Part shown: piece by piece, positions 1 to 64,000 of the stretch
Layout of the letters: each line of letters begins with the position of its first letter
How positions within the stretch are numbered: the first letter of the stretch is position 1
Source of the DNA: Thelephora terrestris
Taxonomy: Eukaryota; Basidiomycota; Agaricomycetes; Thelephorales; Thelephoraceae
DNA length: 64,000 nucleotides
NCBI GenBank assembly: GCA_015956445.1
Contig: WIUZ02000008.1
Location: forward strand, 1,488,001-1,552,000
Direction of reading: 5' to 3'
Translations under genes and position numbers: made by a program
The notes under the pieces: model-generated
Told to the model about the DNA's origin: nothing
Database searches by the model: none
Seen by the model: the letters and a program-made list of their open reading frames with translations, nothing else

Positions 1-57
1 CGGGTGATTGCTTGGCAGCACCGTCGACGTAGTCAAAGAGACCCTCCGTCTCCCTCA

Positions 58-782
58 CACTGGGGGCAAGGGGGTACTTACCCAGTGGGTACATTGTGAG
101 TTCATTGTGAGTTTTGAAACCATTTGCCCAGTCATTACCCACCAGGTACTTTTTGGGTACTTTTTGAAAGATACCCATCAATTCACCTGGATTTTACCCA
201 CTGGGTACGTGGTGGGTACTTTGTAAAATTACCCACTCAGGAACCCAGTGGGTATTTTTTGAGCGAAACCCCTGGGTTCTTTTCACAATTTACTTTCCAA
301 AGTGCCCATCACAAACCTGAGCCACTCATTGAGAGTTCTTTCATAAAGTACCCACTGATCTGATCAAAATGTACTCAACAGATACTCAATGGGTTCTTTG
401 AGAGTTTGTGGTGAAACTGAGCCACAGTGTGAGTTCTTTGTGAGTTCTTTGAAAAAACCCACTGGGTACATTGTGATCAGATCAGTGGGTATTTTGTGAA
501 AGAACTCTCAATGAGTGGCTCAGGTTTGTGATGGGCACTTTGGAAAGTAAATTGTGAAAAGAACCCAGGGGTTTCGCTCAAAAAATACCCACTGGGTTCC
601 TGAGTGGGTAATTTTACAAAGTACCCACCACGTACCCAGTGGGTAAAATCCAGGTGAATTGATGGGTATCTTTCAAAAAGTACCCAAAAAGTACCTGGTG
701 GGTAATGACTGGGCAAATGGTTTCAAAACTCACAATGAACTCACAATGTACCCACTGGGTAAGTACCCCCTTGCCCCCAGTG
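58..782. mobile_element. Foldback element FB1 (CACTG...CAGTG)
   Basis: An almost perfect 725-bp palindrome. It starts CACTGGGGGCAAGGGGG and ends with the reverse complement. Target duplication TCA at 55-57 and 783-785. The inside is built of variants of CCCAGTGGGTAC and TTGTGAGTT, plus GAGCCACTCATTGAGAG. It has no coding capacity of its own; the reading frames in it are artefacts of the repeats. It lies in exon 4 of G1. Closest relative in the window: FB at 44510-45234. Confidence 0.92.
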
Positions 783-1119
783 TCATTGGAGGCCTGGGCG
801 GGATCCTGGACTGCGAGTTGAGTGAGGTGCTGACGCTGGATCTCGGACTCGACCTGTCGATTGGGTTGGTTGACGCAGTATCGGAACTGTCTTCTCTCAT
901 CTTGACCAGACTGGCCACCATCCGACTCAACTGGAAGTGGGTAAGGATTTGAGGGTGCCATGCGATGATTGTTGTGGTACCGGGAGCATTTACAACACTG
1001 ACTTTTAGTAACCGGACGTACCTCGGCGACCCTCAGTGCATCCTCGGCCTTGTCAATGGACATCTCCTCGATCAGGACCAATTGACCAATTGGGAACAAT
1101 GGACAACACCCACAGTTCT

Positions 1120-2241
1120 CACTGGGGACAAACCCCAGTTTCCCAGCCCGGGACATCATAAATACATTGTAAGGAAATGGAAAATGTGCCTGGCAATGAC
1201 CCACCTGGTAGATCATAAATACATTCAAAATGTCCAGGCCAATTTCCTTAGAGTGTTGCCAGCACAGGAAATTCTCAGTACATTCATGGTGTTCCTGGTC
1301 ATGTGATCTCAGTGTTCCCAGGTCATGTGACCTTGATGTCCTGATGAGGTAATCTGAGGGTAAACCATGAATTTTCCCAAATAAAGTAACCATGGTATTC
1401 CTGAGTGGCTCATTCACAGTGTTCTTTCCAGTGTTCCCAGTGGTGTTATCATGGTGTTCCGAGTCAGTAAAATTCAAATTGAGCCTTAACGGTGCGCCGG
1501 AAGTGTACCAGTGTGGTATATCCTGAAAGTACTAAGGCCTTTGACCATGATGTACCAAAATTCGGCAAACCATCAGGAAACTGTGGGAACACTGAATGGA
1601 AACTGAAAAATTGGGAACATTTTGAATGGGTTTATGATGTTCCCAGTGTTCCCAGTTTCCTTTCAGTGTTCCCACAGTTTCCTGATGGTTTGCCGAATTT
1701 TGGTACATCATGGTCAAAGGCCTTAGTACTTTCAGGATATACCACACTGGTACACTTCCGGCGCACCGTTAAGGCTCAATTTGAATTTTACTGACTCGGA
1801 ACACCATGATAACACCACTGGGAACACTGGAAAGAACACTGTGAATGAGCCACTCAGGAATACCATGGTTACTTTATTTGGGAAAATTCATGGTTTACCC
1901 TCAGATTACCTCATCAGGACATCAAGGTCACATGACCTGGGAAACTGTGGGTTCACTCAGGGTTTTCTTTCAATGAGCCACTCAGGGACATCATGGGTAT
2001 TTCTTTGGGAAAATTTATGATGTTCCCATGGATTACCTAATGGGAACACTGAGATCACATGACCAGGAACACCATGAATGTACTGAGAATTTCCTGTGCT
2101 GGCAACACTCTAAGGAAATTGGCCTGGACATTTTGAATGTATTTATGATCTACCAGGTGGGTCATTGCCAGGCACATTTTACATTTCCTTACAATGTATT
2201 TACGATGTCCCAGGCCGTGAAACTGGGGTTTGTCCCCAGTG
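1120..2241. mobile_element. Foldback element FB2
   Basis: A 1.1-kb palindrome with terminal inverted repeats CACTGGGGACAAACCCCAG and target duplication TCT at 1117-1119 and 2242-2244. The arms pair almost fully around about 1630. The right arm carries an extra stretch near 1945-2040. Internal words are AACACTG, TTCCCAGTG and GTCATGTGA. It interrupts exon 4 of G1 just before the codons for ENCGCCPLFPIGQ. Confidence 0.9.
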
Positions 2242-4014
2242 TCTCCTTGTCGGACTCGGCTAGAGTAGAAGCCAGAGCCAGAGTTGGGATAGGAGCTTTG
2301 TTCCCTACCTGAGGCGTGGCGTAAGACGACGGATTGGGCAATGGAAGTACCACCTCATTGGCGTACTCCAACTCGAAGGGAACCTCGGCTGAACCCTGGC
2401 CCACCAAGCGTGGTGACTTATCACAGCGACATATCTTGTCCTGAAGGAACTTGACCATCACAGTCAGAACAGCAACTTTATCCTCGTGTTCCTCAACCTA
2501 GAGAAAGACATCCTTTAGCATTTTACAATTGCAATGCTGAAAGATGTCTACCTTGATGCTTTCATCCCCAATCTTCTTCGAGTTCCTATCCATCCACTCG
2601 TCCTGCCTATCTAAGGCGCCCCCCACGTCCTTGTCCCGAACACCCAAGCTTGCGACCAGCTCCTGATGGTTAGCCACCATTGCTTCCAATGCCTCGTCAT
2701 TCACCTGGAACTCGGCCATGGCCTCTTTCAATCTGATACATTTGGCAGAGACACGAAGCACATCTGCCTTCACTTCTTTCACCTCCTGCTCCAAACGCTC
2801 AACCTACGGAAGTCTTGGTTAAAGAGAGTCATACTCTAAACACCAAGGCAACCCACCTTGCTGTCTCCTTCTCGCACCAATGACCAAAGCAGGATGGTGG
2901 ACATGGTGGCATGGTGGATGGCCCAAGGAACGGTTGCCCCGTGCTCCAACAGGTCCTGATTGTAAATCCCTCTAATCAGGGTGTACCACAACTCCTTCTT
3001 GATAGGGTGTTCCAACTCTCCAAACCCACCCCTCATTTGGTGGATCACCTTCTCGGCAATCATGGATCGGACCCAGAGCTCATCATCCCAAGTCAAAGAC
3101 ATGAGATGAGGGATTGTCTCCCTGAGACGTTCGGTGTCCACCCTCTTGATGACCTCCAAGATCTAAAAGATATTAGACCTGTCTTTGTCAGGAACATGGT
3201 ATTTTTAAACTTTTTATAACACGCTCTTTCTTCGAACTCTTCTTACCACTTCTTATGTTTTGAATGCTTCACATTCCTTATCCTTCACTCCATCATTCAA
3301 AACACACAAACGCGCATACCATTCCCAGCGAATCGTAACAACATGGCTATATACGGTGCTATCCCAGTCCCTCAAAAGTCAACTCTATCTATGGCAGGCC
3401 TAAAGGTCATCAACTGTCCATCCCGGAGATCGTAGTGCTGGCCCCTCCTCACAAGGACCTCCCCGAACATGGCGTCACCATCTTTGGCACTCAGCTGAAT
3501 GACTAGTTCAAGCCGATAAGAAGAGATACCTTTGAGCGGACCGATCAGCCTCCCAGATGTCACCGAACTGCGGAACACCTGGTCCCACATCTCCATCACC
3601 GGGTGACTGCTCAGCAGCACTATCGATGTAGTCGATGAGCAACCCTCCGTCTCCCTCGTCGGACCCCTGGGTGGGATCCTGTCTTGCGAGTCGAAGCTGG
3701 TGGCGAAGCTGGATCTCTGACTCGACCTGTCGGTAAGGACGGTTGACCCGATATCGGAATCCTCCTCCCTCATCTCGACCAGACTGGTCACCATCCGACT
3801 CAACTGGACGCGGGTATTGTCAGCGTGCTGAATTTTATTCCCTTTTTAAACCATTTTTACACCCAACTTTCGCCCACTTTCCTTACCTATACCCCTTTCT
3901 TATCTTATCATTTCCCTTATCACGACTCACACGTCATCAAGGAACACAGACAAGGACACTGATGATATTACACACTCGCGCGCAGCGAAGACACAAGACT
4001 ACCAAACCGACGGA

Positions 4015-4909
4015 CACTGGGGGCAAGGGGTCAGATACCCAGTGGGTACATGCTGAATACATTGTGATCACAGTCAAAAAGTGATCACAATGTGCCCAGT
4101 GGGGAAAATTTGAATACATTCAAAATGTACCTGGCCATGTGAACCCAATGTGCCAAGTGGGCACATTTTGATTGTGATCACAATGTACACATCAATGTGA
4201 TCTCAATGTGCCTGCTGTGCACATTTTAATTTCTTTCACAATGTCCCCATCAATGTGTTCCCAATGTACCCAGCTCATTACATAAAAGTTTCTTTCACAA
4301 TGTTGTCCACAATGTGTCCAGCATGTGGCTGAGCCACTCATTCAAAATTCTTTCAAAGATTATTCAGTGATGTGTCCATAATGTCCCCAGGGGGTTCTTT
4401 TTGAAGTAATCACAATGTAATCACAATATTGTTCAATTTCATCATGAACTTTCAAAGAAATCACTATGTGTATGGCTGTACACATTCTAGACACATCACT
4501 GGATACTTTGTGAAAGAATTTTGAATGAGTGGCTCAGCCACATGCTGGACACATTGTGGACAACATTGTGAAAGAAACTATTATGTAATGAGCTGGGTAC
4601 ATTGGGAACACATTGATGGGGACATTGTGAAAGAAATTAAAATGTGCACAGCAGGCACATTGAGATCACATTGATGTGTACATTGTGATCACAATCAAAA
4701 TGTCCCCAGTGGGCACATTGAGATCACATTGATGGGTACATTGTGATCGCAATCAAAATGTGCCCACTGGGCACATTGGGTTCACATGGCCAGGTAAATT
4801 TTGAATGTATTCAAATTTTCCCCACTGGGCACATTGTGATCACTTTTTGACTGTGATCACAATGTATTCAGCATGTACCCACTGGGTATTTGACCCCTTG
4901 CCCCCAGTG
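4015..4909. mobile_element. Foldback element FB3
   Basis: An 895-bp palindrome starting CACTGGGGGCAAGGGGTC, with target duplication GGA at 4012-4014 and 4910-4912. Internal words are CACAATGTG, CATTGTGATC and GAGCCACTCATTCAAAATTC. Nested in LTR D, just downstream of the end of G3. Same subfamily as the element at 24652-25426. Confidence 0.92.
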
Positions 4910-4966
4910 GGAGTTGAATCCGCCCGGACTCTATGAACGAGGACTAAGGCGTACAAACCCTAGTCA

Positions 4967-6717
4967 TCAAGACCTGGTCTGCCAGTCCTCCTCAGCACTG
5001 GCAACCTCCTCCTCCGTCCCCTCCGAGGCACTCTCGACGACTTCCTCGTCGACCATCTCGACGACCCGAGCTTCCTCCAGACGATGAGCTGCGACCAGCT
5101 GAACTTCGGCGCGCAGGCGGTTCCTCGCTGAATCGACCGTAGTCTGATCCAGAGTCCTCTGGACTGACCAACTCTCCACTCTCTCGGTCAGTTGAGCCAC
5201 CAGGCGAACGGCCTCCGCTGCACGCTGGACCGACAAGAGCGTAAGGTCGGTTAAGCCGTTCACATTGACGGACTCCACCGGAATCAGCTCGCCGCGATCC
5301 ACGCGACACTGTAGCATCGTCGCATCGGAATAGGACGGTGGACTCAATGTCCCCACCCTGGCGGACAACGTTGGGATTACTGGGACGCATACGGTGCGCT
5401 GGACGAAGTGCCCCACGATAAGGAACCCAACGACGAGCACGGATAGAACGTTGCCCACGCACCGGCGAGATCGACGGAGGCGGAATCGGAACAGCCACCT
5501 TGTTCTCCCCCGCGTACTCCAACTCGGGAGAACTGCTAACCGGGTTCACGGCCGTCTCCTCGGACGTCTCGCGAACGACCTCCTCCCCGCCATCAGTGTG
5601 CGCAGGTGTACGATACGACCCATCGGAAGCTAAAAGGGATGTCAGTGGACAAGTCAAATATGTCAACCAACATCCCACCTATTGGGGAAGCCATCCGATC
5701 CGGGATCGACTCGTCTCCGGACTCATCGTGAACCGCAGCTACCGAACGCGTACGGCAGTGACACAATCGCTCGCTCATGGACTCTACCCGAGCGCCCAGT
5801 AATGGCAAGGCGTCGTCCAACGTATCAACCTGAGGAGTGGCATGAGCTCTCTTGGACAAGACCAGGAGAAGTCGCACCAACCTTGGTGTCCAGCTCATTC
5901 AGAGCCCTTCTATGACGGTTGAGCCGTCGATCGACCTCGATCAGGTCCTTCTGGATGGTGTCGTCCCTCTCCTTCAAGGACTCAACCAACCGGTTATGTT
6001 CCTCCCGCATTGCCAGCATCTCGCTCTCAAACGTCACACGAAGCGTGTCTTTCATTAGGAGGAGCGTTTTCTTCATGTCCAACGCCTCCGAGTACATCCT
6101 ACGGGCGTCGTCCTTTGCTTCCTTCACCTCACGTTTCAGCCGCTCATTCTATAAGTCCATCAGTGTTATCCCACAAGCGGGATGCACAGACCGACTCACC
6201 GCTTTCTGTTCCATCCTCAGTAGGAACCAAAGGCGGTGACCAACGGCTGCTGTATAGTGTTGGGAGCGAGTCGCTCCAGGCCACCTTCCTTCTCCGTTCC
6301 CCAGATCGTAGATCCCCATCCGCAGAAGCCCCCACAACGACGAAGCTACCGGAGTCTCCCATGGCATACGCAACTCGGTGTCAAACGTGACCCCGCGCAT
6401 AGACTCCTGTAACTTGTGGTCAATCAAGTTGTGGTACCACAACTCGTCGTCCATGGTCAAGTAGTTGGGAGGCTTGGCTATCGTCGCCTCCAGTTGTCGG
6501 GCATCCACCTTGTCAGCAACCGCGAAGATCTACAAATGCGATGTCAGTTGTTGCCAGCAAACAGCGACACGTGACGTCGCACCTCGCGATAACTAGGGTA
6601 CGCCACGTTGGCATTCGGCAGGAAGTATCCCTTGTTCTGCACGGAGCGCGGATCCGCGGATTCGATGGTGGCAGTACTATTCGCAGCACGGAACACACGG
6701 TCGGAAATCATGGGCAT
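4967..6717 (-). CDS. G3: U3-borne antisense coiled-coil gene of LTR D
   Basis: ATG at 6717. Exon 1 is 6717-6583 (45 codons, includes SDRVFRAANSTATI). Exon 2 is 6529-6200 (110 codons, MDDELWYHNLIDHK, aligning with WDDELW of G1/G2). Exon 3 begins at 6146 and is a coiled coil (NERLKREVKEAKDD). Exon 4 begins at 5829 (VDTLDDALPLL). Later exons contain PELEYAGENKVAV and GELIPVESV, and end with a glutamate-rich tail and a stop at about 4967. The exact boundaries after 5700 are uncertain because the frame changes twice, implying introns. It is a diverged paralogue of G1 and G2 with the same exon order. Function unknown; I see no transmembrane segment or known enzyme motif. Confidence 0.62.
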
Positions 6718-7636
6718 GATGAGCAGTTGGTTGGTGGGATTGTTGGTTTGGGAAGAAGGGAGTTTGATGGATCCAACGACCGGTTCGCGCTACGCTTTAT
6801 TTGACCATCGACAGCGCTCGCGTCCTATTCGCCATTGGATCGGACCATCGTTTCACCGGTCCAGACTCCTCATACATTCGCCCTCGACATTCAAGCCCCA
6901 CTCGGTCTTTTGTTGTCCCGATCGGATGAGCTGACGCGTCGTCCTCTTATTGGTCAGTCTTCACATGTGATATTGTTCTTTGTCATTCCTTTCCCACACG
7001 ACGTCATGACCCCTTTTCTTATTCTCTCATGGACCCTGACCCATTAGTCATTCTTTTATTACCCCATTCTATATCCCGGGCCGCTTACTGTTCCAGCTTA
7101 CTCTCGGCCCTTCTTTGCTCCGAGTTATTATTAGATAGGGTTATCTATGTCCCGGCCACTCTCCTATATAGGTACCAGTAGAGTAGCTGAGGATTCCCCA
7201 TCTTTGATATCTCGGGAAGTCCTCTTCTCCTTGCAGCATCGGTGTATTTGCTGTAGGCCACTGAAGAGCTTATCGAGTAACTCTCGGAACCCGTTCACTC
7301 TCCTCTCTCTCTCGGCCTTGCGTCAAGAATCGGCGAACGCGCTTATGAAAAGGAGTTCCTTGCCGCTCTCTTAATCAAGCACCAGTTTGAGGCGCCATCC
7401 TCGGGCTCTCATCTCTGCCCTCAGAAGACGATAGGGATTGATCTGATAGAGGCTCGGCACTCCTGCTGTGAATTCGGACAACCTACCAGAGAACGCTCGT
7501 CCATCGCGTTTTGGACCACGTAGACTTTGGGTGGATATAGGGAAGTCGTTCCCCCTTTGCCCCATTGTTTCTTGTTGGTTGGAGTTGCGACTCACCAACA
7601 GCACTGGTACCTGAAGGGCGAAGAGTGGCCCTGACA
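6718..7636 (+). other. LTR D promoter and R-U5 part, no gene
   Basis: No convincing coding region. It holds the upstream region of G3 (reading left) and the LTR promoter (reading right). The segment from about 6795 to the end is repeated in LTR F. Confidence 0.6.
7165..7170 (+). promoter_or_regulatory. Putative LTR D TATA box
   Basis: TATATA in a context conserved in LTR F (24562-24567), about 470 bp before the LTR end. Confidence 0.5.
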
Positions 7637-9198
7637 GGTATGGGTTAGCCGACGGAGCCATGCGATGAGCAACACAGCGTCAAGAGCGTTTGCAACGCTG
7701 CCCTGTTGTCACCAGACGTACCTCAATGGCCCTTGGAGCATCTTCGGCCCGGTCAACCTCCATGACCTCATCCTCGATCTTGATCAGCTGACCGATCGGC
7801 TGCAACGGGCAACGCCGACAGTTCTCCTTGTTGGACTCGGCCAACGTGGAAGCCGGAGCCGGAGTTGGAACGGGAACCGTGTTCTCGATCGGAGGCGTCG
7901 CGTAGAATGACGGGTTAGGCGATGGGAGTACCACCTCGTCGGTGTACTCCAGCTCAAACGGAACATCGGCAGTTCCCTGACCAACCAACACAGGACCTTC
8001 CTTACAGTTGCAGGTCTTGTCTTGCAAGGACGCCACCTGCGCTGTCAATACGGCCACCACGTCCTCGAGTTGTTCAGTCTAGAAAAAGTCTCTCAGTCAT
8101 TGCATAAGCCTGCAAAGGCTGAAAGCACCTTTTCGTCCCTCCTAGCCAAAGCACCCTTGATGTTGTTGTCCCAAACCTTCAGCCTGGCAACCAACTCTTG
8201 ATGGTTGGCAACCATCGCCTCCAACGCATCGTTCATCCCTTGCTGGAAGGCAGCCAGAGTCTCCTTCATCAGAAGACCCTCCGCTGACAGACAAAGGACG
8301 TCTGCCTTTGCCTCCTTCACCTCGCGCTCTAAATGTTCCACCTAGGCCGTTTGGTTAATCGAGAGTCATACTCGAATATTCAAACAGAGAACCTACCCGG
8401 CTTTCTCCCTCCCTAATGAGCGACCACAACAGCGTGGTGGAAGCGGTGGCATGACGGATGGCCCCAGGAACGGTTGCCCCGTGCTCCAACAGGTCCTGAT
8501 CATAGATCCCCCTCTGCAGGGTGTACCATAGTTCCTTTTTGATCGGATGCTCAAGCTCCCCGAACCTACCCCTCATCTGGAAGATCACCTTCTCGGCGAT
8601 CATGGACCGGACCCAGAGTGTGATGATTTTGCCGTTTACCCCCTTTTATTCCCCTTTATTTAATGCCTCATCACCACTAAGTCACTTAGTGTCCTGCCCT
8701 AAACATGGCGGTAAACTGTTTATTATGCCATATGCCCTATGCCTAACGATTCAAAGTCCAATACGTGGAACGTGCTACTAGTCAAGATACCCCAGAAGAC
8801 CCGAGGTATAATACATGAACATGTACCGGCGGACCTTCACACGAAGATCCCCCCTACCTGGCCCTCCGTTGCCCCTGGACGACTAGTAGATATTCAGGCT
8901 ACTGACAACAAGGGATGCATTAATAAGTGACACGCGCTGACCTTGTCAGGCCGATGCGACCTCTACAGTTCAATAGCACTCTTGCTATCCAAACCTATCA
9001 CACGTAGGGATCAAACACACAGTTATAACCCTGTTGCAAACCCAGGGATATTGGAAGTCTCTTCACAGACTAGATGGAGAAGAGGAGAAAGAAGGAGACA
9101 AGGGTCTTCAGGCACTCTTGCTCTAAGCACACAGCAGTAGAGGTCACGGAGAGTCTGATGATAACAAATCTAAGGAGTACAGGCTAAACTACTCTGAG

Positions 9199-9206
9199 TA
9201 TATATA
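9199..9206 (-). promoter_or_regulatory. Putative LTR-family TATA box (LTR sense)
   Basis: TATATATA, conserved in all copies (LTR A, C, G) about 250 bp from the CCTGACA end. It sits upstream of the short R-U5-like segment. Confidence 0.5.
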
Positions 9207-9569
9207 CTACTTAGATTTGTGACGTGACAGTGACAAGTAATTACACTAATGATACAAACACAGACAAACATGGTCCGTGCACAGCACTGCATGGTCTGTG
9301 TGTTACGTGGTGACTAATGCTACAAATTATCAGCTGATAAATGAAAGTGTGGCGGCCAACAGCAATTGGAGAGCATTACAAAGCATTTACAAAGCATGAC
9401 GTATCCTGAGAATGTTCGGAAGGAATGTGGGTATGGCTGACTAACAGCCAATAGCAAAAGGGGAGCATATGACTAAAGATAGGGGCATATGATGTCATGT
9501 GGGTCATGCGCAGTAAACAATAGAAAAGACGACTCAACTCCTGAGTCATGGAAGGGGCGTGGCATTTGG

Positions 9570-9576
9570 TATATAA
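9570..9576 (+). promoter_or_regulatory. TATA box of the U3 gene
   Basis: TATATAA lies 60 bp before the ATG at 9636, with CCAAT-like boxes (GCCAATAGC) about 120 bp further up. It is conserved in the copies at 13.6, 16.1 and 50.4 kb. Confidence 0.6.
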
Positions 9577-9635
9577 CCAAAGGGGGTTGGATGACTGGTC
9601 TTCCAACAAACCACCCTTTGTTACACACAACCAAC

Positions 9636-10897
9636 ATGCCTCGTGCTTCTACTCGCAATCCCACCCGTCACTCTTCCTCTTACTCTCCTGTTCAGGAGAA
9701 CAACTACAACATCGACCGCTTCTCCCATGCCCGTCGTGATCCTTTCCGCCCTTATCCCACTTTGGGAGCCGTTATGGACCGGACCGCCACCGCCGACCCT
9801 AAGGAAGGGTTCTCTGATTTAGGTGGGGGGTCTGGTTGTGCATTCCGATTTAGGAAAGAGAACTAACTCCTTTTAGGTTTCAGGGACTTTCTCCAGGCTG
9901 CTCGAAGGGTGTCTCGGCACAAGTTGGCGCGCATCGAGACTAACCCATATGCGAACGAACTCCTCAATAGGAGTGTCGAGTTCGTGACGGAGTCCAACGA
10001 GACCTTCAACTCTGTGTTGGAGGCCAGCGTTCTCCATACGGGGAACGTTGGGTCCATGTTAATGGATGAAGTGGCTCACGTTAACAAGCGTATTGATGGT
10101 CGTCGGGAGGAGATAGAAGCTTTGGAGAATTGGAAGGAGGATATGCAGGGAGTTATTCATGGACAGGAGGATACCGTGGTTCAACAGGGCGCCAATATCG
10201 ATTTACTGAAGGTAAATGTGGGGTCGGGAGATATCGGATATCTCTAACCTAACATTTCCTTTAGGGAGAGTTGGTTACGCTGAAGGACTTAATCCGGAGT
10301 CTGGTTACTAAGACCGGAGAATTGGAGGATGATAAGGTAACGAGTAGGGGTTGAAGGTTTTTGTTATCTTCTAACCCTTTCTTGTTTTAGGTTCGCCTTA
10401 CTCGTCGTGTCTCCGAGTTGACCGGAGAAGTCCGGGATCTTCAGAGGAGGTGTAACGAGCCGGAGGTCCGAGTCGAAGAAGAGGAGTTGGAGGTTCCACA
10501 TCGGGCCGGGTCACCGATAATTCCCAATCGGGCTGAGTCGCCGCCCGCTCGTTTGTTGGTCCGTCATGAGAACAGGTTGGTTCCCATTGATGATGAGGTC
10601 ATTGAGATCGGGAGTGAAGAATTCTATCAGAATGTGGGAGTTGTCCGTAGGGATACTCCTCGTCCTGAATTCGGGTCTACCCCTTGGGGTAGTCGTCGTC
10701 AATGGCCTGCCCTGGAGTATGACCCGTACGCTGAGTTTGTTCCTGATAGTGAACCGAACTCTGACACGGAGCTTCCAGATTACGAGGACCTGTCGGACGT
10801 GGACCCGAACGAGATTAGGGAGCAGAATTGGGCGAACGAGGAGTTGGTGAGGTCGGCCTTGGAAGTAGTACAAAGGATTTGCAGAGATATTGATTAA
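9636..10897 (+). CDS. U3 gene copy B: 366-residue coiled-coil acidic protein, four exons
   Basis: Function unknown. Exons are 9636-9822, 9877-10211, 10265-10336 and 10391-10897; lengths 187+335+72+507 give 367 codons including stop. Introns are 54, 53 and 54 nt with GT-AG ends, and the first contains CTAAC. Exon 1 is basic and Ser/Arg/Pro-rich (MPRASTRNPTRHSSSY). Exon 2 is helical (RRVSRHKLARIETNPYANEL, then REEIEALENWKEDMQG). Exons 3-4 continue a coiled coil (ELTGEVRDLQRR). The C-terminal half is acidic, with NRLVPIDDEVIEIGSEE and PDSEPNSDTELPDYEDLSD. Intact in this copy. The parallel layout with G1-G3 (short exon 1, helical exon 2, coiled coil, LVPI-DEV motif) suggests a common class. Confidence 0.8.
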
Positions 10898-11357
10898 ATA
10901 ACTCTTTTGTACTATTGGGCTTCCAAGGCTTTTATCTTGTCTATTGCATGTGATCCATGAGTCGTAAAGCATAATGGTTTTTGTAAGTCCAATCCAAGAG
11001 TCAGATTAATAAGCTGGTTGACTTCTGCGAGAGGCCAACGCGCGACACTTATTAATACATCCCTTGTTGTCAGTAGCCTGAATATCTACTAGTCGTCCAG
11101 GGGCAACAGAGGGCCAGGTAGGGGGGGTCTTCGTATGAAGGTCCGCCGGTACACGTTCACGTATTATACCTCGGGTCTTCTGGGGTATCTTGACTAGTAG
11201 CACGTTCCACGTATTGGACTTTGAATCATTAGGCATAGGGCATATAGCATAATAAACAGTTTACCGCCGTGTTTAGGGCAGGGCACCAGCTGACTTAGTG
11301 GTGTTGAGGCGTTTAAATAAAGGAAATAAAAGGGGGGTAAACGGCGAAATCATCACA
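10898..11357 (+). other. LTR B distal U3, no gene
   Basis: Conserved non-coding sequence between the gene stop and the LTR terminus. It contains ACTAGTCGTCCAGGGGC and a run AAAAGGGGGG before CATCACA. Repeated in LTR A, C and G. Confidence 0.6.
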
Positions 11358-11503
11358 GACCTCTCGCAGAAGTCAACTGGCTTATTAATCTGACCCTTGG
11401 ATTGGACTTACGAAAATCATTATGCTTTACGACTCATGGATCACACGCAATAGACAAGACAGAAGATTAATTCCAAGGAAGTTCAATAGTACAAAAGAGT
11501 TAT

Positions 11504-13543
11504 TTAATCAATATCTCTGCGAATCCTTTGTACTACTTCCAAGGCCGATCTCACCAACTCCTCGTTCACCCAGTTCTGCTCCCGGATCTCGTTTGGATCC
11601 ACGTCCGACAAGTCATCGTAATCTGGAAGCTCCGTATCAGAGTTCGGTTCGCTATCAGGAACGAACTCGGCATACGGGTCATACTCCAAGGCAGGCCATT
11701 GACGACGACTACCCCAGGGAGTAGACACGAACTCAGGACAAGGAGTGTCCCTACAGACGACTCCTATGTTCTGGTAGAACTCGTCGCTCCCGATCTCAAT
11801 GACCTCATCATCAACAGGAACTAACCTGTTCTCGTGACAAACCAACAAACGAGCGGGCGGAGACTCAGCCCGATTGGGAACTATCGGCGACCCAGCCCGA
11901 TGTGGAACTTCCAACTCCTCTTCCTCGACTCGGACCTCCAGCTTGTTACACCTCCTCTGGAGATCCCGGACTTCTCCGGTCAACTCGGAGATACGACGAG
12001 TAAGGTGAACCTAAAAGGAACAGGGTTAGAAGAAATCATTATCTTCGATCCCAGCCCCCGTACCTTATCGTCTTCCAATTCTCCAGTTTTGGTAACCAGA
12101 ACCCGAACCAAATCCTTAAGAGTGGTCAACTCTCCCTTCAACAAATTGATATCGGCCCCCTGTCAAACAATGCTATCTTCCTGCCCATGGATAACGCCTT
12201 GCATATCTTCCTTCCAATTCTCCAGAGCTTCTATCTCTTCGCGACAACCATCAATGCGTTCATTAACGTGAGCCACTTCATCCCACTGGGGGCAAGGGGT
12301 CACTTACCCAGCAGATACATTGTGATTACATTGTGATTTTTTAGACAATGTTGCCAGCCTTTAGCCAGGAGGTACATGCTGAGTTCTTTTAAAAAGTACC
12401 CATCAATGCAACCACAATGTGGCCAGTGGGTCCATCTTGATCACTTTTACAAAGTGCCCATCAATTTGATCACAATGTGCCCTGTGGGTCCATGCAGGAT
12501 ACATTGTAAAAGTATCCACCAAAGTGGCCACTGGGCACTTTGTGAAAGAAACCCCTGGGTTCTTTCACAATTTTGCTTACAATGTGTCCAGCATACCCCT
12601 GAGCCACTCATTGAGAGTTCTTTCATAAAGTATCCAGCAATGTGTCCACAAAGTACTCAACCAGATACTCAAATGGTTTCTTTGAGAGTTCATTGTGAAA
12701 TCCAACCACATTGAGAGTTCATTGTGAAAACATTGAGAAGAACCCCCTGGGGACATTGTGGTTGCATTGCTGAGTACTTTTTGAAAGAACTTTCAATGAG
12801 TGGCTCAGGCACCCAGTAAATTACATTGTGAACAAAATTGTGAAAGAAACCCCTGGTTTCTTTCACAAAGTGCCCAGTGGCCACTTTGGTGGATACTTTT
12901 ACAATGTATCCTGCATGGACCCACAGGGCACATTGTGATCAAATTGATGGGCACTTTGTAAAAGTGATCAAGATGGACCCACTGGCCACATTGTGGTTGT
13001 ATTGATGGGTACTTTTTAAAAGAACTCAGCATGTACCTCCTGGCTAAAGGCTGGAAACATTGTCTAAAAAATCACAATGTATCTGCTGGGTAAGTGACCC
13101 CTTGCCCCCAGTGTCCATTAACATGGACCCAACGTTCCCCGTATGAAGAACGCTGGCCTCCAACATGGAGTTGAAGGTCTCGTTGGACTCCGTCACGAAC
13201 TCGACACCCCTATTGAGGAGTTCGTTCGCATATGGGTTAGTCTCGATGCGCGCCAACTTGCACCGAGACACCCTTCGAGCAGCCTGGAGAAAGTCCCTGA
13301 AACCTAAAAGGAGTTAGTTCGCTTTCCTAGTCAGAATGCGCAACCAGACCTCCCACCTAAATCAGAGAACCCTTCCTGAGGGTCGGCGGTGGCGGTGCGG
13401 TCCATAATGGCTCCCAAAGTGGGATAGGGACGGGACAGATCACAACGGGCATGAGAGAAGCGGTCGATGTTGTAATTGTTCTCCTGAACAGGAGAGTAAG
13501 AGGAAGAACGACGAGTGGGATTGCGAGTAGAAGCACGAGGCAT
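11504..13543 (-). pseudogene. U3 gene copy A, disrupted by foldback FB4
   Basis: Same gene as at 9636-10897 on the opposite strand, ATG at 13543 and stop at about 11504. The foldback at 12284-13113 (duplication TCC) splits exon 2 after the codons for GSMLMD; the sequence resumes as EVAHVNER. The other exons keep their frames. It represents the ancestral gene of LTR A. Confidence 0.78.
12284..13113. mobile_element. Foldback element FB4
   Basis: An 830-bp palindrome starting CACTGGGGGCAAGGGGTCAC, with target duplication TCC at 12281-12283 and 13114-13116. The empty site is seen in paralogous copies (for example 15640-15655), which read straight through. This proves the insertion and the 3-bp duplication. 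FB14 at 46570-46981 is a shortened relative. Confidence 0.95.
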
Positions 13544-14401
13544 GTTGGCTGTGTGTAACAAAGAGAGGTTTGTTGAGAGACCCAGTCATCCAACCCCCTT
13601 TGGTTATATACCAAATGCCACGCCCCTTCCACGACTCAGGAGTTGAGTCATCATTTCTATTGTTTACTGTGCATGACCCACATGACATCATATGCCCCTA
13701 TTTCTTAGTCATATGCTCCCCTTTTGCTATTGGCTGTAAGTCAGCCATACCCACATTCTTTCCAAACATTCTCAGGATACGTCATGCTTTGTAACTGCTT
13801 TGTAATGCTCTCAAATTGCTATTGGCCGCCACACTTTCATTTATCAGCTGATAATTTGTAGCATTAGTCACCACATAACGCACAGACCATGCAGTGCTGT
13901 GCACGGACTATGTTTGTCTGTGTTTGTATCATTAGTGTAGTTACATGTCACTGTCACGTCACAAATCTAAGTAGTATATATACTCAGAGTAGTTTAGCCT
14001 GTACTCCTTAGATTTGTTATCATCAGACTCTCCGTGACCTCTATTGCTGTGTGCTTAGAGCAAGAGTGCCTGAAGACCATAGTCTCCTTCCTTCTCCTTC
14101 CTTCCAATCTAAGTCTGTGAAGAGACTTCCGATATCCCTGGGTTTGCAACAGGGTTATAATTGTGTATTTGACCCCTGCGTGTGATAGGTTTGAATAACA
14201 AGAGTGTTATTGAACTGTAGAGGTCGCGTCGGCCTGACACAGAGCTCATCGTCCCAGGTCAACCCCATCAAATGAGGGATCGTCTCCCTGAGACGTTTGG
14301 CGTCCACCTTCTTGACGACCTCCAAGATCTAAAAGCTGTTAGCTCAACGTCTAAGCCGATGAACGAACGACCTCTACCTAGAGGAAGGCGTTCGTGCAAA
14401 C

Positions 14402-16762
14402 TGTGATGATTTCACCGTTTACCCCCTTTTCATTTCCAATATTTAACGCCTCATCACCACTAAGTCAGTTGGTGCCCTGCCCTAAACACGGCGGTAAACT
14501 GTTTATTATGCCATATGCCCTATGCCTAATGATTCAAAGTCCAATACGTGGAACGTGCTACTAGTCAAGATACCCCAGAAGACCCGAGGTATAATACGTG
14601 AACATGTACCGGCGGACCTTCATACGAAGATCCCCCCTACCTGGCCCTCCGTTGCCCCTGGACAACTAGTAGATATTCAGACTACCAACAACAAGGGATG
14701 TATTAATAAGTGTCGCATGTTGACCTCTCGCAGAAGTCAACCGGCTTATTAATCTGACCCTTGGATTGAACTTACAAAAACCATTATGCTTAACGACTCA
14801 TGGATCATATGCAATAGACAAAGGAAGACAATGAATTCCAAAGGGAGCCACTACAAACAAGGAACTAGTCTACATCCCTAATAATCCTCTGGACCACTTC
14901 CAGAGCGCTCCGCGCTAGTTCCTCGTTCGCCCAATTCTGCTCCCTAATCTCGTTCGGATCCATGTCCGACAGGTCATCATAATCTGGAAGCTCCGTGTCA
15001 GAGTTCGGTTCACTATCAGGAACAAACTCGGCGTACAGGTCATACTCCAGGGCAGGCCATTGACGACGACTATCCCAAGGAGTAGACACGAACTCAGGAC
15101 GAGGGGTGTCCCTACGGACGGCTCCTAAGTTCTGGTAGAACTCGTCGCTCCCGATCTCAATGACCTCATCATCAACAGGAACCAACCTGTTCTCATGACG
15201 AACCAACAAATGAGCGGGCGGCGACTCAGCCCGATTAGGGACTATCGGTGAACCAGCCCGATGGAGAACCTCTAACTCTTCTTCTTCAACTCAGACCTCC
15301 GGCTCGTTACACCTCCTCTGGAGATCCCGGACTCCTCCGGTCAACTCCGAGACGCGACGAGTAAGGCAAACCTAAAGGAATAGGGTTAGAAGATAACAAA
15401 AACCTTCAACCCCTACCCCTTACCTTATCGTCTTCCAATTCTCTGGTCTTAGTAACCAGAGCCCGGACCAAGTCTTTAAGAGTGGTCAACTCTCCCTTCA
15501 ACAAATCGATATTGGCACCCTGCCAAACAATGCTATCTTCCTGTCCATGAATAACACCTTGCATGTCTTCCTTCCAATTCTCCAAAGCTTCTATCTCCTC
15601 ACGACGACCGTCAATGCGCTCGTTAATGTGAGCCACTTCATCCATCAACATGGACCCAACGTTCCCCGTATGAAGAACACTGGCCTCCAACACGGAGTTG
15701 AAGGTCTCATTGGCCTCGGTAACGAACTCGACACCCCTATTGAGGAGTTCGTTCGCATATGGGTTAGTCTCGATACGCGCCAACTTGCGCCGAGACACCC
15801 TACGAGCAGCCTGGAGAAAGTCCCTGAAACCTAAAAGGAGTTAGTTCGCTTTCCTAAACCGGAATGCGCAACCAGACCCCCCACCTAAATCAGAGAACCC
15901 TTCCTTAGGGTCGGCAGTGGCAGTACAGTCCATAACTGCTCCCAAAGTGGGATAGGGACGGGACGGATCACAACAGGCATGAGAGAAGCGGTCGATGTTG
16001 TAGTTGTTCTCCTGAACAGGAGAGTAAGAGGAAGAGCGACGAGTGGGAACACGAGTAGAGGCACGAGGCATGTTGGCTGTGTAACAAAGGTGGGTTTGTT
16101 GGAAGACCAGTCATCCAACCCCCTTTGGTTATATACCAAATGCCACGCCCCTTCCACGACTCAGGAGTTGAGTCATCCTTTCTATTGTTTACTGTGCATG
16201 ACCCACATGACATCATATGCCCCTATTTCTTAGTCATATGCTCCCCTTTTGCTATTGGCTGTTAGTCAGCCATACCCACATTCCTTCCGAACATTCTCAG
16301 GATACGTCATGCTTTGTAAATGCTTTGTAATGCTCTCAAATTGCTATTGGCCGCCACGCTTTCATTTATCAGCTGATAATTTGTAGCATTAGTCACCACG
16401 TAACGCACAGACCATGCAGTGCTGTGCACGGACCATGTTTGTCTGTGTTTGTATCATTAGTGTAGTTACTTGTCACTGTCACGTCACAAATCTAAGTAGT
16501 ATATATACTCAGAGTAGTTTAGCCTGTACTCCTTAGATTTGTTATCATCAGACTCTCCATGACCTCTACTGCTGTGTGCTTAGAGCAAGAGTGCCTGAAG
16601 ACCCTTGTCTCCTTCTTTCTCCTTCTCTCTATCTAGTCTGTGAAGAGACTTCCGATATCCCTGGGTTTGCAACAGGGTTATAACTGTGTGTTTGACCCCT
16701 GAGTGTGATAGGTTTGGATAGTAAGAGTGCTATTGAACTGTAGAGGTCGCGTCGGCCTGACA
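14402..16762 (-). mobile_element. LTR C: complete 2.36-kb unit in intron 1 of G2
   Basis: Runs TGTGATGATTTCACC ... GGCCTGACA with target duplication CAAAC at 14397-14401 and 16763-16767. Same family as LTR A, B and G. The strand given is that of its carried gene. Confidence 0.87.
14865..16071 (-). pseudogene. U3 gene copy C, one in-frame stop
   Basis: ATG at 16071 (MPRASTRVPTRRSSSY), four exons as in copy B, stop at about 14865. In exon 4 a TGA at 15293-15291 replaces the CGA (Arg) of copy B, just before VEEEELEV. Otherwise the reading frame is kept, including LVPVDDEVIEIGSDE. Confidence 0.78.
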
Positions 16763-16991
16763 CAAACACACGAAGCTCTAGACCTCCCCCATACCTGGTC
16801 ATCAGTGGTATAGGGAGTCCCCGCCTCACTGGCGTAGGTCTTGCGGTTGGCGGCACGGCGATCGATGCGGGAGATGGTGGAGATGCCGTTGGCGACTTTA
16901 TAGGTGTGGTTGTTTGGGAAAGACATGTTGGTAAGATGATGGGGAAGTTGCTGGTGTTGCTGATCAAGGATGGCTCCAAGAAGACGTCCTT

Positions 16992-16997
16992 CTTATA
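16992..16997 (-). promoter_or_regulatory. TATA box of G2
   Basis: TATAAG on the minus strand, 66 bp upstream of the G2 ATG. The spacing is similar to that of the 9.6-kb gene. Confidence 0.45.
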
Positions 16998-16999
16998 GC

Positions 17000-17935
17000 C
17001 TAGATCGGTGATCCTTCACGTGACCTACCTCGACGAACCTCATTGGTCCGGGTCACATCAACTTCCGCCCCTGTACCATCATCGTTGGCTTACTACATCA
17101 AGCTGACACCTCGGCCCGCGGGACGGCCTTGGAAGAACTTCATTCCGGAACGCCTAGAACGTGCGCTGAACTACCCAGTCTCGCTAAGTCGTGGGACCAC
17201 GTAGCAAGAAGAGGGAGCTGAAGGGTGTGAGTGACCGGTTGTGCAGACATCGGTAGGGTAAAGCAGGTGGAGGTAGAGAGGAGCAGAGAGGAGTAGGGAG
17301 AAGTAGGGAGGGAATAGGAAGTGGTAGCGATAGAGTAGAGTCTCAATAGACGAGCGTCGCGATGAAGAGGGTCGTGGCGGGATAGGTGGCTAAGGAAGAA
17401 GCTGTCAGCGCGAGACGAGAGAACGAGAGGGTACCTGAGATGAGAAGAAACTAGTAGAAGTGGTGAACACTGCGTTCACCACGAAGAGCTAAGAGCTGAG
17501 CACTGCGCTCAAGACTGGGGTAGAGCACTGCGCTCGCGAGACGAGTAGAGAGGGTCGAGAAGCACTGCGCTTCACGTCGAGAGAAGTCGAGATGAGGAAA
17601 GAGAAAAGCTAGAGGGTTCTTCGAGCACTGCGCTCAAAGAGGACTTGGTCACGAGGAACGAAGAGTGTTGAAGGCTTTAGACAGTGCAAGGCTGAGTTGA
17701 ACTTCAGAGGGAAAGGGGGAACTGCACTTCTTTATTAGAACCAGGACTGTCTACTGACACTTATATAGTAGGTAGAGAGAGTGGTCGAAGGTAGAACACG
17801 AAGAGGGGAGAACAAAACATAACAAGGCAAATGTCGCGAGAGAGCGGGAATCGTGAAGTTCGTGAAGGGCGTAGGGAGGTCATACAAAAACGAAGAGCGG
17901 AACAGAGGGGAGAACAAGAATGCGCGAAGGACGAA
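17000..17935. other. LTR E U3 region, purine-rich, no gene
   Basis: A G/A-rich stretch upstream of the G2 promoter. It includes the mini-hairpin array at 17462-17635. No coding region is supported. Confidence 0.5.
17462..17635. repeat. Array of five mini-hairpins with constant loop ACTGC
   Basis: Five short inverted repeats share the loop ACTGC but differ in stem. Stems are GGTGAAC/GTTCACC (17462-17480), TGAGC/GCTCA (17497-17511), GAGC/GCTC (17523-17535), GAAGC/GCTTC (17559-17573) and GAGC/GCTC (17623-17635). The stems covary while the loop is constant. Confidence 0.6.
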
Positions 17936-18415
17936 CACTGGGGGCAAGGGCCCGAATACCCACCGGGCATATTGTGATTACATTGTGGTCACAGTCAAAA
18001 AGTGACTCCAATGTGCCCAGTGGGTACATTGTGAACACATTTTGAATGTATTCCATCATGTGAATCAAATTTTGCCATCACCAAACATGTAGATCACATT
18101 CACAATGTATTCAACATGTGGAGGAATTGGTGGGGTACATTGTGAACACATTTTGAATGTCGTTGATTTTACAATGTGAATCGAATGTATTCAAAATATG
18201 CCTAGGACATGCGTTTTGGTGCATTATGGTCACATGACTGGGTACATTGTAAATGCGATCAGTATTTGCCCAGCGGTAATATTAAATTCACATTTTTGGG
18301 CACATTTTGAATGTACCTGATTTTTACCCACCAGGCACATTGGGATCACTTGTTGACTGTAACCACAATGTAATCACAATGTACCTGGTGGGTATTTGGG
18401 CCCTTGCCCCCAGTG
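17936..18415. mobile_element. Foldback element FB5
   Basis: 480 bp, starting CACTGGGGGCAAGGGCCC, with target duplication GAA at 17933-17935 and 18416-18418. The arms pair less perfectly than in FB1. Confidence 0.88.
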
Positions 18416-20073
18416 GAACAAGACGGCGGGAGGAGTGGGGGGAGGAATGAAGGTATCGTGGGAAACTACGGGACAATGAAATGGAGGATCGAACCGAGAA
18501 GTTGAAGCAGGATCGGAGTGGAACAGGCGGGAGGCGGGGAACACAGCGAGACAGTCGAGACAGCGACGACATGCAACAAGAGGGCGGGGGGCACGTGTTC
18601 CGGAGTTGGGACAGCGGACCGATGCGGGGGAATCCGAACAATGACGAACAAGGGGGGCGAGGCGAGTCAAGTCAGGTGGGAGAACGGAAGTGATCGGGTG
18701 GCACATGGGATCGGGGAGGCTGGACTCGGAGCGTGGACTTAGAGGATTTTGTCGAAGTCCAGAGGAGCGGGAGGTTGCGAGACTATTGGGAGGCTGGCGA
18801 TGGTTGACAAGGGGTCGTGTCGGAGGAGGGGGCTTCGCGCTGCGTCGCGATGTATGGGTGGATAGCTGAGGAGGGTGCTGGAGTTGCTAGGGGTATAGTA
18901 CGAGTAGGACGGCCAGCGAAACGGAGGCAGGTCAGCGTGTACTAAAAATAGGTCTCAAGACCCTGATGACCCCTTTATGACATCACAAACCCCTTTTACA
19001 ACCCCTCATGACTTTACGATTATGATCAACCCTGGACCCTGATCACACACGTGGACAGTCACATCACAGTCTCCTAACCGGAGGAAGGAATCGCCGTTAT
19101 TCGGAAGGAGTGCCTTAGACTCTTTTTGTTTAGCTCAGCGAATGTGGAAGTAGCCGTTAGTGTGAAACACCGGCGAATCTGTAATCCCTCATGTCCCATG
19201 AGTCTAGGCCCGACCTCCTCATGTTTGGACGTACGTTGAGGTTGCCACTAGTCCGTGATGCTGTTACCGCCTACAGACAACAAGGGATGTTGTATGGTCT
19301 CTATCTTTGGCCTCTCCAAAGGAAGCATCCAAGAAGATTCTCACCTGACCCTTGGGTGTGATCCCCAGGTACGAACTTTCATGACCCCATGCCCCTATTT
19401 CTTTTAGGACTAGTGTTATCTTTACCCCTATGTTTCATGCGGACATTTGTTATCTTTTATGCAATCCTTCACATGCTAGTAAGGCCCTTTGTCCTTTATT
19501 CTCCCATGTGTCATTCGTGTTCGCTTCCCTTACTTAGTGTTCTCACACTCCTTATCTCCCTTTGTTCGGACTTGATAAGGGTATATTAGGGTATTGACAT
19601 CATGGCCACTCCTTTAGTATAAGTAGCAACTGTGGCTGTATCGTAGTATCTTAGTTTTGTTACCTCAGGAAATCCTCTGCCCTTCTCAGCCCAGTTGCAG
19701 TTAAGGACAAGTCAGAGTTTCTTGTTTGATCCAAGACATCCCCCATCTGCTCTCCCTCCCTCTCTGCGTGTCAACTGCGCCTCGTAACTATAGAACCTCC
19801 GCGTTCACCTTATAGAACACCTCAAGCGTCCAGTCGATCACCTGGTGGAGTCATCAATCCTGTTGTAGGGATAAACCCTTGCATGTTAAACCGAACAACG
19901 TACAGTTTAGGTTGGGTTTCCCTTTAGGATTTCGACCTGACTTGTAGTGACCTCGGACAACCTACCGGAAGAATAGGGACGTGATCGTTCCCTCACAAGC
20001 TAGTTGGACTAGTGAGTACTCTGCGGAGTCGGCTCAGTGCACTGGTAGTTGTTGGGGTAGAGTGGCCCTGACA
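18416..20073 (+). other. LTR E promoter and 3' part, no gene
   Basis: The G/A-rich first 500 bp continue the stretch at 17.0-17.9 kb. TATAAG at 19618-19623 is a candidate LTR promoter. The rest leads to CCTGACA. Part of the tail (TCGGACAACCTACC) resembles LTR D. No coding region is supported. Confidence 0.5.
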
Positions 20074-20098
20074 GTCTTTTGATATCGAACTGTCAACA

Positions 20099-21028
20099 CA
20101 CTGGGGGCAGGGGTTGGTTTACTGAGTCAGTAAACTGTGAGTAAATTGCAAGTAAATGGAAAAAGAACCTAGTGAAATACTTGTCTGGCAAGTGCAAAGC
20201 AAATTCACAATTTACTGAGCCACTTGCCCAATCAGTATGTTTTTAATTTGCTGAGTGGTTTGATCATGGTTTACTGACGATGTCCCTGATTGGTCAATTT
20301 GAAAAATAACCGAAAATTTACCTGGATGTGTCATTGTCAGTAAACTGCAAGTTTTCTTTCAGTGAATTGGAAATACACGTCAGGTAAACTGGGAAAACAC
20401 GTGACAATTTGATTGTGGTTCACTGACGATGTACCTGATTGGCTAATTTGAAAAAAACTCGAAAATTTACCAGGACGTGTCCTTATCAGTAAACTGCAAG
20501 TTTTCTTTCAGTAAATCGCAAGTACATGTAAAGTAAACCAGAAAACACGTAAATTTTGAATTCACTTACAGTTTACATGTGTTTTCTGGTTTACTTTACA
20601 TGTACTTGCGATTTACTGAAAGAAAACTTGCAGTTTACTGATAAGGACACGTCCTGGTAAATTTTCGAGTTTTTTTCAAATTAGCCAATCAGGTACATCG
20701 TCAGTGAACCACAATCAAATTGTCACGTGTTTTCCCAGTTTACCTGACGTGTATTTCCAATTCACTGAAAGAAAACTTGCAGTTTACTGACAATGACACA
20801 TCCAGGTAAATTTTCGGTTATTTTTCAAATTGACCAATCAGGGACATCGTCAGTAAACCATGATCAAACCACTCAGCAAATTAAAAACATACTGATTGGG
20901 CAAGTGGCTCAGTAAATTGTGAATTTGCTTTGCACTTGCCAGACAAGTATTTCACTAGGTTCTTTTTCCATTTACTTGCAATTTACTCACAGTTTACTGA
21001 CTCAGTAAACCAACCCCTGCCCCCAGTG
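20099..21028. mobile_element. Foldback element FB6 (GTAAACTG subfamily)
   Basis: A 930-bp, almost perfect palindrome starting CACTGGGGGCAGGGGTTGG. The interior is made of TTTACTGA and CAGTAAAC words. Flanks (ACA and TAA) show no 3-bp duplication. Same subfamily as 52959-54020. Confidence 0.88.
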
Positions 21029-21529
21029 TAAGGAGAGAGGGAAGTGTGGCAAAGCGAAGGGACAGGCAAGTCCTCATCGGGACAGTCGAGAATGCTGAGG
21101 GATGTCCTATAGACCTCAAGCAGCGGTTGCCAATAGTCGAGAGAGGATCGCGATTCCAGATACAGTAGTTAATTGTTCCTCTTAACAGCATTGTTCCTCT
21201 TAACAAACCGGTGTTCCACTTGTCACACTCAACTTACAACTGTAAAATTAGTACCATTATATAGCCTATGGCTCAGTCTATATGCCTATGGCATTTTGGT
21301 ATTTTTTTATGACGCCTAAAATGAGATATCTTGAAGTCGCGCCAAAAGTTCAAATTTGATGAAAGTGTTTGCACGCCGCCAGTTACCCACAACAACAAAA
21401 AATGATCATATTTGATGTCTACATTATTCTGCCATCGTGTTTGCCTATGTACAGTACCTTCCTGAGGCAATTTAGCTTACTTTGCAGGCAGAAGTGCCAT
21501 TTTCCTATATGACAGGGAGGTTTGTGTGA

Positions 21530-21556
21530 CATGTGTGACCATTTAGGTCACACATG
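21530..21556. repeat. Perfect 11-bp hairpin upstream of the transposase
   Basis: CATGTGTGACC and its reverse complement are separated by ATTTA, about 90 bp before the transposase ATG. It could be a binding site or a structured leader; its role is inferred only from position. Confidence 0.5.
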
Positions 21557-21648
21557 GAACTGTCACAACAATCTTCACGTCAAATCTGTGGGGCAGGTGG
21601 GGAAAATAGACTTTCCTTTCCTCCGCGTCACCCAACCACTTCGCCGCT

Positions 21649-23857
21649 ATGGCAAAATCAAGCAAGCAAGTTGAAGCTGCAAACAAGAAGAAGTCAGCTG
21701 AGCAAAGAGAGGCTGCAGTTCAACGCGCTGTCGAACTGTACAAAACCTTGGCAAATTCGGGCCCAAAAAATGCACCGGGCTATAGGGTGGTCTGCAAGAT
21801 GGTGGAGGATGAGCTTGAAAGGGAAACGGGGGTCAGGATTGCACTGTGCTATAACACTGTTCGTGCAAGGTTGAATGGTATGCTTAGGAACACATTTGAG
21901 ATGACGGTGTACTTAATTTTAACCAAAGGTGCCTGCTTGCTCACTCAATTCAATCAGGAGAAGGCATGGTTACTCCCTGAAGAAGAGAAGGTTGTGCTTG
22001 ATTTTATGCTTGAACTCGCATCACGGGGGTGGCCGCTCAGCAAAAAACGAACAAGAGAGCATGTCAATGAAATATGTTGAGCAAAGCTTGGAGCCGAATT
22101 TCCCGAGGACGGAGTTGGCGAGTGTTGGATCGACCGTTTCCTGGGCCGTCACCAAGACATCATACAGACCTATCGAGCACATCCACTTGAGTCACTCCGT
22201 GGCCAGGCTGTAAATCCATTCACCCATCGTGGTTTCTACGACCTCCTCGGAAGGGTCCTCAACACCGGGGATAACGGGTCTCCAATTGCTGAGGAGAATA
22301 TCTACGGAAGTGACGAGTCAGCCTTCCAAACTGGCACAGGGTCCTCTAACAAGAAGGTGATAGGGGCTGCGGGAAAGCGTCTTCAGCATCAGCAGAAGAC
22401 CGGGAATAGAGAAAATATTACCGTGATGGTGACAATTTGTGCGGATGGTACATCCGTACCACCCGCTGTCATCTTCAAAGGCTCAAAATATCTTGTCAAA
22501 TGGAAACAAGAAAATCCTACAAACGCCATGTAAGTTGATCCATAAAATCAAAACGGGTCTCATGACTTACTGTATCTGGGCTAGGCTGGGTTATTCGAAA
22601 AAGGGGTGGACCGATTGTGAGCTCGCAGTGCTCTGGTTAAAACATTTTGATGGGTACACCAAGAGAAAATCAAACGGTTGAGCTCGCCTACTGATTGTTG
22701 ATGGCCACAACTCCCACTACTCTTTTGAGTTTCTCGACTATGCCCGCACCTAACAAATTCATGTCCTCTGCTATCCTGCGCACACCACTCACATATACCA
22801 AGGTCTTGATGTTGTCGTATTCAGTGTCTTGAAGCGGCACTGGGCGGAGGAGAAGACAAAGTGGGAGGAGAACGGTGGTGAAGTCACAAAGGAGACCTTT
22901 TTGAAGATCTATGGCGAGGCACACATCAGAACGCTGACGCCAGAGCTAATCAGGAAAGCATTTGAGAAGACTGGTATCGTCCCATTCAATCTGGATGTTA
23001 TTTCCCCAGAAATGATGGCTCCTAGCAAAGAGACCTCACTCGAAGGTCCCCTCCCTCTTGTACCGCCTACCCCGGTTCGCACCGCAGCCACATCGCTCCA
23101 CCATCTCCTGCATCCACCTTCCAAACCGAACGAGCAGCCCAATGCCTCTCAGCTGCACGTTCATGGTGACGTGTCGAACCTTATCAGCCACACAATTCGT
23201 CAACTCAGAGACCCAGAACTGGTGTATCTGACACGTACCTCTCCAATCAAAGTGTCCACACATCGGCCGCCCATCACAACAACCATCGTCTCCCCAATCA
23301 AGCCTTGATTTGCTGATCTCCTCTCAGAAAACCCGTCAACCGACCGGGAGAAAGCATTGATGAAGGCACTGCATTATCTCACCTTGTGTGAGGCTCGATA
23401 CAAGGGGGTTGTAACCGGGCTACAGAGTTCAGTTATTTTGCAGCAAGCTTATGTTGAGCGTGTCCATGGCCAGTTGGCGGCAAAGGAGAAAAAGAGTGGC
23501 AGGGAGAAAGGGGCTTTGAAGGGTGGACATGCAAGGTTGATGACTGAGGATGAGGTGTTCAATGAAATCAGACTGCAGGAGGAGGAAAAGGTGCAACAAC
23601 AGCTTGAGAAGCAGATGAGAAAAAAAAAGGTGGAGGAGTACAGGATCACAGTGGATGAGTGGAAGAAGGGCGAAGAGGCAAGGAAAGTTTGGAATGTAGC
23701 ATGTCGTGAGGAGTGGGAGAAGGAGGTGCAAGCGTGGAAAGAACTACCAAAACCAAGGGGGAAACGACCTCTTCTTGGGAACTTGAAGAAGGCTGAACCT
23801 AAGCCAAGCCACCCCGCAAATGTTGTGGCTGACGACGACGACGAGGTGAGTGTGTAG
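21649..23857 (+). pseudogene. pogo-type transposase, CENP-B HTH plus DDE, with in-frame stops
   Basis: Start ATG at 21649 (MAKSSKQVEAANKKK). Order: N-terminal HTH (to about codon 80), CENP-B-like HTH (EEEKVVLDFMLELASRGWPL), then DDE domain with YGSDESAFQ (first Asp), LLIVDGHNSH (second Asp) and PAHTTHIYQGLDV (third acidic site). A C-terminal coiled coil follows (to 23857, ending DDDDEVSV). A likely intron is 22531 to about 22585 (GTAAGT...GGCTAG). Stops interrupt the frame at 22076-22078 (TGA), about 22679 (TGA), about 22751 (TAA) and about 23306 (TGA). Each is explained by a C to T change. The element is therefore inactive as seen. Confidence 0.85.
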
Positions 23858-24153
23858 TTTGAAGGGACGTGGTGCGGCAGTTATCTTACAATGCGAGACA
23901 GGGTGTGGGTGACGACAAAAGTGACAATGACGCGTGACACTGTTAAAAGGAGTGATGTGTCACAGTTTCGACACGGGTCTGATAAAAATGCTCTGGGATG
24001 AGCACTTTGCACATTTTTACTCTAAATTTGCTCTCGCTTTATAGACTAAGTATATAGCTAAACAACCCGCCCAATTTTGATGGGAATATGAGGGTTTTCG
24101 AGTGGAGGAGGCCAAAATTTAGTTTTGGTGTTAATAGGAACGATTAACTACTG

Positions 24154-25736
24154 TACTGTCCAAAATACGGTCATGGCAATGCTTTATCCGACCTCTGACA
24201 GCGCTTGCGTCCTATTCGCCATTGGATCGGCCCATCGTTTTCCTGGTCCAGACTCCCCATTCATTCATTTTGACAACAACATTCCATTCAAACCCCACTT
24301 GGTCTTTTGTTACTCTGATCAGACAAGCTGATGTGTCGTCTCCCTATTGGTTCATCTTCACATGTGATATCATCCTTTGTCATTCCTTTCCCACACAAAG
24401 TCATGACCCCTTTCTTATTTTCTCACAAACCCTGACCGATTAGTCATTCCTTTGTCATTTCTATTCTATGTTCCGGGCCGCTTACTGTTCTGGCTTACTC
24501 TCAGCCCTTCTTTACTCCAAGTTATTATTAGATAGGATTATCTCAGTCCCAGCCACTCTCCTATATAGATACCAGTAGAGTAGCTGAAAATTCCCCATCT
24601 TTGATATCTCAGGAAGTCCTCTTCTCCTTGTGGCATCGGTGTATTTGCTATCACTGGGGGCAAGGGGTCAAATACCCGGTGGGTATATGCTGAACACATT
24701 GTGATTACAGTCAACAAGTGATCATAATGTGCCCAGTGGGAGAAATTTGAATACATTCAAAATTTGCCTGGCCATGTGAGTCTAATGTGCCCACTGGGGA
24801 CATTTTGATTGCAATCACAATGTACCCATCAATGTGATCTCAATGTGGCTGCTGTGCACATTTTAATTTCTTTCACAATGTTCCCATCAATGTGTTCCCA
24901 ATGTACCCAGCTCATTACATAATAGTTTCTTTCACAATGTTGTCCACAATGTGTCCAGCATGTGGCTGAGCCACTCATTCAAAATTCTTTCAAAGATTAT
25001 CCAGTGATGTGTCCATAATCTCCCTAGGGGGTTCTTTTTGAAGTAATCACAATGTAATCTCAATATTGTTCAATTTCACCATGAACTTTAAAAGGAATCG
25101 TTATGTGTATGGTTGTACACATTCTAGACACATTGCTGGATACTTTGTGTAAGAAGTCTGAATGAGTGGCTCAGCCACATGCTGGACACACTGTGGACAA
25201 CATTGTGAAAGAAACTATTATGTAATGAGCTGGGTACATTGTGAACACATTGATGGGAACATTGTGAAAGAAATTAAAATGTACACAGCACATTGGATTC
25301 ACATGGCCATCCACATTTTGAATGTATTCAAATTTCCCCCACTGAGTACATTGTGATCACTTGTTGACTGTGATCACAATGTGCTCAGCATGTACCCACC
25401 GGGTATTTGACCCCTTGCCCCCAGTGTATAGGCCACTGAAGAGCTTATTGAGTAACTCTCGGACAACCGTTCGCTTTCCTCTCTCTCTCAGCCTTGCATC
25501 AAGAATTGGCGAACGCGCTTACGAAAAGGAGTTCCTTGCTGCTCTTTTCATCAAGCATCAGTTTGAGGCGCCATCCTCGGGCTCTCATTCCTGCCCTCAG
25601 ACAACGATAGGGATTTTACCTGATAGAGACTCAGATATAGGGAAGTTGTTCCCCCTTTGCCCCATTGATTCTTGTTCGTTGGAGTTGCAACTCACCAACA
25701 GCACTGGTACCTGAAGGGCAAAGAGTGGCCCTGACA
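24154..25736 (+). other. LTR F terminal part with promoter, no gene
   Basis: Homologous to 6795-7636 of LTR D. TATATA at 24562-24567 is the LTR promoter candidate. It is interrupted by the foldback at 24652-25426 and ends CCTGACA at 25736. Confidence 0.6.
24652..25426. mobile_element. Foldback element FB7
   Basis: 775 bp, starting CACTGGGGGCAAGGGGTC, with target duplication TAT at 24649-24651 and 25427-25429. The empty site is visible in LTR D at about 7250. Same subfamily as FB3. Confidence 0.93.
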
Positions 25737-25742
25737 TGAATC

Positions 25743-25816
25743 ATGTGACTCCAATGTCCCTGATCAGTAATCACTCAGTACTTTGTGATTACTGATCAGG
25801 GACATTGTGGTCACAT
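25743..25816. repeat. 74-bp inverted repeat, probable foldback remnant
   Basis: Arms around GTCCCTGATCAGTAATCAC pair with GTGATTACTGATCAGGGAC across a 10-nt loop. The following bases to 26095 look like decayed foldback sequence (CATTGTGGTCACAT, AGTACCTGG). No gene is seen in 25737-26095. Confidence 0.6.
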
Positions 25817-26095
25817 AATTCAGCACTTTTCGAATCTTTCCACAATGGACTGAGCTGGGAAGTAGTAATTACATTGCTCAATACATTCTGAAAGAACTCA
25901 ACTTGTTCTTGCCCAGCAAAGTGTCAGTACATTGGACATGGAACTACAATGTATTCAAAAAGTACCTGGTAAGTAAGTGGTGGCTTGTACTCAGTGTGAC
26001 TCTGGTTTGTGGAATGCTCGGCTGCAGGGCCTGTCACCAGTATCATCGATTTGGACCCTCCCCCATTCAGTCAACTTGCACAGAATAAATTTTGT

Positions 26096-26556
26096 CACTG
26101 GGGGCAAGGGCACCTGGAATCAAGGATTACATCTTAATTATATGGTGAGTCCATGTGCACTTTCCAACAATTGTAATTGCTGATTCCAGGTTGATTAGAT
26201 TTTGAATGTTACCTTAACATGTAATTGAACCAACTCCATTTGAAATTTCCTCAAAATGTTCCCAAGCAATATTTCCTAAATGCACCCAGTGGGTACATTG
26301 TGAAAACATCTCAGACAATTGAGAAAATTTTGATTACATTGCAATATCATTTTTGCCCTCATGTCAAAAACATCCCATAAACATTTGCTGAGAACATTTC
26401 AAATAGAATTTGTGGATATTGGTTGGATTACATGTTAAGGTAATATTCAAAATGTAATCAACCCGGAATCAGCAATTACAATTATTGGAAAGTGCACCTG
26501 AACTCACCATGTAATCTAGATGTAATCACTAGTTCCAGGTACCCTTGCCCCCAGTG
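26096..26556. mobile_element. Foldback element FB9
   Basis: 461 bp, starting CACTGGGGGCAAGGGCACC. The arms pair through GGTGCACTTTCC-like and GATTCCAGG-like segments. The flanks do not show a clear 3-bp duplication. Confidence 0.8.
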
Positions 26557-28253
26557 TCCTGTTTTCATTGTACACACCCATATGTATTATTTATTAGCTT
26601 GAATGGAATTTCTGGTACAACAAACCTGATTTCTGCCGGGCCTATTCGGCTGTGAAACAAGCAAAATAGTACACTTTACACCAAAATCCAGCATGTACTG
26701 CACTGACATCACATGATTTTTTGTGTACCAAAATTACTGATTTGTGACGGTAACAAAATTAGTACATTTTCGTCACAGACCATAATTTTTTGTGCTGATA
26801 AAATCAGTAAATTTGCAGGACATTAGGGACTCATTGTGTACTGAATATGATTACTTTTCGTTCTTACAGTGCAAGTTTTCAGATGTATCTCAGCAGCATT
26901 TGGACGTACCTTAGCAGTATTTTGACAGATCATCAAAACTGCTCAGATATATTAGCACAGCCACCCCCTTAACATAGCCACAGCACAGCCACAATACACA
27001 GCATTCTACACAGCCTTCTTTACAGCCTCAGTCATATCAGTTTCACACATCAAGATGTAACATTCATTCCCAGTCATCAGCATAGATCAGGAACTCCATT
27101 CTTATCAAGATCAGCAACCCCCTTTACATTCTTACTAGGTGTTTGGACCTGTGAATATATGTGCAGTGATAAAGGTTACTGACCCCTCTGAACACATCTG
27201 AAGGACCAACAGCCTCCTTCAGCAAACTCATCAGGACAAGGAGCTGGAAAGTATGAAACCCCGCCCACCCTGAGGAGTTGATAGGTCTTTATATACTGTA
27301 GTGATGGTTTCTGCTTTAGGAGTGACTAAACGCTTCCACTAATGCAAAATTTGGCTGAGCACCTGCTACAAAAATATTTCAAAAGCGGACTTAGAGAAAT
27401 ATGAAAGGTAATGAATGTGTGGGAGTGTGGGGCAAGAGGGGGCATGACTAAGGGTCTGGTAACTTCCATAAACAGAACAAAGGATGAGGCAAGGATGGCA
27501 TAAAATAACAAGCATTGGTCAGAATAAGACACAATCATGAGGGAATGAAGTTATCACATGGGATAGAAAAGGTGTATGACAGCTAAGCAGAAATGTGGTC
27601 AGTGGGCCGAATGGAGAGGCCGAAAGATAAGCACAATTGGTGTGTGGGAACGAATGAATCAGCACCGATTGAGTAGTGACTCAGCTGGTTTGTGTGCAGT
27701 CTCGTGACACGGGGACTAAGTCTGACGTGGCACCTTGGTTCCGGCCGGAGACTGATGATTGGCTGGCTGGGATAGGATTTAAGGATGGGGAGCATGGGCT
27801 TGCTTCCTCAGCAACTTTTGCTGCTACCAGCCTCTGCTCTACTCCCTTGCTTAACCAGCCAATCTTCATCAACACTATGTCTTCTCTTGCCAACTCTGCT
27901 GCCATGAAGGGAAACACTAGCCGTGCTGCATGGGGGCATCTCTCATTGCATAGCATACGTGTGGCATATACTGATTGAAGTTCCCAGGTCCACTAACCTG
28001 GCTTGCACCGCTATCATTAACAAGCTTCAGTCAGCTTCTAGGGAGGCAAACGTGTTGACTCCAGAGAGGACTCGCAAGGTGCACCCACCGGAGCTGGCAC
28101 CTGCAACCTGCGGTTGATTCGCTCTGATGCACACAAGCCGATTGATCCGTACCCTGTCCGCCAAAAGAACTTCTTCTTCCGCACACCGTATCTTCTGTTT
28201 GCCAAGATCTCCTGCAGTAACACTGCAACCTATACTCATCCGCATGCTCCCCA
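26557..28253. other. Unassigned region; possible small U3-type gene start at 27878
   Basis: Mostly unrecognised sequence. Near 27770-27880 there is a promoter-like stretch followed by ATG at 27878 (MSSLANSAAMKGNTSRAAW). The frame is short and breaks by 27978. Layout (promoter, leader, Ser-rich start) resembles the U3 genes, but no homology can be shown by eye. The rest shows no coding pattern I trust. Confidence 0.25.
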
Positions 28254-29088
28254 CACAGGGGGAAAGGGGTTGTGTTCCAGTCCAGAACATTGCAAGTTCA
28301 TTGCAAGGAAATGGATGGTGTGTTGCAGGACATGATGGGAGAGAAAAGCCAAGTTGTATTGATGGGATCAACACTACTATATACCACTGCAAAAATTCTC
28401 ACAATCACATGATCAGATCACATGACTGGCTGTCACAGCTAACTCCAACATGATGTACCTGGGAAAAACCGGCCCAATACATCGCAAAGACCCCTGAATT
28501 TTCCAAGCCAATTTCCTTGCAGTGTTCCAGGACAGAAAACAGTCAGTACATTCACAGTGTTCCAGTGGGGTTCCCATTAGGTAATCCATGGGTACATTCA
28601 GAATTTTTCCAAAGAAAGTAACCTCAATGTTGACAATCGGCGCATTTACAATGTTCCTGGTCAGGAAAATTCAAAATGCACCCAAATAGTGTATTTGCAG
28701 TGTTCCAGGGTGGTACATCCAGAATGTACTGCCAGTGTGCTGTTGACTGCGATGTACTGAGCTTGGAAAATGTCAGGAACACTGCAAAAACACTGTTTGG
28801 GTGCATTTTTAATTTTCCTGACCAGAAACATTGTAAATGCATCGATCATCAACATTGAGGTTAATTTGTTTGGGAAAATTCTGAATGTACCCATGGATTA
28901 CCTTATGGGAACATCACTGGAACACTGTGAATGTACTGATCATTTTCTGTCCTGGAACACTGCAAGGAAATCAGCTTGGAAGATTCAGAATGTGTTTGTG
29001 ATGTACTGGGTCAGCTCTCGCTAGGTACACCGTCCATTTCCTTGCAATGAACTTGCAATGTTCTGGACTGGAACACTGCCCCCCAGTG
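28254..29088. mobile_element. Foldback element FB10, with a 130-bp MITE inside
   Basis: The inverted-repeat arms begin CACAGGGGGAAAGGGG (left, diverged) and end CCCCAGTG (right). Inner words are AACACTGCAA and GAACATTGCAAG. The left arm is interrupted by a 130-bp repeat at 28321-28450, which the right arm lacks. Confidence 0.75.
28321..28450 (+). mobile_element. 130-bp MITE copy 1
   Basis: Begins TGTTGCAGGACATGATGG and ends CTAACTCCAACA. The short terminal inverted repeat is TGTTGsAG. Complete copies of the same length are at 37721-37850 and 38884-39013. No coding capacity. Confidence 0.75.
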
Positions 29089-29128
29089 AGAGGACCATTG
29101 ACCGTTTATCAAGCAGGGTGACTGCTAT

Positions 29129-29415
29129 CACTGGGTCCAGGGTAGAATAGGTTTTGGGGGATTATTCTAAACAATATTCTGAATATAATTAAAATAATAA
29201 ATGTGTTATTTTCAAAACAGATTCTGCCCACATTCAAGGAATATGCAAATGCAAATGAACTCTCAGCAGAGTTGGCTCTGGGCATCAGATTTGAATAAAA
29301 TAATCCTAGGATATGGCTAGAATATGTTTAAAATAAGACATGTTTATTATTCTAATTATATTCTGAATATTATTTAGAATAATCCCCAGAAACCTATCCT
29401 ATCCTGGACCCAGTG
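29129..29415. mobile_element. Foldback element FB11 (AT-rich)
   Basis: 287 bp. Terminal inverted repeats begin CACTGGGTCCAGG and end in the reverse complement. Target duplication TAT at 29126-29128 and 29416-29418. The interior is AT-rich (ATTATTCTAAA). Confidence 0.85.
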
Positions 29416-29624
29416 TATGGAGTCTACCTTGGGTGTGGTAGGACCTCTAGTCTGTTCTTGTTTGTCTAGAACTAACTCAGGGTCTTGCAGGTGTTGGTCA
29501 CCCTTCGTGGGAGTGGGTGTCCTGAGGATCTGTCAGCCTTGGCAGATGATGAGGGTTGGTCACCAGCAGGTCCTACGCATACAAAACACCATGCTTGTCG
29601 TGGGAATGATAAGCATGGGCCTTG

Positions 29625-29724
29625 TGTTGGAGTTAGCTGTGACAGCCAGTCATGTGATCTGATCATGTGATTGTGATAATTTTTGTAATGGTATATAGTA
29701 GTGTTGATCCCATCAATACAACTT
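29625..29724 (-). mobile_element. 130-bp MITE, truncated copy
   Basis: Matches about 100 bp of the MITE from its TGTTGGAGTTAGCTG end. A 28-bp fragment of the other end lies at 30014-30041. Confidence 0.6.
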
Positions 29725-29797
29725 ATGGTCTACTATGGTATCTAAGAAATGGCCCTGGACTTTGCATGGTCCATCGCCTCAGCCTCTTCGGCCACTG

Positions 29798-30005
29798 CTA
29801 TGAACTCTGAGACCAGGGAGATTGCTCATCCAAGGGTCCAAGGTAGACCGGTGCTCCTCTGGAGGTGGTACAGGCAGGAGTAGGTGAAGGAGAAAACGGC
29901 ACGGAACTGTCAGTCCTTGGGACTGACTGGTAGGACATCCCACCTGACCCGCTCACCTCTGACTCAATTGGCACAAGCTGCCCCTTCCCCAATCTGTCCA
30001 CACGG
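29798..30005 (-). pseudogene. Fragment of a U3-type gene with LVPIESEV motif
   Basis: A minus-strand frame reads CSRVDRLGKGQLVPIESEVS, followed by a Ser/Pro-rich tail (PFSPSPTPACTTSRG). The GQLVPIE-EV motif is the same as in G1-G3 and the 9.6-kb gene family. The upstream exons are absent or replaced by the MITE fragment. Only the motif supports the assignment. Confidence 0.4.
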
Positions 30006-30386
30006 CTGCAAGGTGTTGCAGGACATGATGGGAGAGAAAACATAGTATCTTTGAATATAACCAACATGTAGTTGTTGTTTGGTGTGAATAAAAGGAAAAG
30101 GGTGAATGAATGGACTAGTTAATGTGAGAGAAGAGTGTCCATGAAGTGAAAATTGAACAAGGTGAGGGTGCAGCAGTCATGATGATGACAATAGTTGGGA
30201 TAACTGACTCCTCAACCAGCCTACTTGGTTGTTAACACTTAGCTTCTAAGTAAACCAACAAGGATTAGTAAGAGTTCTTATAGACCACTACACTGAAACC
30301 TTAGCAGCCTCGACAATATCACTCGCAAAGTGTTTTATAGCGTTCCATACAACCCTCACACAGGATATATGTGGAAACACCACAGG

Positions 30387-31400
30387 TCTTTGCATATGGC
30401 ATGAATCCCCGTGCGGTGTCTCGTTCACTGAGCCCAGTTGCAAACGCGACGGGTTCCTGGATGCGGCACCTTCATCCTTCACGCTGAATGGTCAAAATCC
30501 TACTCCTCCTCCTGCCAGATTTTGTGCACAGCCCAGCACGTCTAATACCCCCAGGAAGCTGGAGCTTGCATATGTCTGCGCTAGAAGGTGGTGTCTCATA
30601 AAAGACCAAGTAGATTCTCGCAACCATGAGGGTAGACTCCCACACCCCTCCATGCCAGATTTTGTACAGAAAGCCCAGCACGTCTACCACCCCAGGAAGC
30701 TGGTGCTTTCATGCTTCTGTGCTTGAGATGGTGTCTCGGCCTGCGCAGCAGGCAATGGTTTGTTTTGGTTTCTTCTTTCCCCCTCTCTTCTTGCGCGTCA
30801 TGCCATGTCGCTGGCCCAGTAGCAAACACCATGGGTCTTTGCATATGGTATGAACCCCCACGCGGTGTCTCGTTCACTGAGCCCAGTTGCAAACGCGACG
30901 GGTTCCTGGACTTGGCACCTTCATCCTTCTTGCGTGTCGTCCTGTTGTATCATATGCTTTCTTCCCTCTCCCTGCTCCATTCTTCTTGCGCGTCATGTCG
31001 TGTCACTGGCCCAGTGGCAAACGCCACGGGTCTTTGCATACGGCATGAATCCCCACGTGGTGTCTCGTTCACTGAGCCCAGTTGCAAACGCGACGGGTTC
31101 CTGGATGCGGCACCTTCATCCTTCAAGCTGAATGGTCAAAATCCTACTCCTGCCAGATTTTGTGCACAGAGCCCAGCACGTCTAACACCCCCAGGAAGCT
31201 GGAGCTCGCACATGTCTGCACTAGAAGGTGGTGTGTCACAAAAGACCAAGTAGATTCTCGCAACCATGAGGGTAGACTCCCACACCCTTCCATGCCAGAT
31301 TTTGTACAGAAAGCCCAGCACGTCTACCACCCCAGGAAGCTGGTGCTTTCATGCTTCTGTGCTTGAGATGGTGTCTCGCCCTGTGCAGTGGGCAATGTTT
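30387..31400 (+). repeat. Direct repeat, unit about 640 bp, plus a third partial copy
   Basis: The segment from 30392 to about 30730 recurs at 31034 to about 31375 with few changes (markers: TGTCTCGTTCACTGAGCC, GCAAACGCGACGGGTTCC). A shorter third copy starts at about 30839. Open frames inside are repeats of the same sequence; no protein family is recognised. Confidence 0.75.
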
Positions 31401-32430
31401 ATTTTGGTTTCTTCTCAAGGTCCTAACATGTCCCGCAAGTAGGAATGTTCAATTCTTCACACAATTGGCCCACTCAGTGGCAAGCCGCATATGAGACCTG
31501 GCTCCCCTTGGGGCAAGTGACCATATCCAGTGTCCTGGAAGCAGTACTGAAGTCAGGGATTTGTCTAGGGCCTATCTCCACCTGGTTCCGTACGGAATTG
31601 ACCCAGGGTACTTCCACCAGCACTCCCACCAGCCAAAACTCTGGTTCCTCCACCTTTCTCTCGCCTATCAAAAACACAGGGTGCTTCAGACCAATCTCCC
31701 AACCCATCCTCCCTCCCCCTAAGGCCAAATGTGCAGATGATTTCTGTTTTCTTCAAGCGGTCCTCCTGCCCCTCCTCAAACACACGAGAAACTGTGCTCC
31801 TACTCCTACCTTAAAGATTTCTCAATGTAATCTTCCTCCCACCGAGTTTATCCACCCGTATCAAGACACTTTAGCACTCATGGGGAATAAATGAACGGAA
31901 TGCGTGCTGTGTTAGCAATGGAATGAATAGTACAGAAATGGTTCGAACCGGTCTTCATCCTATCAATCATGCAGAGCTTGGACACCCCAAGGGTACGATG
32001 TAGAGTAGTAACAACTAGCATCGGCAAGTGGCAATGCCCACGACCAAGGGGGACAAGCTGAATTTTCCCCACAGCATGAATGCAACTAGAAAAATGCCGA
32101 CTTGACGTCGACATAAACCTTGCTTGTCCATGGTCAAGTTGAGAGACCGCCTCCAAAGTGAAGCTGCAGTGGTGATCAGCGTGTCATTATTTAATGAGTC
32201 CAGAATGACCTGTTGCAACATACGACGGAGAATGCGTCATGCGCTTCAACTCTTTGTTGAGGGCAAAGACCAGGGCGAAAGCGACAGGCCCCTTCCGGGG
32301 TAAATATCTGTGTCCAGTGGAGAGATAAAGAGTGTGGAAGATCGGGTTGGTTCTCTGGGCGTGGCTGACCCGGGCCTAATGCATGCGCGTGGACGTTTGA
32401 ACACTGGCAATAAACGCGTGGGAGAAAGCC
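31401..32430. other. Unassigned region
   Basis: Several short frames on both strands but none with a recognisable motif or sustained coding pattern. It may include decayed sequence of the helicase gene to its right. Confidence 0.3.
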
Positions 32431-32439
32431 CATAAAGGA

Positions 32440-33177
32440 ACTCTACGGACACCATAGTGCACTTGACTCTGATTCTTCCCACAGTGGGCAATGGGGTCCA
32501 ATCCACTTTATGCGCGGTTATGGAGAATCCTGGCTCAATCGGGACCTGCTTCCACTTGATAGTGCATCATCTGTGGGATGCACCGTGCTCAAATTTTAGT
32601 TCCGTCACATCTGGCAAGACTGGAAGTGGTGCTTTGGCAAGGCTGACATCTCTTCGGTGCCACATCCCTGTATCTCGACAACACACGATTTTAAGTATCG
32701 CCGTCCTTGCACGTCTTTGGTTTACCTCAACCTCCTCAGTATTCCATGACTGCCATTGACAACACCCGCCGCAACATCAAAGTTTTGATTTATTGCCACA
32801 GGCATTCCTATCACCGGGGGAATTCGCCTTAGTCTATGTTTGGTTTGTCCCAAGTGCAGTCCCTCCAATCTTTGTATAAGCGCTGCATCTGTAACAATGC
32901 TCTTCTGATGTGTGTCTATGGCATGATACCAATGCAACTCTTTGCCCGTTCATTCCGCAAATGCCTCAGTCGCCTTACGGTTAATCGCATCTCTCGTTGC
33001 GTTGCTGCTGACTATAATAGGGGCATTATGCCACTCTCCTTGGTCTGCGGGAGCCTGACCCTGCAAAGTACGCGTACAGCCGCTGAGTTGTTCATAGCCT
33101 TTCGCACTACACGCTCCGTTACGAAGCCTGTGTAAAAGGCCGACAAACATCCAATTTTCAGGGCTGTTCTGTCGCAT
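32440..33177 (-). pseudogene. Pif1/Helitron-type helicase C-terminal fragment
   Basis: A minus-strand frame from 33177 reads NWMFVGLLHRLRNGACS, then APIIVSSNATRDAINR, then IGMPVAINQNFDVAAGVVNG. The last is the signature of the C-terminal region of Helitron or Pif1 helicases (MPVMI-TQN-VVNGSxG). At about 32570-32500 GFSITAHK appears, the start of the motif normally read as ITAHKAQG, but the next residues do not match. No Walker A motif and no Rep domain are visible. It is a decayed fragment. Confidence 0.6.
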
Positions 33178-34767
33178 GCTCTAATGCAGAATCACTACTG
33201 TTTCGAAGGACAACCATAGCGACCCTCCCAAAGTTTTACCTCGACCCCAGTTGGTGGATCCTGAGCCCAAAGATGATGTATTGACGTCCTTGTAAAGACG
33301 AGTGTCTCCTATTGGGGGCAGTTGTGCGGAATCTCATGCCAGAATTACGTTAACCCCACCAAATGCCGTTGTATTTCCCTTCGCGGATGTCATCGGACTA
33401 ACCTTGTGCAACATTTCACACCCTAACATGGAAACCTAGCCGTGTTGCAAGAGGCCATGGCGCTAGCGACGACTTTCGTCGAAAACACTCATGAGCTGCA
33501 CACCGTTAAGCCCGTCAATGTCTCGGAAGCATACTGGCCGTCCTAAGCGTTGTAAGTGGCGCTGACAAGAAAGGAAGTCCGGTAATAGCCCTGTTCATGG
33601 TTAAGAAGGGCACGTTCGCCAAGAGCGTGGCAGGACACAACGATATGCCTGCAGATTTGGAGTTCACGCTTTACTTCCACGTACTTGGGGTAAGAATATT
33701 GGGAGATCCGGGGGAACCAGTCAGCGGTGAAGAGTCGGGAGAGGCAGCGCAAGGCTTTGGAGGGGATCATATCGAAGAGGATTTGCCGGAGAAAGAGGAA
33801 GAGATCTGCGAGGAGGAGTCGAACAGCAAGGAGCCCTTCTCGTAAGGAGAGGTGGTTGAAAAGCGGCAAACGTGTTGATTCGCCAATGGACATGTATCGT
33901 AACCTTGAACCGCAATATTTATAATACTATATACTCCAGAAACACGGAAGGAGTATAGGACACATGACAACAACGAGTTAACATGTGGAAAGACTGGGAA
34001 GGCGTAGCCAACCACGTCGAACTGGGGACTATGGAGGGCTGAGTGGCGACCAAAGGGACAACGCTACCGAAGGGAATCAGAAAGACGCCAGGCGAAAAAA
34101 GGACCGTGGGTAAAAGCGACTCTAAATTTATAGGGATTTGGGTTGTTGGGCCAAGGACGGGAGAGTTAAAAAACAAGACCCCCTCCCTTTCAGTCGTGGG
34201 GATGATCAAGCTGTACCGGGTGCTTGTGTGGGATCTGTCAGCATTCTTCTTGTGAATGGACGAACAACATACCATTTTTGGGTTTCTTCTGGACAAATAC
34301 TTTGGAGCTCCTGTCTTCCCCCCTCACCCGCTTGGTCGCCTGCTCCGTGGTGTGTTGTGAGCTCCCTTCTCCATAATCCATGGCAACAGCCTTGGTCTGC
34401 TGCCATGTGCCCGAACGCTTGATCCTGGGGGGCTTTTCTCCAATCATCATCGGTGCCATCAGCACGGCTCGAAGGGATTCAAGGCGGATGGGATAGTAGG
34501 GGGGGGGACAGCGGGAGAGGGCACAACAAGCGAGGGGTTGTTGGGAGGCATAGAGGGCATATTGGGAGAGGGGTCATTGGGAGAGATACTGAGGGGGGAG
34601 GGTCCAAGGAGTGGAGAATTGGTGACGGACAAGGGGGGAGACTCAGCAGGTGGCGAGTTGGATTCTCCATGCCTGAACCAGTTCAGGTTCTTTGTCAGGG
34701 GGGGATACGGAGTTCTGAGATAGTCAGAGAGAACAGGAACAAGAAATACTTGGTCCTTGTCCAGCCC
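33178..34767. other. Unassigned region
   Basis: No reliable gene. A plus-strand stretch at 33597-33845 encodes an acidic segment (EEDLPEKEEEICEEES), and G-rich sequence lies at 34480-34650. No homology recognised. Confidence 0.3.
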
Positions 34768-36184
34768 CTAGATGGCCTTGTCCCCTTCATTGTACAAGGC
34801 GGTGAACCCGCATCCTTTGCAGGTGAGTTTCCACTTCATTTTTCTCACATGTTTGCTGATGAGGCCAGCATTACAATTTCCAGTGCACACAACCAGCCTA
34901 CCCCCCAAAACAATCGCCGATATTTTGGCCAAGTGAAAGTGCCCAAATTCCCGACCGGAGAAAACGGGCTCCAGCATCTCAATCATCATCGGAGAGACGG
35001 CGTGCCCAATGAGATCCATAAGTGGCAGAGTGGTCGTCGCCCACTTGAGGATCAACAGAGAGCTCAGGGAGCTAACCAACGCTGGTATCACCGTCGACGT
35101 GGCAAATGAGAGCACCAACTCTGCAGTGTGCCTATCAGGGGGGCCTTAGTTGCACTGCGATACACTTTTTGAAGACGAACGTACCCAAAGGGGATCTCGT
35201 TCCTGGCCTCTTCCTTGAGAATACTATCGCCACAAGATGCGTTGAGAACGAATACCCGGTGCTGATACAGTTTTTCGGAGCCAACGAGAAGGACGTCAGC
35301 GAGCTCCCTTGGCAGAAATTTGATCAAGATCTGGACAGACTTGGTTACCCGAGCACCATTATGAGCTTGAGCTACGCACCTGGCCTAGCCAGTCACTGGA
35401 CACACATGGTTTTTCACTATACACTAGTTGTCCGTCCTGTGTGCTGTGTGTATCGACCACGATGACGATCTTGGCCAGAGGGTTCTCTTGCAGGAAAGTG
35501 CCCAAGGTATTTTCACTCCTCTGCGGGCCTCCCAAATCCACCGTAAGTTTGTACAACTACAAACGATTAGAAGTTGACCTTTCAAGGTTTGGAAAACAGA
35601 CGCACAGATGCGGCATTCCCCTTATACCACTGTTGGAAAATTGAAAAAATGGCATTGCTCACTCTCCCGTGGTTTTGTGGGAGCCTCAGCACAGCAAAGA
35701 CTACTGGTGGATCAAAGCGGAACGCAAGAGCCTCCGGTTTTGGCAGTATCCTTGTCAACATGAACTGTGCGGTGCATCACTGATCCGATCACAAGCTGGG
35801 AGACAGGCCCCTACTCACTTTGAACGTTCCCTTGCCATTCGCACAGCAAAATGGACAATAGAAGACTAGATCTGGTCTTTCCATGTCATGATGCCACTTC
35901 ATGCATCCTGTGTAGATACGGTCTGGGTCTGCATAGCATATCCCCACTCGGCAGCCCGCACACAGGAGGATCGGGCCGTTGCGGTCGTTGCAAAGGGAGC
36001 ACCACTGATTGAAAAAAATATGGATCACCATGCAGTGACGGAGATGGTGATTACTGACCAAACTGTAGTCAGCCTCGTTCTCTGACGGCAACATAAGGGG
36101 CGGGTACGTATGGATCACAGCCGGAGCATCGGAGAGGGAGCGTAAGTGTTCTTGCACCACAGCTTTTGCTGCTCCAGTGAACAC
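34768..36184 (-). pseudogene. PHD-like cysteine-rich protein, decayed copy 1
   Basis: Minus strand, read from 36184. A cysteine-rich finger has WCSLCNDRNGPILLCAGC, then MKWHHDMERPDLVFYCPFCC, resembling a PHD-type zinc finger. Further down is FLQENPLAKIVIVVDTHS (about 35500), then LLVGSEKLYQHR (about 35280) and KWKLTCKGCGFTAL (about 34800). The same order of finger and KIVLVVETH segment occurs in the copy at 42162-43744. Frames are broken and introns unclear. The function of the family is not known to me. Confidence 0.5.
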
Positions 36185-37463
36185 CTTTCGGCCGCTAAGA
36201 ATGCCTTGACGGCTCTCCCCATCGACTACAGATTTGTTAGGCGATGAAAACTTGGTATCTCAATGGTGATACTTGCTTATCACTTGCAAATTGCGCATCG
36301 CATGAACCACCTCCTGCGTGGCAGTGGGCTTTCGAATAGACATCGAGCCGATGAGAATGCTTTGGGCTGTGCGCTGGGATGGCATTGTGAGGATGCGGAA
36401 AGGGGAGAGTCACTTATCGTGACCACCAGTGAAACCTATTTATATGTTGTGTTGTGATGTTGTGACGTGTAAACCGCTTGCGAAAATTTGCTTGCAGTCA
36501 CACTTGTACTCACATACTCAGCCCTCAGATTCTTGCCGCTGAATTCCTCAACCGGATGATGTGAAAGAAAGAATGGGGCTCAGATGATGTTCCGTTCCGA
36601 TCTCGATTTTCCACAGAAAGCCAACCGGCACATGCTTGTATCCAGTGCGAATCAAAGTTTCAAGGATAACCGTAGCGCCGACGAGCGGCATTGCCCACGA
36701 CCCCCTTTACCGTTTCTTGGGTGTGGTACTAATTATGCCCAGCGCACAAATCTAGCAAACAGGTGCACAGCACCTGCATTACAGTGGCCTCAGTCTCGAA
36801 TGGCGCAGAAAGAACCCGTTCAAAGTAATTTTCCACCGTCCGAAGACGATGAGGTTATAAATTATCAATTCGAACACAATTTATAAAGGAAACATTTGCT
36901 CTGTAAGAAAAGAATTTGTTCGCTCGTCCGTAACTGTCCATCACCTTTGGAGAGGACCAAGCGGGGACGGAAAAGGGTCGGCGAAGGTTTTTGGGAGACG
37001 TAACAATGGACCGATCAACGTAACAGCGTACAGAGTGGGATACGGGTTCCCGAATACCAGGAACCCTTTTCCACCTGTTCAGACATCAACAACCTCCTCG
37101 CCATCCTCTCAACCTGCCTCCCACTGTGGACTCAAGGACCGACCAGGCTCCATCATCAGCACTCACAGCAACACGTCTCCTTCCTCAGGACTCAGCTGAA
37201 CTGCTAGTTCAAGCCAATAGGAAGTCGTTGATTGCTATCAAGATTGGGTGACCTCTCAGAAGATGAGTCAACATAATTGGGGAGTGAATCATCAGACTCC
37301 TCTGAGGAAGTGTTGTGGGAGACTGGATGGCCATATGAGTGAGCCGGTGACATGCCCCTGTTTTCTGCAGTGCTCAACAGCAACATTCCCTAGACACCCC
37401 CTTCCCTCACAACACCTTTGCAACATTTTGCGATGCTTTTATACCCTCAACAACTCTCTACCA
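36185..37463. other. Unassigned region
   Basis: No gene I can support. The frames are short and overlap on both strands. Confidence 0.3.
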
Positions 37464-37666
37464 GCAGCTGCAGCCCAGTTTTACAAAAGTTAGGTTCATA
37501 AGCTGGGCTACTTTGCAACATGTGCCAGTTAAGCTCAAATTTTATATTTGTTGGTGCATGTTCGTCCACATATGCCCTACAAATATAAAAGTTGAGCTTA
37601 ACTGGCACATTTTACAAAGTAGCCCAGCTTATTAACCTAACTTTTGTAAAACTGGGCTGCAGCTGC
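37464..37666. mobile_element. 203-bp inverted repeat, non-CACTG MITE
   Basis: Arms of about 90 bp begin GCAGCTGCAGCCCAGTTTTAC and pair around a short AT-rich centre. The termini differ from the CACTG foldback family, so it is a separate element. Confidence 0.65.
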
Positions 37667-37720
37667 CGACTCTCTTGGTTTTGTGAGTCTAGTGTGGTCA
37701 TTCAGTCAACAAGCAGGCCA

Positions 37721-37850
37721 TGTTGCAGGACACGATGGGAGAGAAAAGCCAAGTTGTATTGATGGGATCAACAATACTATATACTGCTACAAAAATTCCC
37801 ACAATCACATGATCAGATCATATGACCGGCTGTTACAGCTAACTCCAACA
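37721..37850 (+). mobile_element. 130-bp MITE copy 2
   Basis: Complete copy, same ends and length as 28321-28450. Confidence 0.75.
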
Positions 37851-38883
37851 CTTTTCGGCTGTATCTTCGGGCTGGAGGCAATTGTAATCGCCATAACTTC
37901 AAGCTTCTCGCCCAAGACATTGCAATTGAAGACAAGATATAGCAGGATGATATCCCCAAATTATTAATGCGACCTAGAATACCAACTTTGGGGTGCAAGG
38001 AATCATGCTAATTGATGGATTTACAGCCTAGGCAATGGTCTCCAAAACATGACACATGGAAAAAGTGTTGAACCTGGGGTCTGCCACAGATCCACCACAG
38101 CCATTAATCGGCAAGGGTTCTATCACCCAAAAGAATAAACAGATTCCAACCTGATCTGGAATCATAATCCTTGTTGCAGGGTGTTGCTTTGGTAGTAAAA
38201 AAACATGTTGGTAACCAAACCCAGAGCAGATGGAAGGCAGCATATCACATTTGGGGAGCAAAAACATCAGCCAACAACAGAGGATGAAAAAGGAGTGACC
38301 CGTTATAATAAGGAGTACGCGTCAAACGCAGTTTCACCTGTTCCAGACGGAATTCATAGTTTAGGAGGTTTGATGCCTCGGAATGAATCCAGATGTGAAC
38401 CAAGTGTCTTAAGAGACTTTGAAGTCCCTAACTGGCCTAAGGGGGTTGTGGTCGCCTGACAAGCAAGATTTTGCTTAACCTGGACAAGGGATCCGAGTTT
38501 ATCAGCCCCTGGGCATGAGGGGAGGAAGGCAACAGAAGCCCACTTTGAATTTCTTCTGTTCTTGAATTGCACCCATTCTCTCCTGCAATGCACACTGCCT
38601 TTGAAGAGCATGGTAATTTCAAATTAACTATGTGCTTGCCCTTGGCGTACAAAGAATGAAAAAAGAATGTTTACATCCATTACACAACCATTTTTTTTAG
38701 TCCTCAAGGTGGGAATGAGTGAGCCACAAGGAAAAGTTTGATATCTGTCATCTCAAACAGCACTGCTGCAAACCCTCTTGATGGGCCTGCCATCTGGGGA
38801 CTCTCCCACCATTCACCTACATTGCAGGGATGACCTAGTCCTTGCTATGCTAGGGGACATTTCCCATCTCCTGAGCTAGACAA

Positions 38884-39013
38884 TGTTGGAGTTAGCTGTA
38901 ACAGCCAGTCATGTGATCTGATCATGTGATTGTGGGAATTTTTGTAGCAGTATATAGTAGTGTTAATCCCATCAATACAACTTGGCTTTTCTCTCCCATC
39001 GTGTCCTGCAACA
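38884..39013 (-). mobile_element. 130-bp MITE copy 3
   Basis: Complete copy in reverse orientation, 130 bp. Sequence between 37851 and 38883 holds no recognisable gene. Confidence 0.75.
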
Positions 39014-39273
39014 AAAAGAGGCATTTGATAGAACAAGCAGGAGGACGGATTCTGCTTCATGGTAGAATATGTACACCCTGAAGTTTGGCTGCTGGAACCC
39101 TTTTCTTACATACATCTCCAGCCAAATCCAGCCCTTGGAAAGTCAACCAAATGTTGGTATGGTTCACATTGGGTACCTATGAATCCAGATGAACATCAAA
39201 CCGTTTTAAAGATGTTGCTCAGTCCAAACCCTATGAGCATGAGATTGTCTTTAGATTGATGGACCTCCACTGC

Positions 39274-40241
39274 TCAGGGGGAGGAATCCACATTCATAAC
39301 ATTGCTGTCTATGTCAATCCATTCTCCATAGTCATCATGATCCATTGGCTGTGTGCTGTTCTTCCCCTTCTGCCATGCTTTGACAAGGAACTGACACCAG
39401 ATGCGGTTGTCGACTTTCCCAAGGTCTTCACGGACATACTGTGTGAGTCGGGAAGCTTTAGCAGATGGGATGATGTAGGTGTGGGAAGTGTGAACCCGGA
39501 CTGTCAGGTAGCCTTCAATAACCAAATGGACAATGAGAATCTTCCTCTCCTGTTTGATATCCAGAGAGCTGTCAATCAGGGGGGTGAAACGAGAGAAATG
39601 ACAACTGACAGCAGGGGTCAGGTGAATATCTCCTCCAGCAATCTCCTGCACATACAACGCCTCCAGGTCCCTCTCTGCAGCTCCTGTAGTTCGAGTGACT
39701 TCTTGCTGGCATGAGCTCCCAGGTGAGCGACATTTAAATCCTCCCCAAGTCTACAGGCTGCCTCAGTGATCTTCAAGAGCTGCCAAAATTTGACAGTCTT
39801 GTCTTCCATCTTGGAGCTGGAGGGAATCCAAAGACAGTTGTCACAGCGGCCACACCCCTGCATGGTGCCAGTTCCCTCTGCTGACAAAGTGGTGGGGTCG
39901 AGATTGGCACTGGGAAAGAAATACTTGGCAGTGGTTTGTTCAAGGCTTAGTGCATTCAAAGGAAAAATAAACACCCAACTTGGCAAAGAAGTCCTGCCAA
40001 CATTGTGACATTTCTTGTGCATATTGGAGAAGTTCTGAGTGAGATTGAATGTAACTTCAACCTGGGTAGAGATATACAGAAGCTCACTATCACAAGCATC
40101 AGTTGTCATCTTCAGGATGGAGGCTGTGTCCTCAGGCGGTAATGCATGATGCAATCCGACTCTTGACCATCTTGCTCTGCAAGCCCAGACTCCTGGAAGT
40201 AGCTTTTGACAGAAGTCTTCCAACAGGATCAGGTTTATCAA
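39274..40241 (-). pseudogene. RecQ-like helicase, C-terminal fragment
   Basis: Minus strand. The frame from 40241 contains a zinc-binding-type sequence CGRCDNCLW, typical of the C-terminal part of RecQ helicases. A following frame (from 39657) has ILIVHLVIEGYL...TYIIPSAKASRL, resembling the region after the zinc site in fungal RecQ-type helicases. The helicase core motifs are not visible, so this is a fragment. Subtelomeric RecQ-like genes are common in fungi, but nothing here proves a telomere. Confidence 0.5.
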
Positions 40242-40368
40242 GACATGGTGGTGCTATGACACTCACCAGTGCCTACGTACAGAGTTCTGTTAGCTCACAT
40301 CTGAGCTTCCATATGAAACACCCACCAAATAGTGGACAACAAATCAGAGATCTCTCTTATTGATTCCA
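40137..40368 (+). repeat. Inverted duplication, left arm (232 bp)
   Basis: Identical, as far as I can read, to the reverse complement of 40773-41004. The arms are separated by 404 bp. It overlaps the upstream end of the RecQ-like fragment. Confidence 0.85.
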
Positions 40369-40772
40369 TGATCCCAAGCAGGATGTGCCGGTAGCCAGCA
40401 TGGATGGTGTGGACACTGGAGGACCCCAAAGTAGACGGGCCATTGTTTGAGTTGCCCTCCTCTGTATGCACTTGGCCCCACAAGATAGAGAAGGATTTAA
40501 CCTCGAAGGTGGTCATGTGGGCCATAGTCAAACAGGGAAGCATCCAGTGCCAAATTGAACATAGGTAAACTGGCAGAGATAAGCTAGCAGAAGATCAAGG
40601 CTGGTGTCTATCACAAAGGCATCGCAGCAGAGGCAAAGCATGTGACATACAAGAGGTGGCTACAAGGCTCCATAAGAGTAATGTATGCGACGGCTGGTGA
40701 GACGGCTGGTGAGTGACGCTGGGGGCTTTTTGAAGAATAACAAACCATATCTTTCACTTCAGTGTTTGGTTG

Positions 40773-41004
40773 TGGAATCAATAAGAGAGATCTCTGATTT
40801 GTTGTCCACTATTTGGTGGGTGTTTCATATGGAAGCTCAGATGTGAGCTAACAGAACTCTGTACGTAGGCACTGGTGAGTGTCATAGCACCACCATGTCT
40901 TGATAAACCTGATCCTGTTGGAAGACTTCTGTCAAAAGCTACTTCCAGGAGTCTGGGCTTGCAGAGCAAGATGGTCAAGAGTCGGATTGCATCATGCATT
41001 ACCG
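40773..41004 (-). repeat. Inverted duplication, right arm (232 bp)
   Basis: Mate of 40137-40368. Identity without visible change suggests a recent event. Confidence 0.85.
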
Positions 41005-41379
41005 GCCTGACCTTCTATCGATGCAGGAATATTTCTCGATGAGGCCTCTGGCAGGGAAGACGACAAGGACAAAAGAAAGGTGACCATTGCAGATGTCACC
41101 AAGTTCTATCTTGGTTGTGATCCACTCAATCCCAAAAATGTTGCCCTCTTCATCAGGAACATCCTGTTCAGTAGGGAGGTGAGATGGCACATAGCCCTCA
41201 CGTTGAAGAAAGCGACATACAATGTCATCGAGTTCTTTGAGCAAACACTCAAGAATGACAACTTCCTCTTTAAGTATCCGGAGCATATAGCCCAGAGTTA
41301 TGAGCTCTCTGCGTGAGAGAAGGAGGTCCTTAAAAGAGAGGGAATTCTTGATTGGGTGACAAGCTTGTTGGCTCTCCAC
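40999..41379 (-). pseudogene. Fragment upstream of the RecQ-like gene, unidentified
   Basis: A minus-strand frame of 126 codons (contains RELITLGYMLRILKEEVVIL and FGIEWITTKIELGD). Together with the frame at 40295-40543 (TTFEVKSFSILWGQVHTE) it could be the N-terminal part of the RecQ-like gene product, but I cannot identify a domain. Confidence 0.3.
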
Positions 41380-42161
41380 CTAAAGGTGAGTATTGGTCCT
41401 GCTGCCTGGCAATTACTGACTACTCTGCCAGTCAATAGCCCACAACTGGGGCAGCCGAAGATTTGGAGCTCCCCATCCATCCTTCCCCCATGATTCAGGA
41501 CTCTCCTCCGACTCAGGCAGCAGAGGGTTTGGGGCTGGGGACCCCATCTTTCCTTCCCTCCCCACTCCCTCGATGCCGCTCAATTCTCCTCCTGATGAGG
41601 AGGTGCCACCCCCGGACAACAGCTGCCTCGCTTCCACCAGTAACACCAAGGAGCAAACAAACAAAAATGAGATTTCACCAAGCACTCAAGATGCAATGGT
41701 CATCTCAGAGTTTGCATCCACCAGCAATACACAATTTTCTTGCAGTGGGCTTGCATCTTGACCTTGTGCCCTCCTCTACACTATCACGTATCTTGAATTT
41801 GTATATGCCTGTTTGAAACCTATGATTGTTACCCGCAGAATAGTATTTGTTTTTGTGCCCTTCTCAATTACCAGTTGTGTGACAATGGCCTCGTATGCAG
41901 CTGCACAGGGATTGCCTCATATGGGACTATGTGTGGCGACTGCCTTGGATGCAGGCATGCGGAGGTTGCCTCGTATGCAAGCACATGGCAATTTACTCAT
42001 ACATATTTGCAGAGTAACTACCTCGTGTGTTATAGTGCAGCGATTTCCTCATTCATAGCCCTGAGTCCGAGTCTCGTCCAGAAAATCATTTGGGTCACCA
42101 TCAAATACCCTGCTTCCTTCCGCTCTTCGCCTCCACCTCTCCCCGATCAGCATAACCTGCA
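41380..42161. other. Unassigned region
   Basis: Frames on both strands are proline/serine-rich and show no known motif. Confidence 0.3.
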
Positions 42162-43744
42162 ATGTCATATCCTCCCTTCCGTGCTGGTATGCAAGGGGCC
42201 AGGCAGAAGAGCAAGGCCAGACAAGGAGTACAAAGCCTCAGCTTTGGTGCGGAGAGTATCCTGTTGAGGAAGGCCTTGGTGAAGGATAGTATGTATTTCT
42301 CCCCTACTCCACAGCTTGGGGGCCTGCTGATCAGATCCAAAGGAGGACAGGATTATCTCCAGTGCACGAGAGTCTTATCGGAGGCTGCAAAGGCTGCGAT
42401 CAGGACAGCCATTCAAAGTGGCCAATACAACGAACGGGTAGATGGGCTTGAGCCACCAGCCATGGCGCCCTCTGATGTTCCAGAAGACTATTCCATGGCG
42501 TGTATACTTTTCTTCCTGGTTTTGAAAAACCTTTGTACTGATTCTGTTCAGTGGTGCTCTCCATGCAACGACTTTGGAGAGTACCTAATCCTCTGCGCTG
42601 GATGTAGGGTGGGGATCTGTTCCACCAGTCAGGACATTAACACCGGGTGCCTGCAGTGGAAGCCCATTGTGGATAGCCCAGAATTTATCTTCTACTGCCT
42701 GTACTGTAGAAGGTCTAACAAGGATACCTGCCTGGTACGTAACACAGGGGCCTGTTCTATGCTTTACCCACTGACTCCTCATCCATAGCTCTCCATGCGC
42801 AAGGAGCCACCGCACGCATTCAGTGTTTGGTTTTGTTATGACCCCCCAGTGCTCCTAATAGGCGCAACTTGGCACGAGACCGAGTTCCTGTTCGTCACGC
42901 TGCTTCACCATGCTCTTGCGATGAGCTATTATGATGGGAGCAGTCTGGTTAGTTGTGATTATGGTCCTGGTTGAATTATGCTCACCATTTGCAGATAGTG
43001 CAGATGAGTGTACCCTTAACAGGGACAGGGGACGCTGAAAAATCCAAGAAGGGGAAGGGTAAAAAAGTCAAAAAGCCATCCAGTCTGGTTGGCGATGTTG
43101 CGAAGTTTCTGGAGACCTACCCGACGGCAAAGATCGTGTTGGTGGTTGAGACACACTGTCTTGAAAATGGCAGGTTTGTGTGGGACGGACATGATGCAGA
43201 AAGCTATCAGGGATGCCTACTTGAGGAGGTACGTCTTTCGTGTGTGCCACGTCACGCAGAAGCTGATGATATATATCAAAGATTGTGAGCGGCTGCATCC
43301 CAAAACCAATCCGGGGATACATCGCGATTCATAACGCCGTCCAACACCACCACAGGAGTCTCATTATCAACCTTTCATGTGGGCCATCCACAAGTGTAGA
43401 GACCTCACGTGTGTCTCTACTTGAGGGGTAAGTCTATCCATTCCTGGTGTTGAATCGTGTCAAATCCACTAATGTCTCTCAGGCACTGTGCGGATGGGGT
43501 TCTTTCATTTGCAGATCATTCCAATGTGGTGGGTGAGCTGGCAACCAGGGTCCTTGACTTCACCTCACGATGGGTTTGGTCTGCAAGTCGCGACTTCGAT
43601 GTGATTGTGGCCTCTGCCTTCGACCGCGAGTGGGCATTGGCACACAAGCCAGTGATCTCCACCGCACAAGGCGATACCCAATGGTCGGTTTTTGGGTCCC
43701 GGATCTTCAATTGGGGGACTTCTCTGATACCAGACGATGAATAG
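42162..43744 (+). pseudogene. PHD-like cysteine-rich protein, decayed copy 2
   Basis: Plus strand. The frame 42162-42788 contains a stretch rich in KAAIRTAIQ, then WCSPCNDFGEYLILCAGCRV and PEFIFYCLYC, the same finger as in copy 1. The frame 42971-43288 carries KFLETYPTAKIVLVVETH; the frame 43457-43744 ends DDE. Introns or frameshifts separate them. The copies at 34.8-36.2 kb and here flank the RecQ fragment in opposite orientation. Confidence 0.5.
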
Positions 43745-44509
43745 TAACCTAGAAAGGTTTCCGGGATTGATCTGACTGGAAGAAACCACGTCTCGTCTAT
43801 GCATGATAATCAGAGAAGGTAATATGAGTGGGGATATCACGTACAGTTTTGTACCCACCAACTTCAGGGTGGTTCTGGATATTGCCTTCAGAATACTCGC
43901 GCCAGATGATTGGGTGATTGTCATCCGACTTGAAGAGTTGTGCGATGTATGTGGCCCAAGCTTCAATTGTCTGAAGCTGTTTTCTTGCTGTAGACGCTGG
44001 GCAAGTATCTTTGGACGGCGGCAATACGGTTATGTAGTAGAGCTGTGATGGTCTTGCAGTTCACGTCAGTGTTTGAATGTGTTGACTGAAAAGAAATCAC
44101 TTATTAGGTGACAGACTGCACCACTGTGCCAAAGTTGTCCAGGGAATGTTGGGTAAACAATGTTATACATTGTCTGGAGGGCTTTGTCACCTGGATTGGT
44201 CCAAGGTGACATTGAGGCAGCGACCTGCTTCATGACAAAGTGGATAAACTCGTTGTGGAAGTTGATACACATATGTTCTGGAAGATCCTTGACCCCTGGG
44301 TAAACCCTCAAGCATTTCACCATTTTTGGGAGGGAAAATGTTGGCAGTGGGTTTTCTTCAAACTAGATGACATGTTTCAAGTCAATAGGTGAGTGATAAA
44401 AAAGCAGACATACGACCAAATAGCTTGGAGTTGACGCAGAGGTCATTGCCCTTGAACTCATTGAAGATTGAGACATTGCATCATGGTCTTGAGTTGGTGG
44501 GGAACCAAA
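43745..44509. other. Unassigned region with a short minus-strand frame
   Basis: A minus-strand frame at 44066-44323 includes HNEFIHFVMKQVAASM and YPTFPGQLWHSGAV. It reads like protein but I do not recognise the family. Confidence 0.3.
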
Positions 44510-45234
44510 CACTGGGGGCAAGGGGGTACTTACCCAATGGGTACATTGTGAGTTCATTGTGAGTTTTGAAACTATTTGCCCAGTCGTTACCCACCAGGTA
44601 CATGTTGGGTACTTTTTGAGAGATACCCATCAATTCGCCTGCATTTTACCCACTGGGTACATGGTGGGTATTTTGTAAAAGTACCCACTCCAGAACCCAG
44701 TGGGTGATTTTTGAGCAAAACCCTGGGGTTCTTTCACAATTTACTTTCCAAAGTGCCCATCACAAACCTGAGTCACTCATTGAGAGCTCTTTCATAAAGT
44801 ACTCACCAATCCAATCACAATGTACTCAACCGGATACTCAATGGGTTCTTTGAGAGTTTGTGATGAAACTGAGCCACATTGTGAGTTTTTTGTGAGTTTT
44901 TTGAAGAAAACACACTGGGTACATTGTGATCAGATTGGTGGGTACTTTATGAAAGAACTCTCAATGAGTGGCTTAGGTTTGTGATGGGCACTTTGGAAAG
45001 TAAATTGTGAAAGTACCCCAGGGTTTTGCTCAAAAATCACCCACTGGGTTCTGGAGTGGGTACTTTTACAAAATACCCACCATGTACCCAGTGGGTAAAA
45101 TGCAGGCGAATTGATGGGTATCTCTCAAAAAGTACCCAACATGTACCTGGTGGGTAACGACTGGGCAAATAGTTTCAAAACTCACAATGAACTCACAATG
45201 TACCCATTGGGTAAGTACCCCCTTGCCCCCAGTG
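44510..45234. mobile_element. Foldback element FB13
   Basis: 725 bp, starting CACTGGGGGCAAGGGGG, with target duplication AAA at 44507-44509 and 45235-45237. Sister of FB1, same length. Confidence 0.93.
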
Positions 45235-45659
45235 AAAGGAGGATTTTGGCGGTGAACAAGGGCTCTTCTGGGGGTCCTCCGTGAAGACAGAGGATCAACG
45301 CCCAGAGAGTTCCTGTGAAGGTGGGTCCTAGGTTGTACAGTGTCAAGGAACTCCAAGCAGCGACTGGGGAACAGTTGCGAAGAAAGCGCAAAGGTGGAGA
45401 TACCAGAAGAGAGTTAGAGACAAAGCAAGAAAAGCAGTAGGATGGAGCGCAATGATCTCCAGAGTAGCTAGTACAGGATATATATACTAAGGTCTGCTCT
45501 GAGAGGGTTCCAGAGAAGAAAGGAGGAAAACTGCGAAATAGGACCTATGATGCAATGGCGAAGTCATAGGGGAAGAGGAGAAAAGGGGAAAGTTGTCATG
45601 AAAGGGGAAAGTCATCATAAAGGGGGAACTAAGCAAAGGGGAGGGTCTTCTGGAGAAGA
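45235..45659. other. LTR-like promoter region upstream of gene P
   Basis: TATATATA at 45479-45486 resembles the conserved LTR-family box at 9199-9206. No gene. The region may be the U5-R end of another LTR, but I did not find its terminus or duplication. Confidence 0.35.
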
Positions 45660-45837
45660 GGAAGCTCCGGCGAAGAGGAAGTTTGCAAAGAGGAAGCTCT
45701 GGTGAATAGGAAGCTCCGGTGAAGAGGAAGAAGTTCCAAAGAGGAGGAGGTTGCGAAGGTTGCGAAGGAGAGGACAAGCAAAGAGGAGGAATGAGGACTG
45801 AGGACAGCAAACCTCAGAATCCCACATCCCCAGAACT

Positions 45838-46569
45838 GGAGGCACTACAACGACACCCCAACCAACATCACTTACGATAACGAGGTTGCCGTCAACTTCC
45901 TTACTGCTCACAATGCCCCTCCCCACTTTTGGGATCAAGCTCGGTACGACGACCCCAACCGAACAATTATGTGTCGCTCGGGTGTTACCCCTTTGGTGAA
46001 TGCCATGGAGAGGGAAAGAGAGGATAGGATCGCCAAGTTAGAGAAGCGCTTGGACTTGCTGTACGTGGTCATGAACAGTCTTAATGAGAACTTTACTCAC
46101 TTTGCCTTGGAACATTGGGGACCTTTCCAGGCATCTCTCTTCCGATATTTCAGACACCAATGTCAGGGTGCCTACTGCACCGACCCCCCTCAGTCCTCCC
46201 CTGTCGTCCCTCCAACTCCGCCAGGATCAGGGTGTTCCTCTCCCTCAGTCCCCCCCCCTGGAATTCTGCTCCAGTTCTTCAGATGGTGGAGAGAACCCCA
46301 AAGAGGACCTGCAAGAGTCCAATGACTCATTCTGAACAGTGGTGTCGCCCGTCGAACAAGGCTTGCCAAGTTCGAATGCGGCTGAAGTTGGAAGTGGCGA
46401 GTCTTCAGGACAAGTATGGGTTCGAATTAGTGAGTGAGGGTTTGGCGGATGTGAGGCAGGAAATGCACAAGGGATTTCAGCATGACGTATTAGGTTGTCG
46501 AGATTGCTGGCAGGATCCAGTAACGAGGGAGTACTCGTATTGTCCTCAAAGCATATCTCCACCTTCATA
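45838..46569 (+). pseudogene. Gene P, left-arm copy: U3-type coiled-coil gene
   Basis: Starts after a CCCCAG acceptor at 45837 with NWRHYNDTPTNITYDNEVAV, then NRTIMCRSGVTPLVNAMERE and the coiled coil EDRIAKLEKRLDLLYVV. A frame change near 46110 implies an intron or break. A later exon reads RLKLEVASLQDKYGF and QEMHKGFQHDVLGCRDCWQD. VASLQDK is shared with G2 exon 4, so this belongs to the same broad class. It is cut by the foldback at 46570. Confidence 0.55.
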
Positions 46570-46981
46570 CACTGGGGGCAAGGGGTCACTTACCCAGCAG
46601 ATACATTGTGATTACATTGTGATTTTTTAGACAATGTGTCCAGCCTGTAGCCATGAAGTACATGCTGAGTTTGTTTACGAAGTACCCATCAATGTGACCA
46701 CAACATGGCCAGTGGGTCCATCTTGATCACTTTTACAAAGTACCCATCAATTAGATCACAATGTATCCCGCATGGACCCACAGGGCACATTGTGATCTAA
46801 TTGATGGGTACTTTGTAAAAGTGATCAAGATGGACCCACTGGCCATGTTGTGGTCACATTGATGGGTACTTCGTAAACAAACTCAGCATGTACTTCATGG
46901 CTACAGGCTGGACACATTGTCTAAAAAATCACAATGTAATCACAATGTATCTGCTGGGTAAGTGACCCCTTGCCCCCAGTG
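46570..46981. mobile_element. Foldback element FB14 (412 bp, shortened)
   Basis: Starts CACTGGGGGCAAGGGGTCAC. Arms pair up to TAGATCACAATGT around a 22-nt loop that matches one arm of FB4 (CATGGACCCACAGGGC). It looks like a deletion derivative of the FB4 type. Flanks are inverted (TTCATA / TATGAA), not a direct duplication, because the surrounding DNA is itself palindromic. Confidence 0.92.
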
Positions 46982-47713
46982 TATGAAGGTGGAGATATGC
47001 TTTGAGGACAATACGAGTACTCCCTCGTTACTGGATCCTGCCAGCAATCTCGACAACCTAATACGTCATGCTGAAATCCCTTGTGCATTTCCTGCCTCAC
47101 ATCCGCCAAACCCTCACTCACTAATTCGAACCCATACTTGTCCTGAAGACTCGCCACTTCCAACTTCAGCCGCATTCGAACTTGGCAAGCCTTGTTCGAC
47201 GGGCGACACCACTGTTCAGAATGAGTCATTGGACTCTTGCAGGTCCTCTTTGGGGTTCTCTCCACCATCTGAAGAACTGGAGCAGAATTCCAGGGGGGGG
47301 GACTGAGGGAGAGGAACACCCTGATCCTGGCGGAGTTGGAGGGACGACAGGGGAGGACTGAGGGGGGTCGGTGCAGTAGGCACCCTGACATTGGTGTCTG
47401 AAATATCGGAAGAGAGATGCCTGGAAAGGTCCCCAATGTTCCAAGGCAAAGTGAGTAAAGTTCTCATTAAGACTGTTCATGACCACGTACAGCAAGTCCA
47501 AGCGCTTCTCTAACTTGGCGATCCTATCCTCTCTTTCCCTCTCCATGGCATTCACCAAAGGGGTAACACCCGAGCGACACATAATTGTTCGGTTGGGGTC
47601 GTCGTACCGAGCTTGATCCCAAAAGTGGGGAGGGGCATTGTGAGCAGTAAGGAAGTTGACGGCAACCTCGTTATCGTAAGTGATGTTGGTTGGGGTGTCG
47701 TTGTAGTGCCTCC
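46982..47713 (-). pseudogene. Gene P, right-arm mirror copy
   Basis: Mirror image of 45838-46569 with identical coding frames of 118 and 171 codons on the minus strand. A duplicate created by the palindrome, not an independent gene. Confidence 0.55.
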
Positions 47714-47919
47714 AGTTCTGGGGATGTGGGATTCTGAGGTTTGCTGTCCTCAGTCCTCATTCCTCCTCTTCGCTTTTCCTCTCCTTTGCAACCTTTGCAA
47801 CCTCCTCCTCTTTGGAACTTCTTCCTCTTCGCTGGAGCTTCCTATTCACCAGAGCTTCCTCTTTGCGAACTTCCTCTTCGCCGGAGCTTCTTCTCCTTCG
47901 CCAGAGCTTCCCCTCCTTC

Positions 47920-47932
47920 TTTTTTTTTTTTT
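47920..47932 (-). other. LINE poly(A) tail
   Basis: A run of 13 T on the plus strand marks the 3' end of the minus-strand LINE. Confidence 0.8.
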
Positions 47933-48311
47933 AGTGCGCTGGTTTATTGTGCGTAGATAGTACTATCCATGTTACACATTACACTCTTTGAGAAGTGTGC
48001 AGGTGGTGTGAGTGTTGGTGAATGGTTTGAATTGGTGGTAAGTTTCGGGAGGCGGCGGCCTTCCCCTCGCGGTGGTGCACTGAGCACCCCTCATCACTTC
48101 ACTCCTTTCACCCTCGACTCTATCCGTTCCTGCTTCCTTCTCCTTTTGGTTCTTGTGGTGGGGTGAGGTTGGTGGTGTGTGGGTCGAACTGATAATGTTT
48201 TAAAAGAAAGTGGGGGTGGTGTCCCGAGGGGAGAAGGAGGTTTGCTAGGGGGGGGTTTTTAGCGTTAAGTGGTCATGAGGAGACGTACCTGTTGGTCGTT
48301 GTTTCCTCTTC

Positions 48312-49448
48312 TCACGTGTTGTTCCTCTCTTGGCAGCATTCTCGAGGACTTGGATAGCGGGGTGATCCTTTCGTGGTCTCTCTTTTGTTTTTATCTCTTT
48401 TTCCTTGATAGCGGACCTCCCCAAAGGCCGTCCTGAATCGTCCTGTGTTGCTCACAAATCTGAGAAGGTGGGGGATACCTTTCCTATCGCTTAGTAGGTA
48501 CTCGGGTGTGAGGGCGTTGCGTGGTAGTCTGTGCTGGAGGAGTGCTCGTGCCCTCATGTAGCGTGGGCAGAATAGGAGGTAGTATGTGAGGGATTCGATG
48601 GTGCCTTGGCGGCAGTGTGGGCATTCTGGAGAATCGGCGCGTTTGATTCTGTGGAGAATCTGGTTCAGGGGGACGTGGCCTGTCCTAAGTTGGGTGAGTA
48701 TGCTGGCTTGGTTACGCTGTAGCTGGGAGATAATGTGGAGGTAGTTGTCAGTCAGGAGGGAGTTGTCGATCCTTTTGGCGCGCTCGTGCCTCGGGGATGC
48801 TGTCCACTCTTCGTTCCATTGTTTCTTCCACCTGGTTTTGAGGATCTGTCTGGTCGCTGAAATGCTAATTGGGAGTCTTTTTTGTCTTAGTATGGGGGGG
48901 AGTTGATTCACCGTAGAGGATTCTCCCTTTGCCGCTGATTGCACCTCTTCGTCCGCTCTCTCATTTCCTTCTATCTCCTCATGGCCTGGGGTCCAGACGA
49001 AGTGCACTTCGCACCATTGCTCTAGCTCCCACTCTTTCCATCCCATGCTGCCGTCTTCTAGCTTTGCTCGTCCTTTTCCTCTTCTGTATCCCGCCACTTT
49101 GATACCTCTTTTCCTCGCTTGCTTCACCTGGAAATCCTGCAGGGTGTCGTGGATCTTATCCAGGATGTGATGGCCTGGCTTGGACTTCTGGTTCTGAAGG
49201 CCTAGGAGAACCGCCTGGTTGTCTAAACCTATAGTGACTTTGAACATCTCTATGTTCAGTTCGGTGAGCATGTGGAGTGCGAGTAGAACCGCTGTGGCCT
49301 CCGCTTTGTATACCGTGTGTGCCTTTTGGCTTCCTAGGTGGTATTTGATCGCCTTTTGTTCACGTCCATTTCTGAACATGACCGCCGCTGCTCCGATCCC
49401 GTCTTCAAAACCCGAGCCGTCTGTGAAGACCGCTCTGCCCATGATCAC
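48312..49448 (-). CDS. LINE RNase H and zinc-knuckle C-terminal region
   Basis: Frame of 378 codons. RNase H motifs: AVFTDGSG (first Asp), YKAEATAV (Glu), LDNQAV (Asp), and WTPGHEEIEGNERADE (His, then Asp). After it comes a C-terminal cysteine motif CPHCRQGTIES...FCPRY in which the usual histidine is tyrosine (TYYLLFC), which would follow from CAC to TAC. This is the end of the LINE polyprotein; the start is artificial because LTR G cuts the ORF upstream. Confidence 0.85.
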   Translation of the reverse strand: MIMGRAVFTDGSGFEDGIGAAAVMFRNGREQKAIKYHLGSQKAHTVYKAEATAVLLALHMLTELNIEMFKVTIGLDNQAVLLGLQNQKSKPGHHILDKIHDTLQDFQVKQARKRGIKVAGYRRGKGRAKLEDGSMGWKEWELEQWCEVHFVWTPGHEEIEGNERADEEVQSAAKGESSTVNQLPPILRQKRLPISISATRQILKTRWKKQWNEEWTASPRHERAKRIDNSLLTDNYLHIISQLQRNQASILTQLRTGHVPLNQILHRIKRADSPECPHCRQGTIESLTYYLLFCPRYMRARALLQHRLPRNALTPEYLLSDRKGIPHLLRFVSNTGRFRTAFGEVRYQGKRDKNKRETTKGSPRYPSPRECCQERNNT

Positions 49449-49741
49449 TTTTGCGAGTTCAATCGCGTTGGTCCGATCCTTGTCTATCGTGATTGTGGCT
49501 AGTGGTTGGTAATTTCGACACCTCCTCGTAGTGAGGATCGTTTCGTAGTCGTTGGGTTTTACGTTGGTGGCGAGGAATAGGAGGTGTAGGGGGCTGGGGT
49601 GGCGTTTGGTTCTGCTGGTGATGGCCGCTCGGACGGGTTTGTGAAGTGGGTGGGATTGGGGCAGCGTGACTAGTCGGGTGGCGGATCTAATCAGTACTTT
49701 AAGGAATAGGAGGTGTGGAGGGGGTAGGTTAGCGTGTGCGT

Positions 49742-52160
49742 TGTCAGGCTGACGCGACCTCTACAGTTCAATAGCACTCTTGCTATCCAAACCTATCACA
49801 CTCAGGGGTCAAACACACAGTTATAACCCTGTTGCAAACCCAGGGATATCGGAAGTCTCTTCACAGACTAGATTGGAGAGGGGGAGAAAGAAGGAGACAA
49901 GGGTCTTCAAACACTCTTGCTCTAAGCACACAGCAGTAGAGGTCACGGAGAGTCTGATGATAACAAATCTAAGGAGTACAGGCTAAACTACTCTGAGTAT
50001 ATATACTACTTAGATTTGTGATGTGACCGTCACATGTAATTACACTATGGATACAAACACAGACAAACATGGTCCGTGCACAGCACTGCATGGTCTGTGC
50101 GTTACGTGGTGACTAATGCTACAAATTATCAGCTGATAAACGAAAGTGTGGCGGCCAATAGCAATTTGAGAGCATTACAGAGCAATTACAAAGCATGACG
50201 TAGCCTGGGAATGTTCGGAAGGAATGTGGGTATGACTGACTAACAGCCAATGGCAAAAGGGGAGCATATGACTAAGAAATAGGGGCATATGATGTCATGT
50301 GGGTCATGCGCAGTAAACAATAGAAATGATGACTCAACTCCTGAGTCGTGGAAGGGGCGTGGCATTTGGTATATAACCAAAGGGGGTTGGATGACTGGTC
50401 TTCCAACAAACCCACCTTTGTTACACACAGCCAACATGCCTCGTGCTTCTACTCGCAATCCCACTCGTCGCTCTTCCTCTTACTCTCCTGTCCAGGAGAA
50501 CAATTACAACATCGACCGCTTCTCCCATGCCCGTCGGGATCCTTCCCGCCCTTATCCCACCTTGGGAGCAGTTATGGACCGCACTGCCACCGCCGACCCT
50601 AAGGAAGGGTTCTCTGACTTAGGTGGGGGCTCTGCTTGTGCGTTCCGGTTTAGGAAACCAAGCTAACTCCTTTTAGATTTCAGGGACTTTCTCCAGGCTG
50701 CTCGAAGGGTGTCTCGGCGCAAGTTGGCGTGCATAGAGACTAACCCTTATGCAAACGAACTCCTCAATAGGGGTGTTGAGTTTGTGACTGAGGCCAATGA
50801 GACCTTCAACTCCGTGTTGGAGGCCAGCGTTCTTCATACGGGGAACGTTGGGTCCATGTTAATGGACGAGGTGGCTCATGTCAACGAGCGCATTGATGGT
50901 CGTCGTGAGGAGATCGAAGCTTTGGAGAACTGGAAGGAGGATATGCAGGGGGTTATTCATGGACAGGAGGATAGCATTGTTCGACAGGGGGCCGACATTG
51001 ATTTGCTGAAGGTAAATGTGGGGTCGGGAGATAATTGACTTTTCTAACCCAACATTTCCTTTAGGGAGAGGTGACTACCCTCAAAGACTTGGTCCGAGCT
51101 CTGGTTACTAAAACCGGAGAGTTGGAGGACGATAAGGTAAGGGGTAGGGGTTGAAGGTTTTTGATATCTTCTAACCCTATTCCTTTTAGGTTCGCCTTAC
51201 TCGTCGTGTCTCCAAGTTGACCGGAGAGGTCCGGGATCTCCAGAGGAGGTGTAACGAGCCGGAGGTCCAAGTTGAGGAGGAAGAAGGGGAAGAGGTTCTG
51301 CATCGGGCCGGGTCGCCGATCATCCCTAATCGGGCTGAGTCGCCGCCCGCTCGTTTGTTGGTCCGTCACGAGAACAGGTTGGTTCCCGTTGATGATGAGG
51401 TCATCGAGATCGGGAGCGACGAATTCTACCAGAACGTAGGAGTCGTCCGTAGGGACACTCCTCGTCCTGAGTTCGTTTCTACTCCTTGGGGTAGTCGCCG
51501 TCAATGGCCTGCTCTGGAGTATGATCCGTACGCCGAGTTCGTTCCCGATAGTGAACCAAACTCTGATACGGAACTTCCAGATTACGATGACTTGTCGGAC
51601 GTAGACCCGAACGAGATCCGGGAGCAGAACTGGTTGAATGAGGAGTTGGTGAGGTCGGCATTGGAAGTAGTACAAAGGATCCGAAGAGATATTGATTAGA
51701 TAACTCTTTTGTACGGTTGGCTTCCAATGAATCTTCTTTATTGTCTATTGCGCGTGATCCATGAGTCGTAAAGCATAATGGTTTTCATAAGTCCAATCCA
51801 TGGGTCAGATTAATAAGCCGGTTGACTTCTGCGAGAGGTCAGCGCGCGACGCTTATTAATACATCCCTTGTTGTCGGTAGCCTGAATATCTACTAGTCGT
51901 CCAGGGGCAACGGAGGGCCAGGTAGGGGGGATCTTCATATGAAGGTCCGCCAGTACATGTTCACGTATTATACCTCGGGTCTTCTGGGGTATCTTGACTA
52001 GTAGCACGTTCCACGTATTGGACTTTGAGTCGTTAAGCATAGGGCATACTGCATAATAAACAGTTTACCGCCGTGTTTAGGGCAGGGCACCAACTGACTT
52101 AGTGGTGATGAGGCGTTAAATAAAGGAAATTAAAAGGGGGTCAACGGCGAAATCATCACA
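49742..52160 (+). mobile_element. LTR G: complete 2.42-kb unit in the LINE
   Basis: Runs TGTCAGGCTGACGCG ... AAATCATCACA with target duplication TGCGT at 49737-49741 and 52161-52165. The LINE frame resumes on both sides. Same family as LTR A-C. The strand given is that of the carried gene. Confidence 0.93.
50436..51699 (+). CDS. U3 gene copy G: 367-residue coiled-coil acidic protein, four exons
   Basis: Exons 50436-50622, 50677-51011, 51065-51136 and 51190-51699; lengths 187+335+72+510 give 368 codons including stop. Intact. TATATAA lies about 60 bp upstream. Introns sit at the same places as in copy B. The last exon is one codon longer than copy B, with an extra acidic residue near EEEGEEV. 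LVPVDDEVIEIGSDE is present. Coding sequence is much better conserved between B and G than needed for a chance frame, with many silent changes, so the protein appears to have been under selection. Confidence 0.82.
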
Positions 52161-52165
52161 TGCGT

Positions 52166-52958
52166 TGAGTACGTTACCAGCGGTGGTTCTCATTGCCCCT
52201 AGCATTGTAATTGCAGCTCTCCTCTGTTCAGAGGCGAGTTTTCAGGTGAACTGGACTGCTCCAGTGCGACGTCTATCTGGGCCATTAGGGTGGTGTGGGA
52301 TCGTGTACCATACGTCTGCGGCGTATGACATCTTGGGCATGGCTATGGAGATGTAGAGTTGTCTCATCCCCTTCGCCGATATTCCCGTTGAGGTACGGGC
52401 TAGTTGTCTGACGAGGTTAATCCACGCATTTGCGGATCTACCTGCTCTTTCCCCCTGGGGGGTCCATTTGAGTTTGGGGTCAAATATGACGCCTAGGAAC
52501 TTGTACGCTGAGGTCGCATTGACTACTGTGGTCCTGTGGGTGTGGGGGTGGGTGAGTGTTAGTGGTAATGGGAGATTGGATCTGGTTGTGAAGTCCATGA
52601 CTGCTAGTTTGGTTAGTTCAAATTGGGAATAGTGGGAATCGGACCAGTCGAATGCTCCGCCTGGGCGGGACATCATGTCAGCAAGCTTGCTGTGGGTGGT
52701 GCTGAGGTCGACGCCTGTCGCAAGCAGTGCAATGTCGTCTACATATCCGAACTGTTGCTCGTCAGGGCAGTTGGGGGGGCTAATCTCAAGCAGACCTGCG
52801 TTGTAGAACGCATAGAATATCATGGATAGTGGGCAACCTTGGTTGTTGCCGTTGTTGATGAGGATGAATTCCGACATGAAGTCATCGAAGGATAGCCTCG
52901 TTTTGCATCCCGTCAGCATTAGTTCGACGAGGCAAACATATTTCGATGGGACTGCTCT
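52166..52958 (-). pseudogene. LINE reverse transcriptase, C-terminal part
   Basis: Contains NNGNNQGCPLSMIFYAF (motif B region) and FGYVDDIALL (catalytic YVDD). The later thumb includes FLGVIFDPKLKW. An in-frame TGA at 52244-52242 follows GAVQFT, where arginine fits; the frame then continues as KLASEQRRAAIT. The right end abuts FB15. Confidence 0.85.
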
Positions 52959-54020
52959 CACTGGGGGCAGGGGTTGGTTTACTGAGTCAGTAAACTGTGA
53001 GTAAATCACAAGCAAATGGAAAAAGAACCTAGTGAAATACTTGCCTGGCAAGCACAAAGCAAATTTACAATTTACTGAGCCAATTTACCTGCAATTCACT
53101 GGGTTCAGTATGTGCTCAGTATGTTTTTAATTTGCTGAGCAGTTTGATCATGGTTTACTGGACTCAGTAAACTGGAAAAAAACCAAACTGGTTTACTGAC
53201 AACGTCCCTGATTGGTCAATTTTGAAAATAGACGAAAATTTACCTGGACATGTCATTGTCAGTAAACTGCAAGTTTTCTTTCAGTAAATCGCAAGTACAT
53301 GTAAAGTAAACCAGAAAACACGTGTAAACTGTAAGTAAATTCAAAGTTTACGTGTTTTCTGGTTTACTTTACGTGTACTTGCGATTTACTGAAAGAAAAC
53401 TTGCAGTTTACTGATAAAGACACGTCCTGGTAAATTTTCGAGTTTTTTTTCAAATTAGCCAATCGGGCACATTGTCAGTAAACCAGTTAGGTTTTTTTCT
53501 GATTTACTGAGTCCAGTAAACCATGATCAAATCATCACGTGTTTTCCCAGTTTACCTGACGTGTATTTCCAATTTACTGAAAGAAAACTTGCAGTTTACT
53601 GACAATGACACGTCCAGGTAAATTTTCGTTTATTTTTAAAATTGACCAATCAGGGACGTTGTCAGTAAACCAGTTTGGTTTTTTTCCAGTTTACTGAGTC
53701 CAGTAAACCGTGATCAAACTGCTCAGCAAATTAAAAACATACTGATTGGGCAAGTGGCTCAGTAAATTGCAGGTAAATTTATTCAGTAAATTGTGAATTT
53801 TTCCGAGGTTTACCTAATGGGGAAACTGTGGTCACATGACCCAGTAAACTGTAAACATACTGAGCGCATACTGAACCCAGTGAATTGCAGGTAAATTGGC
53901 TCAGTAAATTGTAAATTTGCTTTGTGCTTGCCAGGCAAGTATTTCACTAGGTTCTTTTTCCATTTGCTTGTGATTTACTCACAGTTTACTGACTCAGTAA
54001 ACCAACCCCTGCCCCCAGTG
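52959..54020. mobile_element. Foldback element FB15 (GTAAACTG subfamily)
   Basis: 1,062-bp palindrome starting CACTGGGGGCAGGGGTTGG, with target duplication TCT at 52956-52958 and 54021-54023. Lies inside the LINE RT, between HNM and RAVPSKYV. Confidence 0.93.
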
Positions 54021-54975
54021 TCTGAGTCACATGTTGTGGATCAGGACTTCCTTGACGACATTGGGGAAGGCCCCCTGTATGTCGAGAAAGAAGACTGAGG
54101 CTACCTTCTTGTTCCTCCACGCTTCTTTGATCCTGTGCGTTAGCAGTAACATCGAGTCTGAAGCGGTGCGGGAGGGTCTGCCTCCAAATTGATTCATTGG
54201 GAACACATTTCGTGACTCGCAGAAGTGGCTGAGGTCATCAGCCATTATCGATGAGAAGAGTTTACCTATCGTGTTGAGGAGGGCAATGGGGCGGTACGCC
54301 TTGGGTTCCTCATACAAGGGTTTGCCCGGCTTCCTCAACACCACTGTGATGGATTCCTTCCATTCGTCTGGATAGACATCTAGCTTGAAAATTGCTCTAA
54401 AAATGAAGTGTATGTGATCAATTAGTACGTCAATGGTCTTTTTGAGAAAAATATTGGGTACGCCGTCTGGGCCTGGGGCCTTGAACGCGTCAAGCTTTGC
54501 TGTGGCTTTCCTGATCTGTTCGGTCGTGAAAAATTTGAATATGTCTGCTGGTTGCGGGTAGGGTGCGTGGGGGATGGATGGGGGCATGGGTGGGGGGGGG
54601 GGGAAAAGACTTAGCTAGTGCTTTGCTTTTCTTGTCATTTGATGCAGTGGGTCGAGCGTCTCCGTTACGGTCGAGGAAGTTCAGAGTGGGCATTCTGGTT
54701 TTGCTTCTGTCGGTAGGGGTGTCCGTGGCGTATTTATTCGCCGTCCATATATCCTTTTCTGACACGTTGAGCAGCCAGCTCTCCCAGTGGTCCTTCTTTG
54801 TTGTCTCGATGAGCTTGGTGTAGGCCTTCGACGACTCCTTGTGCTGAAGGTGGCTAGGGTGGTCGGGGAGGCCTCTCCATTGGTATGAAGCGTTCGCCAG
54901 CCTGTTTTTCTCCTTTCTCAGATCGGTAAGGTCCTGAGACCACCATCTTTTGGTGTGGGGGAGGGGTTTGGTCAT
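54021..54975 (-). pseudogene. LINE reverse transcriptase, N-terminal part
   Basis: Upstream frame (54975-54490) PLPHTKRWWSQDLTDLRKEK, then AFKAPGPDGVPNIFLKK (fingers), KAYRPIALLNTIGKLF and SVFFLDIQGAFPNV (motif A Asp). The frame shifts at a run of 12 G (54592-54603, plus strand), so the ORF is broken here unless the run length is a sequencing error. Confidence 0.85.
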
Positions 54976-55065
54976 TGGGACGTATGATTCAATGGAGCTT
55001 TTGATTGCTTCATTTATGACGTCTAACGCTGACCGGAATTCCTCAGGAGTTCTAATGTGTCTGGC

Positions 55066-56060
55066 TTTGGGGCGTTGACCCGCCGTCTATTCGAGCGACC
55101 TTTGAATCTAGTGCTAGTCCCCAGTCCCTACCTCCCTACCCCGCTAGCTACTGACTACACGAGCCGACAACCCCTCGATCGGTCACAGGAGTGTCACATC
55201 CGTTCAACGTCCCGATCACCAAACCGCTCCCGTGATCCCATCGACGCATGCCCCTTTTTGCTATCTCTGCCTCCGTGTCCGTCCTCCCCAAACGGCACGT
55301 GACATGTTGATCGGCTGATGCCTCCCAATCACTTATCTCGTCGCGATGACGTGTTCCCTCCCCCAGTCTGGTTCCCTTCAGTCCAGACCCGTGTCGACCC
55401 GTTCCCCCTCGCTCGCCAATCATCTTCAACTGCTCCCGCTCTCCCGCCCGGTTACAATCTTTTGATCTCGAACCCGTAGACTTCCCCTTTTGGTCCTGTT
55501 TCTCACGATCACTCCATCCTCTCGGTAAGACCTATCCCAGCCTCGTTCCGGCCTCCCGATGGACCGCTCGTCTCCCTACCCTGCGTCAGACTCTCGTTTA
55601 TCCCCTTCTATCTACCTGTTCTTATTCTCCCACCGTTTTTCCATTTGTTCGCTACTTTTCCCATCTCTTTCGTGTAGATCGCACCGTCTTTACCTATAAA
55701 ATACCCTGTACTAGCTAGTTGAACGAACAAGAAACCCCTGGGCCTCTTCATACCTCTTCTCCCTTCTGCCTGAACGACCTGACCATCAAAAACCTCCAGC
55801 TCCTTGCTCTGACATTGATTCCACTAGCCCCATAGTTCCAATAGCCCCCTAGCCTACTAGCCCATCGTCCACTAGCCCCCTAGCCCATCGTCATTGTCTA
55901 GCAGGAGTTTGCTAGTACGGAGTTCTCCCCCTCTCATCCCGACAACGTCGCGACCTGCTGTGGTTCCCTCTCCCTCTGTCTAGCTTCTCTCCCCTTCCTG
56001 ACCTCTGCACAACCGGCGACCCCTCACCCCCACTTCTGCTATTCTGGTTGTGTCCCAACT
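55066..56060. other. Unidentified insertion of about 1 kb in the LINE
   Basis: Pyrimidine-rich. It has a TATA-like box (CTATAAAATACC, about 55692) and a CTAGCCC repeat near 55830-55890. The flanking LINE frames (LANLLAKR and TPEEFRSAL) fit together without it. It may be another solo LTR, but I could not fix its termini or a target duplication. Confidence 0.4.
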
Positions 56061-56183
56061 CCACCCGGATAGTAGCAGTTCAGCGTTTGGCGAGGAGATT
56101 GGCTAGGTGTTTGTTGAGCTCGGTCCAGTTTGTTGTCTGGAAGTTTCAGGATGGTTTCAGGATGTTTCGAGGGAGGGGGAGAT

Positions 56184-56918
56184 CTAGGCTAGAGAGGATG
56201 GAAACGTGGTCAGTGTTTGGGCCCCGCAGGCCCGGGTTGGTGTCACATTTGTGAACAGATGGAGCGAGTGGCTCGAGCACCATATGTTGTCTGGTCTGGT
56301 CCAATTGCCCGTTGAGAGGGCCTGCAGGGTGGGGATAGTAGGGGGAAGTGCCATGTGCAGGTTGTAGTTCTGTACTAGGTCAAGGAGTGGGCAGATTTTC
56401 ACTTCACTCAAGGCGAGGTGTGCATTGCGTGGGTCCTCCCCTAGTGCGTGGTGACGGTTGAAGTCGCCCGCGAGGATGACATGTACATTGTCGGGGATGT
56501 GTTCGTGGGGGAACGTGTTTTCAAAGTAGGTACTCACCTCGTTGACGGCGTTGTCGTTATCGCAGCTGTTGTAGATGTTGATAGCGATGATGACGTGCCG
56601 TTCGTGTGTAATCAGGACGCCTGTGACGTCCGAGGAGTTGAAGTCTATCTGGTCGTAGGAGTTAGTAGGTAAGTCAGTGTTAACCAGGATGAGTGAGTGA
56701 AGTGATTTGGCGTTGTCTGTGAAGTGAGCGCTCGGGTATAGTACTCTCCAGTGGTGAGATCCTCTCGTGATTTTGGTGGGGGCTAGCCAGGGTTCCTGTA
56801 GTAGGATGAGATCCCAGCTGTTGGGATGGGCGGTATTGAGGAGGTGTAATTGGGCGGTAAGGGATTTGTTGACATTCTGTTGCCATATCCGGAGTGTCCT
56901 GTGAGTTGTATCAATCAT
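56184..56918 (-). CDS. LINE apurinic-like endonuclease domain
   Basis: Starts MIDTTHRTLRIWQQNVNKS. Catalytic motifs: LLQEPWL (Glu), HVILAGDFNRHH (Asp, Asn), and NWTRPDNIWCS near the end. 244 codons before the frame breaks. It belongs to the LINE polyprotein; the real N-terminus may lie in sequence cut away at 56967. Confidence 0.85.
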   Translation of the reverse strand: MIDTTHRTLRIWQQNVNKSLTAQLHLLNTAHPNSWDLILLQEPWLAPTKITRGSHHWRVLYPSAHFTDNAKSLHSLILVNTDLPTNSYDQIDFNSSDVTGVLITHERHVIIAINIYNSCDNDNAVNEVSTYFENTFPHEHIPDNVHVILAGDFNRHHALGEDPRNAHLALSEVKICPLLDLVQNYNLHMALPPTIPTLQALSTGNWTRPDNIWCSSHSLHLFTNVTPTRACGAQTLTTFPSSLA

Positions 56919-57340
56919 AAGGAAGGGTTGGGGTGGGGTTGTGATTGCTGCGCATCGGTGGAAGAGCAGTAGTCCTTATTAAAAACATTAATGTTTTAGG
57001 AGTTTTTGTCGCAAATTTGAATGATTTTTCTCATGAGTTTTTGAATGGCCTGAGGGGGGATATTTTACTCATAAAGTTTTAATGGAAATTATGGGGGGGA
57101 CTGGGACCCAGCTTACTGGGCACTGGTGCTCCCAATTAGGCAGGTGCCGACAGTGTGGGTGGCCTGGGAGAGTGGATTGCTTATATAATAAAAATTAAAA
57201 AATTCAGGGAAATTCCAGAAAATTCTGGAAAAATTCCAAAAATTATTAGAAAATTCCCACGGGTGTCAGGGAGGGCAGAAAATGAAAAATGGACTGTGGG
57301 AATTTCCGATCAAAATTTCCCAAAAGGGAATTTTTTGATA

Positions 57341-57677
57341 GCTTACATAAGCAGCTCAAAAATGATTTTGATATTGCATTTCCTTTTTGGGAAATTTTGA
57401 TGGCTGACATAAGCAGGTCATGTGACTGAAAAAAGTGGGTGTTGCTTATGTAATCAGGTCATGTGACCGACCAAAAAAGGAAAGTTTTGATGGCTTACAT
57501 AAGCATCTCAAAAATGCTTTTGGAGGGGTCTTTCCTAAAAAGGAAATTCCTTTTTAGGAAATTTTGATGGCTTACATAAGCAGCTCAAAAATGCTTTTTG
57601 CAAAAATTACCAAAAAAGGAAATTTCCATTTTAGGAAAGAGTTTCCAAAAAAGGAAATTTCGATGGCTTACATAAGC
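57341..57677. repeat. Repeated dyad GCTTACATAAGC in the pseudo-LTR
   Basis: Exact copies at 57341, 57493, 57570 and 57666, one variant at about 57412, each within a longer repeat around GGAAATTTTGATGG and CTCAAAAATG. GCTTA-CA-TAAGC is nearly palindromic. The same array is in the 3' copy (about 63165-63530). Confidence 0.75.
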
Positions 57678-57797
57678 AACTCAAAAATGATTCTGGCAAA
57701 AATTACCAAAAAAGGAAATTATATGCTAGAAAATTCGGAAAAATGCCAGAAAAATCCGAGTGAGGGGGGGCCGAGCGAAGCGAGGCCTAGGGAGATG

Positions 57798-57881
57798 GGC
57801 GGGGGCAAAGGGTAGGTGGGGAAACCACCTTTCCGCCCTTTCGTCTCTTTATAGCCCAAGAGACTCATCAGTGCTGTTGCC
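57798..57881 (-). ncRNA. Type I hammerhead ribozyme, inverted pseudo-LTR copy
   Basis: On the minus strand: CUGAUGA (57871-57865), stem II GUCUCUU/AAGAGAC, GAAA, stem III, cleavage triplet CUU. Stem I has one A-C mismatch (GCA versus GGCA), so this copy may cleave less well. Confidence 0.75.
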
Positions 57882-58394
57882 AAGTAAGGAAGAAGTTACC
57901 AAATGCGGAGAACAAAGCGGGGTTATGGCTTGCTATTGTTCTTCCCGTTGTGGGAAAACGCCGTAGGCGTTTTCCATCAGAAACGGATAAGGGGCCTGGG
58001 CCTTTGTGGTGGATGAATGTATTGTGATGCCCCTATCTTAGGGTTCGGATCAAACGACCCCTATCTGTCACGCTAAAGCGCGATCAGTGGAGTTAGAAGC
58101 ATCAATTCATTACCTAAGCGTCTCTTTTGACAGTTTCCATCAGAGAAGACGTGATGCGTGATCGGATCAAAGAAGTTTGATCCGGCGCTTAACTTAATTA
58201 CATCTTCGGCGCTTGTTCTATTTTTAGAAATTCCTATTTTTACGAGAGACGCTTAGGTAATGAATCGATGCTTCTAACTCCACTGATCGCGCTTTAGCGT
58301 GACAGATAGGGGTCGTTTGATCCGAACCCTAAGATAGGGGCATCACAATACATTCATCCACCACAAAGGCCCGGGCCCCTTATCCGTTTCTGAT

Positions 58395-58417
58395 GGAAAA
58401 CGCCTACGGCGTTTTCC
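58395..58417. repeat. Perfect 10-bp hairpin, loop TAC
   Basis: GGAAAACGCC-TAC-GGCGTTTTCC, about 70 bp upstream of the hammerhead; present in all three pseudo-LTR copies. Confidence 0.7.
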
Positions 58418-58488
58418 CACAACGGGAAGAACAATAGCAAGCCATAACCCCGCTTTGTTCTCCGCATTTGGTAACTTCTTCCTTACTT

Positions 58489-58572
58489 GGCAACGGCACT
58501 GATGAGTCTCTTGGGCTATAAAGAGACGAAAGGGCGGAAAGGTGGTTTCCCCACCTACCCTTTGCCCCCGCC
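58489..58572 (+). ncRNA. Type I hammerhead ribozyme, 5' copy
   Basis: CUGAUGA at 58499-58505. Stem II is GUCUCUU (58506-58512) with AAGAGAC (58521-58527). GAAA is at 58528-58531. Stem III is GGG/CCC then GGUGG/CCACC. The cleavage triplet is CUU, cutting between 58562 and 58563. Stem I is GGCA/UGCC, then an AAC/CCC internal loop, then GGC/GCC. All core nucleotides are present. Penelope-like elements are known to carry such ribozymes in their flanking repeats. Confidence 0.88.
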
Positions 58573-58649
58573 CATCTCCCTAGGCCTCGCTTCGCTCGGC
58601 CCCCCCTCACTCGGAATTTTTCATATCACCGCTGAGCAACACCAACACC

Positions 58650-61600
58650 ATGTCTTCTTCTGCCTCCAGCTCGAAAACGACCTTCAAGGGTCGTGCCTCT
58701 TCTGCAGGTCCATCTACCCGCGCCGATGACTTATCTTCGAGCTCTGCCTCTCTACCCCCGGCATTCCGTCGGATGACTCTGGACCTACGCCATAGGTCGC
58801 CCATCCCAGAGTACCTCCTACCCGAACCAACCAATCCCGAGACGCCTGAAGAACGTCAACGGAGGGCGTTCGACCCCTACCACTTCGACGTCTCTGCGGA
58901 GCGTCAAACTAGAATCCGGGATGCCCCCGGCCTAGTTCAAGTGCTCCTCGAAGTTCCCCCGTTTTACAGGGGAACCCTTGAAGGATTTATCGGCAAGGTT
59001 AATACCCTCTCCGATAAACTCCGCTCCTACGAGAAGGCAGCTGCAAAGCTGGCTCTTGATTTCGCCGGGGATGTATTTCCCTCCAACTATGCCGGAATCA
59101 AGGTGCCTCACCTTCAAGTTTCCAAGGGGTCGGAAGACCTTCTTAACCTTCACTGGGCGGGGACGTCCAAAACGATTGTTGCAGAAGCAAAGTCCAAGCT
59201 GCTCGCGTGCCAACTTGAGTTGGTTAACGCACAAAAGGACCGCGCCGCCGACTTTCTCAAAATCCCCGCGCTCGTTGCTAGGGCCCAAGAAATCCTCGGT
59301 GAACGCTACACTAAGCGTAACGAGGAGGGCACTTTTCGCTGGAAAAGGGACGACGGTACTGACATGTCCGCTGGGACTGTAGTTCTCGACGCCACCTACA
59401 AGCCCTACAAGAACCAGTTACACTCGCTCAGCGAGGACCTCCCCGTCATCTTTACCAAGGTCTTCGACCTTAAAAGGGAGGCTCTCGAGAAGGCCGTCGC
59501 CTCTTTCAAGGGGAAGGCGAAGGACAAGGCGAACGTCAACGTGGTGATGAAAGACTCACCAATCACCGAGGCCGTCGTGGAGAAAACCATGCAGGAGGAG
59601 ATCGCCCGCCAGGTAAAGGCGGCGCTGGCCAACTTCAGCAAATCCCCGGCCCCTTCTTCTTCCAAAAAGGTACCCATTGTCATCACGGAGTCTTTAACCT
59701 CTAATGACTTTGGTTTAGCAGCAAAAGAACCAACCCAAGAAGAAGAAGAACAATCCCAACGCTCAGCCGAAGGTTCAAGAACCGGCTGGCGTCGTCAAAG
59801 GTCCCAAGAAGAATGGGCCAAACGAGAAGGGAAAAGGGAAGATGAAGGCAACCTAAACACGCTATTAGGTAAGTCATGGATCGCTGGTAAACCACGAACC
59901 TATCCTGACGAGCTCCTCCTACTTCCCCCACCATTACAGGTTCATGCCCTGCTTCTTCGGTCGTCATTTAGAGAGATTACGATTGCTAGGTCGCGTAGTA
60001 CGGTTCATGTTCAGCCTGGTGTTTACGTCCCTTTGGGAATACAACATGATTTGTCTGCGTCTTTGAAGTATATGTTTCATAAGCAAATCGATGGTGAGTT
60101 AATTCAAAAAGCATATACGGACCTCGTAAGACGTATTCGATGGCGGTGGGAATTCCACATCGAAGGAGGCTCCGGCGAACCCTATGATCCAGATTATGAA
60201 GTCGGTAAGGATGAGGACGAAGAAGAAAAAGTCCCTCCACCGGCTTCAAGACAAATAGAAGCTGGCCTTGTTGCAGGACAGGAGTACATTGCGAAAGCGA
60301 TTGCATCCATACCTGAACAAAAACGAATGGAGAAAGGTCGTTTCTCTCCTGACGTGGCCCGCTGCAAAGCCTTCCTAGTTGCAAATAACCTCATTGTAAC
60401 AAATACGGATAAAAACCTTGGCGTAGCTGTCTTCCAAAACGATTGGATCGTAGACCAAACAATGCAGAATCTTCGGGATCTCGAAAATTACACCCCAGTA
60501 ACAACCGAAGAAGCTGCAGGTTACCTTAACCAACTTAGTGACAAAATTAGACGATTAGTCAATACGCATTTCGCGGACTATAAGCAGTTGTCGAAATTCT
60601 TGCTCCATAACCTCCCTAAAAACTCAGGAGAGACATGGACTGAATGGATCCCGTACGTTCCAGAAGCGTACTCCATCCCCAAAATCCACAAAAACCCGTG
60701 GAAGGGAAGGCCGATCTGTCCAGGGCACAGTTTGCCCCAGAATCCTGCGTCTAAGTTACTTAGTAAATTGTACCGTCCATATATTGAACAATGCCCCTGG
60801 GTCATACAGGGGAGCAAAGACTTTGTTCGTAAACTAAAGGACGTTAAAATACCGGCAGGCCGGAAAGCCTGGATCGTAAGTGCGGATGTGGTGGCCTTCT
60901 ACCCATCTATCCCACTGGATGAAGCAAGGCGCTCCCTTAACTCATTCTACTTTCGAGTAATACGTCCAGACCTTCATGCGAAAGGAGAATTCCTAAACGG
61001 CGCTGACGCAGTGAGAGTCCAACAATGCTATAAGGATATGGCAGAAGTGGCACTGTTTCCTCCGGCTATGACATATTTACCCTATATATACGTCCAAAAA
61101 CGGGGCTTACCAATGGGGGCAGCGGGATCACCCGACGTTGCCAACATTTATGGTATAGAAGCCGAGATGAAATTTATGAGGTCTTCAGTCACCAAACTAG
61201 ACGAAAGAGTCTTGTTTTATGGCAGATACCTCGACGATATATTCACCATTATCTTAGCAGACACGCCTGCCGAGGCGTTAAGAGTGGTGCAGCCTTTTAA
61301 ACTAGGCTCGGTAAACCTACTTTGGGAGCCCCCCGCATTAACAGCAAATTTCCTAGATCTACACTTGGAAATTAGGGGCGAAGAGATCTATCATGAACCC
61401 TTCGTTAAAGCATCCTCCCACAGAGAACATATTCCATGGGACTCAGGTCACCCTTTAGACGTAAAGAAAGGTACCTTTTCGTCCGAAATTAGCCGGCTGG
61501 CCACGTTGTGTAGTGTGCAGGACACCTACCTTAACCAATGCAGAGAAGCAGTAAACCTCTACATTGGACGTGGATATCCACCAGCACTGGTTATGTCATG

Positions 61601-62090
61601 GTTGAAGGGACAACAAAATAAGCGATGGGAAGATAGACTCTCGGTTCGAAAGGACCCCGAGGAAGACGAAACCATCCTTTTTACGCTGAAAACCCACTTC
61701 AATGACGCTTGGAAATACGTTAACGTTAAGGAGCTAGAGAAGACGATCAAGGCAGAGTGGACCCATCAGGGCAACTCTATACTCGGAAAGCGCAGTGGGG
61801 AGGGTAACCTCCCTGGCCCATCGAAACGAAGGAAGTTAACGTCCAATGCCAGGACGACTACTTTCCGAGGTCCGGAGGGAACTGCTGCCCAAAAGAAAAT
61901 CGCTGTTAAGGCGGAGCCTTGGATCGAAAAGGGACGTTTCATAGTCTCCCGCAAGAAAAATACTCAATTGTGGGATTTGACTGGATCCTGGAACAAACTC
62001 ATCTTCGACAAAGCAATGGACGAGTGGTGCTTACTGCGCCCCTCTGATCCCCTTTTCGAACAGGTGTTGTACGATGAACGTACAGAGTAG
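58650..62090 (+). CDS. Penelope-like reverse transcriptase ORF (1,146 codons)
   Basis: The N-terminal 340 residues are Ser-rich, then helical and Lys-rich, with no known domain. The RT part includes YSIPKIHK (674-681), a motif typical of Penelope-like RTs, ADVVAFYPSIP (Asp 746, motif A), GLPMGAAGSP (819-828, motif B), GRYLDDIF (858-865, catalytic Asp 862 and 863) and NFLDLHLEI (900-908). A thumb region follows (SGHPLDVKKG, RGYPPALV). No GIY-YIG motif follows; the C-terminus is basic (GPSKRRK). Two intron-like segments (59670-59718 and 59869-59939) lie within the ORF. If both are introns (49 + 71 nt) the frame is kept, but the middle exon has a TAA at 59854. Translation as one fusion needs them retained. 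Confidence 0.87.
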   Translation: MSSSASSSKTTFKGRASSAGPSTRADDLSSSSASLPPAFRRMTLDLRHRSPIPEYLLPEPTNPETPEERQRRAFDPYHFDVSAERQTRIRDAPGLVQVLLEVPPFYRGTLEGFIGKVNTLSDKLRSYEKAAAKLALDFAGDVFPSNYAGIKVPHLQVSKGSEDLLNLHWAGTSKTIVAEAKSKLLACQLELVNAQKDRAADFLKIPALVARAQEILGERYTKRNEEGTFRWKRDDGTDMSAGTVVLDATYKPYKNQLHSLSEDLPVIFTKVFDLKREALEKAVASFKGKAKDKANVNVVMKDSPITEAVVEKTMQEEIARQVKAALANFSKSPAPSSSKKVPIVITESLTSNDFGLAAKEPTQEEEEQSQRSAEGSRTGWRRQRSQEEWAKREGKREDEGNLNTLLGKSWIAGKPRTYPDELLLLPPPLQVHALLLRSSFREITIARSRSTVHVQPGVYVPLGIQHDLSASLKYMFHKQIDGELIQKAYTDLVRRIRWRWEFHIEGGSGEPYDPDYEVGKDEDEEEKVPPPASRQIEAGLVAGQEYIAKAIASIPEQKRMEKGRFSPDVARCKAFLVANNLIVTNTDKNLGVAVFQNDWIVDQTMQNLRDLENYTPVTTEEAAGYLNQLSDKIRRLVNTHFADYKQLSKFLLHNLPKNSGETWTEWIPYVPEAYSIPKIHKNPWKGRPICPGHSLPQNPASKLLSKLYRPYIEQCPWVIQGSKDFVRKLKDVKIPAGRKAWIVSADVVAFYPSIPLDEARRSLNSFYFRVIRPDLHAKGEFLNGADAVRVQQCYKDMAEVALFPPAMTYLPYIYVQKRGLPMGAAGSPDVANIYGIEAEMKFMRSSVTKLDERVLFYGRYLDDIFTIILADTPAEALRVVQPFKLGSVNLLWEPPALTANFLDLHLEIRGEEIYHEPFVKASSHREHIPWDSGHPLDVKKGTFSSEISRLATLCSVQDTYLNQCREAVNLYIGRGYPPALVMSWLKGQQNKRWEDRLSVRKDPEEDETILFTLKTHFNDAWKYVNVKELEKTIKAEWTHQGNSILGKRSGEGNLPGPSKRRKLTSNARTTTFRGPEGTAAQKKIAVKAEPWIEKGRFIVSRKKNTQLWDLTGSWNKLIFDKAMDEWCLLRPSDPLFEQVLYDERTE
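59670..59718 (+). other. Candidate intron 1 in the Penelope-like ORF
   Basis: GTACCC...CTAATGAC...TTTAG, 49 nt, with a good branch-point sequence. Splicing would give a 385-codon protein with a Lys/Pro-rich end (QQKNQPKKKKNNPN) stopping at 59856. Confidence 0.5.
59869..59939 (+). other. Candidate intron 2 in the Penelope-like ORF
   Basis: GTAAGT...TTACAG, 71 nt, strong splice signals. Its length plus that of intron 1 is 120, a multiple of three. Confidence 0.5.
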
Positions 62091-62104
62091 TAGCAACGCG
62101 AAAC

Positions 62105-62398
62105 ATGCATTACAGAGCAGGGATCTTGTGCCAAGATGGCATCTGTCCACGTCCTCCCATCCCGACGTGGGGGCCCACCCTCAAGAACGCTCATACTTGT
62201 AGATCTATTGACTGGGGACAACACCTGGTCCTTTATTACACACGGAAGAAGATCCGTCGTGCCCCTTATGCGGGGGGAGACTTCCCGGCCCCTTTCAAGG
62301 GAGCCATAAACTACGGGGGAGGTTATGGACTGGGGACGGGCCCGGGTACAATAGGCATTTTGCCAGGATGGGCATGCAGCGCCTTCTACGGTTACTGA
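62105..62398 (+). CDS. Small Gly/Tyr-rich ORF downstream of the RT
   Basis: 97 codons, starting 15 bp after the RT stop. Ends INYGGGYGLGTGPG...CSAFYGY. The reading frame is open and compositionally distinct, but there is no homology I know. It may be a chance ORF in the 3' UTR. Confidence 0.35.
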   Translation: MHYRAGILCQDGICPRPPIPTWGPTLKNAHTCRSIDWGQHLVLYYTRKKIRRAPYAGGDFPAPFKGAINYGGGYGLGTGPGTIGILPGWACSAFYGY

Positions 62399-62402
62399 AA
62401 TC

Positions 62403-62408
62403 AATAAA
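62403..62408 (+). terminator. Polyadenylation signal AATAAA
   Basis: AATAAA four bases after the TGA of the small ORF. Confidence 0.45.
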
Positions 62409-62519
62409 ACTTGAACTGTTAACATGACTTAAAACATGTATAAAAAATCTATATTTGCATAAGGCAAGCCTATACTATTTGGTAATCGTACAGACCCTAA
62501 CTCCTATTTTTTCTCACTT

Positions 62520-62592
62520 GGGTAACCAAGTTGGGTTTAAGTCGGATGGGGTCTTACGACCCCGATCCTCCTAAACCCAACGTCGGTTACCC
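62520..62592 (+). ncRNA. 73-nt interrupted hairpin before the 3' pseudo-LTR
   Basis: GGGTAACC/GGTTACCC, GTTGGGTTT/AAACCCAAC, GGAT/ATCC and GGGGTC/GACCCC stack into one long stem with a TTAC loop and small internal loops. It lies between ORF and pseudo-LTR and may serve RT recognition or RNA end formation. Confidence 0.65.
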
Positions 62593-62597
62593 TCCCT

Positions 62598-63901
62598 CGT
62601 AAAAATAGGAATTTCTAAAAATAGAACAAGCGCCGAAGATGTAATTAAGTTAAGCGCCGGATCAAACTTCTTTGATCCGATCACGCATCACGTCTTCTCT
62701 GATGGAAACTGTCAAAAGAGACGCTTAGGTAATGAATTGATGCTTCTAACTCCACTGATCGCGCTTTAGCGTGACAGATAGGGGTCGTTTGATCCGAACC
62801 CTAAGATAGGGGCATCACAATACATTCATCCACCACAAAGGCCCGGGCCCCTTATCCGTTTCTGATGGAAAACGCCTACGGCGTTTTCCCACAACGGGAA
62901 GAACAATAGCAAGCCATAACCCCGCTTTGTTCTCCGCATTTGGTAACTTCTTCCTTACTTGGCAACGGCACTGATGAGTCTCTTGGGCTATAAAGAGACG
63001 AAAGGGCGGAAAGGTGGTTTCCCCACCTACCCTTTGCCCCCGCCCATCTCCCTAGGCCTCGCTTCGCTCGGCCCCCCCTCACTCGGATTTTTCTGGCATT
63101 TTTCCGAATTTTCTAGCATATAATTTCCTTTTTTGGTAATTTTTGCCAGAATCATTTTTGAGTTGCTTATGTAAGCCATCGAAATTTCCTTTTTTGGAAA
63201 CTCTTTCCTAAAATGGAAATTTCCTTTTTTGGTAATTTTTGCAAAAAGCATTTTTGAGCTGCTTATGTAAGCCATCAAAATTTCCTTTTTTGGTAATCCA
63301 TCAAATATTTCCTAAAAAGGAATTTCCTTTTTAGGAAAGACCCCTCCAAAAGCATTTTTGAGATGCTTATGTAAGCCATCAAAACTTTCCTTTTTTGGTC
63401 GGTCACATAACCTGATTACATAAGCAACACCCACTTTTTTCAGTCACATGACCTGCTTATGTCAGCCATCAAAATTTCCCAAAAAGGAAATGCAATATCA
63501 AAATCATTTTTGAGTTGCTTATGTAAGCTATCAAAAATTCCCTTTTGGGAAATTTTGATCGGAAATTCCCACAGTCCATTTTTCATTTTCTGCCCTCCCT
63601 GACACCCGTGGGAATTTTCTAATAATTTTTGGAATTTTTCCAGAATTTTCTGGAATTTCCCTGAATTTTTTAATTTTTATTATATAAGCAATCCACTCTC
63701 CCAGGCCACCCACACTGTCGGCACCTGCCTAATTGGGAGCACCAGTGCCCAGTAAGCTGGGTCCCAGTCCCCCCCATAATTTCCATTAAAACTTTATGAG
63801 TAAAATATCCCCCCTCAGGCCATTCAAAAACTCATGAGAAAAATCATTCAAATTTGCGACAAAAACTCCTAAAACATTAATGTTTTTAATAAGGACTACT
63901 G
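62598..63901 (+). repeat. Penelope-like pseudo-LTR, full 3' copy
   Basis: 1,304 bp, from CGTAAAAATAGG to GGACTACTG; mate of the inverted 5' copy. Contains hammerhead 62961-63044, the TAC hairpin and dyad repeats. Confidence 0.9.
62961..63044 (+). ncRNA. Type I hammerhead ribozyme, 3' copy
   Basis: CUGAUGA at 62971-62977, GAAA at 63000-63003, cleavage after the CUU triplet (63034). Identical in core and stems to 58489-58572. Confidence 0.88.
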
Positions 63902-64000
63902 TCTCCGAGTTGACCGGAGAAGTCCGGGATCTTCAGAGGAAGTGTAACGAGCCGGAGGTTCAAGTGGAGGAAGAGGAGTTGCCGATTCCGGAGCGGGCCG
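63902..64000 (+). pseudogene. Fragment of the U3 gene (exon 4), cut at both ends
   Basis: Reads VSELTGEVRDLQRKCNEPEV, then VEEEELPIPERA, as in exon 4 of the 9.6-kb gene (10412 onward). The upstream part of exon 4 is missing at the Penelope-like element boundary, and the window ends within it. Confidence 0.75.

What the first reader, a model, noticed from the sequence alone, without database searches (positions are those of the whole stretch)
3186..16926. Spliced genes carried antisense in the U3 part of LTRs
At least three distinct LTR types (LTR D, E/F and the A-B-C-G family) each carry a multi-exon coiled-coil gene on the strand opposite to LTR sense. Seen: TG...CA ends, 5-bp duplications, TATA boxes near the CCTGACA end, and intact introns in every copy. 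Introns survive retrotransposition if the gene lies antisense to the template RNA, so the arrangement explains itself. G2 regains exons of 132, 306, 213 and 747 nt when insertions and one duplication copy are removed. Antisense genes in LTRs are known in some viruses and plants. I know of no fungal family with several genes of one type. Candidate undescribed system.
Basis: partly seen in the sequence, partly recalled or inferred. Interest (0 to 1): 0.92.

Follow-up and report, generated by a model that had tools for sequence, protein, structure and literature searches.

The report
Spliced antisense genes inside chromovirus LTRs
A fungal-type genome carries retrotransposons whose long terminal repeats contain an intron-bearing protein gene on the opposite strand, so that leftover single LTRs can keep the gene, and in the best-sampled family the protein is strongly conserved.

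Summary
The window has a nest of LTR units (F, E, A, B, C, G) with TG..CA ends and exact 5-bp duplications, each carrying a multi-exon coiled-coil gene opposite to LTR sense. E-type LTRs flank an RT at three loci (three 5-bp duplications), on the strand opposite to the LTR genes; the inner part read at one locus is a complete Tf2-like chromovirus gag-pol. Its primer-binding site is complementary to 11 nt lying 35 nt after the LTR TATA box, as in Tf1 self-priming. The same rule found the starts of eight F-type elements; in the one whose LTR was partly read, the gene is present and antisense. No A-type copy was seen with gag-pol: 29 of 30 read are solos with exact duplications, 30 of 30 keep all introns, 29 of 30 keep the frame, and pN/pS is 0.064, so the protein is selected. 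New here: the coil comes in discrete conserved types on one backbone, and diversity peaks there. Plant elements have antisense extra ORFs between pol and the 3' LTR; my searches listed none inside fungal LTRs. Function and expression are not shown.

The parts
3186..20073 (+). F-type LTR (LTR sense +), interrupted by E, B (with A and a MITE), C and a ~1.8-kb insert; TGTCAGGAAC..GGCCCTGACA, duplication GTCTT
   Evidence: same LTR without these inserts at L058/C4
16795..16926 (-). F gene exon 1 (ATG at 16926)
   Evidence: sequence, read by eye
14240..14328 (-). F gene exon 2, 5' part (rest at 8618 downwards, split by B)
7642..8618 (-). F gene, rest of exon 2 and following exons
19618..19664 (+). 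F LTR TATA (TATAAG, 19618) and predicted transcript start AGTTTTGTTACC (19653), 35 nt on
   Evidence: position counted by eye
3818..7636 (+). E-type LTR (LTR sense +) with a MITE-like insert at 4015-4909; duplication GGTAT at 3813-3817 and 7637-7641
4967..6716 (-). E gene, about five exons; this copy looks frame-shifted in the last exon (not mended)
   Evidence: read by eye; exon 2 at 6200-6529
7165..7210 (+). E LTR TATA (7165) and ATCTTTGATAT at 7200-7210, exact complement of the primer-binding site of the C12 element
8619..14239 (+). B, A-family LTR (LTR sense +, gene -), split by A and by a MITE at 12284-13113; one stop in its gene pieces
8944..11357 (-). A, A-family LTR (LTR sense -): TGTGATGATT..CCTGACA on the - strand; duplication GACCT
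9636..10897 (+). A gene, 4 exons, 366 codons; gene TATA at 9570 (kept in 30 of 30 copies) and LTR TATA at 9198 (kept in 28 of 30, two shortened by 2 nt)
10104..10211 (+). variable coil module (codons 76-111 of exon 2), at least three discrete types
14402..16762 (+). C, A-family LTR (gene -), one stop in exon 4
49742..52160 (-). G, A-family LTR (gene +), all exons open
   Evidence: locus L017
2237..3162 (-). D1, older F-type gene relic next to F
24181..25736 (+). E-type LTR fragment (promoter to CCTGACA end) with a MITE-like insert
   Evidence: sequence

Best explanation
Shown: the E and F units are LTRs of Ty3/gypsy elements (E: a chromovirus of the Tf1/sushi kind), about 2.9 and 3.3 kb long, that carry a multi-exon gene with coiled-coil regions antisense to gag-pol, upstream of the predicted start of the element RNA (so in U3). 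Inferred: the element RNA runs through the gene in antisense, so its introns are not recognised and survive reverse transcription; each insertion, and each solo LTR left after recombination, therefore carries its own gene with its own promoter. Shown for the A family: this gene is under strong purifying selection across dispersed copies. Inferred (about 0.4 for this role): the product is a trans-acting accessory factor of the element that works by coiled-coil self-assembly, controlling its transcription, silencing or integration, with the coil module fixing which copies can pair. The A family is most likely a third LTR type whose full-length form is absent from this assembly.
For: E: same-strand exon-2 pairs 8.76-8.80 kb apart with RT on the opposite strand at C12, C5 and C23; outer ends with duplications GTTTT, CAGTT, GACAT; between the C12 LTRs a 567-aa gag frame (CCHC above its cut-off; gag and Ty3-capsid matches below theirs) and a 1300-aa pol frame with protease, RT, RNase H, integrase zinc finger, integrase core (below cut-off), Tf2-1 SH3 and chromodomain; LTR end pieces of this element differ at 1 of 328 nt. 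Priming: 11-nt complement between the site after the 5' LTR and window 7200-7210; 5 of 2000 letter-shuffled sites match as well. Extension to F and A, predicted before the search: pattern CCTGACAN{0,4}RTAWCAAAD has 11 places, 0 in the reversed control: the 3 E elements, and 8 F-type places, each beside one of eight RT places of near-equal score (seven at 111.8 bits, one at 109.1), all in the same sense. F: L058 holds the LTR start and the gene on the - strand, upstream of a + strand RT. Selection, A family: pN 0.0175, pS 0.273, ratio 0.064 in 29 copies; 167 synonymous against 21 nonsynonymous shared variants; variable sites by codon position 17/7/152 in 30 copies; exon 2 without a stop in 143 of 150 places (counted by eye). 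Coils: best heptad excess reached by 1, 0 and 1 of 300 shuffles for A, E, F, against 60 and 263 of 300 for two other parts of the A protein.
Against: No transcript data, so neither splicing nor antisense expression is shown. No A-type full-length element: 0 of 11 primer-site hits, 29 of 30 bounded by duplications, and no excess of pol around 120 listed A ends or units (6 sense and 6 antisense after one end, 4 and 5 before the other). The gene was read in only 1 of 8 F elements, and the last 1.7 kb of that LTR up to the primer site was not read; LTR interiors of the three E elements and the gag-pol of two of them were not read. The A exon-2 part and the E/F exon-2 domain show no detectable similarity. 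No known domain.
Confidence: 0.88

Rival explanations
1. The units are not LTRs but DNA transposons (Ginger-like, TGTNR ends, 4-5 bp duplications) that carry a gene; introns then need no explanation.
For: A-type units were only seen single, share TGTSA ends inverted, and Ginger/TDD elements have TGTNR ends with 4-5 bp duplications (PMC2836005 passages).
Against: E flanks gag-pol as direct repeats with a self-priming site, and F starts lie beside RT in the same way. A shares the E/F layout: TATA, then a related start motif 35 nt on, then CCTGACA. The A unit shows only the coil gene.
Confidence: 0.06
2. A host multigene family that LTRs inserted next to, as with wtf genes beside Tf LTRs; the gene is host-owned.
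For: Many spliced, conserved copies near LTR sequence; wtf genes are named for Tf LTRs and are the largest S. pombe gene family (PMC10085805 passages).
Against: The gene lies at a fixed place inside units bounded by exact duplications in 29 of 30 copies and inside the LTR of a full-length F element.
Confidence: 0.03
3. The LTR gene is kept by the host, not the element: solo-LTR proteins act as a distributed defence or type-recognition system against incoming elements.
For: Sampled solo copies are mostly open (29 of 30); singletons show fewer missense and nonsense changes than expected from noncoding singletons (73 missense, 73 synonymous, 1 nonsense against 95, 46, 6); discrete coil types and a diversity peak at the coil.
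Against: Selection inside active lineages before insertion would give much the same pattern; singletons per 100 columns are similar in the coding and the pooled noncoding part (13.3 and 12.5). No evidence of any effect on elements.
Confidence: 0.2
4. The gene is a selfish driver (poison-antidote) that the LTR spreads and that matches types through its coil.
For: Type-like variation with conserved backbone; analogy to wtf drivers in fission yeast.
Against: Analogy only; transmembrane parts or two start sites, as in wtf genes (recalled), were not looked for.
Confidence: 0.08

Closest known systems
Tf1/sushi chromoviruses (Tf1, Tf2, Tosmo, Tcry1, Tj1)
   Same: Chromodomain pol with Tf2-type SH3, 5-bp duplications, TGTCA..TGACA ends, self-priming complement (PMC10085805 passages)
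   Different: LTRs of about 2.9-3.3 kb here against 406 bp for Tcry1-1, with an antisense multi-exon gene
Plant antisense aORFs: Retand, Grande gene23, RIRE2 (TRP28)
   Same: Conserved extra ORF antisense to gag-pol, function unknown (PMC11963269 and PMC7264820 passages)
   Different: Those lie between pol and the 3' LTR, and the word intron does not occur in either paper; here the gene is inside the LTR, so it is doubled in each element and kept in solos; no TRP28 match
HTLV-1 HBZ
   Same: Antisense, spliced, coiled-coil (recalled; antisense promoter in the HTLV 3' LTR in a PMC7264820 passage)
   Different: HBZ is a bZIP protein read from the 3' LTR into the provirus (recalled); here gene and promoter sit inside the LTR
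MMTV sag
   Same: A protein gene housed in U3 (recalled)
   Different: Sense strand, superantigen (recalled)

Membership tests
Tf1/sushi chromovirus (E type) | Gypsy order PR-RT-RH-IN with C-terminal chromodomain | tested here: met
   C12 element; integrase core below its cut-off, zinc finger and SH3 above theirs
Tf1/sushi chromovirus (E type) | 5-bp duplication and TGTCA..TGACA LTR ends | tested here: met
   3 of 3 elements
Tf1/sushi chromovirus (E type) | Self-priming: site after the 5' LTR complementary to the RNA 5' end | tested here: met
   11-nt complement 35 nt after TATA; the RNA 5' end itself is not mapped
Tf1/sushi chromovirus (E type) | RT phylogeny within the clade | not tested
   no tree built
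Tf1/sushi chromovirus (F type) | LTR, primer site and RT in the expected order | tested here: met
   8 of 8 primer-site hits beside a same-sense RT; LTR partly read in 1 of 8
Tf1/sushi chromovirus (F type) | Chromodomain | not tested
   F pol was not fetched
Tf1/sushi chromovirus (A type) | Full-length element with gag-pol | tested here: not met
   no A copy seen with gag-pol
[quoted passage not shown]
   inside the LTR
Plant Tat/Retand-type antisense aORF | TRP28 domain (PF04195) | tested here: not met
   no such match
Ginger DNA transposon | Element encodes a gypsy-like integrase and no RT | tested here: not met
   E has RT and LTRs; in the A unit only the coil gene was found
HBZ-like antisense gene | bZIP domain | tested here: not met
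   Pfam scan of the A protein

The most novel reading that the evidence does not exclude
The LTR-borne proteins form a dispersed self/non-self or copy-control system: hundreds of solo LTRs act as gene cassettes, a conserved N-terminal part does the common job, and an exchangeable coil of discrete types decides which copies pair. Old coil lineages are kept by frequency-dependent selection while the LTR backbone is reshuffled by recombination.
Probability: 0.3. Interest if true: 0.92.

Novelty: new variant of a known kind. Interest (0 to 1): 0.82.

Why it matters
Placing a spliced gene antisense in the LTR solves two problems at once: introns survive an RNA life cycle, and the gene outlives deletion of gag-pol because a solo LTR keeps it. 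That makes solo LTRs, usually read as dead scars, potential carriers of selected protein genes. It also gives a large natural series (150 scored candidates in each of the searches for F, E and A, out of 993, 992 and 234) for asking what antisense retroelement proteins do, a question left open for plant aORFs.

Tried and rejected
Considered and dropped: (1) long terminal inverted repeats 8619-8943/11032-11357, which are only A nested in B in opposite orientation. (2) A copia element at the same place in two A units (C8, C22): the two loci are one duplicated segment, 99.5% alike over 9 kb, with a 360-bp-LTR copia insertion. (3) Same-orientation A pairs at C4, C1 and C7: units mapped; no RT or integrase place lies between them (their inner parts were not scanned for other frames). 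An RT near a unit at C20 is antisense to LTR sense and was not followed. (4) Four lone integrase fragments: a repeat without these LTRs. (5) The first primer-site pattern had one letter too many and found nothing; corrected. (6) Similarity of the E exon-2 domain to E gag (best E-value 1.3) or of A exon 2 to the E/F domain: none. (8) No Rfam family in the window. One search used only the first 100 of 233 end places plus 20 unit places (at least four of them double-listed), treated each end as a whole unit, and used RT/integrase places copied by hand, with integrase rows mostly left out where an RT row stood and contigs without listed units left out. Between-type pN/pS at the coil is 0.56-0.71, so positive selection is not shown.
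Full report
What is in the window. The window is G000:C59:1488001-1552000 in an unnamed 40.6-Mb, 60-contig genome. Between 3186 and 20073 lies a nest of LTR units. F (3186-20073, duplication GTCTT) contains E (3818-7636, GGTAT), B (8619-14239, CAGAG), C (14402-16762, CAAAC) and a further insert at about 17174-18934; A (8944-11357, GACCT) lies in B. Another unit, G (49742-52160, TGCGT), stands apart. Foldback MITE-like repeats sit in E (4015-4909), B (12284-13113) and F (17935-18417). Each of the four insertion points in F is uninterrupted in at least two other copies among L019, L021, L032, L034, L037 and L058. Every unit carries a gene with introns; in LTR sense (TG..TATA..CCTGACA) the gene is antisense.

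A family in the genome. The end motif GCGAAATCATCACA with up to one mismatch occurs 233 times against 2 for the reversed control. Thirty copies were read with 1.5-kb flanks (the 30 best-ranked places; 40 of 309 candidates scored). Of these, 29 have an exact 5-bp duplication, so they are solo units; L024 has none. Mean pairwise identity per copy is 0.913-0.947, and one pair (L021, L023) is 99.6% alike. All 30 keep three GT..AG introns; 29 of 30 have 366 or 367 open codons, and L014 has one stop. A branch-point motif is present in 30 of 30 copies at introns 1 and 3 and in 29 of 30 at intron 2.

Selection. Over 29 copies (L014 left out) pN is 0.0175 and pS 0.273, ratio 0.064; windows of 46 codons range from 0.035 to 0.103. 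Variants shared by three or more copies: 167 synonymous, 21 nonsynonymous. In all 30 copies, sites with two common alleles fall 17, 7 and 152 on codon positions 1, 2 and 3. Singletons (29 copies, L009 left out) are 73 missense, 73 synonymous and 1 nonsense, against 95, 46 and 6 expected from the noncoding singletons of the same copies. So the protein, not only the DNA, is selected. Because the copies are the best-scoring ones, intactness of all copies is not claimed; a wider look at exon 2 alone found no stop in 143 of 150 places (counted by eye).

A diversity peak and coil types. Pairwise difference is 3.4 and 3.7% in the two LTR flanks, 7.9% in the coding part and 10% in introns, peaking at 12.6% in the 150-nt window at 10144-10293. 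Distances in the early and late coding parts are nearly uncorrelated (r = 0.11), which suggests heavy recombination between copies. Further copies carry the same backbone but another coil. For codons 76-111 of exon 2, pN is 0.019 within type A but 0.36-0.46 between types A, T2 and T3, while for codons 1-75 it is 0.009-0.051 between types; the between-type ratio at the coil is 0.56-0.71, so positive selection is not shown. A search with the T3 exon gave 54 of 150 places at 95% identity or more, 7 at 84-90% and 89 at 72-83% (counted by eye), a clustered rather than graded pattern. T2 and T3 rest on two copies each.

Full-length elements. A search with E exons 2-3 shows same-strand pairs 8.76-8.80 kb apart at C12, C5 and C23, and one search places one RT between each pair on the other strand. 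Pieces of these loci show TGTCAGCG..CCTGACA LTR ends and duplications GTTTT, CAGTT and GACAT. The C12 inner part encodes gag (CCHC knuckle above its cut-off; gag and Ty3-capsid matches below theirs) and a 1300-aa pol with protease, RT, RNase H, integrase zinc finger, integrase core (below cut-off), Tf2-1 SH3 and chromodomain. The LTR end pieces compared differ at 1 of 176 and 0 of 152 nt, so the insertion is recent. LTR interiors of these three elements, and the inner parts at C5 and C23, were not read; there the gene is placed by the exon matches.

Priming and the F type. Two nt after the 5' LTR lies ATATCAAAGAT, the exact complement of ATCTTTGATAT at window 7200-7210, 35 nt after the start of the LTR TATA box; 5 of 2000 letter-shuffled sites gave an equally long match. 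This is the Tf1 type of self-priming. Reading the same 35-nt position in F and A predicted their sites. The joint pattern has 11 places in the genome and none for the reversed control: the three E elements, and eight F-type places. These eight match, contig by contig and in the same sense, eight RT places of near-equal score (seven at 111.8 bits, one at 109.1; open frames of 1322 aa in six, 1367 and 1113 aa in two). Of these eight the LTR of one was partly read (L058, C4): it begins TGTCAGGAACATGG like F, 3.3 kb before the primer site, and its - strand shows F exons open, opposite to the + strand RT; its last 1.7 kb was not read. No A-type place was found.

What the proteins are. E and F exon-2 domains are homologous (36-38% identity; E-value about 2e-6 in the small search); A exon 2 shows no detectable relation. 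None matches Pfam above a cut-off (A protein; E and F exons); the E and A exon-2 parts match nothing in NCBIfam, and the A protein and the E/F domain match no solved structure by sequence. The middle parts have strong heptad patterns, two other parts of the A protein do not.

Comparison with print. Passages read: plant Retand and other antisense aORFs lie between pol and the 3' LTR (PMC11963269, PMC7264820); Tf1/sushi elements self-prime, with TGTCA..TGACA ends and 5-bp duplications (PMC10085805); Ginger DNA transposons (PMC2836005); bdelloid LTR elements with extra ORFs (PMC5408684); Tcn1-like chromoviruses (PMC2864245). Of the other papers listed I saw titles and abstract openings only. Searches aimed at antisense genes in LTRs listed none in fungal LTRs; two of them listed only part of their hits (12 of 60, 10 of 29), and subscription journals are mostly outside that library, so this is no proof of absence.

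Conclusion.

Noticed in passing
window 56964-63905: About 1.3-kb inverted repeats (99%) flank a 1168-aa ORF (58584-62090) with an RVT_1 match below its cut-off; internal repeats 57749-58125/58245-58622/62717-63093 recall DIRS-like organisation (recalled, not tested).
   Followed up: no
window 57-783, 4015-4909, 12284-13113, 17935-18417, 24652-25427, 44509-45234; ends CACTGGGGGCAAGG: Foldback MITE-like family, almost wholly palindromic; the E copy's relatives score 94-98% at many places (40 of 940 candidates scored). Several copies sit inside the LTR genes.
   Followed up: partly
window 45649-47905: A 2.26-kb nearly perfect palindrome (98.5%) with ORFs on both arms.
   Followed up: no
window 21610-23857: Broken ORFs, one with a DDE_1 transposase match (22754-23305).
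   Followed up: no
window 48312-49760 (-) and 54027-54614 (-): RNase H and RT fragments on one strand either side of LTR G, possibly one retroelement split by insertions.
   Followed up: no
A-family CDS, window 9636-10897: Synonymous difference (27%; 48% in the coil part) far exceeds introns (10%) and LTR flanks (3.4-3.7%) of the same copies: deep gene lineages on young backbones, or constraint on the flanks.
   Followed up: partly
L043 and L044: A 9-kb segment with an A LTR and a copia insertion is duplicated on two contigs at 99.5%.
   Followed up: yes
window 63901-63999: Fragment resembling A exon 4 at the very end of the window.
   Followed up: no
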